Shown here piece after piece: positions 1 to 64,000 of a DNA stretch of 64,000 bases. The stretch lies in the NCBI GenBank assembly GCA_949752745.1, contig OX457033.1, forward strand, positions 13,986,970 to 14,050,969, in the 5' to 3' direction. The notes beneath the pieces were generated by a model that was not told the DNA's origin, searched no databases, and was given only the letters and a program-made list of their open reading frames with translations. This DNA is from Protula sp. h YS-2021 (taxonomy: Eukaryota; Annelida; Polychaeta; Sabellida; Serpulidae). Position numbers and translations under genes: made by a program. Position 1 is the first letter of the stretch, and every line of letters begins with the position of its first letter.

Positions 1-198
1 GTATTTTGCAGATACGGCCATGGTTACTATGATATTTTTTGCCTTTACCGTGGTTATACTGCAGTTTCGTGTTTGTACTTGGAAACTAATATTTACATGT
101 AAATATACATTTATGCAGGCATAATATGCAACATTTTGGTGACATATGCCGTTATAATGCTATGCAATATGTCGACACATTTTGTCGCTGACGTATTG

Positions 199-300
<102 letters not shown>

Positions 301-1560
301 CGAACAGAATAAAATTACATATTAAGGCAAACTTAAGTTTAAATGAAAGTTGATACATAGGTACTGGTATAGTTACCATTTAAGTCAGGGGTGATATAGT
401 CTCTCACTAATATCACCCCTGACTTAAATACCTGTACCAGCACAAAGTTTTCATGTTGTTTTATGCCAGTTTGGTTTATATTTTGGTATATATTTTATTT
501 AGGCAAGCAATGCAATTTTAATATTTTACTATATAACCTGTAATAAAAGAAAACCAAACAAAATGAAAAAATATTGATTACAATATAGGAAGAAAAGATG
601 CATATAAAAATTCTCACTTTATATCAAATATGTAATGGAGTATTCCAGTTTAAATATTGACTTATTGTCACTCTGGTGACTTTTCGCATTTTTTCGAGTT
701 GTTTCCTGCTACATAGAGTTATATGTGTGTATATTATCTTTGCATCTATTTGTGTAGCTAAAGTATTGCCTAAAATACTAGTTTAATTCGTGAATAAGCC
801 GCAAACCGTCTTTGACCATGTGAATGGATGTGGCCAGATAGAGAGCTCAATCTTTCAACAATATAGAAATTTCAAAAAACAAAATAAAGAAAAGAGAGAT
901 GCTGGTAGAGAAATATCCTAGAAAGACTCTTTTAAAATTATGAAGTGATCTGGTCAAAGCCCATGTTTTCATAAAATCTGGTACTTTGAAATTTCTTCAT
1001 CCAATACTACACGATTTTAGGAAGATCGCTTTCAAAGTAATTGATTTTAGGTTGGAAATAAAAAACCGATTTAGCAAATATATCTTCAAAGTATTGAAAG
1101 TCTTGCTGTTAATTTGTCATGCCAAACCAACTGTTATTGAAGAGAACACGACACGACTGAATCTGTTAAACAGTTAATAGTGGCTTTGGAGTAGATCACT
1201 CAGTGTATATTACCCTATATGGTCGTTCGTTGGTTTCACAGTTAATCCCAAATTGCATAAAAATATATTGCAAAAAATATAATCTCTGGTTATATACGTT
1301 TTAAAAAATAGTATCACATATTTTACAATTTATCTAGTAAACCTAAATATGTTTCACCAGTATTTACTTTTATTTTCTCAAAATAAATAATATCAACAAA
1401 AATCAGCCTCACCATTTTTGAAAATGTACAGGTGAAGTCTGGCAAAAATCTGCAACTCTAATGCTAAACTGCATGAAGTCATAAATTAACCTAATATTTC
1501 AGAGAGTACGCTTCTCAGGAAATACACGAAATAGGAAGATACGCTAAGGCAATGCACAAG

Positions 1561-1717
<157 letters not shown>

Positions 1718-1783
1718 ACAATAAAAATAATAAAAGAATAAAATGAAGCGACAGCATATAGCAAACAATTTAGATTAAGATAC

Positions 1784-1946
1784 CTAATTCTGGAAAATTA
1801 ATATGAGGCTGTTGCTTGAGCCAATTCTTAAGAGCCTTCACGGCAGGCATTCTGTCCGAGGGTATCTCGTTGAGTTCATCCTTGGCTTTCTTCAGTGTGA
1901 CATCATCCAGTGTACACACATATTCTTTACCCATAATCCGATTCAT
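1784..1946 (-). CDS. First coding exon of a CRAL-TRIO family gene (left, divergent copy; partial)
   Basis: The encoded peptide begins MNRIMGKEYVC and continues with a lysine-rich helix and the sequence LKQQPHINFPEL, which is typical of the CRAL-TRIO N-terminal helical domain (Sec14-like, tocopherol-transfer-like and CRALBP-like proteins that carry hydrophobic ligands). It differs at only a few residues from the exon at 8551-8713. The frame ends one base into a codon at a GT donor, the same phase as the other copy. The gene runs leftward and its remaining exons would lie outside the window. The ATG at 1946 is used because the frame further upstream has no other ATG. Whether this copy is functional cannot be judged from one exon. 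Confidence 0.75.
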
Positions 1947-2231
1947 TATTCTACTCACTGTATTGACGTCAGAACTTTACGTTCAAGAAATTTCAATAAC
2001 AAATAGCTTATTGTCGAAGTTAAATATATAAAAATATCGTATTTATTTGATAAATTGAAATCTTAGGATTGTGGATCATTAACTGTTGATGTTTTGTTCC
2101 GTTATTTTGATAGCTTTTGATATGTTTGCCAATTTTTATATAATATAGAATAATTCCTGTTATACTTAAATCAAATGTGTGCTTTTTTCCTTGCACGCCT
2201 TTATATAGATGATTTACAGAGTGAGGAAATA

Positions 2232-2934
2232 CAGTGAAGCCCCGGATATGGACACCGTTTATTATGGTCACTCCAGCATTATGGACCACATTTTTCAGTC
2301 TGTATTAAAACGCCATAGAGTTCCTTTATATCTAGACCCCTCTATTTGGACACCCTTCTATTCAGAATTAGGGACCGTCTTTTTATCCCGTAAGTACTTT
2401 GACACATTTACACATTTCAAACAACTCCTCTCTGTTGTGGACAGTCAAACTGCTGTTTTTGTTTATTATCAACTACCACCAGCTTGTTACACAGTATTTT
2501 TTTCTCTGTTGTTGTCTGTGGGTATTGAGTACATCACATTGAACACAGTGCATGTAAAGACAATGGGGCTTATTATAAAAGATGTGTGCTTAATAGAGAA
2601 GCTTTATACGACTAATCCCTATTGATATGTGCTCCGTCTTTTAAAACGCGTATAAAAGAGCAAGTAATTCATTGTCTTTATACTCATTTAATACGTAAAA
2701 CAAGTTATTTTTGGGATAATAAGTGTGAAATGGAAAGGGAACGAAGTTTTCCTATCTAATTAAGTGAAAATAATCAAAGCCAGTGATGAAGAAAGTGTCA
2801 GAAAAATAGCCAAAGATTTTAGTTGTAGTTGTCAGATAGAACTCAAATTTACAGCACCTCGAAATTAGGGACCCCTCGCCATTAGGGACAAAATTATTCA
2901 GTCACTTTTTGTCTCTAATAGCGGGGTTTCACTG
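2232..2934. mobile_element. pogo/Tigger-like non-autonomous DNA transposon with TA target duplication
   Basis: The ends are inverted (CAGTGAAGCCCCGG at the left, GGGGTTTCACTG at the right) and flanked by TA at 2230-2231 and 2935-2936. The related arm of the inverted duplication has an uninterrupted empty site with a single TA at 8266-8267, which proves the insertion and its borders. The ends resemble pogo/Tc1-type termini. A 138-codon frame crosses it, but no transposase motif is recognisable, so it is treated as non-autonomous. Confidence 0.8.
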
Positions 2935-5494
2935 TACCAGCAACTCTTACACAGCTGACAGACAAGCAATTGCACGTGAAAAGTTCACGGGTCAAACATT
3001 GAATGCTAATCATGTCTAAGTGCGCTGCACGTGTTATATCACAATGCATTTGACATTTAACCATCTTGATAAGAGAACTTTGGCCCATATATGCCCTGAT
3101 ACGAGACAATGGTACGACAAACACACGAATAGTTCAATGAATGTCTGATATCAATATTTGGCCTCTAGAACAAACATGCTCTCTGGTGGAAAACACAGTG
3201 AGTAACGTCAGAAAAAGTCCTGTGACGGTATTTTTAAAATTTTCAGTCCTTCATGGTTAAGACTGGACAGAAGTGACTTTTATGTGCCTTATTTAAAAAA
3301 ATTCGTGAGTAAATTATTTATTGAAATCCTCTTATTGAAGAAATTGACATCAACTGTTTCATTACCTTGGTTAATCAAGAACACTGATTTGGTATACGCC
3401 CCGATCTTTGACACTTTAACAAAGATAAACAACAATACTTAGTTTTTGACATAATTTTTAAATTTTAAACTGAGTATCTTTTTTATTATTTACGTGTCAG
3501 TAGCATTATGTCGAAAACTTTCTTAAATGAGAATTCTTTTGGAGACTATTTATAGGGAATTCAGCACAAAGGCAACTTTAAATATATTATTATATCAACA
3601 AGGAGCTATTTAGAAATAGCCAGTTATATAAGAATGACAGTATTACACAGTATAACACATGCAGTTCGTGTCACAAAATTCTGATGTGCAGTTTGTTGTA
3701 TTTTAAAATAGGGTTCAATCAAATAATACGAAAATCACCAATGGCTGATGAGGAAGGAATAAATAACAACAATAAGAATACTTTATGCACTTTATTTATC
3801 AATTTTTCGATTGAAATAATGTACTGGCTTTAAGTATGTGAATAACAGTCTTATACGAACTTGTTACAATGCGTGTCGATGACTTTTTAAGATGTTCCAC
3901 AAATCATAGTGATAATTTTGAAATAAAGCCTCACCCTCCTTCAATGAAACACGGAGTATTTTCTGAAAGAATCCCTCTCCTTTCTTTTGAAAATGAGTAG
4001 AACTAAATGAACTGCCCCATTTCCTGTCTGAAGGATAAGATCTCGAAATTCTTTCAAATGAATCTTCTACTTAAAATTACCTGCAACAATGGTATTTATA
4101 CATTTTAAGCGTATTTTAAAATTCTCTGCAGACGATGCAAAAATAGACCACAATTTGACAAACAAACACATGTAAAACCAAATACATTTCTATATCTGAA
4201 AATTAAATTTGTGCAAATATTTGGTCTGTATTAATATAATATAATATATAATATCGAAACAGTTTTTGCATTAATATGTTCGAAAAAACTGCAATTTAAA
4301 TAAACATTCACAATATTCCGCTCCATTATAGTAACGACGAGAAATCAACATACATCAAATAAAACGCAAAAACTAGTTACATGACATAATAAAAGAAAAG
4401 GTATTTTTGTTGAATTAATAGTAATGAAAAACCAAAATGACATAGTGGTATAAAAGAATGACTGTATAACTTTTCTCGTAAAACCGATAAATTTTATATT
4501 TCAAAAGCACCTTTAAAGAATAAAAAATCCCATATTCACTTAAATGTACCAACTTGAATGGTTGCAAATATTTTGATTGCTTATTTTAAACATTTGAGCA
4601 ATCGGCACATTTATTAATGCTTCCCTATTTACGCAACGTAATTACGTAATCCATTGACATAAATAGTTGTTTCATTTTTAGATTTTACAATAGCTCACTT
4701 TCGTAAACTATTCACAATCCTCGGGATCTTGAAAAGTGTGTTCTTTTTGGCTTAGGAAAGTCTTGTTCAAATGGAAAGTAACCAAGGAGTAAAGTTTTTG
4801 CTCAACTGTCTATTATATATTAAGTATTAAGTAAGTACTATAGCAATAGTTAGGGCAGCTGTAGTTATATGGCAGATACTTTTCCGGTAAAAACTTACAA
4901 ACTCAGTACAGTGTGAAGCATAGTCCCTTTAAGTCGGTTTACACATTATATATAAATATATATAGTAGGAATGCGTTTTATTACGTCATAATGTTTATTA
5001 TGTCATAATGCATCTTGCTCGTTTCTTTAATAAAACTGCCTATTTACAGTGCTAAGTTACCCTTTTCTTCAATTTCGTGCTAAACGATGTGTAAGCATGT
5101 TGAACAGTTAAGGAAAAAAATACTGGTTACTGTAATATTTTTAAATACAAAATATATGGCGGATTTTAAATAAAAATGACAGTTTTCTCTGGTCTTCTTT
5201 AAGTTGATTTTTCTGCACTTGTATTTATACAAGGTATAAAGTTTAATATCAAATTGAAAGTTTGTTTTCAAGTGTCAACACACAAATTTAATTTTAAACC
5301 AAAGTATATTATATTTGCTATGCCATAAAATCATTCGTTTTTTGTTTGCTGTGTAGTTTCGTAGCGTTTAAACACGCTAAGAATTAAGGAGACCTACTTT
5401 TGGTCTCCCTAAATTTTGGCCTCCCTAATACTGGTTTTTTAGCAAAGACATTTCGAAAGAACAGATAAATGATGAACATACTGGAAGCTACAGC

Positions 5495-5541
<47 letters not shown>

Positions 5542-5542
5542 T

Positions 5543-5606
<64 letters not shown>
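5495..5606. repeat. (GATA)n microsatellite
   Basis: Tandem GATA units with one TTGATA interruption near 5541. Open frames reading repeated Ser-Ile-Tyr-Leu are artefacts of the repeat. Confidence 0.95.
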
Positions 5607-5607
<1 letters not shown>

Positions 5608-5869
5608 CGTCCAAACATATTTAATGCAAATAATGAATGTTGCGCATTGTCGAACATAATGTTTATATTCGATTGCACGGACTTCTCAGCATAGGATTTG
5701 AGTAATCAAATGACCTGAAACTATTCAACAAGCTTTGGCAGGTCACTTTGGCAGTTTGTTTGCTTATAAAATATTAAAGAAAGCTAGAATGAATTGGACA
5801 CTTATTTGCACGTCCAAACATATTTAATGTAGATAATGAATGTTGCGCATTGTCGAACATAGTCTTCAA
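5607..5869. repeat. Pair of about 55-bp direct repeats
   Basis: The sequence beginning CGTCCAAACATATTTAATG occurs at 5607-5664 and again at 5813-5869, about 206 bp apart, with only a few differences. It lies immediately upstream of the orphan CRAL-TRIO exon. Confidence 0.75.
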
Positions 5870-5914
5870 AAAAGAGCACAAGGGAAATATCAACATTGTT
5901 CTCATCTTTTGCAG

Positions 5915-6035
5915 ATCAAGGTCCATGATACACTGGAGAGTTTGTATAAGTTTGTACCCATGAAGATAATCCCAAAAGAATACCTACCTGACGATTATTC
6001 AGGTCCTAGAGCTGGCTCCATAAAGCAAATAACAG
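5915..6035 (+). CDS. Orphan penultimate exon of a CRAL-TRIO paralogue
   Basis: A 121-nt exon preceded by TTTTGCAG and followed by a GT donor. It encodes IKVHDTLESLYKFVP and then a KEYLPDDYSGP stretch, clearly paralogous to the exon at 14139-14259 and with the same length and splice phase. In this family the segment forms the last helix and the 'P.E.LP.EYGG'-like turn that closes the CRAL-TRIO lipid-binding pocket. I see none of the other expected exons upstream. A possible tiny final exon (AG at 6507-6508, then DHFKID and a stop at 6526-6528) is only a suggestion. It is either the remnant of a gene disrupted by the inverted duplication or the 3' end of a gene with very distant exons. Confidence 0.65.
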
Positions 6036-8550
6036 GTATTCTTGAAACATAAAGTTTATCGTTTTTACCTGAAAAGTTATGCAGTCACTCCTTTATGCTA
6101 TGATGCCATTCTGGTTTTTTTATTACTATTAATTTAATTCAAATACCTTGTCTTTTATTGTGTCGTATAACTTATTCCTGTGTTTTATTTGATGTATGTT
6201 GGTTTTCCCCGTTACTATAAAGGATTGGAATATTGTGCATTACAGTTTTTCATAAATTGTAATGCAAAGACTATTTAAGTATTATATATTATATTATATT
6301 ATGTTACATTAACGCAGCCCACATATTTGCACAAATTTTAATTTTATAGATTTAGAAAATGCTTTTCGTTTTTAATGTGTTTGTTTGTCAAATTGTAATC
6401 TATTTTCCACTAAATTTTGTAATCAAAAATTTATTATAGCAGACACTTTTGAATGATTCTTTAGCACTGATAGAATTAACTGGTATTTTATTAATGCGTC
6501 TTTTGCAGACCATTTTAAAATTGATTAACTGAAGATTATTTGATTAAACTGGCAATTTAAAAAAAATACGAGCAGGCAACCAGTCGCGAAACCAGTCATT
6601 CCGGAAATTTAATGTCGACTTAAACAGGCTTTTCAATCAGTCAATCAATCACTCATCCAAGCGGTCAGCAAACACGAACAGTTCTATCAGTGACACAAGG
6701 AGTCATTGGAAAATCACTTTATAATTTGACACAGTCCGTCGTATAAACATTCCTACCGCTTAATGTGGAGAAATGTCGGCTTCAAAATCTGCGTCAACTT
6801 CTGTATTTCTAGGTCCGGAAAGAGAGAGAATCACTAGGTATCATATGTGTTTTCAAAATTATATAGAGAAAGGAGTACTTTTAGTACAAATTTGCTAAAG
6901 GGAGGTTCCATTCAGTACTACTCCTTTCTTTCCAAAATGTACTCCATGTTTCCTCAAAAGAGGGAGGGAGGCATTATATCAAAATTAGCACTCCGCGTTT
7001 AGGGGACGTCTTAAAAGGTCATAGACACGCATAGTAACCAGTTTCAACTAATGTTATTGTATTCATATACTTAAAGCCAGTACATTATTTCAATTGTAAA
7101 ATTGATAAACAAAGTGCAGAAAATATTCTTATTGTTGTTGTTTATTTCATCTTCGTCAGCCATTGGTCGTTTTCGTATTATTTGATTGGACCCTATTTTA
7201 AAATACAACAAACTGCACATCAGAATTTTGTGGCACGAACTGCATGTGTTATACTGTGTAATACTGTCATTCTTATATTACTGGCTATTTCTAAATAGTT
7301 CCTTGTTAATATAGTAATTTATTTAAAGTTGCCTTTGTGTTGAATTGCATATTAAACGAAAGTTTTTGACAAAATGGTACTGACGATTCAATAATGAAAT
7401 AAAAATACACAGCTTAAAATAAAAAAAAAACTGTGTCAAACGGTGAATAGTTTTATTTATCTTGGACAAAGTACCAAGGGTTGGGGCGTATGCCAAATCT
7501 GTTTTCTTGATTAATGAAAGTATGAAACAGCTGATTTCGATTTCCTCACTAAGACAGTATTTTAATAATCAAAACAAGTCATATAATGTATTTACGAAAT
7601 TTCTGCAATGCATTCACATAAAGGCATTTGTATCCCATCGTTACCATGCAGAAGCTTGACAACAGAGTTCTTCATATTTAGTGTGGTAATTGGCAGCATC
7701 ATTCCCTTGGCGCACCCTCTATCAGCTCATCCCTTACTTTCGTGTGTATATTCTTCATGAAGTATTTCTAAGCATTTACAAATACCGTCACAGAAATTTT
7801 TCAGACGCAATTTTGTAACTAAGTAGAAACGTTTTCCTGTCTTTGAGTGTTCACCTGATGAAGTTTTGTGTGGTATTTTCCTTCATCTTTTTTTTACATA
7901 TTTTGAGTAGTAACTGATTGTGTTTTCCACCAGAAACCATGTCTGTTCTAGTAGGGTACATATTGACATCACCCATTCATTGATATATTCGTGTCTACCG
8001 CATGTTTTCTACAAGATTTCATATCTGTTCTAGATTGGTACATATTGACATCAGTCATTCGTTGCAGCGCATATTTATCCTGCCATTTTGTCGTATCAGT
8101 GCATATCGGCCAAAGTCTTCTTATCAAGGGGGTTAAATATCAAATGCCTTGTGATATAACAAGTGCAAAGCACTTAGACATGATTAGCATTTACTGAAGG
8201 CTATATGTCGCAAGAACCTTTCACGCGCCATTGTTTGTCTGTCAGCTGTGTAAGAGTTGCTGGTATTTCATCATTCTGTAAATCGTCTATATCATTGCGT
8301 GGAAGGAACAAAAAGCACACATTTGATTTAAGGACAACAGTGATAATTCTATATAATATATAAATTGGCAAGCATATCGAAACCTTTCAAAATAACGGAA
8401 CAAAACATCAACAGTTACTAATCCATAATTCAAAGATTTCAATTGATCAAATAAATACGATTTTCTTTAATATTTAACTTCAACAACAAGCCATTTGTTA
8501 TTGAAACTTCTTGAACATATAGTACTGACGTCACTACAGTGAGTAAAATA

Positions 8551-8713
8551 ATGAATCGGATTATGGGAAAAGAATATGTATGTACACTGGATGACATCAC
8601 GCTGAAGAAAGCCAAGGATGAACTCAACGAGATACCCTCGGACAGAATGGCTGCCGTGAAGGCTCTGAAGGATTGGCTCAAGCAACAGCCTCATATTAAT
8701 TTTCCGGAATTAG
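8551..8713 (+). CDS. CRAL-TRIO family gene, coding exon 1
   Basis: First exon of a gene that continues to 14768. It encodes MNRIMGKEYVCTLDD and a helical segment ending QQPHINFPEL, matching the CRAL-TRIO N-terminal (CRAL_TRIO_N) region of Sec14-like, alpha-tocopherol-transfer-like and CRALBP-like cytosolic carriers of hydrophobic ligands. ATG at 8551 is the only ATG near the frame start. The exon ends one base into a codon before GTATCT, and that base joins the AT at the start of exon 2 to give Asp, so the splice phase agrees. The ligand cannot be told from sequence. An almost identical exon lies inverted at 1784-1946. Confidence 0.8.
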
Positions 8714-8762
8714 GTATCTTATTTATAATTGATTGTTATACACTGCAGCTTAATAATACTTC

Positions 8763-8764
<2 letters not shown>

Positions 8765-8814
<50 letters not shown>
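8765..8814. repeat. (TA)n microsatellite in intron 1
   Basis: Pure TA run shortly after the exon 1 donor, at the position equivalent to 1561-1717 in the other arm. Confidence 0.9.
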
Positions 8815-8816
<2 letters not shown>

Positions 8817-11159
8817 GGATGTACGGAACTGGGTTAATTCGTGCATTGCCTAAGCGTATCTTGCTATTTCGTGTATTTCCTGAGAAGTGTACTGTCTGAC
8901 ATATTAGGTTAATTTATGTTTTCATGAAATTTAGCTTTACAATTACAGATTTTTGCCAGACTTCATTTGTGCATTTTCTGACAGTTTAGATTGATTTTAG
9001 TTGATATTGTTTATTTAATGAAATAACATTTAAACACTTGTGAAATATATTTAGGTTTATTAGATAAAATTGTAAAATATGTGGTAAAGTTGATGGTATT
9101 TTTTTAAACGTCTCTAACCGGAGTTTATATTTATTGCAATGTATTTTATTGCAATTTTGGATTAACTAATAATTAATACATTCTAGTGATCTACTTCAGA
9201 GCTACTATTAACTGTTTTACAGACTGAGTCGGTGAAACATATTTAGGTTTACTAGATAATTTATAAAATATGTGGTGTAATTGATAGTATTTTTAAAACG
9301 TATATAACCGGAGTTTATATTGATTTACAGACTCTCTTCAATAACAGTTGGTTTGGAATGGCAAATTAACAGCAAGACTTTTAATGCTTTGAAGATTTAT
9401 TTGACAAATCGGTTTTTTATTTGCAACCTAAAAATCTATTACTTTGAAAGCGATCTTCGTGAAGTATTGGATGAACACATTTCAATTTACCAGATTTTAT
9501 TAAAGCATGGGCTTTGATCAAATCACTTCGTAATTCCAAAAGAGTCTTTCTTGGATAGATCTCTACCAGCATCTCTCTTTTACTTTATTTTGTTTTTGAA
9601 ATTTCTTTACTGTTAAAAGATTGAGCTTTCTATCCGGTCATATCCTCTAACACGGTCATAAATGGTTTCAGGCTAATTCACGAATTAAACTAGTATTTTA
9701 GATAATACGCGTATATACATACATACATGAATAGATATATATACATACATATAAAGCTATGCAGGCGGTAATAGCTCCACAAAATGCAAAAGGTCACCAG
9801 AGTGGCAATAAGTCAATATTTAAAGGGAAATGCGGGTATCTCACCTACAATTGACATTTCCTTCAAACTTTCACAGTTTAATGCTTTGAGCGTATACATT
9901 CAAAAATTGAAAAGAAAAAGGGGGGTCACCGATGTTATAAGAGAAAAAAAGACACTGAAAGGTCGCGTACTTTTACTATAGAAACCATTGGAAAAACCCA
10001 AAAATTTCAATCAAAATGCAAAAATCACACATAATCACAATTGACAATTGCCTCATTTTTCCCTGTTTGAATAACATGTCATACGAGATGTTTTAAGCAA
10101 ATAAAAAATATATGTCACCGTATCAATAAAAGAATTACACAATCTTTTTGACAAAAGCTCATTGACTCAATGGGTAAATGACGAAAACAGTGTAATATGA
10201 TTTTAGTGGACAATATATCAACACAGGCCCTTCAAGGAACAAAATATCAATACAGACCATTTCTGGACACGACCCTATTTGTCTTTGAAAAGAAATTTTC
10301 GATCTAGACGGATTAGTAGTTATTTATACTGTGTAAACATGATTCGAACTCAGCGATATTCAATGCAATGCGCATTTCGGTTGCTATATGGCGCAGAGAT
10401 ACCCGCATTTTACTTTAAGCTGGAATACTCCATTACATATTTGATATAAATTGAAAATTTTGACATGTATCTTCTTTCTATATTATAATTAATATATATT
10501 TAGTTCAATTTGTTGGGTTTACTTTTATTGCGGTTTATATTGCAAAATACATAATGCTGGCTTATTAAGAAAATACATGTACATGTAAATGTTTTGATTT
10601 TGAAATTTCCATGCTGTTGAAAGATTTGACCTTCTATCTGGTCGCATCCACTAACATGATCAAAACGGATAGTTTGTTGATGTATTGCATGGCATACAAA
10701 GCGGCAACATGTTACCAAAATTGCCATATTGATGTCTGCATGAATGTATATATGCATATAAAATATAATACATAATAATATAAGTATTAGTTTTTCAAGT
10801 AAAAACACGACACTGCAGTATAACACGGTAAAGGCAACAATATCAAAGCAGCCATGACCATATTTACAAAATATACGTAAATCGTGAAATTCGAGTTGGT
10901 TTAGTGTTAACACAATGCAACATAAATCAATGCGAAAGTTTATTGATCTGCATACGTTTGTTGTTCTTTCATACTTATGTCAGAGAATTTTATTTAAAAT
11001 TACTAAAACGAAAGTGCGATTAATGCTTATGAATGTTTCTAATGTAGTATTTTTATGCATTGAATTCATCAAGTGACAAATTTTAATTATAGATAATCAT
11101 GCATATGTAATATTTGTATCTTTTATTCAATGGAGATAATTGGAAATGTGTGATGGTTG

Positions 11160-11280
11160 TTATATTGAATGCTAATGCTATTTCGAATATGGAATACAGA
11201 AAATTGGAAAAATGCGGTGTTTCTAAGAGGCACTAAATTTAGTCAGTTAATATGTGATGGTTCTAATATGGAACATAAAT
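11160..11280 (+). pseudogene. Degenerate duplicate of the start of CRAL-TRIO exon 2
   Basis: About 100 bp immediately upstream of exon 2 repeats its acceptor and first part: an ACAG, then GTTTCTAAGAGG and AATTTAGTCAG-like sequence. The frame is broken and there is no donor, so it is a decayed partial tandem copy within the intron. Confidence 0.6.
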
Positions 11281-11303
11281 GATGTTTCTAACATTGAATG
11301 CAG

Positions 11304-11463
11304 ATGACTGGGAATATGTAATGTTTCTAAGAGGTGCCAAGTTTAGTCAACTGCGAGCCCGAGAAATGATAGAAGGAAACGTGGCTATCAGAGCCAGTGC
11401 ACCCGAGTGGTTCAATGATATAGACACCCATGATCGAAAAATAGTATCAGTTCTACGTGATGG
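11304..11463 (+). CDS. CRAL-TRIO family gene, coding exon 2
   Basis: Bounded by ATGCAG and GTAAGC. It encodes DDWEYVMFLRGAKFSQLRAR and then a region with PEWF, the hallmark of the end of the CRAL-TRIO N-terminal domain (usual pattern 'D..LLRFLRARKF...A'). The Asp codon is split with exon 1. The exon ends two bases into a Gly codon. The next exon in the family (the 'G....P..D..GR' strand) should start with one base completing Gly and end in phase 0. I could not find it with confidence between 11464 and 12904. Confidence 0.8.
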
Positions 11464-12904
11464 GTAAGCTACTTTGTAAGACATCATTTTAAACAAATGT
11501 TTGGATGATTCTTGACACCTACCAGAGAAAATGGGAATAATGGATAAACACTTGTAATATAACTCTCAAAAGTCTTTCGAATGAAGTTACAGCCTCTGTG
11601 AGTCGTTAAAGACACAGATCACTGAAGATAAAGAATCATCAAACTCATACAAAGCAAAAATTTAAGAGAACTTCTTCAAAATGCCACTCTGAGTCTTTAA
11701 AGAGAAAGTTACAATTCTTATGATTTTGCTCATCTCAAGGAATTTCCAGCTACCTTTCAGCTGACACCACAGAAGACGTTCCAATTGCAAAAATATATAT
11801 ATATCAAAACATTTCAACGAAAACGCTTATATTTTCCCAATACTGCTGCACATTCTAGCGATTTTCCAAGTAGAAGCAGCTACTCAGTTTTGTACTTTGC
11901 TTTTATCAAAAGTATCAAAACATTCCAACTTTAGGACTCACTTAATACACGAGTTTTGCCAATATTTCCATCAAGTTATATAGAATTGCGAGAAAATTAA
12001 CATCCGGCGAGACACTAAAATCCCACAAAAATCCCAGAATAATTTTAAGATATTTTCAATGAAATCCCAAAAGCAGATACTTTTTTGTTTAAAAGATCAA
12101 TTTTCCAAATTTTTAGTGGGTCGCCGAAAAAGTAATACGTAGGAATAGACATGTCAGACATCTGTGTCCAAACTAACAGTTATAAAAAAAGAGAGGGTTT
12201 AGGTACAATTATTAAAACTGTTTATGGCATGTATTCTACTGATTAGCGAATTACTGAAAAGTAATAGCCAGATAGGATCTCGTGTCCCTTTCTGTCATCT
12301 ACAATTTTAAAATGTTGCAACTATAGCCAATATAACTATAAATTTTGTAGAAAGTGACAAAGCAGCAAGGTGGCGTGTAAGGATCTCTGCCTCAAATCAA
12401 AATTTAAACAGTTTTCATTAAACCTTTAAAAGCACATACGATACATTTTTTTAAACGGTCAATATTTCCGTCACCTTTTGCTGAATAGAAATTGAGCCTA
12501 ATAAGACAATGTTTTGCTTTCAAAATTTGAATTCATAATACATGATAGAACGATTTTGGAACGTTGCACTAAAAACTGCTTCTTTAGAACCATGCAATCA
12601 CTAGTCTTTGTTCTGAATATTCTGGCCTTTAAATATGTAGGTACGCCACACCGTTACCTGGCAGGACAAAAGAAGGCTGTCAAGTCCTGCTTTATAGACT
12701 GGGTTGGTTTGTGACTTTAATTTTACTTTTGAAGTTGTTATCTAAATTCTTAATGACGAGAAGGATTACTTGTCTCTATTTCCAACTTTATTTAAAACGA
12801 ATTTGTATAAATTTGCTTAGAACTCAGTACTAGTTTTTAACAATACGGATTAATAATTTACCTATCTAAAATGTACGCTTATAGTACATTAACAACACTT
12901 GCAG

Positions 12905-13027
12905 ACGGTGAATTGCATGTATTTATTAGGAAGCCTTGACGCTGATTTAAAGAGGTATTCACACAATGACGTAGTAAGGGCTGCGATGTGTGCCGGTACC
13001 TATATTTCTTGCAGTGAACACACACAG
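12905..13027 (+). CDS. CRAL-TRIO family gene, internal exon (start of lipid-binding domain)
   Basis: Exactly 41 codons, phase 0 at both ends, between TTGCAG and GTAATT. It encodes TVNCMYLLGSLDADL, then KRYSHNDVVRAAM and EHTQ. This corresponds to the family segment where a conserved 'R...D....' strand is followed by 'Y..DDV.RA' and a helix leading to 'TQV.G'. Phase, length and order fit the neighbouring exons. Confidence 0.8.
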
Positions 13028-13223
13028 GTAATTCCTTACATCATTAAATCTTACAGTACCCGGATAGACATGTGCAAGCGTATAGCTGTTGTTAGCCTGT
13101 GCAGCAAAATCACAATGCTATAGTGCACAAAAATAGGTCTCTATATTTTATTTCTTTGTTACCTGGAGCGGTTATCTTACTGGTTGCTGTTATTTGTGCA
13201 TGTCTTTCACTGCTTTATCGCAG

Positions 13224-13328
13224 GTGAACGGGACTGTTTTCGTGATGGACTTCACTGGATTCACTGCAAAACATATGGCCAATCAAATGAATCCCAGTGA
13301 TATGAAGAAATTTAATAAACTCTGGCAG
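13224..13328 (+). CDS. CRAL-TRIO family gene, internal exon (core beta strand)
   Basis: 35 codons, phase 0, between ATCGCAG and GTGAGC. It encodes VNGTVFVMDFTGFTAKH, an unmistakable match to the CRAL-TRIO core 'V.G...I.D..G....H' strand-turn-helix that lines the lipid pocket, followed by a helix ending in KLWQ. Confidence 0.9.
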
Positions 13329-13545
13329 GTGAGCAATAATTTCACACGGAATATATTAAAACTCATAGATTTATAGACACCTGAAAAGTGAGCTGCAATT
13401 ATTTTCATCACAAGTTTATTTTAACCATCATGCCCATATGTATGCTCGTACATTAATACATTTCGATCCGTATCAAAACCGACTTGTCTTTCATTTATTT
13501 ATGTTTTGGTTTGATACTTTATACACAAAGTTTCAATATTTATAG

Positions 13546-13656
13546 AAAAACGTTCCTGGTCGCTTCAAAATGTTCCACTACTACAACGCTGGGTTATTTT
13601 TTGAGGCAATGATGACGATAGCTAAGCCATTTCTAGACAAGAAATATATTGAGCGT
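13546..13656 (+). CDS. CRAL-TRIO family gene, internal exon (pocket strand and gate helix)
   Basis: 37 codons, phase 0, between TTATAG and GTAAGT. It encodes KNVPGRFKMFHYYNAGLFF and then a helix with KPFLDKKYIER. This corresponds to 'YP.R....H..N.P..F......KPFL..K...RI' in CRAL-TRIO proteins, the strand followed by the mobile lipid-gate helix. Confidence 0.9.
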
Positions 13657-14138
13657 GTAAGTAGTTTACAGTTCTATTATTTTCTTGAAAAGAAGATTCC
13701 ATTGCTTGATTACATGTATTTGTACTCTTTTTCTTACATTCTTAAAAGTAAGTGAAGTAGTTATTACATTCATGTTTTTCTGAAAATCTTTAAGGCACTC
13801 GGTAAGAGGCATCTATTGTAAACTTATATTTAATAAACTGTGGCCAAAAATAGCCATCATCATTCGTTTTAATTTATTACTTGCCATTATAGTATATACT
13901 GAAGACCCATGTAAATCCGATGATGCCTTCTGTGGTCATTTGTAACGTTCATAAGCAGTTAATTTTAAAAAAGTAGAGGTATTTTATGTTTCTGTTCATA
14001 TCTTAAAATTTGAATTTAACAATGTTCGAAATTAATGTCTAATAAACATAATTATGATATAATATATTCAAAATATTGCGTTAATAAAAGTTTAATAAGC
14101 ATTCCAAATTTATGTTTCAAAAATGGTGTTTATGGCAG

Positions 14139-14259
14139 ATCAAAACGCATGATAACTTGGTGAGTCTGTATAAGCATGTACCGATGGAATTACTGCCGGA
14201 TGAGTATCTGCCAGATGACTACAAAGGTCCCAGCGCCGGACCTCTGGCTACAATCATTG
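14139..14259 (+). CDS. CRAL-TRIO family gene, penultimate exon
   Basis: 121 nt between ATGGCAG and GTAAAA. It begins IKTHDNLVSLYKHVPMELLP and continues with DEYLPDDYKGP, the closing 'H...L....P.E.LP.EYGG' segment of the domain, although the family's usual double glycine is replaced by DDYKGP. It ends one base into a codon, which joins the AT of the last exon to give Asp. A paralogous exon of identical length lies at 5915-6035. Confidence 0.9.
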
Positions 14260-14622
14260 GTAAAATTTTCCTTAATATATAATTGAATAATTTGAGCGAA
14301 AATTTGGAAATAATGCAGTTAAACACTGCATTTAAATAATATAGCTATTTGAATAAAATTTAGAAACATTCGATGCATTATGCTTAGTAATAATATGGTT
14401 ATCACTTCCAACCGATATAATGTCTGCTCTGGAAATGCATGTCAGCTTTTTAAGCATACAGGGTAACAACAGATAAGGGTAATATGAAATCCTAGGACGT
14501 ATTCCATGCTTGCTTTACGCACTCTCGTACCGTAACAACACCATTAAATCTACGCTATTTCTTTTCTTTTTATACTTTTTTACATGCTCCTCATATTTAT
14601 TACATAAAAACTTCATTTGTAG

Positions 14623-14768
14623 ATAATTTTATAGAACATATCCAGCAGGCAGAATTCAGAAATCACCTTCTATCACGAACGGACAGCAAGTGGGGGATAG
14701 ATGAAACAAAAAGACCGCAGCAAGACCAGGCATCACAACAATTATTTAGGAAAATCAATATAGACTAG
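14623..14768 (+). CDS. CRAL-TRIO family gene, last coding exon
   Basis: Preceded by TTTGTAG and ending at a TAG stop (14766-14768). It encodes DNFIEHIQQAEFRNHLLSR and a short polar tail with a final KINID. Many family members end with a similar amphipathic helix and an acidic or polar tail. The 146-nt length is exactly consistent with the incoming phase. Confidence 0.8.
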
Positions 14769-16290
14769 CTACAAGGGGTATTTCTATACCACTCACAGAG
14801 TTGCATTTTATCCGTGTTCAAATTAAAGACAAAAGAAGTTAAACAGGGATATTACTGTGGGAAAAGAGTTATATAATGAGTCAGTAGGTACAAGACAAGT
14901 TATATATGCAAAATAGTGCTATTTCAAGTTCAACAACATTTAAATGAGCCTAGATCATGGGTTGGAATATATCTATACGATTCGAGCATGCGTGGAAGGT
15001 CTTTTGAACGAACATTGCATTTCCACAGGTGCCCAACTAGTAGATCACTATTACAACCCAACACACACACCCTTTACACTGCCAGACTCTACCATTACCG
15101 CGTTTGTGTGCTGCATGACATTTTTTGTAACGCAAAACAAAAACGGTTTAGTCACGAAGCCGTTGTCAGAATCACTTTCAGCTATACTTATGGTGTCCAT
15201 GTAAATGTTGAGTTTTTCACCCGTTTATAAAATGCAAAACATAATTGCATTGTCATTTGGAGCGTATTATAATATGGATTAAAACATAATTTTTCTTCAG
15301 AAAATTAACTTACTTTTCAATTTGTTCATTCTTATTAGGGATGAGTGAACGGACTGTTTATAACTGTCTGCATTTTGGTATCTCTTTTTTTTACATTTCA
15401 GATCTAATACGTTAATGAAATGTACAACACAAAGTTTAAACTACAAGTACACAAAATGCATGAAAGATAAGTGAGATATAGTTAAAATAAAGTTCTTTTA
15501 TGTTACATTTTATGTTTAATTGTTATAATTAAAATTTCAAAATATGAGTTTGCGTCAGTTTTAGAACTCAAAATTTTCTAACTCTAGAATAACCAGTATT
15601 TGATTTTTAACTGGAATTACACAATTAAATGCAGGTACACTAAATAACTTCTCGATATGAAATTTTGTCATTAGAAAAGTTGGGTAACCGAATTGGTATT
15701 GTCAGAAAAAAACATTTTCAAGTTTCCATAAAACATGATTCTTGATCGTTGAAAATATTCCTTTCAAATTTGCACGCCAGCTAATAAACTTTGCTTCTTC
15801 AAACTGATGTTTTGTATTGACATTCAATTTGTTAAACACAAAAGAAAGAACAAAAATAGAGAACACATTAATATCAGCAATTCCCATTAACTTTCGGCAC
15901 GATTACACATGAATGATTTGGTGATTTCGGAGAAATAGCATAAAGCATGAAAATTATCTTTGAGGTCCAGTATTATTATCAGACAAAGAAAATCAACTGC
16001 GCATCACTGAGACAATATAAATACCCTGCTGCTTGTTAATGAACCATCCCTAGCAACACAACATCAATGTATTAAGTTTTTTATCAATTATAAAGGTTCA
16101 TTTTACTGCCCACACACAAATCCAATCACCAGGCCTAAATACGTATACAGCTGAACGCGCCTTGCAAAGATATTTATTCAATACCATTCAAATGTTATTA
16201 CATATTATACTTTACCTTTTCTGTGTATCTCTGTGATTCTTAATTTAAAATAGCACGTGTAGAAAAATAAATTGACACTAATAATAATAA
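14769..16290. other. Intergenic; no gene seen
   Basis: AT-rich sequence downstream of the CRAL-TRIO gene. Two overlapping frames near 14916-15230 show no family motif and probably lie in 3' UTR or intergenic DNA. Confidence 0.5.
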
Positions 16291-16294
16291 AAAC

Positions 16295-16500
16295 GGGGTG
16301 ACGGTTAGCTCAGTTGGTAGATCGTTGGTCTGGTAATCCTAAGGTCAGGAGTTCGATTCCGGCTTGGGGTGGTAAGCAGGGTATTGACGTTTGCTCAAAC
16401 TGCCTAAGCTAAGCGAATTGGATCACTTATCACGGAGTTCCAAGTTATCGCTCACTGAGGCTTTCGGCCATCCCTTTAAAATATCTGATACTGTAATACC
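16295..16500 (+). mobile_element. tRNA-derived SINE-like element
   Basis: The head has a clear RNA polymerase III A box (TAGCTCAGTTGG) and B box (GAGTTCGATTCC) spaced as in a tRNA, but the acceptor stem does not close properly. A non-tRNA body follows (GTAAGCAGGG, then CTAAGCGAATTGG). The head and parts of the body are shared with the element at 29300-29470, which supports a SINE rather than a single tRNA gene. Confidence 0.75.
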
Positions 16501-18486
16501 CTACTGTTCTTAGGTAGCGATCTAACGACACATGACGGACCAAAGAACATGTTATCTACTGAAATGTAAAACATGGAATTATTATTGAAATGTAAAAGAA
16601 GTATGTGGGAGTAAGTATTCTTGTAATTTACCAATAGAAATAGCTCCAATGCTTTTACTATGCATAACGTCTCAATTACCCATCTAAACTGTTACGAGGA
16701 GCACAAAACAGTACATTATCAAAATAGAAATCTGTCAGATATTATTATACGGTCTGGTGCACTATGGAAAATATGTAATTACATAATCAGAAATATGCTT
16801 TATCATTTGAGCTATTTTAGAAGGAATTGTATATTTTTCAGTTGCAGTGAGTGGAATGTGAAACCTTAAACCACAAAACTACTGCCCAGTTCTTGGCACA
16901 AAAAAGAATTTAACAGGAAACAATATCAAATCAATGTTTAAAAATGATTTGTTTGACAGAGAATCAAAATCAAGAGATGCCTAATAAAAGAAGCTTTTAC
17001 GTGAGCAATAAGCTGACCCAGCGGGATTGGGCATGGTCGCTAAGGTCGAAATGGACCTACCTCTCTCTGCTGTCAGACATTACAATGCATTTACAATACA
17101 GCATATCTTTTCACAAAGTCTGACACAAAACTGAGCTTTACTCATTACTTTTCTTAGATTGTCCTGATTTATATTGCCATTTGCCTTTCTTTAAGTAATA
17201 TACCTTAAGAACTTCCCACAAAGGCACAACAAAAACATACTGGTTATAGAAATCCCACTGAAACCTTTTGGACAATACATATGAACGATTTGCTAACTCC
17301 CATTTCTAAAATAACGTACAACAGCCCGACATCTCCAGTAAAATCAACTGATATAGTTTGTTTAGTATCGTGTACTAAACAATGATGCAGTTTCAGTCAT
17401 TTTATGTATTTATACGAGGAAAAACGCAATTGAGTTAATACATTAAGTGTTTCACCCAACAACTTTTTTCATTCACTGCTGTAATAACATCCTATATCCG
17501 GGCGGACAACAAATCATAGTGTAATGGCCAATTGTCTGTGTATAGTAGGTGTGAGACAGACCACATCTAGGTCATATTTGTCTGGAGAAGTTGCAAAATT
17601 AATGTTTACATTTCAGTCGAGCCTTAGAATACACTAACAATGATATTGCATGCTACAAATGTACGGCGGAATTAAAATTGACATCAATAAAACTGATTTT
17701 TCAACCTAACGAATGCATCTAAATTTCCAGAGAGTTCTTTGATATTATGTTTTAATTTCCGGAGATGGTTTGTGTTATTTCAAGATAAAATTTGGGTAGC
17801 CTTGACTAAATGTTTAGAAAATGACAGCAGTACGATTGGAATTGGGCAGCAAAGGTAATTAGCAAAATAGTCTAGTGTAATACTCATGAAGGTCCTGGAT
17901 AGTAAAGTGTTATAGATGACGCAAAATAACCAGCCAAAATATATTCTCAGCTGATGTTTGAACCAAACACTTGCGTGGGTAGCCCATGATATGAGTAAAT
18001 TACCAGAGATCACTTCGCAATGTTATAGCACAATTTCAGAATGCCGCGATTTGCAATAAGTCTGAAATACAAAGATAAACAAAGAAAATAGGAGTGACAT
18101 AGGTACAAATTAAAAGAGGAGCGTCTCTTGTTTTACGACTGATTTACTGTGCAATTGATCCTGGATTTCCAATAAGATACGCTCTAGGGATTCACCATAA
18201 TAGTGGCAATAAAGTCTATTAACGTTTCTCTCGATTTTGAAACAGGTTGCTGAAACGTAGGTTCTCTTTCTAATGTAAGATGCTATAAACAAGGGTATTT
18301 TTACAGACAAAAAGGGAAACGAATTAGTTTTAATTAAATCAAATCCCTCAACTCTCTATATATTAAATATAGTTAACGACTATGATTAGCTTGAGTGATA
18401 TTTATATTTGCAAGTTTAAAAATGTTACATTTTAAAGCATTGTTCATTACAGACTTTTAAGAAATAAAAACAAATAGTTATTTTAA
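16501..18486. other. Intergenic; no gene seen
   Basis: AT-rich unique-looking sequence with short random open frames only. I see no motif or splice-bounded exon. Confidence 0.5.
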
Positions 18487-18686
18487 NNNNNNNNNNNNNN
18501 NNNNNNNNNNNNNNNNNNNNNNNNNNNNNNNNNNNNNNNNNNNNNNNNNNNNNNNNNNNNNNNNNNNNNNNNNNNNNNNNNNNNNNNNNNNNNNNNNNNN
18601 NNNNNNNNNNNNNNNNNNNNNNNNNNNNNNNNNNNNNNNNNNNNNNNNNNNNNNNNNNNNNNNNNNNNNNNNNNNNNNNNNNNNNN
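18487..18686. other. Assembly gap (200 N)
   Basis: Exactly 200 undetermined bases, probably a placeholder of arbitrary length. Any frame crossing it is meaningless. Confidence 1.
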
Positions 18687-19640
18687 GATGTCGGATTGAT
18701 ATATCGCTTGACATAAGTAAATAATAAGTTGAAATATTTCCTTTTATGTTGTAGTTTGTGATGATTTTGTTCATTTCATGAAATGATTTAACAGATGCCT
18801 TAATTTAAAGTATAAGTCAAGCTTTTCTGGGATACTAAAACCAGTGCCGAACCTCAAATCACAATTAACTGACAACATTTTGCTGGCCTTTATTTCCATA
18901 GCTTTTAAGGTCTGACCTCATTAAGTCCTTTCAGTTTTGCGGGTATCTTTGAATTTTCAATTCTTTCTGTTTCGTTTATGTCTAAAGATACCATTTTAAT
19001 TAAATAACCAATAAATATCAACTGTCATGAATAACAGAGTACTATTTTTTGCGATTGTGGTTTGCTCTTTTGCGTAGTTTTGTTTCATTTTCAAGGCCGT
19101 TTTGTTCTTAGGACAACTTCTGTATTTTTTTAGCACTTAAGTATCTCGAAAGGAAATTGATAAAGCACTGCGTTACAAAACACTGTTTAGTCTATCTGAA
19201 CCTGAAGCCGTGTTACAACCCTTAACAACATTACGTTAAAATAAATTGTGTTTGTTTTTGTTTACATATAACAATATTGGTAGTTTAGTCAATTTTACAT
19301 TTTCGCGATAACAATAAGCTAACAAAACAATTATCCAGTAACTAGTCGAGCCAATATTACGTTTCACCGCATATCTTAGGCATAAACTTTAAACCAACAG
19401 AATTTGATCATTGCATCTTCCTTGCTTTAGTAATTTAACATCTTCCTGAAATTGAGAGCAGAGTGTTTTATAATGTTAGTGCGGCAACGTCCGCCTCAGA
19501 TTTGTTTCTATATTAAGAAAAACAGAAATCACTGAGTGTGCCTGTATGGGTATGAGAATGAGTTTGCTTTACATTTACATGGATATACAACCACAGAGAA
19601 CTACATGTATAGAGACAGGCAAGTTCAGAAACATGCCGGT
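18687..19640. other. Intergenic; no gene seen
   Basis: AT-rich sequence without recognisable coding or repeat signal, ending at the minisatellite. Confidence 0.5.
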
Positions 19641-20420
19641 ACGGAAATATGTGTGTGCAGAGACATACAGACAAAGAGGCAGAGAAAAAAGGGCACATTG
19701 ATATACCCGCACAGAGACATGCACACAAAGAGACACACATACACAGTGATATACCCGCACAGAGACACACAGGCAAAGAGGCAGAGACAAAAGGGCACAG
19801 TGATATACCCGCAAAGAGACACACAGGCAAAGAGGCAGAGACAAAAGGGCACAGTGATATACCTGCACAGAGACATGCACACAAAGAGACACACACATAC
19901 ACAGTGATATACCCGCACAGAGACACACAGGCATAGAGGCAGAGACAAAAGGGCACAGTGATATACCCGCACAGAGACATGCACGCAAAGAGATATACAC
20001 ATACACAGTGATATACCCGCACAGAGACACACAGGCAAAGAGGCAGAGACAAAAGGGCACAGTGATATACCCGCACAGAGACATGCACGCAAAGAGATAC
20101 ACATACACAGTGATATACCCGCACAGAGACATGCACACAAAGAGACACACACATACACAGTGATATACCCGCACAGAGACACACAGGCAAAGAGGCAGAG
20201 ACAAAAGGGCACAGTGATATACCCGCACAGAGACACACAGGCAAAGAGGCAGAGACAAAAGGGCACATTGATATACCCGCACAGAGACATGCACACAAAG
20301 AGACACACACATACACAGTGATATACCCGCACAGAGACACACAGGCATAGAGCAGAGACAAAAGGGCACAGTGATATACCCGCACAGAGACATGCACGCA
20401 AAGAGATATACATACATAGT
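19640..20420. repeat. Minisatellite built from two alternating unit types
   Basis: Units share the core CACAGTGATATACCCGCACA followed either by GAGACACACAGGCAAAGAGG or by GAGACATGCACACAAAGAGA. They alternate irregularly through about 780 bp. The array is open in several minus-strand frames at once because the units contain few stop codons. The predicted Cys-rich peptides have no family match and are regarded as artefacts. Confidence 0.9.
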
Positions 20421-23400
20421 CATACAGAGACAGAGACATTAAGGTATAGAGACACAGATACAGAGAGATGGAGATACAAGCAGTTACAGATACCACGAGA
20501 GATAAGATAATGCTGGTGATGCTTTGGGCAATTAATTGATGACGCGTTGATGAAGTATTGAAAAAAATCAAAACACTTATATTTCAAAATCTCACTTTTA
20601 GCATGGTTAAACAAAAATTGTTTGTGGCTGGAGATTGTTTCAATGTAAACAGTTACCTATGAAAGTAATATGATCACTTTTAACTTTTGTAAGTGACTGC
20701 TTGATGGTAAAAACTGCTTGTTCTCAATCAAGCAAGTTGCTACAGATACCCAACATGTAATGACGTAAGAAACTCCCATCTTCCATCTCCGGCTTTCATG
20801 CATTAGCACATGATACATGAAACTGTGAAAATGAATGGGATCCTTGCTGCCAAGAAACAATACAATGATGTCAGAAACACGTCAGAGTTTGAATAAAAAT
20901 ATAAGGTCTTTATTAAGTTAGACATTGCAATTTACATTTTTAGGCCCTAATTTATAGAACAACGCAAATAATGCACATAGAGATCAGTATTTCTTAAAAT
21001 GAACAGTAAAAGAGAATTCTTTTAGAAGTGTGGGGTTTTTTTTATTTTACATGCGAAAAGTATTTGAGGGGTGCTTTTGCTTGCTGTGAGAAATCAAGTC
21101 AAAGACTGTTATTCTTCTCAAGCGTGTAGTCAATTAAGCATTGCCTTAGACACTTGTAAAGGAACCTTCGTTGGTAATAGACACTCTAACATCAAGCATT
21201 AAACATAGATTATTCGCAAGTAGTTTTACAATGGATTTCAGGTCCTATAGCTGTCTTTTTAAATATATTTATTTTTTTAATCTTTTTATTTTTTTTGCAT
21301 AATAGTGTGCAGTGAACGGATAATATGTGATATATATACATGAGAAACTGTATGAAAAGTGTATTTTTAAAACTGACTATATGTATTGGTCTAATCATAA
21401 ATTAAATTTTAACTTTCCATATTGAGCCTGTTGCCAATTTTGAGAGTTACTTTTTTATTTCTCCTAATAAAACTTTCTTCTTGACTATTTCAGATCGTAT
21501 TTATTAGCCATAGTACATTAGATAGCACAGTAGATCAATAAATCAGTTTACATTTCATCATAATTGGAATTTTCGGATTGAAATCATGATTGAGGATTGT
21601 TTTTTAAAAAGACACAAGATAAGAGAAACAAATAACAACAAATAAAAATTTGATTTTTCTCGATAACGCGAGAGTTATTTCTATTGATATGGGACAGAAA
21701 AATAAATTTGTTGAACGTTAAAAAGGTATTTTTGCTTTTTTCCCGTTCTCTGTAAATTGATTTTGGTCTTTTGTCCCATTTACTCCCAAATATTTTTTTG
21801 GCTTCCACAAAATGGTAATTTCTCCAAGAGGAAGGAAAAATAAGCAAATATTACACTTTACTGTGATATGTCTTGCACCTGAGTACTGTGTGTGTCCTTT
21901 TAGAATATACTGAAGTTTTAAATTGACTGGAAGGGAATATTGCACGAGGTGTCAGTCTATACATTAGTAGAGTGTATTCCAAAGGAGACTAATATCCTTT
22001 TATGACATACCGTAATAAACATTATAAGAAACAGCCCCAAAATAAAAGAATATTATTTAATATAATAATATAGAGGAGATAGAACTGGTCCTTTTACAAG
22101 GCCATGATAACCTTTGAAAATGCGACTTAAAAGCCTCCTGTTTCGCATTAGCAACATCAACAGTGATTTGCCACGGAACTACGTAAGCCATCCACACGAG
22201 GTACGAAGCTTTTACTCTATGCAGCATCTACACGATTGTGCTTACGTCAAACGAAACAATGTGACAAATTATTAGATGAAGGATCGGCTTGATTCCTGTC
22301 TTCTTATCAGAAATGAGCTCATGAATATTTATGGGTATATAACAACCCATGTTGTTGTCATCTCAACACAATCCTTCGTGGTGACAAAAATAGCATTTTA
22401 TTACGTACTTAACGCAGAACATAACTTTTTGGGGGAGGGTTAGGGAGCGGGGGATCAACACCCGCTTGTTTTAACACTTTAAAAAGAATACTAAGGGTGT
22501 GGTTATTTAACATAGAAACAGCCATCTGAACTCTCTTATTTGATTTGCGCAAGGTTTGTTTTCTTTATGTGGCTCATACATACAAATCAAATCTTGTTTT
22601 TATGTGATTTGCTGTCAGAAAAGTGTCAAATTAGACTAAATATACCATTTGGATTGCCCAAGCTTTTAGGCTAAAAGGTTTGTTATCTTACATTTTATAC
22701 CCAACTGAGTATCACATTATTGTACAGGAAACTTATATCCTATGCTGAATCATTCCAAAGCCGTATCCTTATTTATTGGAAACAAATAATGAAATTGAAA
22801 GGACTCTTCAGCAGTGACCCAAACTGTCGTGATGGTCAATAAGGTAGGAAGATTTATTGTTTCACTATTCTGATCACAATATCGACATGCAAGTATTCAT
22901 AATTTGTCAATAAAGTATAGGATGCAACTTATATAACCGATAAGCTTTAGTCCAGTCAGAAGGCTTTGTTGCAATATTATGTACCTTTTTTTATATTGTT
23001 TCTAGTTGAATTAAGCGCCCTGTTTTGTGTGAAAAGCAAAGGAGTAGATCAAAGACATAAAGACGAGAAATGATGCTTTGTCGTTTATTTATTTGGTGAT
23101 AAACTTCCCGTTCGGAAAAGAACGCTATTTTGGGACACTTACGTTACAAGTGGGTAAAAAGAAGGAAGAATAAAACAATGCGAAAGAAGAGTTAGAAAGA
23201 AAGAAATTGCGATTAGTCGGCTTCTAGGACATGAATGGAACAGAAAGCATTACGTCTGTTCTTAAGCTTTACCCTACACACAGGAGATTTCCAGACATAG
23301 TTCGCTATGAGTCGTTCTGCAACATCTGGTTGTTTTTAAGAATTCAAGTAGTTCTTGTTGGGCCATTTCGAAATGAGTTTGACTGTAGCATTTCTCCTGA

Positions 23401-24669
23401 AAAGAAAAATTTGTGTGTGAAATTGAAAGTGTGTGAAATGAAGGATACTGCAAGTTGCAATCAGTCACACTCACCAGAAACCATTGAACTTGCCACAAAT
23501 GACTATGTTTTGTAATCGTACCATGTTTTAACAAACACCAGCACATTGGATGAAGGGCACTCAGCTTTTGCCTCCCAATGGTTATTATATTGGTGTCCGT
23601 AAAAGAATAGAATTCTACCATGATTTTTAAAGAGGATAAATGACATAAATCGTGTCGTGAAAAAAAATGATTTCTAATTTTTTCTGTGATATATATTTTA
23701 TTCTGTAATTGTTTTTTATTTTTGTTTTTATTAAGGTTAAAAACTTCTAAAAGTGTCGTTGTTATGGCGTTTTACCATAATTTTATATTTCACAAAATTA
23801 GAAAGTAAACTTCGTGTAAAATTATTGTAAAAGCACTATGTCGCTTTACCATAAATATAAATATATTAATGTAATTCAGTGTGTAGAAGTTTTGTATTGG
23901 GTTTTGTTATATTACCCACTTATATTCATATCTCAAACTGCCCCATGAGATATTTGATGTCTTTTCAGAAGTAATAGAAAAAGATTAACAATAAACAATA
24001 AACAATATTTTTAAACATCTTGCTGAAATCTCAGTTCAAATTCATTACTTTGGGAAATCCGTATTTAGCACAGGAGCAAGATAACATTCTCCGCAGGGAA
24101 TTACAGGGAAGTCTAGACACTAAACCTTGATGAGATTTTCTGTTTTGAGGGAAATCGTATTCATTTGGAAATTGTGGACTAATTAAGTATGTTTTTCGCT
24201 CTGGTTATTCACCTTTATAAACGTATCATAATTAAATAATTGACAGACAATTTTTTCTTAATGAAATCATAACTTTAAACTTAAATTCAATAATAAAAGA
24301 CGCTTTGAAATTTCCCCACGCTAAAACTTGAATTGATTTTTTTCAACATTTTTAATATACTATAATCATCTAGGAAATATAAAAAAGAAAGAAAAGATAT
24401 GAGCAAAGTTGCAGAAATATTGTGTGAGCTGAGTCACATCAATCTTAGAGCAATGATAAGGACAACAAGACACATTCAAAGCGTGGGTACTAGAGGAAAA
24501 GGTCACAGATTAATTTTGAGGCACTCATGGGTTAATAATGTCACCCTGGATGCGACGAAATGTAAAACGCCTTTATCAGGTACCAGAAAACAGAAAGATG
24601 TAATTATTCATAGCATCAAAAGTCTTACAATGAAGGGATAGACTGGGGTAGGCATGTAGGTCAGCAGCA
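20421..24669. other. Intergenic; no gene seen
   Basis: AT-rich, with short unrelated open frames (for example 23231-23515) that show no recognisable motif or splice context. Confidence 0.45.
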
Positions 24670-25440
24670 CATAAATGGGTTCCGGACTGACCCCCCGGGA
24701 CCAAATCCCCCGGGACCGAACCCCCCACCCCGACCAAACCCGCCAGGACCGAACCCCCCGCGCGCATAACCCCCATGCCAAAACCCCCCATATGGAGAGG
24801 ACCAAACCCCACTCCCCACTTTAACAATTATATTTGAATTTTAAGCAGCCTCCGATATTCTGTAATCGTTACTTTATGATTACTGATTATAAAGTATTAT
24901 AGGTACATAATTGCAGTCATATTATCTGACGAGCTTTGATCCCAAATGCAATCAGAGCTTCTGCCGGGTCCTGTTCTGTCATCTTACAATCACAGGATCT
25001 GAAGTACAATTTACACCCTTGTCATCTAGTCTGTACGTCGATTGCAGTTAAAACATCTGAAATACAAATTCCCGTTATTTATAAATCACAGGAGTCCACA
25101 TTGTGTGCTGAATTACAATTATACAGCCAACTGCAATTAATTTTGTCCAAAGTAGACGATATTACTGCAGAGGCCAATAAAACGTAAAGCAACAGAAACT
25201 GAAGAGACTGCTCAGCAGATTATCTCTCAGAGTGTTGAGCATTTATTACAAGGTGATTCTTATTGTAAAATCATGATGCAATAAACGTGTGTTTAAATTT
25301 GCCATATTATATTGGCATTTTGATTATGTTGAGAGGGGGTTTGGTCCGATAGGGGGGTTTGGGCACTGGGGTTATGCGCGCGGGGGGTTTGTTCCGGCGG
25401 GTTTGGTCACGGGGGGTTTGGTCCCGGGGGTTCTGTGCTA
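24670..25440. mobile_element. Non-autonomous element with GC-rich terminal inverted repeats
   Basis: The left end (about 24685-24815) is a run of CCCCCCGGGACCAAA-like segments including GCGCGCATAACCCC. The right end (about 25327-25435) is its reverse complement, with GGGGTTATGCGCGC and GGGGGGTTTGGTCCCGGGGG. The roughly 500-bp interior is ordinary AT-rich sequence with one non-conserved frame (24936-25187). No transposase is present. I could not define a target duplication, so the class is unknown. Confidence 0.65.
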
Positions 25441-26169
25441 GACCTCACATAAATCTGAAGCTATTCCTTTCAGATGTTTTAAAATGGATAAAATGGGAAC
25501 TACATAAATATTATTATTCAAAATGATGCCAGTAAATGGCGCATAACACACACTTAATGAAACTCGACTTTAAATTTTGTTTTGTAATTTGAATGATTTT
25601 AATTGGATTGAAATTCTCCAAAGGAATTGTTGTCTTACAGTATAGTAGGTAGCGGGAACCTAAGTGCTATGTACCTTTCTTAAGGATACTTTTGGCTGTC
25701 CAAATGTATACTATAGAAGCGATGCAGTCACATTCACCATCAATACACAAAATAACATTTGCCACGAAAAAAGTCTGCAGGTTTTTAAGCAAATTTAGGC
25801 AGTGAACGTATATTAAAATCTTTTCCAATCATCAGTCTAGATTTATGTAGTTTATTTCTTTTAAACATATTTGCATATTTATCACATTCTTATAAAGTTT
25901 TTGTTTATATATGGTAGAGGGTATATCCAACAACATAACGACACAGCGCTAGCAAATGAAACTTATCTGGAAACACTTTCATGAGCTAAAGATACAAAGA
26001 AAAAAAGCATGACGAATTTGTGTTTTTGTTACACAATCTGCAGTGTTTTATTTTTGCTGTTTTTATTCTGGAATTTAAACAGGTGCTCACGTTTTAATTA
26101 GCGCATTACATAACACTGGGAATACTGTCATGTTTTATTCCACAACAGTTTTTACCTCAAACAGGAAGC
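25441..26169. other. Intergenic; no gene seen
   Basis: AT-rich sequence without recognised features. Confidence 0.45.
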
Positions 26170-26199
26170 AGCAACTCTGTTGTTGGCCATATTCTCTTT

Positions 26200-26290
26200 G
26201 CTCGGTTTCAAACCCGGGACCATATGTTTAATAGATATCGCTCTTATCTACCACAATAAACATCATGCTGGTGCTGACTCACATTTTTAT
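26200..26290 (-). mobile_element. Possible tRNA-derived SINE fragment
   Basis: Read on the minus strand, GTGGTAGATAAGAGC resembles a tRNA D-arm and CCCGGGTTTGAAACC resembles a T-arm/B box at tRNA-like spacing. The D-arm start and acceptor stem are poor, so a degenerate SINE head is more likely than a working tRNA gene. Confidence 0.4.
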
Positions 26291-27114
26291 CTTGATAGAA
26301 CCTGGACATTAAAGAAGGATGTAAGCCTTGGGCAAGGTTTAATTGTACTTGTTAACTGATTTAAAGAGGTTTATTGGCTGTTGAGCACAAAAGATAATTG
26401 TTCACATTATTCTATTTTAGAGGCACTGTTACACGGTTGTGAGCTTAGCCCCGAGACAAATTACACTTTATGACTATCCTTGATTAGCAGTTACGTCAGT
26501 CCTCTAATGTAACTTTGATCTAAAAGTAGAAATAAATGCCTCGCTCTTGTGTGTTCACTTCCCTGCTTTCCCGTCTCGTTGTCTATCCCATACATACTAA
26601 TCTTATTATGTTATTTATGGTCTGGCGAAACTCAAAAGTGCTATGATAATTTCGTTGCATTTCCTTATAATTTCATGGTACAAGATCAGTTATATTACGC
26701 ACGCAGTCCAGTATTCATTATTATGCTTAACATTATCTGTTTCTTTGCATATGTTTCACAGTAAGTGATACGGCATATGTCGTTTCTACCACCACTGAAG
26801 ACCAGGGGAACATATACGAATGAACAAAAGGGAAATATTCAGCGCAAATGTTCAAGTCAGCTTTACAGTTGTATTTCTTTTTCTAGATAAAAACTTGCAG
26901 TATTTCCATCATGTTTACAGGAAACAGAAACTTATTTTCTTTAATAATTATTGTTTCTTTAGGTTTTTTGACGTTTATTGAAACTAATTAATCCCAACAG
27001 TTGGGAAATTTACATTTCAGGTCAACAAATCACAATTACTTTTCAATTCAATGAAACCTCTCGCCAATTCTAGTATACTTACAAATCAGAAAAGGCCTAT
27101 GATAGATTAGCATT

Positions 27115-27590
27115 TTTACCGTAAAGATAGGTCTTACAGGTACATCATAATAAACACCACTTTTTATTTTCTTTTAAGATAGATATTTTACATAGATATT
27201 TTATAAAATATCTATAAGTATCTATTGCTGTGTATTTTACAATAGGTCTCATAGGTACATCATAATAAACATCACTTTTTATTTTCTTTTGATATAGATG
27301 TTTTACATAGATATTTTATAAAATATCTATAAGTATCTATTGCTGTGTATTTTACAACAGGTCTCATTGGTACATCATAATAAACACCAATTTTTATTTT
27401 CTTTTAAGATAGATGTTTTATATAGATATTTTATAAAATATCTATAAGTATCTATTGCTGTGTATTTTACAATAGGTCTCATAGGTACATCATAATAAAC
27501 ACCACTTTTTATTTTCTTTTAAGATAGATGTTTTACATAGATATTTTATAAAATATCTATAAGTATCTATTGCTGTGTATTTTACAATCT
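27115..27590. repeat. Four-copy 117-bp tandem repeat
   Basis: Unit with GGTACATCATAATAAACACC, TTTTTATTTTCTTTT and a perfect palindrome AGATATTTTATAAAATATCT, repeated about every 117 bp. Copies differ by a few substitutions. Each unit could form a hairpin at the palindrome. Confidence 0.9.
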
Positions 27591-29299
27591 TGATCATTTA
27601 GTTTAGAGATACATGAGTAAGAAAAGTAAAGGAAAATCATGCAAAATATAAGTGTACTCTGAGTATGAATGACACCAAAATATTACATCACTTCAACACC
27701 CGACCTCACTCTTTTTCCCAAATAAGGTTGTTGCATTAGTTAATAAGAAAAAAGTGAAATGTCGTTGGGTAGCATAGTTGAAAATAGGATAAAGGCCAAA
27801 AAGCTATTGCCTTAACAACAACGCGATCAGAGACCCTTCCAGTAAACAGACCAGCATGTGTATACACGATTTGGTAAATTCGAAGAACTAAATGCTCTTT
27901 TTTCAAATTGCTCCTGTTGCCCTGATTAGCACAACCCATCTTGTTCTTAACCACAACATAACAAAAACAGGCTATTGCTTGATGTGTTCTCCTTATTCAA
28001 TTTGCATGAATCTTTGAAACAGTCTTTTTAATTCCTTTCAAAGTTTAAATTGACGTCAAATCCATTTGTATTTATCTATTTTGGTTATTGCTTTACATTT
28101 CTGGTGTAGTTAAATTGGTATGGCTGTTATTGCGCTATGTGTTATGGTAATTTTCAACCAATTTCGAATTGTTAACATTTCTGCGATTAATTTCTGCCGC
28201 CCACCCACAAATCGTTTAGAAAACTTTTACTTTCAAGATAAGCTTTTAGAATAAACCTTCTTTCTAGGGTTATCATTTTCAATTAACCAACTTTTAATTG
28301 CCAAGATCTTTTCGATTTCAGCCCTTCAGTTGAACATCCCTACCTACATGAGGAAAGAAGTTATTTTATCGCATTAATATTTAAATTTTTAAACTCATTG
28401 TATTTATGTTTATCAGGTAATTATGGAATTTATCATGGTGGCATTTAACAGCGCAAAAAATGGCATTTTTGTGTCATGTGTAAAGTACCATTATAGGAAC
28501 AAATGTATTTGCGAAGTGCTAAACTTTTGTTGAAATTATGTTTATTTTAATGTGATGTTAGAGTCGTTTCCCATTTTCGTGGTGGACCTTTTTGGCTTCT
28601 TTGTTTAGTTCTCTGTCTAGTATAAAGTATCTGCATTCATATATATAACTCGAAATAAAATGAATGCACAATAAAAACACAAAGTCAAGTAATATGTTGT
28701 ATGTTGTATGCAGGTTTGAGTTGGTGTTTTTGGCAAAAGTCTACCGAGCATATATATATCGTGAAAGTATCCAGGCTGTTTTGGACTCTCCAGGGAGACT
28801 GGTCTCATTTGGAGCCATGCCAAGATATAAAGGACACTAGCCAACACCTCCCTCAATCAACCTCCACTCCAAATCTAACAAATCAAGCGATGGGGATTTT
28901 AGCGATTTCAGCCCTTCACATCTGTAGTCGGAGACGGTTTCAGTAGAATGAAAACATTAGCGAACATTTGCAAACATTAGAAATAGCGAACAATTGCTAG
29001 ACATAATTGTTCATAACTGTTCACTTAGAATTGCCCTTATTTACACCAAAGCATGTCATTAATTTTGGATATTGTGATCAATGGAAAATTCAGGTTTTGG
29101 CCAAACCAAGGGGAGGATATTCAATCAAAAAATCACCAAAAGTATCGAGTCCACCAGTCAAACCTACTAGTCAAACACACAGTTTAGCAGTCCATTTGCA
29201 CATCTCCTACCTTACGGAGCTGTCTCTGATTCTGACAGATCTTCTCTGCAGTTAATGTTAAATTACCAGTAACATTTGATGCAATTTAGCCTTGGAAAG
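27591..29299. other. Intergenic; no gene seen
   Basis: AT-rich sequence with no gene or repeat that I can support. Confidence 0.45.
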
Positions 29300-29470
29300 G
29301 CTTAGCGCTTAGCTCAGTTGCTTCAAGAGTTGGCACAGTAAACCAAAGGGTTCCTGGTTCAATTAAGGCCATGGTGGTAAGTAGGCTATCAATTTTCGCT
29401 TCCATAACCTCAGCTAAGCGAACGCATTTGCTTAGATCACCAATCAGTAAATCTTCCTCCAAAACCTAAA
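29300..29470 (+). mobile_element. tRNA-derived SINE-like element (second copy)
   Basis: The A-box-like TTAGCTCAGTTG and a degraded B box (GGTTCAATTAAGG) are followed by GGTGGTAAG and CAGCTAAGCGAA, which parallel the element at 16295-16500. Its divergence suggests an old copy. Confidence 0.6.
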
Positions 29471-32400
29471 ACAAATTAACATTAAAATGGCCTTGCAACA
29501 TTTAATTATCATGCCTCTGAAGATGTCTCTGGACATATCTTGGGTGGACTTTTCCATCGCAACATTCCGCTCCTCCCAACTCTGAAAAATACAGGAACTA
29601 CATCAAAGACAGCCCAAAAAACTAGCTATATGAAGCATACATTGGGCATTATTAGTATCTGTTTCACCGAGACTGTCCCACCAAAGACATGATATTGATG
29701 AAACAAAAGATGGTTTGGAGGCAGTTATACTGAGGAAATCAGGGTGTGAGTCTGGTTGTTATTATTCTGTTTCAGCTTAAGTATGGTTACATGTTCGGTA
29801 TATCCACATGACTTAATGATGTGCAAAAATAGCATGCATCACTATGGACAGTATCAGTGTTTAAGCAAAAGAGGCAAACATGTATTTGATGCGTTGTAGT
29901 ATTTCCAAAGCTCGGTGCTAACTAAGTTGTCAACATATTTTAATACGGATAGTTTAAGCTGTGAACTTATTTTAATTTAAAATGTGGCTCATATATGAAT
30001 ATGTTTGTTATTTGGTAATATTTTAATATATATACACTACATGTTAATAATATGATCGAAATTAAGATGATTCAACATGTTTGTGAAAAATATGATTGGT
30101 ACATTTTCAAGCTGCAACCTTTTGTCGATGTCTAATGCAATTGCACTTTGCGTGTTCAGTTCTGAGGGTTGAGTTTCCCTCAGTGAACAATGTTATTCCG
30201 ATACTTGTTTTTGTATGTTTGTGACACTCATGTCCCTATTAACATTTAATATTTAGGTCACAAAATACAAAAAGAAGTGATCTAGGGGCCAGTGATATTT
30301 GAATTACACTAGAACATTTTTAATATACAATAAATCGATGTATCTTAAGTGTTCTAAAAGCCAGGAACCATAAATCAAATATATTTGTCTGGTATCCAAT
30401 TTAAAACACTCCTTTATACAAATAGCTTCTGAGAATATATGTTGATTAATGAGATAATATTCTATTTTTATATTCAAAAAGCATAAGAGAAAGAGCATAG
30501 TTGGGAAAAAATACTGTTTTGCATAAGCCTCAGAATTAGTTTGTCGTGGAGAGTATCGATTGCTACAAGAGCATCAGCTTTCAAATGCCATGTTTTAAAT
30601 CAAAGGGAGACATGATTCGAGGCAAGATACTACAGGAAACCCGATATCATCTCCTTCCTTTGTCTCCAAACAAACACCTTGTGACGTCTTGACCTGGTAT
30701 AGCTGAAAGACTGAAGATGCAATTATTGTGTTGTCAGTTTAAGATTATAGTAAAATTTTGTTTTATATTTCCATTACAATGATGCAATTACGAAATGAAT
30801 AAATATTTAAATTGATAAATGGCAAAATTAACCAAACTAATCAGGTAAATGAAAAAATAATAAATCAGGAATTAGAAGACTGAAAGCTGTTTAGAGCAGT
30901 TTTCTGTTAAGGAATACAATCGTGCTGGAGCGGATAGCTTTATTGCTATATAGGAGTTTAAATATGTATTTTATTTATTTAAATCTCTCTAAATAACACA
31001 CACCTGCTGATAGGCAAGACACAAAATATAACATTGTTGTTTAACACAGTAAACTATCTAGCACTTCCGAAGTCGATAATACAGGTTTTGGTAAAAGGGG
31101 AAGGGGAAAAAGTTAAGCTTCAAACGAAATCACCAGAAGTAGTGAGTTTACCATTCAAAGTTCATAGATACGCATAAGCAAAGTAACAAGACTCAAAGTT
31201 CGTGAATACATATAAACACAGTAACAAGACTCAAAGTTCATACATACATGTAAGCACAGTAACAAGACTCAAAATTCATAAATACATATAAGCACTTTTT
31301 AAAAGACTCAAAGTTCGTAAATACATATAAATGAAGTAACAAGACTTTTTTCTTAGGGAAACCTTAGGCTCTGTGGTGTGGCATTGCATATTAATATGTT
31401 GATATTGTACAGTTCGTCCTCTTCGACGGCAATTTACCACTTTGCCTCGAGCAAAAACATGATTCAGCAGCCTACTTGCTTGTTGTTGTCTGCAGAAAAA
31501 AACTTTCTGAATAGATTTTTATCCAAGTTTTTTTCTTCTGCTATAGGGGTTGCCTGATATTTCTTTGCATGTAGGCTGTTGAAATTACTTTGGGTCTAAC
31601 ATCATCTATTAGGCTATAGTTATGGCGTCACTTATGCTAAAACTTCAGCACCTGAGCCTGCTATTATTACTGTAGTTTACTTAAGTTTTAGCATTTTAGC
31701 CGATATTGTGCATACGTGAAGCTGTAATATACAGAGTGTATTGTACAAAACGTTCTTGCTGTCGGTTGTTTGTGCGACATATCTTTAAGAGTACTGAGAA
31801 AAGTAGATAAAAACGTATTTTTTCTGTATGGCAGACGTTGTAAATAATGAATTATGAAAAATACTTTTTTAAATGTATAATGCATCTGATAATTAAAAGT
31901 AAAACTTACGATGAGAAACAGTGAGAAATATAATAAACCACATAAAATTTTAGCAAGTAGATCCTGCATTTGATAGTATTTTAGAATTGTATTTAGAATT
32001 TAGAATTTATTTCCTTGCAAAATGATATGAGGATTGATATATGTGACTGCTTACAATCAAACAGAACCTGGACTATCCTCTGAGAGAGACACAAGGACTG
32101 GTTCATTTCAGAAATTCTTTATGACGCAATTAAGTATCGAAATGACCGATGATGTCTCCACTATATGTTTCAATGATCAGAGTTCTTGTTGATAAAACAA
32201 GGCAACATAGAAAGGGTTTGTTTCTTTGTGGTAACGTTTTATCCCAAACTAACATTTCCTTTGTCTGAATATGGGCTGCCAGATTCTCTTTATTTGCAGC
32301 CAAGCTCTAGGCTATTTCACTCCGCTGTCTCTGATTTTATCGTGTAGTTAGTGGTTTTATTTCCATACAAAAGAAAAAAACCGTTGTTTTAACGAACTTC

Positions 32401-33007
32401 GTTTTTTATTTTCCCTGTTGGTATTTACAATTCTACAAAGTTGTAGGATTTTTTTTCTTTTTGTATGATGCAACGAATAAATGAAAAGGAATAAACCAGA
32501 CACTCAAAACGATGTCTGGCTATAGTGGATATTGGTATCGTGTATTTATAGCACGCCTTTTCCATTTCCTTGAGAATTTTGCTTATTAATATTCTATAAA
32601 GGACTAATGAAAAAATCCCTATAGTCATATATACAATGTAAAAAGGGATGAGAAAATTATAACGAAATCAATTAATGAATGGTCGAAATAATTGAGGGAC
32701 TAAGTCTGACTAGACGGGAAGTCCATTATGTGTGCTAACTGTTGTTGGTTATCCACATAATGCCATCACGTTCCATGTCAGCGTGAAAAGAAAAGGAGAC
32801 AGAACGATATTTCTTTTTCTATTTCTCAATCTAATATATTACACAAAGAAAAAATGTCTTGTAATTTCTTGCATTTTCCTTGGTTTCTTAATATCAAAAC
32901 AGGCTCTTTTAGTATCAAGTATGTTGAAAATACCATTTATAGTTCAATAAGGGGGTTCAAAGCTTATAAAATTGCCATGCCTTCTCTTTAGTTAGCTGAA
33001 GTCGAAG
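29471..33007. other. Intergenic; no gene seen
   Basis: AT-rich. It contains a short degenerate repeat around 31140-31345 in which ACAAGACTCAAAGTTCATA-like units recur every 50 bp or so. No coding signal. Confidence 0.45.
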
Positions 33008-34415
33008 TGTTACAAAAGTGGTTAATATTTCAAACGTATATCACGCTGTGCCATTAACGTCATTTTCTCTTGATTAAATAGCAAGATTCAAATGCTGAAT
33101 AAAGCATAAAACGACATTTTGCTATTTATATCTATTTATATGAGTTTGATGTCAAGCAATCACAGCGAGGCGGTGTTACGAGACAAGAATTCAAAGAACT
33201 TATCCTGTCTGTTATTCTCTGTATAATAGACCACAATTTTGTTTGCCGCTTGTTAACCGCTAAATTTGTTTGCATCTATTTACAAGCCTGGCGTAATGTA
33301 TATACGTTGAATTTAACTTTTTAATGTGGCGTTATAATAAAACAGTCATCTTGCATTTTTTTAAGTATTCAACAGATGCAATTTTCTCAACAGAAGCACT
33401 GTCAAATAACGACGTCATGACGTCACAACGTCAGCACGACGAAAAAGTAAAATAGGCGTTGACTAAAAGGCGGAGTGGGAAAAAACCTTTTCTTGGCGTT
33501 TCGAATCACAAGCAGTTTGTTCAGGATTATCTTGTGTTCAAAGTGCATGCTCACCAACAAATCGCTAATAATGTCAAATACTGAAATCTGACTGGTAATT
33601 TCCAAGGTATATTATTTTTTAATGTTGAAATATTTTTAAAAGTCGACTGAGTGGACTTATTTTGTAAATTAAATCCAAATTTATTCGTATAATCAAGCAC
33701 ATGGTTACTTGTTTTGAGCCAACATATCATTGACCAGTTGCGAAAAAGGTCAAATCCAAATGAGACCTCACAAAGAAACGTATGGGAGTATTTGGTTTAC
33801 AAATGATAAACTAGCATAATATTTTTATTTTGGCGTTGAACCTTGGTCAAAGTTATCTAAAAACTATAAAGAGTTTATTTCGCAAAAATCTCCTAATTCG
33901 TATGTTTAGTATTCACGCACATCAGAAACATTTTTCAATGCAGGTCGGATATTCTAGGTAGGAAGTAGGTCAATATTATATTCTTTTCTGCATGGTTTAG
34001 CAGACATACGCCTTCCCTTGCACGTTAAAAAGGTGCATGTGACTCAGCTGAAAAAAACTAATAACAGCCTACTTTATCGCTATTGAGAGTGGGTAAATTT
34101 GGTTAGTTAGAAGTTTGGATTCTTGCTTTGTAGTAGTTGTAATTGTAGATGTTGGGTTTAGACAACGGCAAGCACACTAACCTATGGTTACTCTCCAGAT
34201 CTGTGCCTGTGCCGTCATTTACGACAGCAGCTGCAGCTGATGCTTACAGACATAGTATTACAAAAGTGGTTAATACTGCAACCGCATATCATGATGCGCT
34301 ATTAAAATCATTTCCTGGTGATTAAATTACAAGATTCCCATGGCGAATAAAATGAGATGCTGCAATTTACACCTATTTAGATCTGTGTTTAATGTTAAGC
34401 AACAGCAGCTATGCT
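33008..34415 (+). repeat. Pair of diverged dispersed direct repeats (33008-33176 and 34255-34415)
   Basis: Both copies contain ACAAAAGTGGTTAATA, then a TATATCACG/CATATCATG segment, GATTAAAT, AAGATTC, GAATAAA and CTATTTA in the same order over about 160 bp. They are clearly related but diverged. The nature of the element is unknown. Confidence 0.6.
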
Positions 34416-35198
34416 CTGGCTCGAGACAAGTGTCCAAATGGGTGTCTATTTTAATTTTGACGTTTTAGAATGGACATGTCACAGAATTGTAATTTCCAAT
34501 CACATTTTCAGAATTCGCAAAGGGTTTACAGTCTACAGCACACGGATATTAGCTGTCACATTTTTAATGCCTTTGTCTATCACACAATTAACAGAACAGA
34601 CTGACGTATGAAGGCTGATGGAATTTCTAAAATTTAGAGTACGGTCCACCTTTGACTCTTAGTGTTGAAAGTTAAGTTTTCGAAAACTTTTGTTTCAAGA
34701 AAATCGGTTGATGTCGAGAACGTGGTAAGGGCAATAATATTTGGTTAAGATATGTGACATAGGAACATGGTATTGTGACCTTGACCATTGGGCATAGTCA
34801 CATATAAAAAGGTTAGATTTATTTCGGAAACCGTTAGCAAATTTGAGTAGTAACATGTGAAATAATAATGTTCATTGGACTATGACGACAGAAGGGTCTC
34901 GTAGCGTATCTCATCTCATAAAGATAAAGCGATTTTCATACCCCTCTGTTGCGACGCCATCCGACCAAACCACAACATTAAGTCTAGTTGTGCTTGACTG
35001 TGATTGGTCACGACTACAGATCGACATGTTTTATACAGCGATGAATAGAAGTTGGGTAAGCACCGTTGTTTAGACGTTTCTTTTGATCGCAACCAAAACG
35101 CAACTTTCTCCGACGTCTAATCAACGTCTTTCTAAAAAAAAACTCGCAATATTATTACCTGTCATGGTAACATGACAGGTGACTTGATAAACAGAACT
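34416..35198. other. Intergenic; no gene seen
   Basis: It holds a short segment (about 35062-35135) with TTTTGATCGCAACCAAAACG and TCTAATCAACGTCTTT that recurs around 62300-62375, a dispersed repeat of unknown type. Confidence 0.45.
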
Positions 35199-35239
35199 TA
35201 ACAAAATATGAGAATTTGAGTTTTGGAAAATAGTCTTTG

Positions 35240-35760
35240 AAACACAGCCTGCCATACCGGATGACCCATTGGAGGGATTCTGTGATGGAGGATGACCACA
35301 CTATCCTGCCGTACCGGATGACCTAAGAGTAGGGCACTGTGATGGAGGGTGACCACACTATCCTGCCGTACCGGATGACCTAAGAGTAGGGCACTGTGAT
35401 GGAGGGTGACCACACTATCCTGCCGTACCGGATGACATAAGGGTGGGTTACTGTGATGGAGGGTGATCACACTATCCTGCCGTACCGGATGACATAAGGG
35501 TGGTGTACTGTGATGGAGGGTGACCACACTATCCTGCCGTACCGGATGACATAAGGGTGGGGTACTGTGATGGAGAGTGACCACACTATCCTGCCGTACC
35601 GGATAACATAAGAGTGGGGCACTGTGATGGAGGGTGACCACACTATCCTGCCGTACCGGATGACATAAGGGTGGGGTACTGTAATGGAGGGTCACCACAC
35701 TATCCTGCCGTACGAGATGACCCAAAAGTGGTGTACTGTGATGGAAAGTGACTACAATAT
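35240..35760. repeat. Minisatellite of about 59 bp, roughly nine copies
   Basis: The unit contains ATCCTGCCGTACCGGATGAC, then AAGGGTGG.GTACTGTGATGG and AGGGTGACCACACT. It is open on the minus strand for about 200 codons because the period is close to a multiple of three in several copies. There is no family match, so I do not call it a gene. Confidence 0.9.
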
Positions 35761-37440
35761 ATAAATGACTGTCGGCAATCCTAGTTCGCTTTGCCCAAGG
35801 TCTATGCAACATCGGAAGATCAACATTGTTTCGAGTTCCATTTGCAAGCTTTAAGCAGCATTAATCAGACGTCGGATGATCGACGGCTATCCAATACCGG
35901 AAGCTACAGCTGTTTCGACTCCCATATACAGCCAAAACTCGACGTTGATCCAACACCGCACTATTTACTGAGTTTGGTCCAGATGACAGACCGGAGAGAA
36001 TGGGTGGGGAAGGGAACCTTTGGATCGGATGCAATCACTAAAATATCCACATTAGTGAAACGTTGTGTATTGATAATACGTGAAAGAAAGCACACGCCAT
36101 GAATATTTTCTCTCGGCGACTTCAGTGAGTTTAAGTGCGAAAACAGGATTGCATGCAAATCAGCTGGTGCATTAATCTGCATATGTCCCTTTTTCCTTTC
36201 ACATTGTATCTCTGGTTATTTATTACTTCGATGATGAAAATAATTGGATTCTACGAGGCGACTCCTGCTGTTGAATGAAAACCTTTCTGATCTTTTGAGC
36301 ATTCTTGATTCATGTTATCATCTTCATCATATTAATAGCTTTTCACACGAAATTAAAACACAGCGCTGTTGCTTGCAATTATGCCATGTATAATCGGATT
36401 TCAAATATTTCTTCTTTATTTCAAGCACCAAGAGGGATGTTTTACTCAGTGCAGTTATGTGTTAGTCATGTATTTTCATTCGCAGCTGTTGACAAACGGG
36501 TGCGGTGACTTCGATAATGGACTTCTGGCTATTACTTACAGCCCAGGCGGACTTCAAAAGAGGTCTCTTAAAGAGATGTCATTAACCTGATTTTATTGCG
36601 GTCAATCTTTATATTTCACTACTACTAGTACTACGACTACTATTGCTACTACCACCAGAAATAGCCCTCATGCTGCAGTGAAATGATGACGTCATAAATT
36701 ATTTTGTGGGTTAAAATATAAAAAAAAATCTGTGTGTGAACTTGATGTATCTGAAATGCGCATGCGCATTAAGCAGAGTTATTCCCAGCACAGTGTGCCT
36801 CTGGCACCACAACAGTGCGAAATTAAGAGCAACCAGCAGCCGTAAAAGGGCTCGCTGTCCAGTAAATAGCTCACACAGCATGCGATAAATAGAAGGGCCA
36901 TTACGTTTTATCAGCGTGTGTCCTGCTCACACTAACTGTGAAATTGGCTTCATTAATAGCCATGGCATTGATCACAGCAAGCGACAGGTTGTCCCCTTGC
37001 CACGCGCCTAATTTCTACATGACGGCTTACCTTAAGACAGTGGCGCGGAGGGTGGGATTGAGGGCAGAACTAGAGGGTAGGAATAAGTTTGAGTTGCCAC
37101 ATCAAGCCAACATCTTTTTGAAGCCGCCATATCGATTGGATTGAAATTAACCTTTCAAATATTTCCAGGTTGTTGGATATTCCTTGCTTCCGATTATAAA
37201 CGTCATCCAAAATCTTTGCCGCCTTGTTGAACAGATGTTGGCAAACAGATGTTGTAAAAAACATAGCAAATCTAAAACTGCGAGATAGAAAGTAAATTAT
37301 AGCCTGTGATGGCAAATAGCATAAAATATATTAGTTTTCGTTTATAAAAACACCTCCAATTTCTCCGCGATTTCTTCTACCGACTCTAGCCATTCGAGAA
37401 TTAAGTCGTTACGCGTCATTTACCGAGACGTAAAGGGTCG
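35761..37440. other. Intergenic with a GC-richer unique block at about 36770-37040
   Basis: No gene recognised. The stretch 36770-37040 stands out by its balanced base composition and lack of repeats, and could be regulatory or conserved non-coding DNA. That is only a compositional impression. Confidence 0.35.
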
Positions 37441-37625
37441 TTAGTCAAATGACGGTGGTACGTATAACCGGACGTAGGAAGTCGGGCGTCAAGTGTGACA
37501 TAGACGGTGGTACGCAAAACGAGACGTAGAAAGTCGGGCGTCAAGTGTGACATAGACGGTGGTACGCAAAACGAGACGTAGAAAGTCGGACGTCAAATGT
37601 GACATAGACAGTCGTATAATGAGAC
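37440..37625. repeat. Three-copy tandem repeat of about 53 bp
   Basis: The unit reads GACGGTGGTACGCAAAACGA, GACGTAGAAAGTCGG and CGTCAAGTGTGACATA with slight changes between copies. Confidence 0.8.
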
Positions 37626-38637
<1,012 letters not shown>

Positions 38638-39411
38638 GAGCCACATCAAATATTCTGAAAGTTAAAAATTCAGAATTCCTTACAAAAAAATCTCTGTTAA
38701 AAGTTATGTCAATTAACCAGTTGCATCAAAACTCGTTCTAACACAGCTTTTGACATGCTGTATTTCATAAAACATTGGGACGTCGAGAAAACGTCGATTT
38801 GGCGTTGCGCCAGTGACCAGGTCAAATCACAGCATTGAATCTGGCTGTAATTTGGTATTAATTGGTTGCAGTCTTTGATCGACGTCCCCTTACACTGCAT
38901 TGAATAGACACTTGGATAAGCAACTGATACGTAAACGTCGATTCCGTAAGCAAAATCGCCCCTTTCTCAACATTAAATCTGCTTGTAATATTTTACTGTG
39001 ATCACATGTGCGACCATATAAATCAACACCTATTCAGCGCCTTTAACATTCATTTAGACATATGGATGTTTGATAAAAACATTCATTAGAAGTGACGTTG
39101 ATTTTCGAAGCCGAAAACCCAACTTTTTTCGACTCTCAATGACCCTCTCTGACGCCACGTGGAATATACTGGAAACAGCACTAATGCATATTTTCTTCGT
39201 ATATATTATTCCGTATCTATTTTTTTTCTCGCATCTCACTTTGTGTGAAAATATACGTAATTAAAAAAAACAATTCCTGTAATACAAAAGACAATAGCGT
39301 TCACAACATTTATTACGTCACTTTCTGCTATACTTGCATCAGAATGATTTCCCAGCAACATATTACGCCATTTTCGGTCAAGAATTTACGGATTTTGGGC
39401 TTCTTTTTTTT

Positions 39412-39416
<5 letters not shown>

Positions 39417-39475
<59 letters not shown>
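39417..39475. repeat. (GA)n microsatellite
   Basis: Uninterrupted GA run. Confidence 0.95.
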
Positions 39476-39484
<9 letters not shown>

Positions 39485-39579
39485 TGACGGGAGGGGTAAA
39501 ATTCTCCAAATAGCCAATACAACTGTCAGTACAGCAAATATGTTTTTTTTATTACAATGATATATCATGCAATATATTA

Positions 39580-39724
39580 CAGTAAAACCTGCCTACACCG
39601 GACAACGGGGGAGGGGGGGGGGGGCTGGGTCCGGTGTTTCAGGGGTCATGTAAACCAATGGGGAAAACGGGACTGAGAATTCTTGTCCGGTATTTCAGGG
39701 TTTGTCCAGAATGAGGTTTTACTG
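39580..39724. mobile_element. Short pogo-like MITE with TA target duplication
   Basis: Starts CAGTAAAACCTGCC and ends GAGGTTTTACTG, flanked by TA at 39578-39579 and 39725-39726. At 145 bp with no coding capacity it is a typical miniature element. Its ends resemble those of the element at 2232-2934, with the same CAGT(G/A)AA start. Confidence 0.75.
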
Positions 39725-39876
39725 TATATGGAGATACGCTGAGTACATAAAGTACACTTTTCAGTATATTTTCTTCATCTCGTTCCACGTTATGTAATAC
39801 TGACTCGAATAATGCCAAAGTTGTCATTACAGGTAAGAAAACCTAACATCCCACTTGTTTCTAATTTGTTTAAATC

Positions 39877-39938
<62 letters not shown>
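39877..39938. repeat. (AAT)n microsatellite
   Basis: Pure ATA/AAT triplet run. Confidence 0.95.
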
Positions 39939-39939
<1 letters not shown>

Positions 39940-40069
39940 GAAAGTTTTATGATAGCCTTTGACAGCGACTTAGCATGGCATCGCAGACCTTTAGAATGCC
40001 GGTTGATCTGGATGACTATACTATATACTATATTATAAAAAGTACTTACTTTCAAGGGTATGTGAAATT

Positions 40070-40954
40070 TATGGAATGCCGTCTTCACATTTATTAGGGA
40101 ATTATTGATATCAAAAATTAAATTTTAATCTCAAAAAATGATTTTTTGATATCAAGAATTAATTTTTGATCTCATAAAATCCATATTTTGATCTCAAGAA
40201 TTAATTTTTGCTATCTGCAATTGTATTTGTGATATCTCTAAATGTATTCTCGGTCTCAAAAAATAGTTTTTTGGCATCAATAAATATTTAGAGATATCCA
40301 AAATATTTATTGATATCAAAAATGATTTAATGATATCTAAAATTGATTTTTTGAGATCAAAAATTCAATACTTGAGCGCAAAAATGAAATATTTGAGAGC
40401 AAAATATCAATTTTGAGCTCAATAATTCATTTTCCTTTTATCGATATCAAGAATTTATTTCAGATATCATTATTTCAGAATGGAACTATTTTAATTTGTA
40501 TTTTGTACTCTGCAAATGATTTTTTTAACTCAAAAATTTATTTTTGATATCAAAATGTCAGTCTATTTTTTAAATAAAAAATTCAGAAGCGCACATCTGT
40601 AAATTAATAGTGACTGGCCCTTGTATAGTGAATCTTTGTTTAAATTTTTACTGTACAAAAAGGAAGCAATTCTTGAGATCAAAAATTGTGTTGTTATTAT
40701 TGATCTCAATAATTCAAGTTTCATTTCTAAAATTTAATTGTCGATTCGTTAAATTTTATGTAAATGTGTATCTCCTTTGAGATTTTTTAAGTTTGTAAAT
40801 TTTATTTTTTGATCTCAAAAATAAATTTTTGCCATCTAAAATTCAATTATTGATAGCAAAATATAAATTATTGAGATCTACATTGATTTCTTGATATCTT
40901 TAATTATATTTTGATATCAAAAATAAGCATTAAATGTTAAAACGGCATTCCATA
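40070..40954. mobile_element. TIR element filled with degenerate GATATC palindromes
   Basis: The element starts TATGGAATGCCG and ends CGGCATTCCATA (perfect 12-bp inverted ends), flanked by the 6-bp direct repeat GAAATT at 40064-40069 and 40955-40960. The 885-bp interior consists almost entirely of diverged units such as TTTTTGATATCAAAAATT and TTTTTGATCTCAAAAAAT in both orientations, with no coding frame. The borders are well supported. The class is unknown. Confidence 0.75.
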
Positions 40955-40960
40955 GAAATT

Positions 40961-41207
40961 AATTAAAATATTAAAGTCTTCTTTTAAAAGAATTGTCCTT
41001 TTGCAATTTTAGTATGGCATTTATTTCTTTATTTCTTATTGTTTTGACTAAAAATTATTCACTGCTTTAATAAGACACACACAAAAAAAATTAAGAATTA
41101 TACTATGCCCCCCCCCCCCTCCCACTACTCTCCACCACACACACACATACTGATAAGGTTAGATACAGGGGAAGGGAGGGCAGTATTCCTGTTCTTTAAT
41201 TCGACAG
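40961..41207. other. Downstream flank of the GPCR; no gene seen
   Basis: AT-rich sequence with a poly-C run near 41110 and a short AC run. Confidence 0.4.
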
Positions 41208-42374
41208 TCATACCCTCGTGTTTGCAGGGCCGTACGCATTCTTTGTGTTCGACCTTCTCGCCGAGAAGCGTGAGCTGAATACGTAACCCGATGACGTACT
41301 CGTCCTCCTAATGCCACGTGTCCCGTATCTATGGCAACAGTTGGCGCATGCGCACTTCGATACCAACTGCTTGCTGTATTTTCGAATGTCACGGACTCGG
41401 AAGCCATAAATGATTGGATCGAGAATAAGCTTAAAGTACGGAAGCAACATCATGTAATAAAACAACGCATCACTCTCCATTCTCGGAGAATCCAGTGTCA
41501 ACGAAATTAGAAACATCACCGAATATGGCAAAAATACGGTAGTGTGCACTACGGTTAAAATAACAGTCGTTATGAACGCCCTTTTCTCACCTGTTACCTC
41601 CTGTTTGAATCGAAACTGGGAAAGTTCTTTTTGGAGTGTTTTTATGGCGATGTGAATATGCGAAAACAACACCACAATGACGAGCGAAATTAGGGCGACT
41701 AGAGCCAGCGCGGCGCAAGCACCCACGTTGATGACGGCAAAAACTATCGCGTAAAATCGTTCCGAACATTCGTAGTAATTGGCGGCAGTAATTAACGCTA
41801 AGTAAAAACCCAACGAGATGAAAAGCGCAGTAATCCATGATATTAGTAGATACTGTACTACTTTCTTCCTCCGCACTATGCTGTTATGGTGAAGCGGCTT
41901 TCGAATCGCAAAATATTGGGCAGTGGTGAATCCCAATAAGGTTAGGATACTAATTAAGCCCGCTGCTGATTGGACAAACAGGGCTCCGCTCAAATACACC
42001 ATAGCTTTACAGCTTTCTCCACTAAAAATTAACCGCAACATTTGTTTATTAAATAAATACATGGCATTGTTACTTATCCAGGACAAAAAACTCTCCAGCA
42101 CATTTGCCAGAACGAGGTTTATAAATAGCGTATGATAGACAGATATTCTGGAGCGTTTCCCGGCAACGACGCAACTCAGTGATAATAGATTTAGTAGCAC
42201 AGCAAAGACTGCGATGACCAGTTCGAATGTTATCCTCTTGGATGAATAATAACTGTTGAAAAATGACTCATCTTTCGACTGAGGAACATCTTTCGAATCC
42301 AAAACAAATAACGGAACAGTGTTATTGTCTGGTTCCATTTCTGTCGACCTATTCACCAGTATATTCTCTGCCAT
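41208..42374 (-). CDS. Rhodopsin-class (class A) G protein-coupled receptor, orphan
   Basis: A single open frame of 388 residues with seven hydrophobic segments (about 48-72, 80-103, 122-148, 170-194, 208-238, 266-292, 303-325). Seen: N-terminal N-glycosylation sequons (NRS at 8, NNT at 18), Cys122 at the start of TM3 and Cys203 in extracellular loop 2 for the usual disulphide, Trp180 in TM4, Pro283 in TM6, and a Cys cluster (341-347) after TM7 suited to palmitoylation. Motif changes: the DRY position reads AQY (152-154), so the conserved arginine is missing. TM2 has Asn91 where Asp is usual, and TM7 has DPIIY (319-323) in place of NPxxY. No ligand family is recognised. An intronless GPCR fits expanded invertebrate receptor families. 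I am confident about the fold, not the ligand. Confidence 0.85.
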   Translation of the reverse strand: MAENILVNRSTEMEPDNNTVPLFVLDSKDVPQSKDESFFNSYYSSKRITFELVIAVFAVLLNLLSLSCVVAGKRSRISVYHTLFINLVLANVLESFLSWISNNAMYLFNKQMLRLIFSGESCKAMVYLSGALFVQSAAGLISILTLLGFTTAQYFAIRKPLHHNSIVRRKKVVQYLLISWITALFISLGFYLALITAANYYECSERFYAIVFAVINVGACAALALVALISLVIVVLFSHIHIAIKTLQKELSQFRFKQEVTGEKRAFITTVILTVVHTTVFLPYSVMFLISLTLDSPRMESDALFYYMMLLPYFKLILDPIIYGFRVRDIRKYSKQLVSKCACANCCHRYGTRGIRRTSTSSGYVFSSRFSARRSNTKNAYGPANTRV

Positions 42375-44999
42375 TTAGAAGTTTGATTAGGTAACTTGCT
42401 TTTAAAAATATGTATCCTTTTGACACACGTTACATTGCACGAATGCCGTTCAAGAACTGCAGAGAAAATACCGAAAATACCAACAAATGAAACTGAAGTC
42501 CCAGCTTACAAACATCAACGCAAACAGCAAATCCATGGTAGTGATTTCAAATATCTTGCAAGGCTGCTGGAATGGTGTCTTTTAATTCCAGCCAATGTAT
42601 TGTCACTTGACCAAGCTAATTGGTGCCACACTGTGTTTAACGGTCCGCAAATAAGCGAGCTTCCATCTCATGTCTTGTGAAGAAGTAGGGCGACCGAACA
42701 AGCAAGCCTTAACAACCTGTTGTATTTAAGCAATCGCATTTCTTAGCTCCTTGAGCCGAACGGCTCAGATCTAAAATCTCCTCGTATCAAGAAAGCATTA
42801 ACCATTCAATAACAAAGAAAGATGAGGAGAGGGAGAGGAGATGACCTTAATTATGACCTTAATTATAAATTGATCACAATTTATATTATTTCAGTTTGAA
42901 AAGCATATTTATTGACCATGTTTTTTTTCTTAGTTTTGTTGTTGTTGTTGTTGTCATTTATTAATTTATTTATTTATTTATTGGCCATGTTGTTATTACT
43001 TAGGCGAGCAATAATAGGTTAAGGTCAACATTTACGAAAATGGTCAACAACAATCTTCATGTTGGCTAGAAATAAATCTTTCAAATGTACGGTGTGTTAC
43101 TTGCATAACAATTCGAGTGCCGAAGATGCCAGTTCATCTTTCAAATACCATTCTCGGTGCTTTTTCAGTCACTCGATCTCTTTCTTTCTTTTTCTATATA
43201 TATATTTTTTGTTTAGAAATCTTTTGGAGTTGACCTGGTCACTCCTTTTTTAATTTTTTTATGCTGGCGACTCGGCCGGGAGACGACATACAAGGGTATT
43301 TCTCTTAGCGTTTCGGTCAATTCTGGAAAATCATCTACTTGGGAATCGACCAATCAGATTACAGCATTTACCCAAGTCATGCAACAATAAGTGTCTGAAG
43401 CTATTTTTATTTTTATAGATTCTGATGAGTTGTTTATTAGTTTTACGTGTTACATCCGAGCTGAATATTTTATCAAGCTGCACTGCATTTGCTTACTGCT
43501 CTGCTTATAAATCAGTCGGAACGTCTTATGTAATTACTTCTTTTAGTTTCGGTAAAGTTTCGGAAAATTTAGAGAACAAAGAACAAATAGAGAGATTGAA
43601 ACAAAACATGACAAAAAATATTGGGGTGCAAGGTTAAATTAAAGGAATGAGTGCAACGAAGTCCCAGCAGAGACCCATTGCAGCACTTCTAGTTCTTCAA
43701 GAACTCTAACTTCCGCACCAGAAGGGATGCCTATGTGGTGTGCGTATGCCAGCAGCTTTAGCGATGCCGTCGCCTCAGTGTCCTTCATTTTGACAAAACA
43801 AGAATGCCCAGGGACATTGTGTCCAGCCCGAGATCTAGTGAACCAAGTATCAAAGGGCTTGTATAGTCGCCAAAAAGTGGTAGAGATAGTTTATAAACCG
43901 GTTACTAAAATATTTCGAAACCCGGCATTTGCCTTATCTCGGGGTGAAAAAAAGTAAATTTCAAAGCGCCCTAACGTTGGACTACGCTTAAAAAATGAAA
44001 GCAATCCGACTGATATTACTTGAAGAAGATTTTGGAAAGCTTGATCCCCAAAGCATTCACACGGCGGCAAATTTTTGGAGGTGCGCAGAAAAGTTAAAGA
44101 AAACATTAGGCCTACATAAAAAGCAATATTCTAAAAAAAAATAAAAATAATATACAGAATATATATAGAATGTATAGAATAAATCCAATCTGCAGCTGGC
44201 AACGCCTTTCGGAAAGCAAAAAAGATTTAAAATGCCGCCAAAGGCATTTTTTTTACAGAGTCGGTCAAAAAGTAATTTTCTAAAGAGAAACAACCGGGGA
44301 ACATTCGAACACAGTTTTAGGGGGATCCGGTCTAAATTGCAGGAGAAGAAGAATTTTGAAATCCGATCAAAGTTACAGGAGAAGAACACTTTGAAAATAG
44401 GCTACCAAAAAAGCCCCCCCCCCCCCCCCACCCCCTCCAATTTAGCCAATTTTTAGTGGCCAGCCAAAAATGTCACTTTTCAAAACCGAATTTGAAGGTA
44501 ATCGTATCCAAATTCCGGAAGAAAAAGTATTTTGAAAATAATCTACCGAAAAATTATAAATGTCCCCCATTTTGGACATATGTTTGGCTGAATAAAAACC
44601 AGTTCGAGAGGAAACCGTCTGTCATTAAAACTTAGTCCCCCTCCCCCCCCCCCCAACACACACACACACTATTAACTCTCCGTGACATGCCCCACGCCAG
44701 GGACATTCTTGCCGTCTTCTTCCACTTATTATTTATGAATTTTTATAATTTGGACTTGGGCACATGTGGGAATGGTGTCCTACAAATAACGCAAGCGCTT
44801 GGAAATCTGGCTGTCTGTTGTGTGCTACTGTGTAGAGTGTGGGGCGTGGAACCGGAAATGGACCAACTTAGGGCAACCCTGTGGGGCGTGGAACCGGAAA
44901 TGGACCAACTTAGGGCAACCCTGTGGCTCTTTGTCTGGGATTCCCCTGCATACGAAATGAGGAGAGACTTTTTTATTACCTATCGCTGCTGCTAGCGTT
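42375..44999. other. Intergenic; no gene seen
   Basis: Upstream flank of the GPCR. It contains a 42-bp perfect tandem duplication (about 44841-44924, unit with GGGGCGTGGAACCGGAAATG) and poly-C tracts near 44410 and 44640. No coding motif. Confidence 0.45.
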
Positions 45000-45200
45000 A
45001 GGGGAAAAATAATAATAATAATAAAATAATAGTAATACTAATAATCAAAATAATATTAATAAAATAATAACAATAATAATTGTAATAATATTAATTACAA
45101 TGGCAATAATAATATTAATAATAAAATAACAACAATAATAATGATAATACTAATATTAATTACAATAGTAATAATAATAATAATAATGATATTTTGATAA
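45000..45200. repeat. Degenerate AAT-rich simple repeat
   Basis: Interrupted AATAATAAT sequence over about 200 bp. Confidence 0.85.
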
Positions 45201-46957
45201 ATTGACTCTGCTAATTGGTCAACATCCTTCCACCCATAACTCTAGGTAGCATGTGTTCTTTTGCTCTCCCTCGAGGCTATGTATTAAGCAATGCTCTAAG
45301 TTCCTTTCTATTTTAATGTCCCAGTGTGAGTTGAACTTAATGGTTCCGTTGTGTAGGGTCGTGGTTAGTCATCAGGAGAACGTCATAAAAACCTTTCACG
45401 CACCATTTTACTCACGGCTTACTTTATCTACGTACTATTAATACGAAGGAATAAGGTATATCCCTGTTTTTGCCTTATAGGACGAAGTACAAGAGCCTGT
45501 TGTTGCCGACTCTTATTAACACTTGACAAGCCTTTGGCTTGCAAGGGTTATATGAATTTGTGCGAGCAAAATTCGTCCTTTTTTTTCTTCTTGACAGTTT
45601 TTCCGATTTTTTTGTGTCTTCTTCTCTGACACTATGGGCCCTACGACCATGAAACTTGGGACTTATGAAGAACGTGATCTGAACATGTGCATGTCACTTT
45701 TTATTTTCGTCTTTGATTTCGTTTTATTTGTTAATACGCCATGTGAAAAGAGTGTAGTTTTTGCAAGTAAATGCGTAGCATTTAATTAGACCACTGTTGT
45801 TGTCACACTGAAATTTGATTTTAGAGTTCAGTGTTGTCACGGACATTTAAAAAAAAATAATACTACACCATTATGGACATGACTCCGTTGTGTTTTACAA
45901 AGTTGTTGAATGGCATTGAATGACGTCAGAGCCAACAATAATATACTAGCACAAGAGTTCGCTTTCCTGTCTGTTATTGCAGAAACCCATGTTCATTTAA
46001 GTGTTCTATTTCGATTTCACCAGACAGCAATTTTTTTTTTCAACCGGTAAGATTTTTAATTAGATTTTTTCTACAATCATAAAATTGTCACAAATAAAAA
46101 AAAAACGAAATAAATTTTAACTTCTTACCTTGACCCTGATCTTGGTGATCAAGGCAATAAACACCACCTAAAAAAATGTTAGAATGTTTTTGATCTAATC
46201 TTGGCATGCCACACCCTGTACGGAAATAAGTAAGGGAAGCTTCTTGGTCTGAAACTGACCAAATGTCCATGGCCAAAGGTCATGTAATCAAAAATCGTTA
46301 GGAATTTTCTATTTTGACCTACATTTTGGATATCACCCACTAATGAGAGCTACATAAATGTTAGCTTCGAGTTCTGACGTTCGACCTGGATTTTCAAGGT
46401 CAAAGGTTAAATGTCTTGGATACCGATAGAGGTAGGACAATTCACAAAGTTACTTTGATCTTGATCTCAAGGAAACGTTTTGACGTGAAATTTAACTGTG
46501 ACTGTCACATTTCACGAATGGATATTTCGGTAAGCAGCAGCCAATGTTGGCCTGTTTTCTAAACTTAAAATAGATGTTGAATAATAAATGAAATAAATAA
46601 GAAAGATGTGAAACTTTTGGATCAGTTTTTGCAGGAAATGTACAACAGAAGCTGTATACTGTGGCGCCTTATGCTGTACATGTTACACTTCACATACACT
46701 CTTAATCAGTGATGCTAAAAGCTCTTACAACCAGCTCCCCCCCCCCCCCGTCCGCCCCCTACCCACCCTACTACCCTCCTCCTCCTCTGACTGTTGCAAA
46801 AGAAACCGTAATCTCCCAAAGCCCTCCTTAGCAGTAAGAGGTATAAAATGTCCAAATCAGCTTTATCTGAGCCTTTTTTTTTTTCTTGTCTTTGCTTTAG
46901 ATCTTTAGACAATAAAATGTAGGTCAAAGTTTCAACTTAAAGGTGTCAAAGTGGTAA
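45201..46957. other. Intergenic left flank of the virus-like element
   Basis: No gene seen. The stretch 46120-46480 carries recurring ACCTTGACC/CAAGGTCAAAGG motifs that look like remains of a dispersed repeat. Confidence 0.4.
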
Positions 46958-46963
46958 AACAAG
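46958..46963 (+). repeat. Target site duplication, left copy (AACAAG)
   Basis: AACAAG directly precedes the left terminal repeat and occurs again immediately after the right one (61958-61963). A 6-bp duplication is the known signature of Polinton/Maverick integration. Confidence 0.9.
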
Positions 46964-47376
46964 AGTAGGGGGAAAGTGGGGGTTCTAAAACAGGAAGTGA
47001 CGTCATAATGACGTCATGAGGTGTTTTAGAAGCCCCATGGGGTTTCTAAAACAGTGACGTCATATTGACGTCATATTGACGTGATATTGACGTCATATGG
47101 ACGTCATATGGTTGTCATATGGACGTCATATGAACGTCACATGAACGTCATAATGACGTGAGGAGTTGTTTTAGAAGCCCCATGGGGTTTCTAAAACAGT
47201 GACGTCATTATGACGTGTTATGGACGTGTTATGGACGTGTTATGGAGGTGATATGGAGGTCATATGGAGGTGATATGGAGGTGATATGGAGGTCATATGA
47301 ACGTCATATGAACGTCATATGAACGTCATATGAACGTCATAATGACGTAATATGGAGAGTGGGCGGCCATTCAAAC
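46964..47376 (+). repeat. Left terminal inverted repeat
   Basis: Pairs with 61589-61957. Its outer 100 bp differ from the partner at about one base. It consists mainly of 11-bp units of the form ATATGGACGTC/ATATTGACGTC, many creating the ATF/CREB site TGACGTCA or its half, arranged in two blocks. Each block is introduced by the imperfect palindrome TTTTAGAAGCCCCATGGGG plus TTTCTAAAA. It is 44 bp (four units) longer than the right repeat. Confidence 0.95.
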
Positions 47377-47490
47377 GGGCGGCCATTCAAACGACCATTC
47401 AAACGGGCGGCGATTCAAACAACCATTCAAACGGGCAACCATTCAAACGACCAGTCAAACGGGCAGCCAGACAAAATGGCACCCGGACAA
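47377..47490 (+). repeat. Short tandem repeat at the inner TIR edge
   Basis: CATTCAAACGGGCGGC/CATTCAAACGACC units repeat several times. One or two such units are also present beside the right repeat (61571-61600). Confidence 0.8.
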
Positions 47491-47760
47491 AATGGTGCCC
47501 GGACAAAATGACACCCGAGCACCCGAGCACTTGAGCACCCGAGCACCCGAGCACTTGAGCACCCGAGCACTCGAGCACTCGAGCACTCGAGCACTCGAGC
47601 ACTCAAGCACTCGAGCACTTGAGCACCCGAGCACTCGAGCACTCGAGCACTCGAGCACTTGAGCACTTGAGCACTCGAGCACTTGAGCACTCGAGCACTC
47701 GAGCACTCGAGCACTTGAGCACCCGAGCACTCGAGCACTTGAGCACTTGAGCACCCGGAC
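47491..47760 (+). repeat. Ten-base minisatellite (GAGCAC core)
   Basis: About 25 units of GAGCACTCGA / GAGCACTTGA / GAGCACCCGA in irregular order. Frames reading Leu-Glu-Cys-Ser-Ser on the minus strand are artefacts of the array. Confidence 0.95.
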
Positions 47761-48110
47761 AGCAAAGGGTTCATAGAGACATGGTTAGAGCTGGCCTGCT
47801 GTGTATTTTGACCCATCAATGACGTCACACAGAGCGACTCAAGCTTGCAGCCAACTGATGGACAGGCAATCCGGAGCCAGCCGTACAGTAGGTCGACAGG
47901 CCCCCCGGGGCCTGCCATCACCAGGTTGGCAAGCCCCCCGGGGCCTGCCAAACATCAGGTTGGTAGGCCCCCCCCCCCGGCTCACCAACCCATGAGCCCC
48001 CCCCCCCCAGGCCCAGCAATCTTTCAGCATACACTGTATCTATATGGGTGAGCTAGTCGACAGACCCCCCCCCCCCCGGCTCACTGGCCCATGAGCCCTT
48101 TTCTCGATCT
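47761..48110. repeat. C-rich region with CCCCGGGGCCTGCCA repeats
   Basis: Several copies of GGCCCCCCGGGGCCTGCCA-like units and poly-C runs next to CTCACCAACCCATGAGCCCC repeats. No gene seen. Confidence 0.7.
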
Positions 48111-48527
48111 CTAACCAAGCCATTGCAGCAGCAATTAGTAAATGAGCTCTCTTTTTCCTTAAGGGATGCTGTGTTTTAACCACAGAGAGGTCTCCATGCA
48201 TTGCGACCATATACAAGCAACAATCCTTTCTTTAAAGCTTTCTCACTCTTGTAACACCTATGGCAACCAAACCAACGGACACCCAGACACACGGACACCC
48301 AGACACGGACACCCAGACACACGGACACCCAGACAGTCCTTTTTTTTTTTTTTTTTTAGTTTTTATCCCTCTTCACCCACATCAAACCAAACCACGGAAA
48401 CAAGTGTTTTTAGGGCTTTTACACGCATATCCCATCACTAATGGCTTGTCGTAGCAGCAATTAAAAGTGAGCAGCCATTGCCTCCTTAAGGGGGAGAACT
48501 CTCCATGCATTGCGGCTACGAAAACCG

Positions 48528-48619
<92 letters not shown>

Positions 48620-49300
48620 CACACATAGACACACATACATACGTTTTTTTTTAATTTTTATCCCTCTCTCTCTCCACACACACCAAATCACGAAAGCAAC
48701 TGTTTTTCTGCCTTTTCTCGATCTCTAACCAAGCCATTGCAGCAACAATGAGCACTCTTTTCCTTAAGGGGTGCTGTGTTTTAACCACAGAGAGGTCTCC
48801 ATGCATTGTGGCCATATACAAGCAACAATCCTTTCTTTAAAGCTTTCTCACTCTTTTAACACCTATGACAACCAAACCAACGGACACCCAGACACACGGA
48901 CACCCAGACACGGACACTCAGACACACGGACACCCAGACAGTCCTTTTTTTTGTTTTTTTTTTATAGTTTTTATCCCTCTTCACCCACATCAAACCAAAC
49001 CACGGAAACAAGTGTTTTTTAGGGCTTTTACCGTTCTTCCAGCACACACACGTTCACTAATGGATTGCCGTAGCAGCAATTAAAAATGAGCACTCTTTTT
49101 CCTCAAGGAAGAGAGGTGTCTCCATGCATTGCGGCCATATACAAGCAACAATCCTTTCTTTAAAGCTTTCTCACTATTCTAACACCTATGGCAACCAAAC
49201 CAACGGACGCCCAGACACACGGACACCCAGACACGGACACCCAGACACACGGACACCCAGACAGTCGTTTTTTTATTTTTTTTTTGTTCCCTCTCTCTCT
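48100..49300 (+). repeat. Nested tandem array of about 300-350 bp units inside the element
   Basis: Units starting near 48100, 48440, 48713 and 49060 share GCAGCAATTA...GAGC, CTCCATGCATTGCGG, and in three of them ATACAAGCAACAATCCTTTC followed by GGACACCCAGACACACGGAC repeats and a T-tract. Only short non-conserved frames are present. The second unit is interrupted by the AC microsatellite. Confidence 0.85.
48534..48615. repeat. (AC)n microsatellite
   Basis: Uninterrupted AC run within the nested array. Confidence 0.95.
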
Positions 49301-49369
49301 GCACATATAGCAATAGCCACAACTGATTCAGCGTTATATTTCTCAAGCCTGGGTATTTTTTTTAACCCA

Positions 49370-49690
49370 GACAGTGGCTTATTTCTCTCTCTCTCTCTTC
49401 ACACACATAACACAGCAAACGGTCAGACGGACAGATTTAGCGTTTCATTTCTCATGCCAGGGTATTTTTAACCCAGACAGCAAATTCTTTTTGCTTTCTC
49501 AAACGGTCAGACGGACAGATTTAGCGTTTCATTTCTCATGCCAGGGTATTTTTAACCAAGACAGCGATTTGTTTTGCTTTCTCAGACGGTCAGACGGACA
49601 GATTTAGCGTTTCATTTCTCATGCCAGGGTATTTTTAACCCAGACAGCAATTTGTTTAGCTTTTTCAGACGGTCAGACGGACAGATGGAG
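49370..49690 (+). repeat. Four-copy tandem repeat of 83-84 bp
   Basis: GGTCAGACGGACAGATTTAG recurs at 49421, 49504, 49588 and 49671 (the last copy diverges), each followed by CATGCCAGGGTATTTTTAAC and CCAGACAGC. No coding frame is conserved. Confidence 0.9.
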
Positions 49691-49727
49691 CTATAAATCA
49701 ATGATTTATAGTCCTCTTTTTTTTTTA

Positions 49728-49800
49728 GCATTTCCCACACTCTCATTCATACTAAGATTGCCTGATGAAGCGTTTTATTTCGTAATAATGGGAGGGCCGC
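49728..49800. repeat. Left subterminal inverted segment matching the right end
   Basis: AGCATTTCCCACACTCTCAT plus TCATAC is the reverse complement of sequence at 61530-61556, immediately inside the right TIR. On the left the same sequence is separated from its TIR by the repeat arrays at 47377-49690. Confidence 0.8.
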
Positions 49801-49813
49801 TAAAAAGCGGCCC
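49794..49813 (-). terminator. 3' stem-loop downstream of the minus-strand gene at 49981-50790
   Basis: Perfect 7-bp inverted repeat GGGCCGC / GCGGCCC with a 6-base A/T loop, followed on the minus strand by an AATAAA. It is placed like the histone-type stem-loops at 60175 and 61462, but stem and loop sizes do not match the histone consensus. Confidence 0.55.
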
Positions 49814-49980
49814 TGGAGGGATTTCCGTAGTCTGGTCCTGGTCACTGCCTCTTGTCATCAGTTCTCCTGCCGCTGTCACTGCCTCCCGCCATCGGTTCTC
49901 CTGTCGCCGCCACTGGCGCCGCCGCTGACGCCACCGCTGGCACCGCTGCCGCCACCAACCTCGCCACAGCCACACTTCCT

Positions 49981-50790
49981 CTAATGCGCCGCAACCGCGG
50001 CCCTGCTCGAGGTGAATCCTTTGCCCTGGACACTACAAAAATAATATTGGGACTTCAAAGCCTCCGGGCATTGCTGCTCATGCATTCTCATTGAATATTC
50101 TACCGGATAGCCAAAATGGCAGAATTCACAATATTTAACATTATCCAAAGAGCCCAAGATTTGCATGACCTCCTGGAAATCTGACTCTTTTCTAGAGACA
50201 TCCTCCACTTTCATCTGAGCAGGTTCGTTGTTGCGGTCAGTGTTTGAAGGTGACTGTATGAGGCTGACTGTATCCGAAATACTGGCGACAGCGATTGTAA
50301 GCTCATCGTCAGGAGCTGGTGGCGGACTGTCCGGTCTTGTAACGGTAGCGGTTGGTGCCGCCAGCACCTTCCGGACAGTCACATCAGCTTCCTTTTGATT
50401 CACTTTCAACGGGGTCGTCATCGTTGACGCAGCGACTTTGACAGGAGTCGCTCTGGCAGGAGGAGTCTCTGTCATCGTTGCTGCGATCACTCTGGCTGGA
50501 GGAGTCTCTGTCATCGTTGTCGCGGTCACTCTGGTCACTCTGGTCACTTCCTGGCAGGGCGGCAGGTGCCTGGACGGCGAACGATGGCGTAGTCGCTTAT
50601 GGCTCTCCTCCGCCGCCCTGCCAAACCGGTTGAACTGTTCCTCTGGTCTGTTCCTAAGGAAATCCCTCCACTTTCGAAACAGAAAGGTCTGGTACTCAAT
50701 ATAAATCTCCTCCCAGACGTCGACATCCTTCGCTGATAGAAAGTAGCGACCCCGAAGCTCATCTGAGAAAAACTCGTCCTTGTACTGCAT
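49981..50790 (-). CDS. Hypothetical element protein with C-terminal zinc finger
   Basis: 269 residues from ATG at 50790, chosen because the frame further upstream has no ATG (a TTG at 50817 and open sequence beyond). The N-terminal third is a mixed acidic/basic alpha-helical region with many aromatic residues, next to a short basic RS-containing stretch. The middle is a low-complexity Thr/Pro/Ala region with a duplicated TMTETPPAR unit. The C-terminus holds a C2HC finger (C221-x2-C224-x12-H237-x3-C241) similar in spacing to the finger at about residue 450 of the polymerase. It lies alone at the left end of the element, in mirror position to the RING gene at the right end, and its upstream region shares the motif GTCCT..CTTCAGGT with that gene. 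Function unknown; a nucleic-acid-binding or regulatory role is a guess. Confidence 0.6.
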   Translation of the reverse strand: MQYKDEFFSDELRGRYFLSAKDVDVWEEIYIEYQTFLFRKWRDFLRNRPEEQFNRFGRAAEESHKRLRHRSPSRHLPPCQEVTRVTRVTATTMTETPPARVIAATMTETPPARATPVKVAASTMTTPLKVNQKEADVTVRKVLAAPTATVTRPDSPPPAPDDELTIAVASISDTVSLIQSPSNTDRNNEPAQMKVEDVSRKESDFQEVMQILGSLDNVKYCEFCHFGYPVEYSMRMHEQQCPEALKSQYYFCSVQGKGFTSSRAAVAAH

Positions 50791-50897
50791 GATTAAATTT
50801 CGATGTGTTCGCTTCAAAGGTTCAAAGCAGACTGACTGACTGCCCCTGGCCAGTCGACCTGAAGCGAGGACCCCCTCCCCGCCCAGCTACCTAGTGA

Positions 50898-51341
50898 GCC
50901 CCCCCCCACCCGGCCCGAACAATTCAATCACAACAACAACAACGACAAAAGTCTGTTACAACATCTAATGCAGAAAAATCAGAAAAGTCTCAACAGTTTC
51001 TAAACCATTTTCAACCCATTTATCATGTAAAACTAACACAACTTCTGGCAGAACTTAAGAAATATGGTACGAGATGGACAGATAAAAATGAACTTGTTTT
51101 AAAAACAGGTACTATCATTACAAATTCTAACATTATTGATTTGTTGAAAGAAGCATTGGTTGCTACAAAAAGAAAAGAACGACGAGAACCACGGCGTGGT
51201 TGGAAGCAGTTTATTGAGGAAATTGTAGACGCTAATATTCCAAAAACTGTTTTTGGCAAAAAGACAACTCGTGAAGATATTACTAAAGAGCAACAACAAC
51301 GTCAACAAAGATTGTTTCCAGAAGGATGGGAAACTTTTTAA
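50898..51341 (+). CDS. Open frame without ATG upstream of the capsid block
   Basis: 147 codons open between a stop at 50895-50897 and the stop at 51341, with no ATG anywhere in frame. The first in-frame near-cognate codon in the region of composition similar to neighbours is TTG at 51141. The inferred peptide has a Gln-rich start, then KKYGTRWTDKNELVLKTG, and a highly charged Lys/Arg/Glu helix with REPRRGWKQF. It overlaps the next gene by 16 bp, as in a compact viral transcript. Most likely it is the 3' exon of a spliced gene (candidate acceptor at the AATGCAG near 50972) or it uses a non-ATG start. No family recognised. Confidence 0.45.
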   Translation, partial: APPHPARTIQSQQQQRQKSVTTSNAEKSEKSQQFLNHFQPIYHVKLTQLLAELKKYGTRWTDKNELVLKTGTIITNSNIIDLLKEALVATKRKERREPRRGWKQFIEEIVDANIPKTVFGKKTTREDITKEQQQRQQRLFPEGWETF

Positions 51342-51535
51342 CATGGATTAAAGAGCTATGGTGTTGTTGTTGTAAAGAAAATGGAAATAAAAATACTATT
51401 CCTGTAAAAATTAGGTGTGTTAGTGCTTGTTGTCAGGGAGAAGTAGTAGATACCAATTTAGATCATGTAGATAGCAATTTAGACAATAATGTAGACAGCA
51501 ATGTAGAAAGTGAGGATGAAGAGTGTCAAACCTGA
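51326..51535 (+). CDS. Small protein with probable N-terminal acylation motif
   Basis: 69 residues starting MGNFLTWIKELWCCCCKENG. Gly2 followed by Asn fits an N-myristoylation site, and the run of four Cys at 13-16 beside a Trp/Leu-rich helix fits palmitoylation, so membrane attachment is likely. A second CC lies at about 35-36. The C-terminal half is acidic with a repeated VDSN(L/V) unit. It sits between the ATG-less frame (16-bp overlap) and the penton-like gene. No family is recognised; a role in egress, membrane association or host signalling would be inference. Confidence 0.55.
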   Translation: MGNFLTWIKELWCCCCKENGNKNTIPVKIRCVSACCQGEVVDTNLDHVDSNLDNNVDSNVESEDEECQT

Positions 51536-51589
51536 AGTAATGTATATACACATCTAGTCTATCTACATCACATAAACGATTTAGCTGCC

Positions 51590-52354
51590 ATGGAGTCAAC
51601 AAGTTTTTACATTACTTTACCCAGCAATGCTAGTATGAACTATTATCCCAACAACAAGACTTCGAATTATCAAATTCGTATGCCTCGAACCATCTATCTG
51701 AACGGAAAATATGAAGTGGCTTTAGCTGAAATTCAATATCCACATACATGGACAACCATGAGACATGGAATGGACGATTCTATTCAGTATCGACAACAAC
51801 CACTGAATAATATTGTTCTTGACACAATCAATATTCCTTATGGTTACTACAGATCCATACAAGAGATATGTCAGGCAGTCAATAAAGAAGCAACTAATTC
51901 TATGAAAGATGACCTTAAAGAAGCTATTCAGATAAAGTATGATAAAATTAGACGACGTGTTTTTCTATTTCTAAATTACGGCTTTGAAGTGTCATTCTCC
52001 ACTGGATTAGCTGAGATTTTAGGATTTATCCCAGATCAATGGTATACTGAAACGTGCACAGCTGAACATAAAGCCGATGTGAAACAGGGATTTTATACAC
52101 TTTATGTGTACTGTAGTATTTGTGAGCCACAAGTTGTTGGTGATTATTATGTTCCTTTGCTACGTTCTGTTGGAATACAAGGACATGATGGAGACATTAT
52201 CATGAAAACTTATGGAGAACCTCATTATGTTCCTGTAAACACATCCAAATTTGACGTGATAGAAATGAATATTAAGGACGACACAGGCCATAATGTTCCA
52301 TTTCAAACTGGAAAGGTGATCTGTAAACTTCATTTTCGACCAAAAGCATTATGA
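51590..52354 (+). CDS. Penton base-like minor capsid protein
   Basis: 254 residues, ATG in a good context (GCCATGG). The N-terminus FYITLPSNASMNYYPNNKTS followed by a region with YEVALAEIQYPHTW is characteristic of the single-jelly-roll penton-like protein of Polintons and adintoviruses in invertebrates. In that family it forms the five-fold vertex of an icosahedral particle. The stop overlaps the start of the next gene by 4 bp (ATGA), and order (penton, pX-like, hexon-like, protease) matches a virion morphogenesis module. I see no truncation. The fold assignment rests on the remembered family signature. Confidence 0.8.
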   Translation: MESTSFYITLPSNASMNYYPNNKTSNYQIRMPRTIYLNGKYEVALAEIQYPHTWTTMRHGMDDSIQYRQQPLNNIVLDTINIPYGYYRSIQEICQAVNKEATNSMKDDLKEAIQIKYDKIRRRVFLFLNYGFEVSFSTGLAEILGFIPDQWYTETCTAEHKADVKQGFYTLYVYCSICEPQVVGDYYVPLLRSVGIQGHDGDIIMKTYGEPHYVPVNTSKFDVIEMNIKDDTGHNVPFQTGKVICKLHFRPKAL

Positions 52355-52707
52355 AAGCATACACACACAATCCATCTATTTATCGCAACCATTTTCTTCG
52401 TCAAGTGGGTGGAGAATTACCAGGATTTAAAGGAGCGCGAATACAATATGGAGATGGTATTGGTTCAATACTGGGATCATTGGCTCGAAAAGCTATTCCA
52501 CTGCTTAAGACAGGGGCTAAAATCGTTGCACCACATCTTAAAAGGGCTGCAAAAGATATCGCGAAAGATGTTACAGGTCGAGTAGCACAACGTATGTTTG
52601 GTGGTGGGTTACGAGGACAAAAGAGACCGAAACGAGCAAAACGTGTCAGAAGGCGAAAGGCAGCTAAACGGATAACATCAAAAAAACATAAGAAAGATAT
52701 TTTTTAA
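52351..52707 (+). CDS. Adenovirus pX/pVI-like basic virion core or membrane-lytic protein
   Basis: 118 residues. A glycine-rich start (about 20-36) is followed by an amphipathic helix (about 37-75, SILGSLARKAIPLLKTGAKI and on) and an extremely Lys/Arg-rich tail (90-115) suited to DNA binding and nuclear import. This architecture is that of the small pX/pVI-type proteins of adenoviruses and adintoviruses. Two matches to the adenain cleavage rule ([MILNQ]-x-G-G|x) are visible: QVGG|E at 18-22 and MFGG|G at 82-86. The second would separate the helix from the basic tail, as a maturation step by the protease encoded at 54080. It overlaps the penton-like gene by 4 bp and is followed after 2 bp by the capsid gene. 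Confidence 0.7.
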   Translation: MKAYTHNPSIYRNHFLRQVGGELPGFKGARIQYGDGIGSILGSLARKAIPLLKTGAKIVAPHLKRAAKDIAKDVTGRVAQRMFGGGLRGQKRPKRAKRVRRRKAAKRITSKKHKKDIF

Positions 52708-52709
52708 TC

Positions 52710-54083
52710 ATGTCTTTAATTCATAATCATTCTTGTGAATGTAGCCTTTCTCCATTAGAATGGTTTCACATACCACCAACGCAAACTGCTGTAGAAAAAA
52801 GTTATAATGTAGACTATCAACCAATGACTACCATTAGAGAGGGTGCTCCAATAGAATTCTACATTCCTGCGAGTACAGAAGAATATCTAGATTTAAAGAA
52901 CAGTAAACTCCATATTGTATGTCGCATTGTCAAGGCTGATGGAACACTGTGTGGTGTAGATGATAACGTGTCAGGTATCAATGATTTGTTTAATGGGTTA
53001 TGGTCCAATATTGAATTATTTCTGAATGATCGTTTGATATCACATAGTAACAATACCCATGGTTATACTAGCATCATATCTCATCTCATTCATGACTCGG
53101 AAGAAAGTCTCCATTCTGAGCGCTCTATGCGTCTCATCTTTAAAGATACTGCCGGATCAATGAATACTTATGAGGTGAAAAGACCTAATCATGAAAGATA
53201 TGTATCAGGTTTTCATGTAAATATTGAAGGTGGTGATATAGCTGAAACAGGAAATAATGGTTTACATAATCGCTATTTGTATACACGTCTAAGCCGTGAG
53301 TTTGCGCTTACAGGTGGTTTAAGGGTAGATTTGTTTGAGCAGGATCGTTATCTTCCCAATGGTGTTAGTATGAAATTACGTTTACATAGACAAAAAGATG
53401 GATATGTATTAATGGCTGCAAATAATGGTTTTAAAGTAGAAGTGAGAGAAGCGTTTTTAACCATTCGCCAAGTTGGGGTTAGTCCAGGTATTCAGTTGGG
53501 ACATGCAGATGCATTGATGAAAAGTCCTGCTAAGTTTATTGTTAATAGAAAAGAATGTAAAGTTTTAGCTATTCCAACTGGATTTCAATCTTTTGTGAAA
53601 GATAGCATCTTTTTAGGCCAATTACCAAAACGTATTGTCATTGGAATGGTTCATAATGAATCCTTTGCTGGAACAGTATTGAGAAATCCATACAATTTTG
53701 AACATTTTAATCTTAACTTTATGCAGCTTTACTCTGATGGTGAACCAGTCCTATCCAAACCTCTCAAGCTTGATATAAATGAAGGCAAATATCTTGATGC
53801 TTTTGAAACTCTTTACAAATCTTTTGACAGATTGGATGGCGAGAAAAGTTCCATTATAAAACGGGATGATTGGCCTAGAGGTTATTCGTTGTTTTCTTTT
53901 GACTTAACACCTGATTATGATGGTGCTGATCATTATGCCCTTATCAAACATGGGAATTTGAGACTAGAAATGAATTTTGCTGGTGCCTTGCAAAATACAG
54001 TCAATGTTATAGTGTATGCTGAATTTGATAACATTGTTGAAATAAGTGCAAATCGTAGCATTCAATTCGACTACCAGTCATGA
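52710..54083 (+). CDS. Major capsid protein, double jelly-roll (hexon-like)
   Basis: 457 residues. The N-terminus (SPLEWFHIPPTQTAVEKSY, then PIEFYIPASTEEYLDL) and the later region with LRLHRQKDGYVLM and EVREAFLTIRQV are typical of the major capsid protein of Polintons/adintoviruses, which form hexon-like trimers by two jelly-roll domains. Length is normal for the family. Position between the pX-like gene and the protease, with a 4-bp overlap to the latter, supports the assignment. The frame is intact, so the particle shell could be made. Confidence 0.85.
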   Translation: MSLIHNHSCECSLSPLEWFHIPPTQTAVEKSYNVDYQPMTTIREGAPIEFYIPASTEEYLDLKNSKLHIVCRIVKADGTLCGVDDNVSGINDLFNGLWSNIELFLNDRLISHSNNTHGYTSIISHLIHDSEESLHSERSMRLIFKDTAGSMNTYEVKRPNHERYVSGFHVNIEGGDIAETGNNGLHNRYLYTRLSREFALTGGLRVDLFEQDRYLPNGVSMKLRLHRQKDGYVLMAANNGFKVEVREAFLTIRQVGVSPGIQLGHADALMKSPAKFIVNRKECKVLAIPTGFQSFVKDSIFLGQLPKRIVIGMVHNESFAGTVLRNPYNFEHFNLNFMQLYSDGEPVLSKPLKLDINEGKYLDAFETLYKSFDRLDGEKSSIIKRDDWPRGYSLFSFDLTPDYDGADHYALIKHGNLRLEMNFAGALQNTVNVIVYAEFDNIVEISANRSIQFDYQS

Positions 54084-54517
54084 ACACGAAGCAGATAGAA
54101 GCCATCCTATCCCATGATGCCACGACAAAAGACTTGTTTCAAGGTGTGTTTGCCATGGACCAGTTACCATCTTTACAACGCGGTGCCTATGTCATCAACA
54201 CAGACGATCATGATGAGCCAGGAGAGCATTGGGTGGCAGTATATTATGACGAAGACCCTGCAGAATATTTTGACTCTTATGGACTTTTACCTATAGACAG
54301 TCGTTTGAATAAGTTTTTAAAGTTTAATTTCATTTATAATTCAGTTCCATTACAAACACCGATATCCTCTACATGTGGATTTTATTGTATATATTATATA
54401 ATTCAAAGAGCTCGAGGACATAGTCCTTTTGAAATCATTGATGTATTAAGAAGAAGTGATGGTGATTTTGTTGTAAAGGATTTTGTATATAGACATTATA
54501 AACCATTATTTTATTGA
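54080..54517 (+). CDS. Adenain-like cysteine protease (peptidase C5 family)
   Basis: 145 residues, overlapping the capsid gene by 4 bp. The catalytic arrangement of adenain is visible: His50 in EHWVAVYY, Asp65 in YFDSYG, Gln92 in LQTP for the oxyanion hole, and Cys99 in SSTCGFYCIYY. In adenoviruses and Polintons this enzyme matures capsid and core proteins after consensus Gly-containing sites, two of which occur in the pX-like protein of this element. Somewhat shorter than adenovirus adenain (about 200 residues) but all key residues are present. It is the last gene of the plus-strand block, and an AATAAA lies at 54584-54589. Confidence 0.9.
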   Translation: MNTKQIEAILSHDATTKDLFQGVFAMDQLPSLQRGAYVINTDDHDEPGEHWVAVYYDEDPAEYFDSYGLLPIDSRLNKFLKFNFIYNSVPLQTPISSTCGFYCIYYIIQRARGHSPFEIIDVLRRSDGDFVVKDFVYRHYKPLFY

Positions 54518-54583
54518 TGTTGTATTAGTTAAGTTGCATTAGTTAAGTTGTTGGTAATTGTGAATTGTATTATGAATATTGTA

Positions 54584-54621
54584 AATAAACAAGACAGTTT
54601 TATACAACATTCTTTTTTATT
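54584..54621. promoter_or_regulatory. Back-to-back polyadenylation signals for convergent transcripts
   Basis: AATAAA on the plus strand at 54584-54589 (after the protease gene) and on the minus strand at 54616-54621 (after the last PC4-like gene) face each other 26 bp apart, marking the collision point of the two transcription units. Confidence 0.7.
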
Positions 54622-54667
54622 GTGTTATACATTATTTACATTTTAACAATTATTTCACATTAAGCTT

Positions 54668-55066
54668 TTATTTTACAAATACATTCAATACATCGATAAA
54701 CACATGCCATTCATACCAATCTAAATTAATATATGTATCATAGACATTACATCCACGTTTGTAAATGCTATGAAAACTAGCATAACACTGTCCATTACCA
54801 AACTTTATTATTTTAACATCTTTGTGTTCAGACAGTTTCAGTTCATATCCATGATCATTCATGTCAATGTTCATCACCATAACACACATGGGATGCGTCA
54901 GTTCAATGGACTTGGTGCCTCGCATGAGTTGCACTCCTTCCTCTTTGAATTCAAGCGTCAGGTTCTTTCCAATCCAATGCTTGTAACAGAGCGTGCCATT
55001 CCACTGTGTTGAGGGTGATGTAGTCGTAGCATTTTGTAAGCTCGTCATATTGGCGAAATCGTACAA
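54668..55066 (-). CDS. PC4-like small protein, fourth member of the array
   Basis: 132 residues. Its C-terminus (HKDVKIIKFGNG, then YINLDWYEWHVFIDVLNVF) follows the strand-strand-'I.L...EW....' helix pattern of transcriptional coactivator PC4/p15, a dimeric single-stranded DNA-binding fold. The same pattern, centred on a Trp (here EW at 119-120), occurs in the three genes upstream. The first 116 bp overlap the preceding gene in another frame. The sequence resembling the other members begins inside the overlap, so a downstream Met (residue 49) would remove part of the domain. I keep the long version, but a frameshift or reinitiation is possible. Confidence 0.55.
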   Translation of the reverse strand: MYDFANMTSLQNATTTSPSTQWNGTLCYKHWIGKNLTLEFKEEGVQLMRGTKSIELTHPMCVMVMNIDMNDHGYELKLSEHKDVKIIKFGNGQCYASFHSIYKRGCNVYDTYINLDWYEWHVFIDVLNVFVK

Positions 55067-55301
55067 ACACGTCTAAATAGTTCTCAGTCACACGCACTTC
55101 TAAATCCTCTGAGAGTTTCAGGAGAAAGCCAGGTATCCTCAGCTTCTCTAGATGGTCTTTCAACACAGATTGTTCGTCAGTTGAAAGAATGATATACTTT
55201 CCAAAATGTTTTAGCACGATGTCATCATATACGTTTATCAGATATGAGAATCCATGCGTAATGGGTTCATATTCCGATAAAAAGTCTTCCATCTCGTTCA
55301 A
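54951..55301 (-). CDS. PC4-like small protein, third member of the array
   Basis: 116 residues, acidic. After an N-terminal region with GKYIILST (34-41), the C-terminal half reads DLEVRVTENYLDVFVRFRQY and then YDYITLNTVEWHALLQALD, matching the PC4 order of beta strands, the 'I.L...W' turn and a terminal helix. The basic loop of true PC4 is not conserved, so DNA binding may differ. It lies 46 bp downstream of the second member and overlaps the fourth. Its role is inferred only from the fold and the neighbouring polymerase. Confidence 0.6.
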   Translation of the reverse strand: MNEMEDFLSEYEPITHGFSYLINVYDDIVLKHFGKYIILSTDEQSVLKDHLEKLRIPGFLLKLSEDLEVRVTENYLDVFVRFRQYDELTKCYDYITLNTVEWHALLQALDWKEPDA

Positions 55302-55347
55302 CAGTCAGATGAACTATGAGCTGTCTCTTTGTCTGCAAAGACGTTTT

Positions 55348-55719
55348 TTATGCTCGCAAGATGGCGAAGAGTGGATGTTGTATCACTTCTAGGAATCGTA
55401 AGACTGCGCGCCAGTTCTTCGTATCAAAGATAATCAAATCTGTATATGGTGTATCTGGCACAACTCCCTTATAATCCTCTGGATAATCCTGTAAAAGATT
55501 TCTACAGATTTCTACACGTATGTTAGAATCATATTCAGCCACCGTCACTTCCACTTTATTTTCAAGTCTACGTTTAAACCCAGGTTCAAGTGGTATGTTT
55601 TTAAAGTCTTTCCACACTTCAGGTTTAAACCGATGATAACTTCTCTGAGAATCTAGTATCACTTCATTCCTATCATTTACAGTAAGGTAAGCACCACCGT
55701 TCAGCATGAGTGCATTCAT
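55348..55719 (-). CDS. PC4-like small protein, second member of the array
   Basis: 123 residues. The N-terminal part GGAYLTVNDRNE (8-19) resembles the start of the third and fourth members. The C-terminal part NKVEVTVAEYDSNIRVEICR followed by LIIFDTKNWRAVLRFLEVI follows the PC4-like strand/Trp/helix layout, with Trp103 at the key position. It is 12 bp downstream of the first member, so the array is probably one transcript. Confidence 0.6.
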   Translation of the reverse strand: MNALMLNGGAYLTVNDRNEVILDSQRSYHRFKPEVWKDFKNIPLEPGFKRRLENKVEVTVAEYDSNIRVEICRNLLQDYPEDYKGVVPDTPYTDLIIFDTKNWRAVLRFLEVIQHPLFAILRA

Positions 55720-55731
55720 GTTTTTACCTTG

Positions 55732-56088
55732 TTATGAGCCACCTTCTTGTCTGCGAAGCCTTTTATCCACTTCTTTCACCTGCTTCTTCAGCATTTTCCA
55801 TTCAGGTATTGTCAGCAAAATTCCCTTTTTCGTTGGACGGTTTTTTCCAGTCCCCTCATCTCTCAGGTACTTGCGAATGTTTACCACTCCTTCATTGCTT
55901 TGTTTCATAATCTTGATATACTTTCCATTTCCTAGAGAAAGCATTCCATCCCACGACTGTGGTGTTGGTGCTGTCTCCACTTTCAATTTCTTGATGGTAG
56001 TGGTAGGATTTTTCACTTTTAAGTCTTTAACTGCATCTGCAAGAGTATCCATATCAGTTGTAGATCTCTTACGACATTCACGTTCCAT
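55732..56088 (-). CDS. PC4/p15-like single-stranded DNA-binding protein
   Basis: 118 residues. Residues 51-112 match the C-terminal domain of the transcription coactivator PC4 (SUB1): GKYIKIMKQSNEGVVNIRKY, a basic loop with NRPTKKG, then ILLTIPEWKMLKKQVKEVD. PC4 forms dimers that bind single-stranded DNA and act in transcription and DNA repair. The N-terminal 45 residues are basic and probably disordered, like the N-terminal region of PC4. Beside a protein-primed polymerase, which exposes long single strands, a ssDNA-coating role is plausible. It is first in a four-gene array, with a TATA box at 56139-56151. The best supported member of the group. Confidence 0.75.
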   Translation of the reverse strand: MERECRKRSTTDMDTLADAVKDLKVKNPTTTIKKLKVETAPTPQSWDGMLSLGNGKYIKIMKQSNEGVVNIRKYLRDEGTGKNRPTKKGILLTIPEWKMLKKQVKEVDKRLRRQEGGS

Positions 56089-56138
56089 GTTAACACTTCA
56101 ATGTTCACACCTCAAATAACTCTTCCGTTGGAGGACCT

Positions 56139-56151
56139 CCCCCTTTTATAC
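56139..56151 (-). promoter_or_regulatory. TATA box of the PC4-like array, containing the polymerase stop codon
   Basis: Minus-strand TATAAAAGGGGG, about 60 bp before the ATG at 56088. The TAA stop of the polymerase gene (56146-56148) is inside it. The same string precedes the polymerase gene at 60114-60126. Confidence 0.7.
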
Positions 56152-59100
56152 CACAGCCTTGTAATGTCCATGCGCTAAGGTGGAATAGCCATCATTCAGC
56201 ACATATCGCTTGTCGTCATATGGGGAGAGGGCTACTTTCCTCAACTTCTCCGAGAAAAGCTGGTGACTATGACTTCGGATAATGTGTCCTGTAGCCATCG
56301 TTTGAGTTTTCTTGAACAAACTGTCTCTATACTGCACATGTTTAATGCGTCTTTGACAAGCTCGAGTGATGCCTTTAGCTGTATGTTTTTCTTTCCCACC
56401 GCACAATAAACTGTACATTTTCGGTCTGAGTCCAACAAACTCTTCAATGGGGACGCCGGCCGTCTCATCCTTCATTTTCCCAAGCACTTTTTTGTTCACG
56501 TTGGAATGTAGGAAATGATCCGGCGGATAGTCACTTGTGTCGAACAGGTCAGCATCCTGCTGCATATCCTTGTAGATATCTTCCGTTTCTATGTCGTAAC
56601 ATAGACTGTCGGTGTCGCTGAACAATAACTTGGCATTGGGATACTTGACCATGATGTAGTTGTAATGAAAGTTGAACATAAGCACTTTGCTGAGGTCGAG
56701 AATGGTGAAACCAACTTGAATGGGTTTATCCAGAAGCAAATCCACTTTGCGCAAATGTACCGCAGTCAAATCTTCGTTGAAAATTTTGAATTTGTGGAAA
56801 GAAGGTTTGGCTACAAGTTTCTTGAACCGCTTTTCCTTGTGAACAAGTTCAACATTGATTCGCTTTCTCACATTTTCCATGGTTTTGCCAAACACCGAGT
56901 TGTTCATCAGTTTGAAGAAGTCTTTCTCAAATGGGTTCTTGGCCAATTTTCTCTTTTCCGTATTCAAGGCAATGTATTTTGCCAACCATTTGCTCTGTTC
57001 AAACATGATGGCGCGATGTACTTTAGTGACTTTCAATCCCAGTGAGACGTACTGTTGTAAATTCCTGTAATGAAGTACATATTTCTTCTTGTCAGACAAG
57101 TTAGGAATAAGCTTTTCACTGGGTTTGCCTTTCATGTTTAGATCTTCCAGTAGCTTCTGACTGTACTCTGACAATTCTCCAAATTTGACACATTTCCGTT
57201 CTGGAGCAACTGGGTAGTAATTATGACGATCATGGATTGAATTTGGATATTCTAAATCCACTTCCAAAATGAATCCAATGTCATCATCTTCATCCACATC
57301 CATGAAGTCGAGGGATTCTGGCTCGCTCACCCACATAAATCCTCTTTGTGGCATGCTTTGTGACATGGCCCAGCCGTACAAGTTGTTTGCGTCGAGGTAC
57401 ATCAGGTAGTTGTTTGGTATCTCAGAATTGTATTCTGCTACGTAGGGATTATTCGCTTTCGCATACTTGTGTATGATCACAGATATTCCTCCACGTATGC
57501 CTTGCTCAACCATTTGGTACATGTCAATGTCATTGATCAATTCCAACTTCACCTTTGTCGCTTTCAACATTGCATCCCACGACAGTCCTGGTGCTGTATA
57601 GTAATGAGCAGGATCCAATTCATACGTGTTGAGGCATACTTGACGAAAGTTTTCAAACACGTCAGCTAGTAATAACACATCTGATTTCAGGTACAGGTCG
57701 TGGTATTCACCAAATGTTGTACAGTTGAATGTATCCCACACCTTCTGTGCATGCGCATAATCCTCATCGCTAATGTCCTCTTCGCTAAGCTGACTATAAA
57801 ACTTATCCTTTGATGGTAGCTGTGTTTCAGCAAACTTGGATGGCTCGTCCACGTAATCATAGGGGTACACTCCCTTTCTCAGCAGCAAATCTTGTTGATC
57901 ACTATCGTGAATGTGAGAGGTCATGTTGTAGAAGTTATCTTTCCCTTCTGCTGCAAGGTTGGATACCAACTTCTGTAGAGAGGTACTCATGAACTGAAAG
58001 CTGTCTGTAAATTTCAGATTGCTCAGGGTGAATGCAATATATTTCTCAATGGTGTTGGGAATGACTGTAATCGTTTCATCTTTGAATTTCCCAATTTCCT
58101 CCATGATAAGGTGACTGTCATAGCCTCGCAAATTGTGGAAAAATACGGGAATGATAAAAGAATCTTTATCCCCTTGCTGATCTTTTCTAAGTCGGAATTG
58201 TAAGTTGCATTCATTGTGCGCTGCTCCACGATATTTGCCATTGATATGGTCATGATCTCTCACACGATCTGCTCCTAGAGGTTCATGACAAATGTAGCAA
58301 TCAACAGCGTTCTTGAAATTCTCTTTGTCTTCACGAGTCATCACCATTTCCTTTGGCCGCTCTAAACCACGTACAATACGATCACGTTCATTCACCATAT
58401 GGTCTAAAAAGACTTTCACAGCATTGTCTCCTCGATACACAACTGGTGCACGTGTGTCGTACTGGCTTACAACCACATAGGCAAAGCTGTTTGGACGATG
58501 ATGTTGATACTTGTCTCCTTCTTCATGCTTTTGCGTGAAACATTCAAAGTCGGCATAAATCATAAAAGGTGCTCGCTGTTGTTTAGCCACATTCTTGAAC
58601 TTGATGAAGGGTTCCTTGGGAAATGATAAACGTTGTGCTCCATTCTTGTCACACACTTCACGATGTTTATCTAAAAGATCTTGTCGTACAAACCCGTGAA
58701 GACAGTTGAAACAATAAAAATATGCAGCCTTATGCTTTGATCGATAACACATAAGTCTGCTAAAATTCTTGATGAGGCAGTAATGCCTCGTCTTGTCATT
58801 GCTAATCAGAAGTAAGTTGATTTCTCTCACACTGACGTTTCGACTAAGTTGTATTGGAACAACTACATCTTGTTCATATCCAAACACGTTGATGGCTACA
58901 TCGTTCTCCTTTTCAAACTTTGGAATGTCAGTAATTGGTGTCGGAAATGTCATGCCCTCTACCTTTAATTCCTTCTCAAATGGTTTGTAATGATTCACGC
59001 GATTTGGGTTGTTGTCATGAGGGTGAAGGTAAGCCAATACTGACCATAAGAAACACTTGTTATCATCATCATTCTTAATGTTTATCACACCCTTTGTTTT

Positions 59101-60051
59101 CTTCACTTTCTTCGGTAGTGGAATAAAACTGCTCGCTTCTAGAGGAACCAACGTAGCTGTATGTACTTCAATGTACAGTATGTTATCCAATACCCAGCCA
59201 GAGCCTTGTCGCTCATGTTCGTCAAACTTGGTAAATAATTCTTTATAGGCTTCTGGCAGGTCCTGCTCAATATCTGCTGGATTGTATGCTGCATATGTTG
59301 GACTGCTGATAAATGCATTATCAACTTGTTCTACCATAACACCTTCATCATTTGCTGTCAGTTTCTTGAAACGTGCGTGTACGACAATGTACCATTTCAT
59401 TCCATGGCTTAAGGTCTCCAACAAATGTGCCTTGATACGGTTCTCTTGCTGTCGCATTTCAAGCAGTAAATCCGATCCATCCTCGGGCTCAAACCGTTTT
59501 TCCTGCGCGTTTTCACCAAGACTAACCCTTCTACCTCTCCCTACTTGTCCTGTCTTTTGTTTCTTTGAAACATGTTCTTGAGACACATTTTCCATCTCAG
59601 CTGGTTTACATGCATGTGCCTCAAAAGTATCCATAGATGGAAACTCTTCATTGCATTCCGCACACTGGACTGGACCGTATGGCCAAATGTCATCTTCTTC
59701 CATCTTTTCTCTCTTTGCTCCTTTCCCTTCATGTTTCACTAAAGTTTTCATCTCAGCTTTGCATGTATGTGCTTCAAAAGTATCCATAGATGGAAATTCC
59801 ACATTACATTCCCCACACTGGACTGGACCGTATGGCCAAATGTCATCTTCTTCCATCTTTTGTCTCTTTGCTCCTTTCCCTTCATGTTTCACTAAAGTTT
59901 TCATCTCAGCTTTGCATGTATGTGCTTCAAAAGTATCCATAGATGGAAATTCCACATTACATTCCCCACACTGAACTGGACCGTATGGCCAAATGTCATC
60001 TTCTTCCATCTTTTGTCTCTTTGCTCCTTTCCCATGCCCTTCACGTTCCAT
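56146..60051 (-). CDS. Protein-primed family B DNA polymerase with zinc-finger repeats and embedded endonuclease VII-like domain
   Basis: 1301 residues, uninterrupted. Order: three tandem 51-residue repeats (about 7-159), each with a C-x2-C...H-x-C finger (CGECNVEFPSMDTFEAHTC); a domain at about 321-395 (INIKNDDDNKCFLWSVLAYL) common in Polinton polymerases of invertebrates; a C2HC finger near 450; exonuclease motifs IYADFECF (about 496), HNLRGYDSHLI (about 638) and YLKSDVLLLADVF (about 785); between Exo I and II an HNH/endonuclease VII-like module CYICHEPLG...DHDHINGKYRGAAHNECN (about 584-617); polymerase motifs A (YLDANNLYGWAMS, about 884), B (KLMNNSVFGKTMENVRKR, about 1045) and C (FSDTDSLCYD, about 1141). 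It would replicate the element using a terminal protein primer. The catalytic residues are all present, so the enzyme may be active. A TATA box lies at 60114-60126. Confidence 0.95.
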   Translation of the reverse strand: MEREGHGKGAKRQKMEEDDIWPYGPVQCGECNVEFPSMDTFEAHTCKAEMKTLVKHEGKGAKRQKMEEDDIWPYGPVQCGECNVEFPSMDTFEAHTCKAEMKTLVKHEGKGAKREKMEEDDIWPYGPVQCAECNEEFPSMDTFEAHACKPAEMENVSQEHVSKKQKTGQVGRGRRVSLGENAQEKRFEPEDGSDLLLEMRQQENRIKAHLLETLSHGMKWYIVVHARFKKLTANDEGVMVEQVDNAFISSPTYAAYNPADIEQDLPEAYKELFTKFDEHERQGSGWVLDNILYIEVHTATLVPLEASSFIPLPKKVKKTKGVINIKNDDDNKCFLWSVLAYLHPHDNNPNRVNHYKPFEKELKVEGMTFPTPITDIPKFEKENDVAINVFGYEQDVVVPIQLSRNVSVREINLLLISNDKTRHYCLIKNFSRLMCYRSKHKAAYFYCFNCLHGFVRQDLLDKHREVCDKNGAQRLSFPKEPFIKFKNVAKQQRAPFMIYADFECFTQKHEEGDKYQHHRPNSFAYVVVSQYDTRAPVVYRGDNAVKVFLDHMVNERDRIVRGLERPKEMVMTREDKENFKNAVDCYICHEPLGADRVRDHDHINGKYRGAAHNECNLQFRLRKDQQGDKDSFIIPVFFHNLRGYDSHLIMEEIGKFKDETITVIPNTIEKYIAFTLSNLKFTDSFQFMSTSLQKLVSNLAAEGKDNFYNMTSHIHDSDQQDLLLRKGVYPYDYVDEPSKFAETQLPSKDKFYSQLSEEDISDEDYAHAQKVWDTFNCTTFGEYHDLYLKSDVLLLADVFENFRQVCLNTYELDPAHYYTAPGLSWDAMLKATKVKLELINDIDMYQMVEQGIRGGISVIIHKYAKANNPYVAEYNSEIPNNYLMYLDANNLYGWAMSQSMPQRGFMWVSEPESLDFMDVDEDDDIGFILEVDLEYPNSIHDRHNYYPVAPERKCVKFGELSEYSQKLLEDLNMKGKPSEKLIPNLSDKKKYVLHYRNLQQYVSLGLKVTKVHRAIMFEQSKWLAKYIALNTEKRKLAKNPFEKDFFKLMNNSVFGKTMENVRKRINVELVHKEKRFKKLVAKPSFHKFKIFNEDLTAVHLRKVDLLLDKPIQVGFTILDLSKVLMFNFHYNYIMVKYPNAKLLFSDTDSLCYDIETEDIYKDMQQDADLFDTSDYPPDHFLHSNVNKKVLGKMKDETAGVPIEEFVGLRPKMYSLLCGGKEKHTAKGITRACQRRIKHVQYRDSLFKKTQTMATGHIIRSHSHQLFSEKLRKVALSPYDDKRYVLNDGYSTLAHGHYKAVV
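59575..60033 (-). repeat. Three in-frame 153-bp repeats at the polymerase N-terminus
   Basis: Units 60033-59881, 59880-59728 and 59727-59575 each encode a 51-residue zinc-finger module. Units one and two are almost identical, and the third is more diverged, which indicates recent in-frame duplication. Confidence 0.95.
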
Positions 60052-60113
60052 CTTAGCTAGTTGTTGTTACGTCAACTGCTGAAACTAAAATGCTGAAATG
60101 TAATCTCAAACAT

Positions 60114-60126
60114 CCCCCTTTTATAC
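60114..60126 (-). promoter_or_regulatory. TATA box of the DNA polymerase gene
   Basis: Minus-strand TATAAAAGGGGG about 70 bp before the ATG at 60051. Identical core to the box before the PC4-like array, suggesting co-regulated replication genes. Confidence 0.7.
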
Positions 60127-60174
60127 ACATTCATACATAGACAGAATTTGCGTTTTCATTTCATAACAGAGGAT

Positions 60175-60190
60175 GGCCCTTAAAAGGGCC
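60175..60190 (-). terminator. Histone-type 3' stem-loop after the Cys-rich gene
   Basis: On the minus strand GGCCCTTTTAAGGGCC, a 6-bp stem with a 4-base loop, agrees at every position with the metazoan histone mRNA 3'-end consensus (GGCYCTTTTMAGRGCC). It lies about 25 bp after the stop of the 60215-60568 gene and is preceded by ACTAACATCT, as is the stem-loop at 61462. Confidence 0.75.
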
Positions 60191-60214
60191 GAAAGATGTT
60201 AGTAATTCGACGCT

Positions 60215-60568
60215 TCACCAGCAAGTCGGATTGCCACAGTCGCACTGGTATCTGTAAAACTGTTCCATGGAGAACGGTCGTCGCGAGCACTTGAACGGAT
60301 GACGGTTATAGTAGCCAAAGTTTTTTAGTGTCGCTCCACACCACCAGCAGTCCGTGCATGGCTGCGGTCCTGGCAATCTCGCAGTAAACTTGTACCAGAG
60401 CAGTCCACCGCAAGTTTTGCAGCAGTAATGTCGTGGTGCATTGTGGTGCACCGGGCAGTTGTGTGGTTGACCTGGGTACTCCAACCATACCCAACACTTA
60501 TAACACTCAGTCGTTAGCGTCACTGCCTTGCCGTTTCGCATCACTGTGATTTTACGACTTGTTGACAT
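60215..60568 (-). CDS. Small Cys-rich zinc-binding protein
   Basis: 117 residues with four pairs or clusters of cysteines: CYKC (22-25), CCKTC (49-53), CTDCWWC (71-77) and CDCGNPTC (109-116), plus single Cys at 38 and 94 and several His. The pattern suggests three or four structural zinc sites, with many aromatic residues between. No family recognised. A TATA box (minus strand TATATAAAG at 60607-60615) lies about 40 bp before the ATG. It shares a divergent, G-run-rich intergenic region with the RING gene and ends with the same type of histone-like stem-loop. Role unknown; DNA/RNA binding or host interaction would be guesses. Confidence 0.65.
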   Translation of the reverse strand: MSTSRKITVMRNGKAVTLTTECYKCWVWLEYPGQPHNCPVHHNAPRHYCCKTCGGLLWYKFTARLPGPQPCTDCWWCGATLKNFGYYNRHPFKCSRRPFSMEQFYRYQCDCGNPTCW

Positions 60569-60606
60569 CTTGCTGCTTGTGTTGGATAATGCAGCTGTAA
60601 CCCACC

Positions 60607-60615
60607 TTTATATAC
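60607..60615 (-). promoter_or_regulatory. TATA box of the Cys-rich gene
   Basis: Minus-strand TATATAAAG about 40 bp before the ATG at 60568. Confidence 0.6.
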
Positions 60616-60645
60616 TACTAGCGAACATCCTCGCATTATATGCTG

Positions 60646-60816
60646 ATGGGGGGGGGGTCCTTACTTAATGCAAGTATTTCGTGCTATCCCGGGGGGGGGG
60701 GTCCTGAGTTTAGGTCGGCTAGGGGGGGGGGGTCCTGAGTTTAGGTCGGCTGGGGGGGGGGGTCCTGACTTTAGGGCGACTGCATGGGGGGGGGGGGGTC
60801 CGATCCTGACTTCAGG
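60646..60816. repeat. G-run tandem repeat in a divergent promoter
   Basis: Five runs of ten or more G, three to four of them followed by GTCCTGAGTTTAGGTCGGCT or a variant. The array lies between the divergent Cys-rich and RING genes. The runs could form G-quadruplexes. A related GTCCT..CTTCAGGTCGACT motif with G-runs precedes the minus-strand gene at 49981-50790. Confidence 0.75.
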
Positions 60817-60819
60817 TGG

Positions 60820-60826
60820 TATATAA
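60820..60826 (+). promoter_or_regulatory. TATA box of the RING gene
   Basis: TATATAA about 45 bp before the chosen ATG at 60870, directly after the last G-run/CTTCAGGT motif. Confidence 0.65.
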
Positions 60827-60869
60827 CCCATGCTCATTTCAGTTTGGGCTCACACTCGCTTCCGTCAAC

Positions 60870-61421
60870 ATGGAGTGCTTCTTCGGGTTACATGATGCTC
60901 GCACCATTGCTGAAGTTAGAGAACTTCACCTGCCTGTCACACAGCCACAGACACCGCCAGAAAGAGTCTACTTCTTCCAGCTGCTGCCAGACCCGGTTCA
61001 TGGATCCATCATGTGCGTGCCCGTCCTGTACAACCGTCAAGTCACGATTGGAAAGAGGCTCAGAGATATAGAGGCTGGTCACTATGATGAAGCGTTCTTT
61101 AGAACGATGATGCTAGGGGAGTCAATACCTTCGCGGATGGAAGAAGAAGAGTACCCGGCCTGGGGGAGATTCTTCCTCCAGCAAGACTTGGATATTTGCC
61201 CAGGATGTGGGTGTATGATCTCCCCAGACCGGGTGCTGTCTGAGTGCAACCATCAAATGTGCCTGGTCTGCGCGGCGCACTGGACTCAACTGCTGGCGCT
61301 AAATGACCGCTACTCTGTGAGGTGCTTTACCTGCGGCATGCGAGGGGACCACTTTTTGTTCAACGGGCAACAGCTCACACATTGCAGTAGGCCAGTGCAG
61401 GACATTGTGACATTCTTTTAA
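60870..61421 (+). CDS. RING finger protein (putative E3 ubiquitin ligase)
   Basis: 183 residues from the ATG at 60870 (context CAACATGG, correctly spaced from a TATA box; the open frame reaches further upstream through the promoter but has no better start). The C-terminal part holds a C3HC4 RING: C110-x2-C113-x12-C126-x-H128-x2-C131-x2-C134-x17-C152-x2-C155. The N-terminal 105 residues have no recognised domain and end in an acidic EEEE stretch. RING proteins usually bring E2 enzymes to substrates, and DNA viruses often use them against host defence or for early gene activation; that role here is inference. The 3' end carries a histone-type stem-loop 41 bp after the stop. Codons are GC-richer than those of the capsid block, suggesting a different origin. 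Confidence 0.8.
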   Translation: MECFFGLHDARTIAEVRELHLPVTQPQTPPERVYFFQLLPDPVHGSIMCVPVLYNRQVTIGKRLRDIEAGHYDEAFFRTMMLGESIPSRMEEEEYPAWGRFFLQQDLDICPGCGCMISPDRVLSECNHQMCLVCAAHWTQLLALNDRYSVRCFTCGMRGDHFLFNGQQLTHCSRPVQDIVTFF

Positions 61422-61461
61422 ACCGGGACCGGCAGCAGCAGGAGAAAAACTAACATCTCCT

Positions 61462-61477
61462 GGCTCTTTTAAGAGCC
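61462..61477 (+). terminator. Histone-type 3' stem-loop after the RING gene
   Basis: GGCTCTTTTAAGAGCC, 6-bp stem and 4-base loop, matches the metazoan histone mRNA consensus GGCYCTTTTMAGRGCC at all positions. It lies 41 bp after the stop and is preceded by ACTAACATCT, exactly as in the Cys-rich gene. Confidence 0.8.
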
Positions 61478-61588
61478 TACCACTGATACTGAAATAAGCG
61501 CTAATCGTGTCATGGTGTTAGTATGTATGTGTATGCATGAGAGTGTGGGAAATGCTTTAAAAAAAAATGGTCACCCGTTTGAATGGTT

Positions 61589-61957
61589 GTTTGAATGGCC
61601 GCCCACTCTCCATATTACGTCATTATGACGTTCATATGACGTTCATATGACGTTCATATGACGTTCATATGACCTCCATATCACCTCCATAACACGTCCA
61701 TAACACGTCATAATGACGTCACTGTTTTAGAAACCCCATGGGGCTTCTAAAACAACTCCTCACGTCATTATGACGTTCATGTGACGTTCATATGACGTCC
61801 ATATGACAACCATATGACGTCCATATGACGTCAATATCACGTCAATATGACGTCAATATCACGTCACTGTTTTAGAAACCCCATGGGGCTTCTAAAACAC
61901 CTCATGACGTCATTATGACGTCACTTCCTGTTTTAGAACCCCCACTTTCCCCCTACT
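61589..61957 (-). repeat. Right terminal inverted repeat
   Basis: Reverse complement of 46964-47376, with about one substitution in the outer 100 bp and four fewer 11-bp units. It ends ACCCCCACTTTCCCCCTACT-like (terminal CT), followed by the target duplication. Confidence 0.95.
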
Positions 61958-61963
61958 AACAAG
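61958..61963 (+). repeat. Target site duplication, right copy (AACAAG)
   Basis: Identical to 46958-46963. Confidence 0.9.
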
Positions 61964-64000
61964 CAGTGGAATGGGCACCCAATTGCACGAATCCCACCAT
62001 GTATAACCACATCATTTGTTTAATGACCAGTTTAACACACATATTCCGACATCCAAGTTTCGACATCGTCTCCTTCAAACTGGACCATTGAATTCACAAT
62101 GCGTAGCTAAAAACGAAACTTTGGAAAACATTAACAAGCATTTTATCCTACTCGAATCCCCCTCCTCCAAAATATTCCAGATTTATGGAACGGACTTTAG
62201 TTGGAAATTTGGTTATGACTGGCTGGAACCATTAATAAGCGTCTGGTAAAATCTTTGAGATGTCGTTGAAGTGATGTTCGACAAGCGGTCTCTTTTAGAT
62301 TTTGCTTTTGATCGCAACCAAAACTGCACTTTATCTTACGTCTAATCAACGTCTTTGATGCAAAGTTGAATAGACGTATGAAAATCGACTTTATATGGAC
62401 GTCGAAAAAACGATGTTAATTAGATGTTGGGAGTGACAACCAAACTATATCATCTTCGAGTCATCGCTCACCGGAAATGGGAGCCATGACAGGTCCTCTC
62501 GATAATAGATCAAAATATGGATGTAAAATACGGGAATTTCAACAGCGCGCATTATTTTATCGTCTATGTTTGACAAATATTCATGAAAATTGACTTTAGG
62601 CATATCCTGCGTTATCGGGTAATCCAAGATTGGGGGTACCTTGACGCAGGGGTAGCAACGACACTTTATCACTTTATCGAAATGGTCATTCTTGACCTAT
62701 ATTTTCCCGAGCTCTATACAACGCCGCCTTCCCAGCATCTGTACAGCGTTGGAAATGGATGTTGTTTTGACTTCCAGTGGTAAACTTTTCGTAACGTAAA
62801 TAAATAATTGATATACATATCACAACATTTTCATTTACGTGGATAAAAAAATAATAAAAAAAAACACTGCTATAGACGAAGAACTCACAAAGCAGTGCAG
62901 AAATGCTTTGATACGCATATTAGTTTCAGAATAAAACAAAGAGTAACTGTAACCCCTCGTATATACTAGAATGCTTGATTAAACACAACAGTGCTATAAA
63001 TAAATACAGCAGTAAAACATAGCAATTAAGCTGTCTGCCAATGATACAAATCAATTCCTTAGCCAAGTAATCACTCACAATGTTTACATTATTGGAGTAG
63101 CATAATGTGGGTCTTGATGTTGTCGTCACAAAGAACCACGGATTCCTGTCAATGATTTAGCAATTAAGAGCGAATTCTGTTTGTTTCTTTTATTACAGCG
63201 CAAGCCTTAAGTAGATCATTGGAGGATCAGTCATATACATACACAAAATTACAGTTATTTGCTTAAAAACCCAGTTCGCGATATCAAAAGTTATTGAGTA
63301 ATATACCGTAACCTGGGCTTAATGCCGCCCAAAACTGAGACTATACCCCCGAAATAAGACCGTTTTTCGTCTCCTGTTCCATCATCACTCTAACCATAGA
63401 GAACACGAAATGTTTTTATCAAATGCAAAGCTGTACTTATTTCCTAGGCCTTGGTGCATAGACGAACATAAAAGAAAAGCTATTAGTGGTGGGTGTGGAA
63501 GCAAACAATCGTGACACAGCTACAAAATTTGCTATTTAATTGTCTTTGTTTTTTGGACATAAAAATATCACTTTTCGGACATGAAACTATGAACCATTAA
63601 AGAGTCGTCCATTATACTATGTCCAACATTCCCCCTCCCCTTTACACCTGTCTTCCCCCCTCTGCCCGAATCGCTCCTCCTGTCTAGTCAGTTACGTGTC
63701 TGAATAAATGGTAGTTTTCCGTGGCAACCTTTACAAGAACCTTCAATGGCTATTAAAATGGTTTGAGTGGATTATTTTACTGGCGAGCTGTTGCCTTTGA
63801 CGTCAGCACAGCCCAATGACATCACCATGATCAGCAAACAAACAGAAAACAAAAGGACAATTGAATAATTGTGTAATATTTAAATGTAAATGACATCATG
63901 TAGTCATTATATTTGCCATTAAGCAAATGTGTCGAATAACAGGGTAGAATAAGAAGATTAGCAATAAAATTAATGTCGCCGTTCTCATAGTCGTCCGCTG
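61964..64000. other. Intergenic right flank; no gene seen
   Basis: AT-rich host sequence. 62290-62420 contains TTTTGATCGCAACCAAAAC and TCTAATCAACGTCTTT, shared with about 35080-35130. No gene motif is visible. Confidence 0.45.

Follow-up and report, generated by a model that had tools for sequence, protein, structure and literature searches.

The right end of a virus-like element carries two accessory genes, one encoding a Cys-rich protein and one a RING-like protein, each of which is followed by a 16-nt hairpin resembling the 3′ end of a replication-dependent histone gene. The question raised by this locus is whether the transcripts of these genes are finished by the host histone machinery or whether the hairpins have another origin or use. 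To our knowledge, the histone 3′ end pathway is otherwise tied to histone genes. The window (i.e., the whole stretch of 64 kb that was analysed) corresponds to C10:13986970-14050969 of a host genome of 863 Mb. Of five hits for a GPCR in the window, Capitella is the only one with a name; the named entries within the best 120 hits for H1 come mostly from molluscs (Mytilus, Tegillarca, Lottia, Haliotis), besides one shrimp and two bacterial-bin entries, which points to a lophotrochozoan host, probably a mollusc. According to PMC7026596, the animal pathway employs SLBP to bind the hairpin and U7 snRNA to pair with a downstream element, with cleavage occurring between both.

The hairpins reside in a Polinton-like element (Table 1). 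Its termini, read from the sequence, are AGTAGGGGG...CCCCCTACT; they form inverted repeats and are flanked by a 6-bp target duplication, AACAAG, at 46958-46963 and 61958-61963. The capsid ORF has 560 homologues, and its structural model (pLDDT 86, built from 38 sequences) is matched by Foldseek to the major capsid proteins of PBCV-1, an iridovirus, Sputnik, and mavirus (best E 2.7e-16, TM about 0.5-0.6), so that a double jelly-roll fold is predicted. The adenain-like protease is assigned by a Peptidase_C5 match just above the cut-off. The long ORF harbors the sequences DTDS and DANNLYGWAM, recognised by eye, which we take to be PolB motifs; no PolB model of Pfam matched this ORF, and no solved relative was found by sequence. 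Pfam yielded no family above cut-off for the Cys-rich protein, only zf-C3HC4/IBR matches below cut-off for the RING-like protein, and no family for the minus-strand ORFs at 54668 and 54951.

Table 1. Features of the window, with positions counted from its first letter
Feature	Position	Strand	Basis or relation
Polinton/Maverick-like element with terminal inverted repeats, 14,994 bp	46964..61957	.	
HDE-like box GAAATAAAACGC after SL3, includes an AATAAA	49770..49781	-	starts +15
SL3, degenerate third hairpin GCCGCTTTTTAGCGGC, inside a 9-bp stem	49796..49811	-	past left minus-strand ORF
Left-end ORF, 278 aa, pointing outward to SL3	49981..50817	-	ORF list
Major capsid protein, predicted double jelly-roll, without hairpin	52710..54083	+	model and Foldseek
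Adenain-like protease	54080..54517	+	Pfam Peptidase_C5, 21.4 bits vs cut-off 21.3
PC4-like protein	55732..56088	-	Pfam PC4, E 2.4e-9
Long ORF, PolB-like by motifs, N-terminal zinc-finger-like repeats	56146..60051	-	motifs by eye
HDE-like purine box GAAATGAAAACGC after SL1	60150..60162	-	starts +13
SL1 hairpin GGCCCTTTTAAGGGCC, stem 6 bp, loop UUUA	60175..60190	-	24 nt past Cys-rich stop
Cys-rich accessory gene, one open frame of 117 aa	60215..60568	-	ORF list
TATA-like box 5′ of Cys-rich gene	60607..60614	-	sequence
TATA-like box 5′ of RING gene	60820..60827	+	sequence
RING-like accessory gene, one open frame of 183 aa	60870..61421	+	ORF list
SL2 hairpin GGCTCTTTTAAGAGCC, then TACCA	61462..61477	+	40 nt past RING stop
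HDE-like purine box GAAATAAGCGC after SL2	61491..61501	+	starts +14

A single relative, L001, was found in GTDB contigs; its bin carries the name of a Bathymodiolus symbiont. L001 encodes an rve integrase (below cut-off) and an IVa2/FtsK-like ATPase. With the L001 proteins as queries, neither an integrase nor a packaging ATPase was detected in the window copy; therefore, the element is referred to only as Polinton-like, and this copy is possibly non-autonomous or internally deleted. Comparison with L001 also reveals that an upstream gene is left as a remnant at 51075-51257. The histone-type hairpin is absent from L001, the sole relative from another host, and searches of IMG/VR with the capsid or the long ORF confirmed no relatives.

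SL1 and SL2 lie where the first-pass annotation had placed them, with their distances counted here from the last base of the stop codon. Both have a 6-bp stem and a 4-nt loop and match the histone hairpin pattern exactly, in the sense of their own gene. When up to two mismatches are allowed, the pattern has four matches in the window (two sites, each counted on both strands) vs 0.46 expected by shuffling. The claimed consensus match is complete over the 16-mer; it does not extend to the 5′ flanks, TTTC and TCCT, which are unlike the A-rich flank of the Rfam consensus. With the Rfam model RF00032, the score is 27.3 bits for SL1 (E 3e-4) and 20.6 bits for SL2 (E 0.1), so that neither reaches the gathering score of 34. 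A common sequence had been noted before both hairpins, and ACTAACATCT indeed has just two occurrences in the window, each time 3 nt before SL1 or SL2. SL3 is located 169 nt past the stop of the left-end ORF and, read in the 16-nt register, is without the second G-C pair; its downstream DNA resembles that of SL2 by alignment. SL1 also sits 123 nt upstream of the long-ORF start codon at 60051.

No AATAAA or ATTAAA is present within 400 nt downstream of either the Cys-rich or the RING gene; the box of SL3 contains an AATAAA. The capsid and PC4-like units had been said to use AATAAA instead, which for the PC4-like units is borne out only in part. The signal occurs 67 nt past the stop of the capsid/protease unit and 47 and 142 nt past the minus-strand ORFs at 54668 and 54951, respectively. 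The ORF at 55348 and the long ORF have none over the following 400 nt; the PC4-like protein itself is the ORF at 55732.

The first-pass annotation had proposed a comparison with the host histone genes and a search for a purine-rich element downstream, and both support a histone-type signal. PF00125 has 60 matches in the host genome, most in tandem on C7. Histone 3′ ends were searched at 30 loci derived from these matches, with the H2A and H2A.X-like ends fetched separately and the H1 end left out of the comparison. Every H4 and H2B end read has both a hairpin, GGCTCTTTT[C/G]AGAGCC, and a box, at 20 nt (H4) and 25 nt (H2B) from the stop. The 16-mer of SL2, GGCTCTTTTAAGAGCC, is identical to the hairpin on host H3 genes, where it is found with a box at 9 of 16 ends read, 23-37 nt past the stop; six copies of one array type have both a shortened hairpin, GGCTCTTAAGAGCC, and an altered box, and at one end there is no hairpin. 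The one H2A end read (L128) has GGCTCTTTTCAGAGCC with the box TGAAATGAACGC, and an H2A.X-like gene with the C-terminal sequence SQEY (L129) carries the SL1 16-mer followed by GAATAAGC. The host boxes (i.e., TGAAATAAACGC, TGAAATCAGCGC, AGAAATGAACGC, and AGAAATAAGC) are purine-rich, of the GAAAT[A/G]A type, and begin about 13 nt after the hairpin; the boxes of the element lie at equal spacing, such that a purine element at a fixed distance is common to the element and the host histone genes.

The likeness extends upstream, as the H4 5′ flank aactaacacttttc is nearly the same as the hairpin flank of the element. Because the H4 flank ACTAACACTTTTC resembles ACTAACATCTTTC of the element, the 3′ module was probably captured from a host histone gene. 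The host encodes SLBP-like domains, with five matches to the SLBP RNA-binding domain PF15247 above cut-off (best at C6:41144731-41145563). The search for U7 snRNA with RF00066 returned no match in the host, with an uninformative control. Pattern searches for U7 returned 22 candidates vs 9 in the reversed control and, in a second search, 11 vs 11; the candidates fetched (14, 6, and 7 short stretches) have no convincing 3′ stem.

Six host histone 3′ ends served to build a covariance model; they were picked among ends with an intact hairpin at loci where the hairpin had been located by pattern. With this model, SL1 ranks first in the 64 kb (39.4 bits, E 8.3e-8), SL2 second (33.2 bits, E 3.9e-6), and SL3 third (17.1 bits, E 0.086), followed by a fourth match at 15.0 bits (E 0.32). 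In 30 host loci (28 element and two histone), the model has 40 matches up to an E of 1, and on the model-fitted matches, stem changes on both sides amount to 8 cells vs 1.6 in shuffles (25 distinct rows).

Hairpins that follow stop codons are also known from mimiviruses and virophages, in which they mark polyadenylated ends (the “hairpin rule”). Since the element has a capsid like those of virophages and giant viruses, its hairpins could be generic palindromes of transcription end or polyadenylation whose histone likeness arose by convergence. Such palindromes would not be expected to keep a histone-type loop, the second G-C pair, and the box spacing of the host, and within the same element the capsid/protease unit carries AATAAA without any such hairpin, which makes this origin highly unlikely. 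Terminator-like hairpins were considered separately. The pattern GGCYCTTTTAAGRGCC is present in 38 IMG/VR contigs, for which the histone-end model gives at best 22.7 bits, and none of the 38 has a purine box past the hairpin.

Copies of the element are very numerous in the host genome. The SL1 16-mer alone occurs 900 times (455 + 445) vs none in the reversed control; by chance, a 16-mer is expected less than once in the genome at equal base frequencies. The Cys-rich gene has 2539 candidates and the RING gene, queried with a diverged copy, has 2230, of which 150 were scored in each case. Hairpin-ascertained places comprise 28 of the first 31 listed; the three skipped are copies already among the Cys-rich list. 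The coding match beside the hairpin is Cys-rich-like in 27 of these places and RING-like in one. A GAAAT[ACG]A box is present in 25 of the 28, always at +13, and in 11 of 14 distinct haplotypes vs 1.1% of 24-nt windows from the same loci. At 10 loci next to SL1-selected hairpins, with RING homologues of 42-96% identity and L114 excluded because it was selected by its own hairpin, the RING hairpin is kept in nine. Individual copies depart from this pattern: L005 has lost the RING gene end together with the 5′ arm of the RING hairpin, L002 has a loop reversed relative to gene sense, L080 has an altered loop, and L109 has lost the purine box. In several pairs of places, hairpins are about 15 kb apart in opposite orientation.

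Conservation independent of hairpin selection was assessed in 40 RING copies picked from 150 listed by protein identity (56-98%), with the hairpin ignored. The set contains all 21 copies of 59-76% identity that reach the C-terminus and 19 hand-picked copies (11 of 91-98% and eight of 56-58%); four copies of 66-80% identity ending before the C-terminus were left out. A recognisable hairpin site, with 12-16 of the 16 consensus positions, is present in all 40. The 6-bp stem is fully paired in 29 and imperfect in 11, several loops start with A or G, and the purine box is found in 38. The hairpin lies 18-49 nt from the stop in the 37 copies with an in-frame stop read, and its variants include GGTCCTTTTTAGGACC, GGCCCTTCTAAGGGCC, and CGCTCTTTTCAGAGCG.

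Base pairing was examined in an alignment of 33 rows (28 distinct), composed of 30 of the 40 RING copies, the window, L114, and L007; the 10 copies omitted duplicate the 16-nt hairpin of others and are all fully paired. Over the 28 distinct rows, paired cells reach 92.3% vs 82.5% in shuffles, both-side changes reach 20 cells vs 7.2 +/- 2.6, and covariation scores 0.332 vs 0.148 (slid controls ≤0.124), none of these values being reached by any of 500 shuffles, although the figures are supports and not probabilities because shuffling leaves relatedness in. There is no excess in the number of pairs with a double change (3 vs 2.0 in shuffles, reached by 91 of 500) or of further pair types (7 vs 6.2, reached by 171 of 500). 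Stem pair 2, the G of which is required by SLBP, is G-C in 26 of 28 rows, unpaired in two, and never another pair type. Thus, the expectation that related copies would keep the hairpin through paired changes, as raised in the first-pass annotation, is borne out. An origin of the hairpins by chance is ruled out by the shuffles, the histone-trained model, and the sets of 28 places and 40 copies.

A further possibility is that the element took up the 3′ end of a histone gene with its flanks as passive cargo and that the signal is now inert. The flank resemblance to host H4 (ACTAACA..CTTTC) fits this idea, as does the retention of the stem, which is fully paired in 9 of 13 RING copies with internal stops vs 20 of 27 without. 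Since the stem is about as frequent in copies with internal stops, these counts give no support for recent selection on single copies; the similar retention may simply reflect that most copies have had too little time to decay. However, the signal follows each of two distinct genes and is still present in RING copies with identities of 44-67%, and the paired changes point to constraint on structure. In addition, column identity in 24 of the 40 RING copies is 0.81-0.95 over the hairpin, ACCCA, and the box vs 0.53-0.59 further out, the outer values being lowered because the profile is ungapped from the hairpin and indels depress its outer parts. An inert remnant is, therefore, very unlikely.

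The palindromes might alternatively act as DNA, forming cruciforms or protein-binding sites close to the ends of the element that serve in replication, packaging, or transposition. Their location is compatible with such a role, with SL1 and SL2 less than 2 kb from the right end, SL3 less than 3 kb from the left end, and the opposed hairpins of several place pairs separated by some 15 kb. We regard this role as extremely unlikely, because the hairpins come soon past gene ends, are in gene sense, and have the histone-type box on that side.

Given that hairpin and box match the host histone signal, the transcripts of these two genes are likely finished by the host histone machinery. It is very probable that the two accessory genes end in a histone-type signal of the host, with transcripts that are likely cut by SLBP and U7, free of poly(A), and made mainly in S phase. 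In the proposed mechanism, host SLBP would bind the hairpin, U7 snRNP would pair with the purine box, and cleavage would take place a few nucleotides past the stem. In Hydractinia, PMC5011920 describes the hairpin and HDE as features of histone genes expressed only in S phase, with most histone variants without a hairpin being replication-independent. By analogy, the RING and Cys-rich mRNAs would have poly(A)-free 3′ ends and be coupled to S phase, being made, translated, and destroyed together with histone mRNAs. The two proteins, which look regulatory, may thereby be timed to the phase rich in DNA precursors for element replication. Compactness could be an added benefit, with SL1 placed close upstream of the long-ORF start.

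On a broader scale, it is fairly likely that a whole lineage of virus-like transposons captured a histone 3′ end and has two to three accessory genes wired to SLBP and U7. If so, these would be the first mRNAs of virus type to be processed in the manner of histone mRNAs, with regulatory proteins of the element coupled to host DNA replication, and a virus-like element would read the host cell cycle via RNA processing rather than promoters. Such transcripts might be absent from poly(A)-selected RNA-seq, which this reading would explain. The copies would also supply a large set of natural variants in which recognition by SLBP and U7 can be studied, and they point to a new place to look for the same arrangement, namely where the accessory genes of other animal Polintons end. 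Among the open-access matches listed, a coverage that leaves subscription journals largely outside, a histone 3′ end was not described for any viral or transposon gene; none appears in the passages of PMC11071296 and PMC11071308 that match the search terms, and PMC9145170 has no match to these terms.

Compared with known systems, the gene ends of the element most resemble replication-dependent histone 3′ ends (RF00032 plus HDE). The 16-nt hairpin lies 18-49 nt past the stop vs 20-37 nt in the host histones, many copies have an ACCCA-like sequence past the stem, the box is mostly at +13 to +17, and the genes consist of a single ORF without a nearby AATAAA. They differ in being accessory genes, not histones. 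The box is of the type of this host, GAAAT[A/G]A..CGC, from which the mouse core AAAGAG, as given in PMC7026596, differs. With the hairpin-signalled polyadenylation of mimiviruses and virophages, the element shares a hairpin soon after the stop, whereas both its loop and the box further downstream conform to the histone type. With Polintons (Polintoviricetes) and adintoviruses, it shares the inverted repeats, the 6-bp duplication, the capsid, the adenain-like protease, and the PolB-like ORF; it differs in that no integrase or ATPase is detected in this copy and in carrying two histone-type gene ends and a degenerate third, which none of the open-access matches listed describes.

In seven related copies of the Polinton-like element (L006, L008, L113, L115-L117 and L127), the Cys-rich protein has been partly lost, yet the hairpin and the box are retained. 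The shortened protein of this subfamily has the C-terminus ...QPHNCC, directly before the hairpin. On C1 of the host genome (G000) there are pairs of Cys-rich genes with histone hairpins, ~15 kb apart and facing each other, as if placed at the two ends of a single element (loci L110/L111, L121/L122 and L123/L124).

At the left end of the window's copy, an outward-reading ORF is followed by a degenerate histone-type hairpin, the third in this copy, and a purine box. The DNA downstream of this hairpin is similar to that after SL2, the RING-gene hairpin at the right end. Integrase and ATPase genes were not detected in the window's copy, where repeats and a remnant of an upstream gene are found in their place. 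The promoters of the Cys-rich and RING genes are divergent, and the stretch separating them holds repeated long G runs with units like GGTCCTGA..TTTAGG.

Coordinates of element and host features
Feature	Sequence	Position (strand)	Locus
Repeats, upstream-gene remnant	window	47300-49600; 51000-51350	
Degenerate hairpin, purine box	window	49770-49811 (-)	
Outward-reading ORF	window	49981-50817 (-)	
G runs	window	60645-60815	
Facing Cys-rich genes with hairpins (examples)	G000 C1	5570125/5584577	L110/L111
	G000 C1	12497221/12511942	L121/L122
	G000 C1	14012659/14027518	L123/L124
H2A.X-like gene	G000 C6	39750740-39751040	L129
SLBP-like domain	G000 C2	21203349-21205329	
SLBP-like domain	G000 C5	50309132	

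The relative L001 (JACCHT010000004.1) is likewise Polinton-like and encodes an integrase, an ATPase and a capsid protein; its bin is named as a Bathymodiolus symbiont, and the contig is probably host DNA within a bacterial assembly.

SLBP-like RNA-binding domains additional to the C6 gene, the best host SLBP match, occur on C2 and C5 and may represent extra SLBP genes. Among host histone genes, six H3 copies of one array type (L056-L061) have their hairpin shortened to GGCTCTTAAGAGCC and their box altered; the adjoining H4 is intact. The hairpin of the element's Cys-rich gene, SL1, recurs exactly in the host H2A.X-like gene, followed by GAATAAGC.
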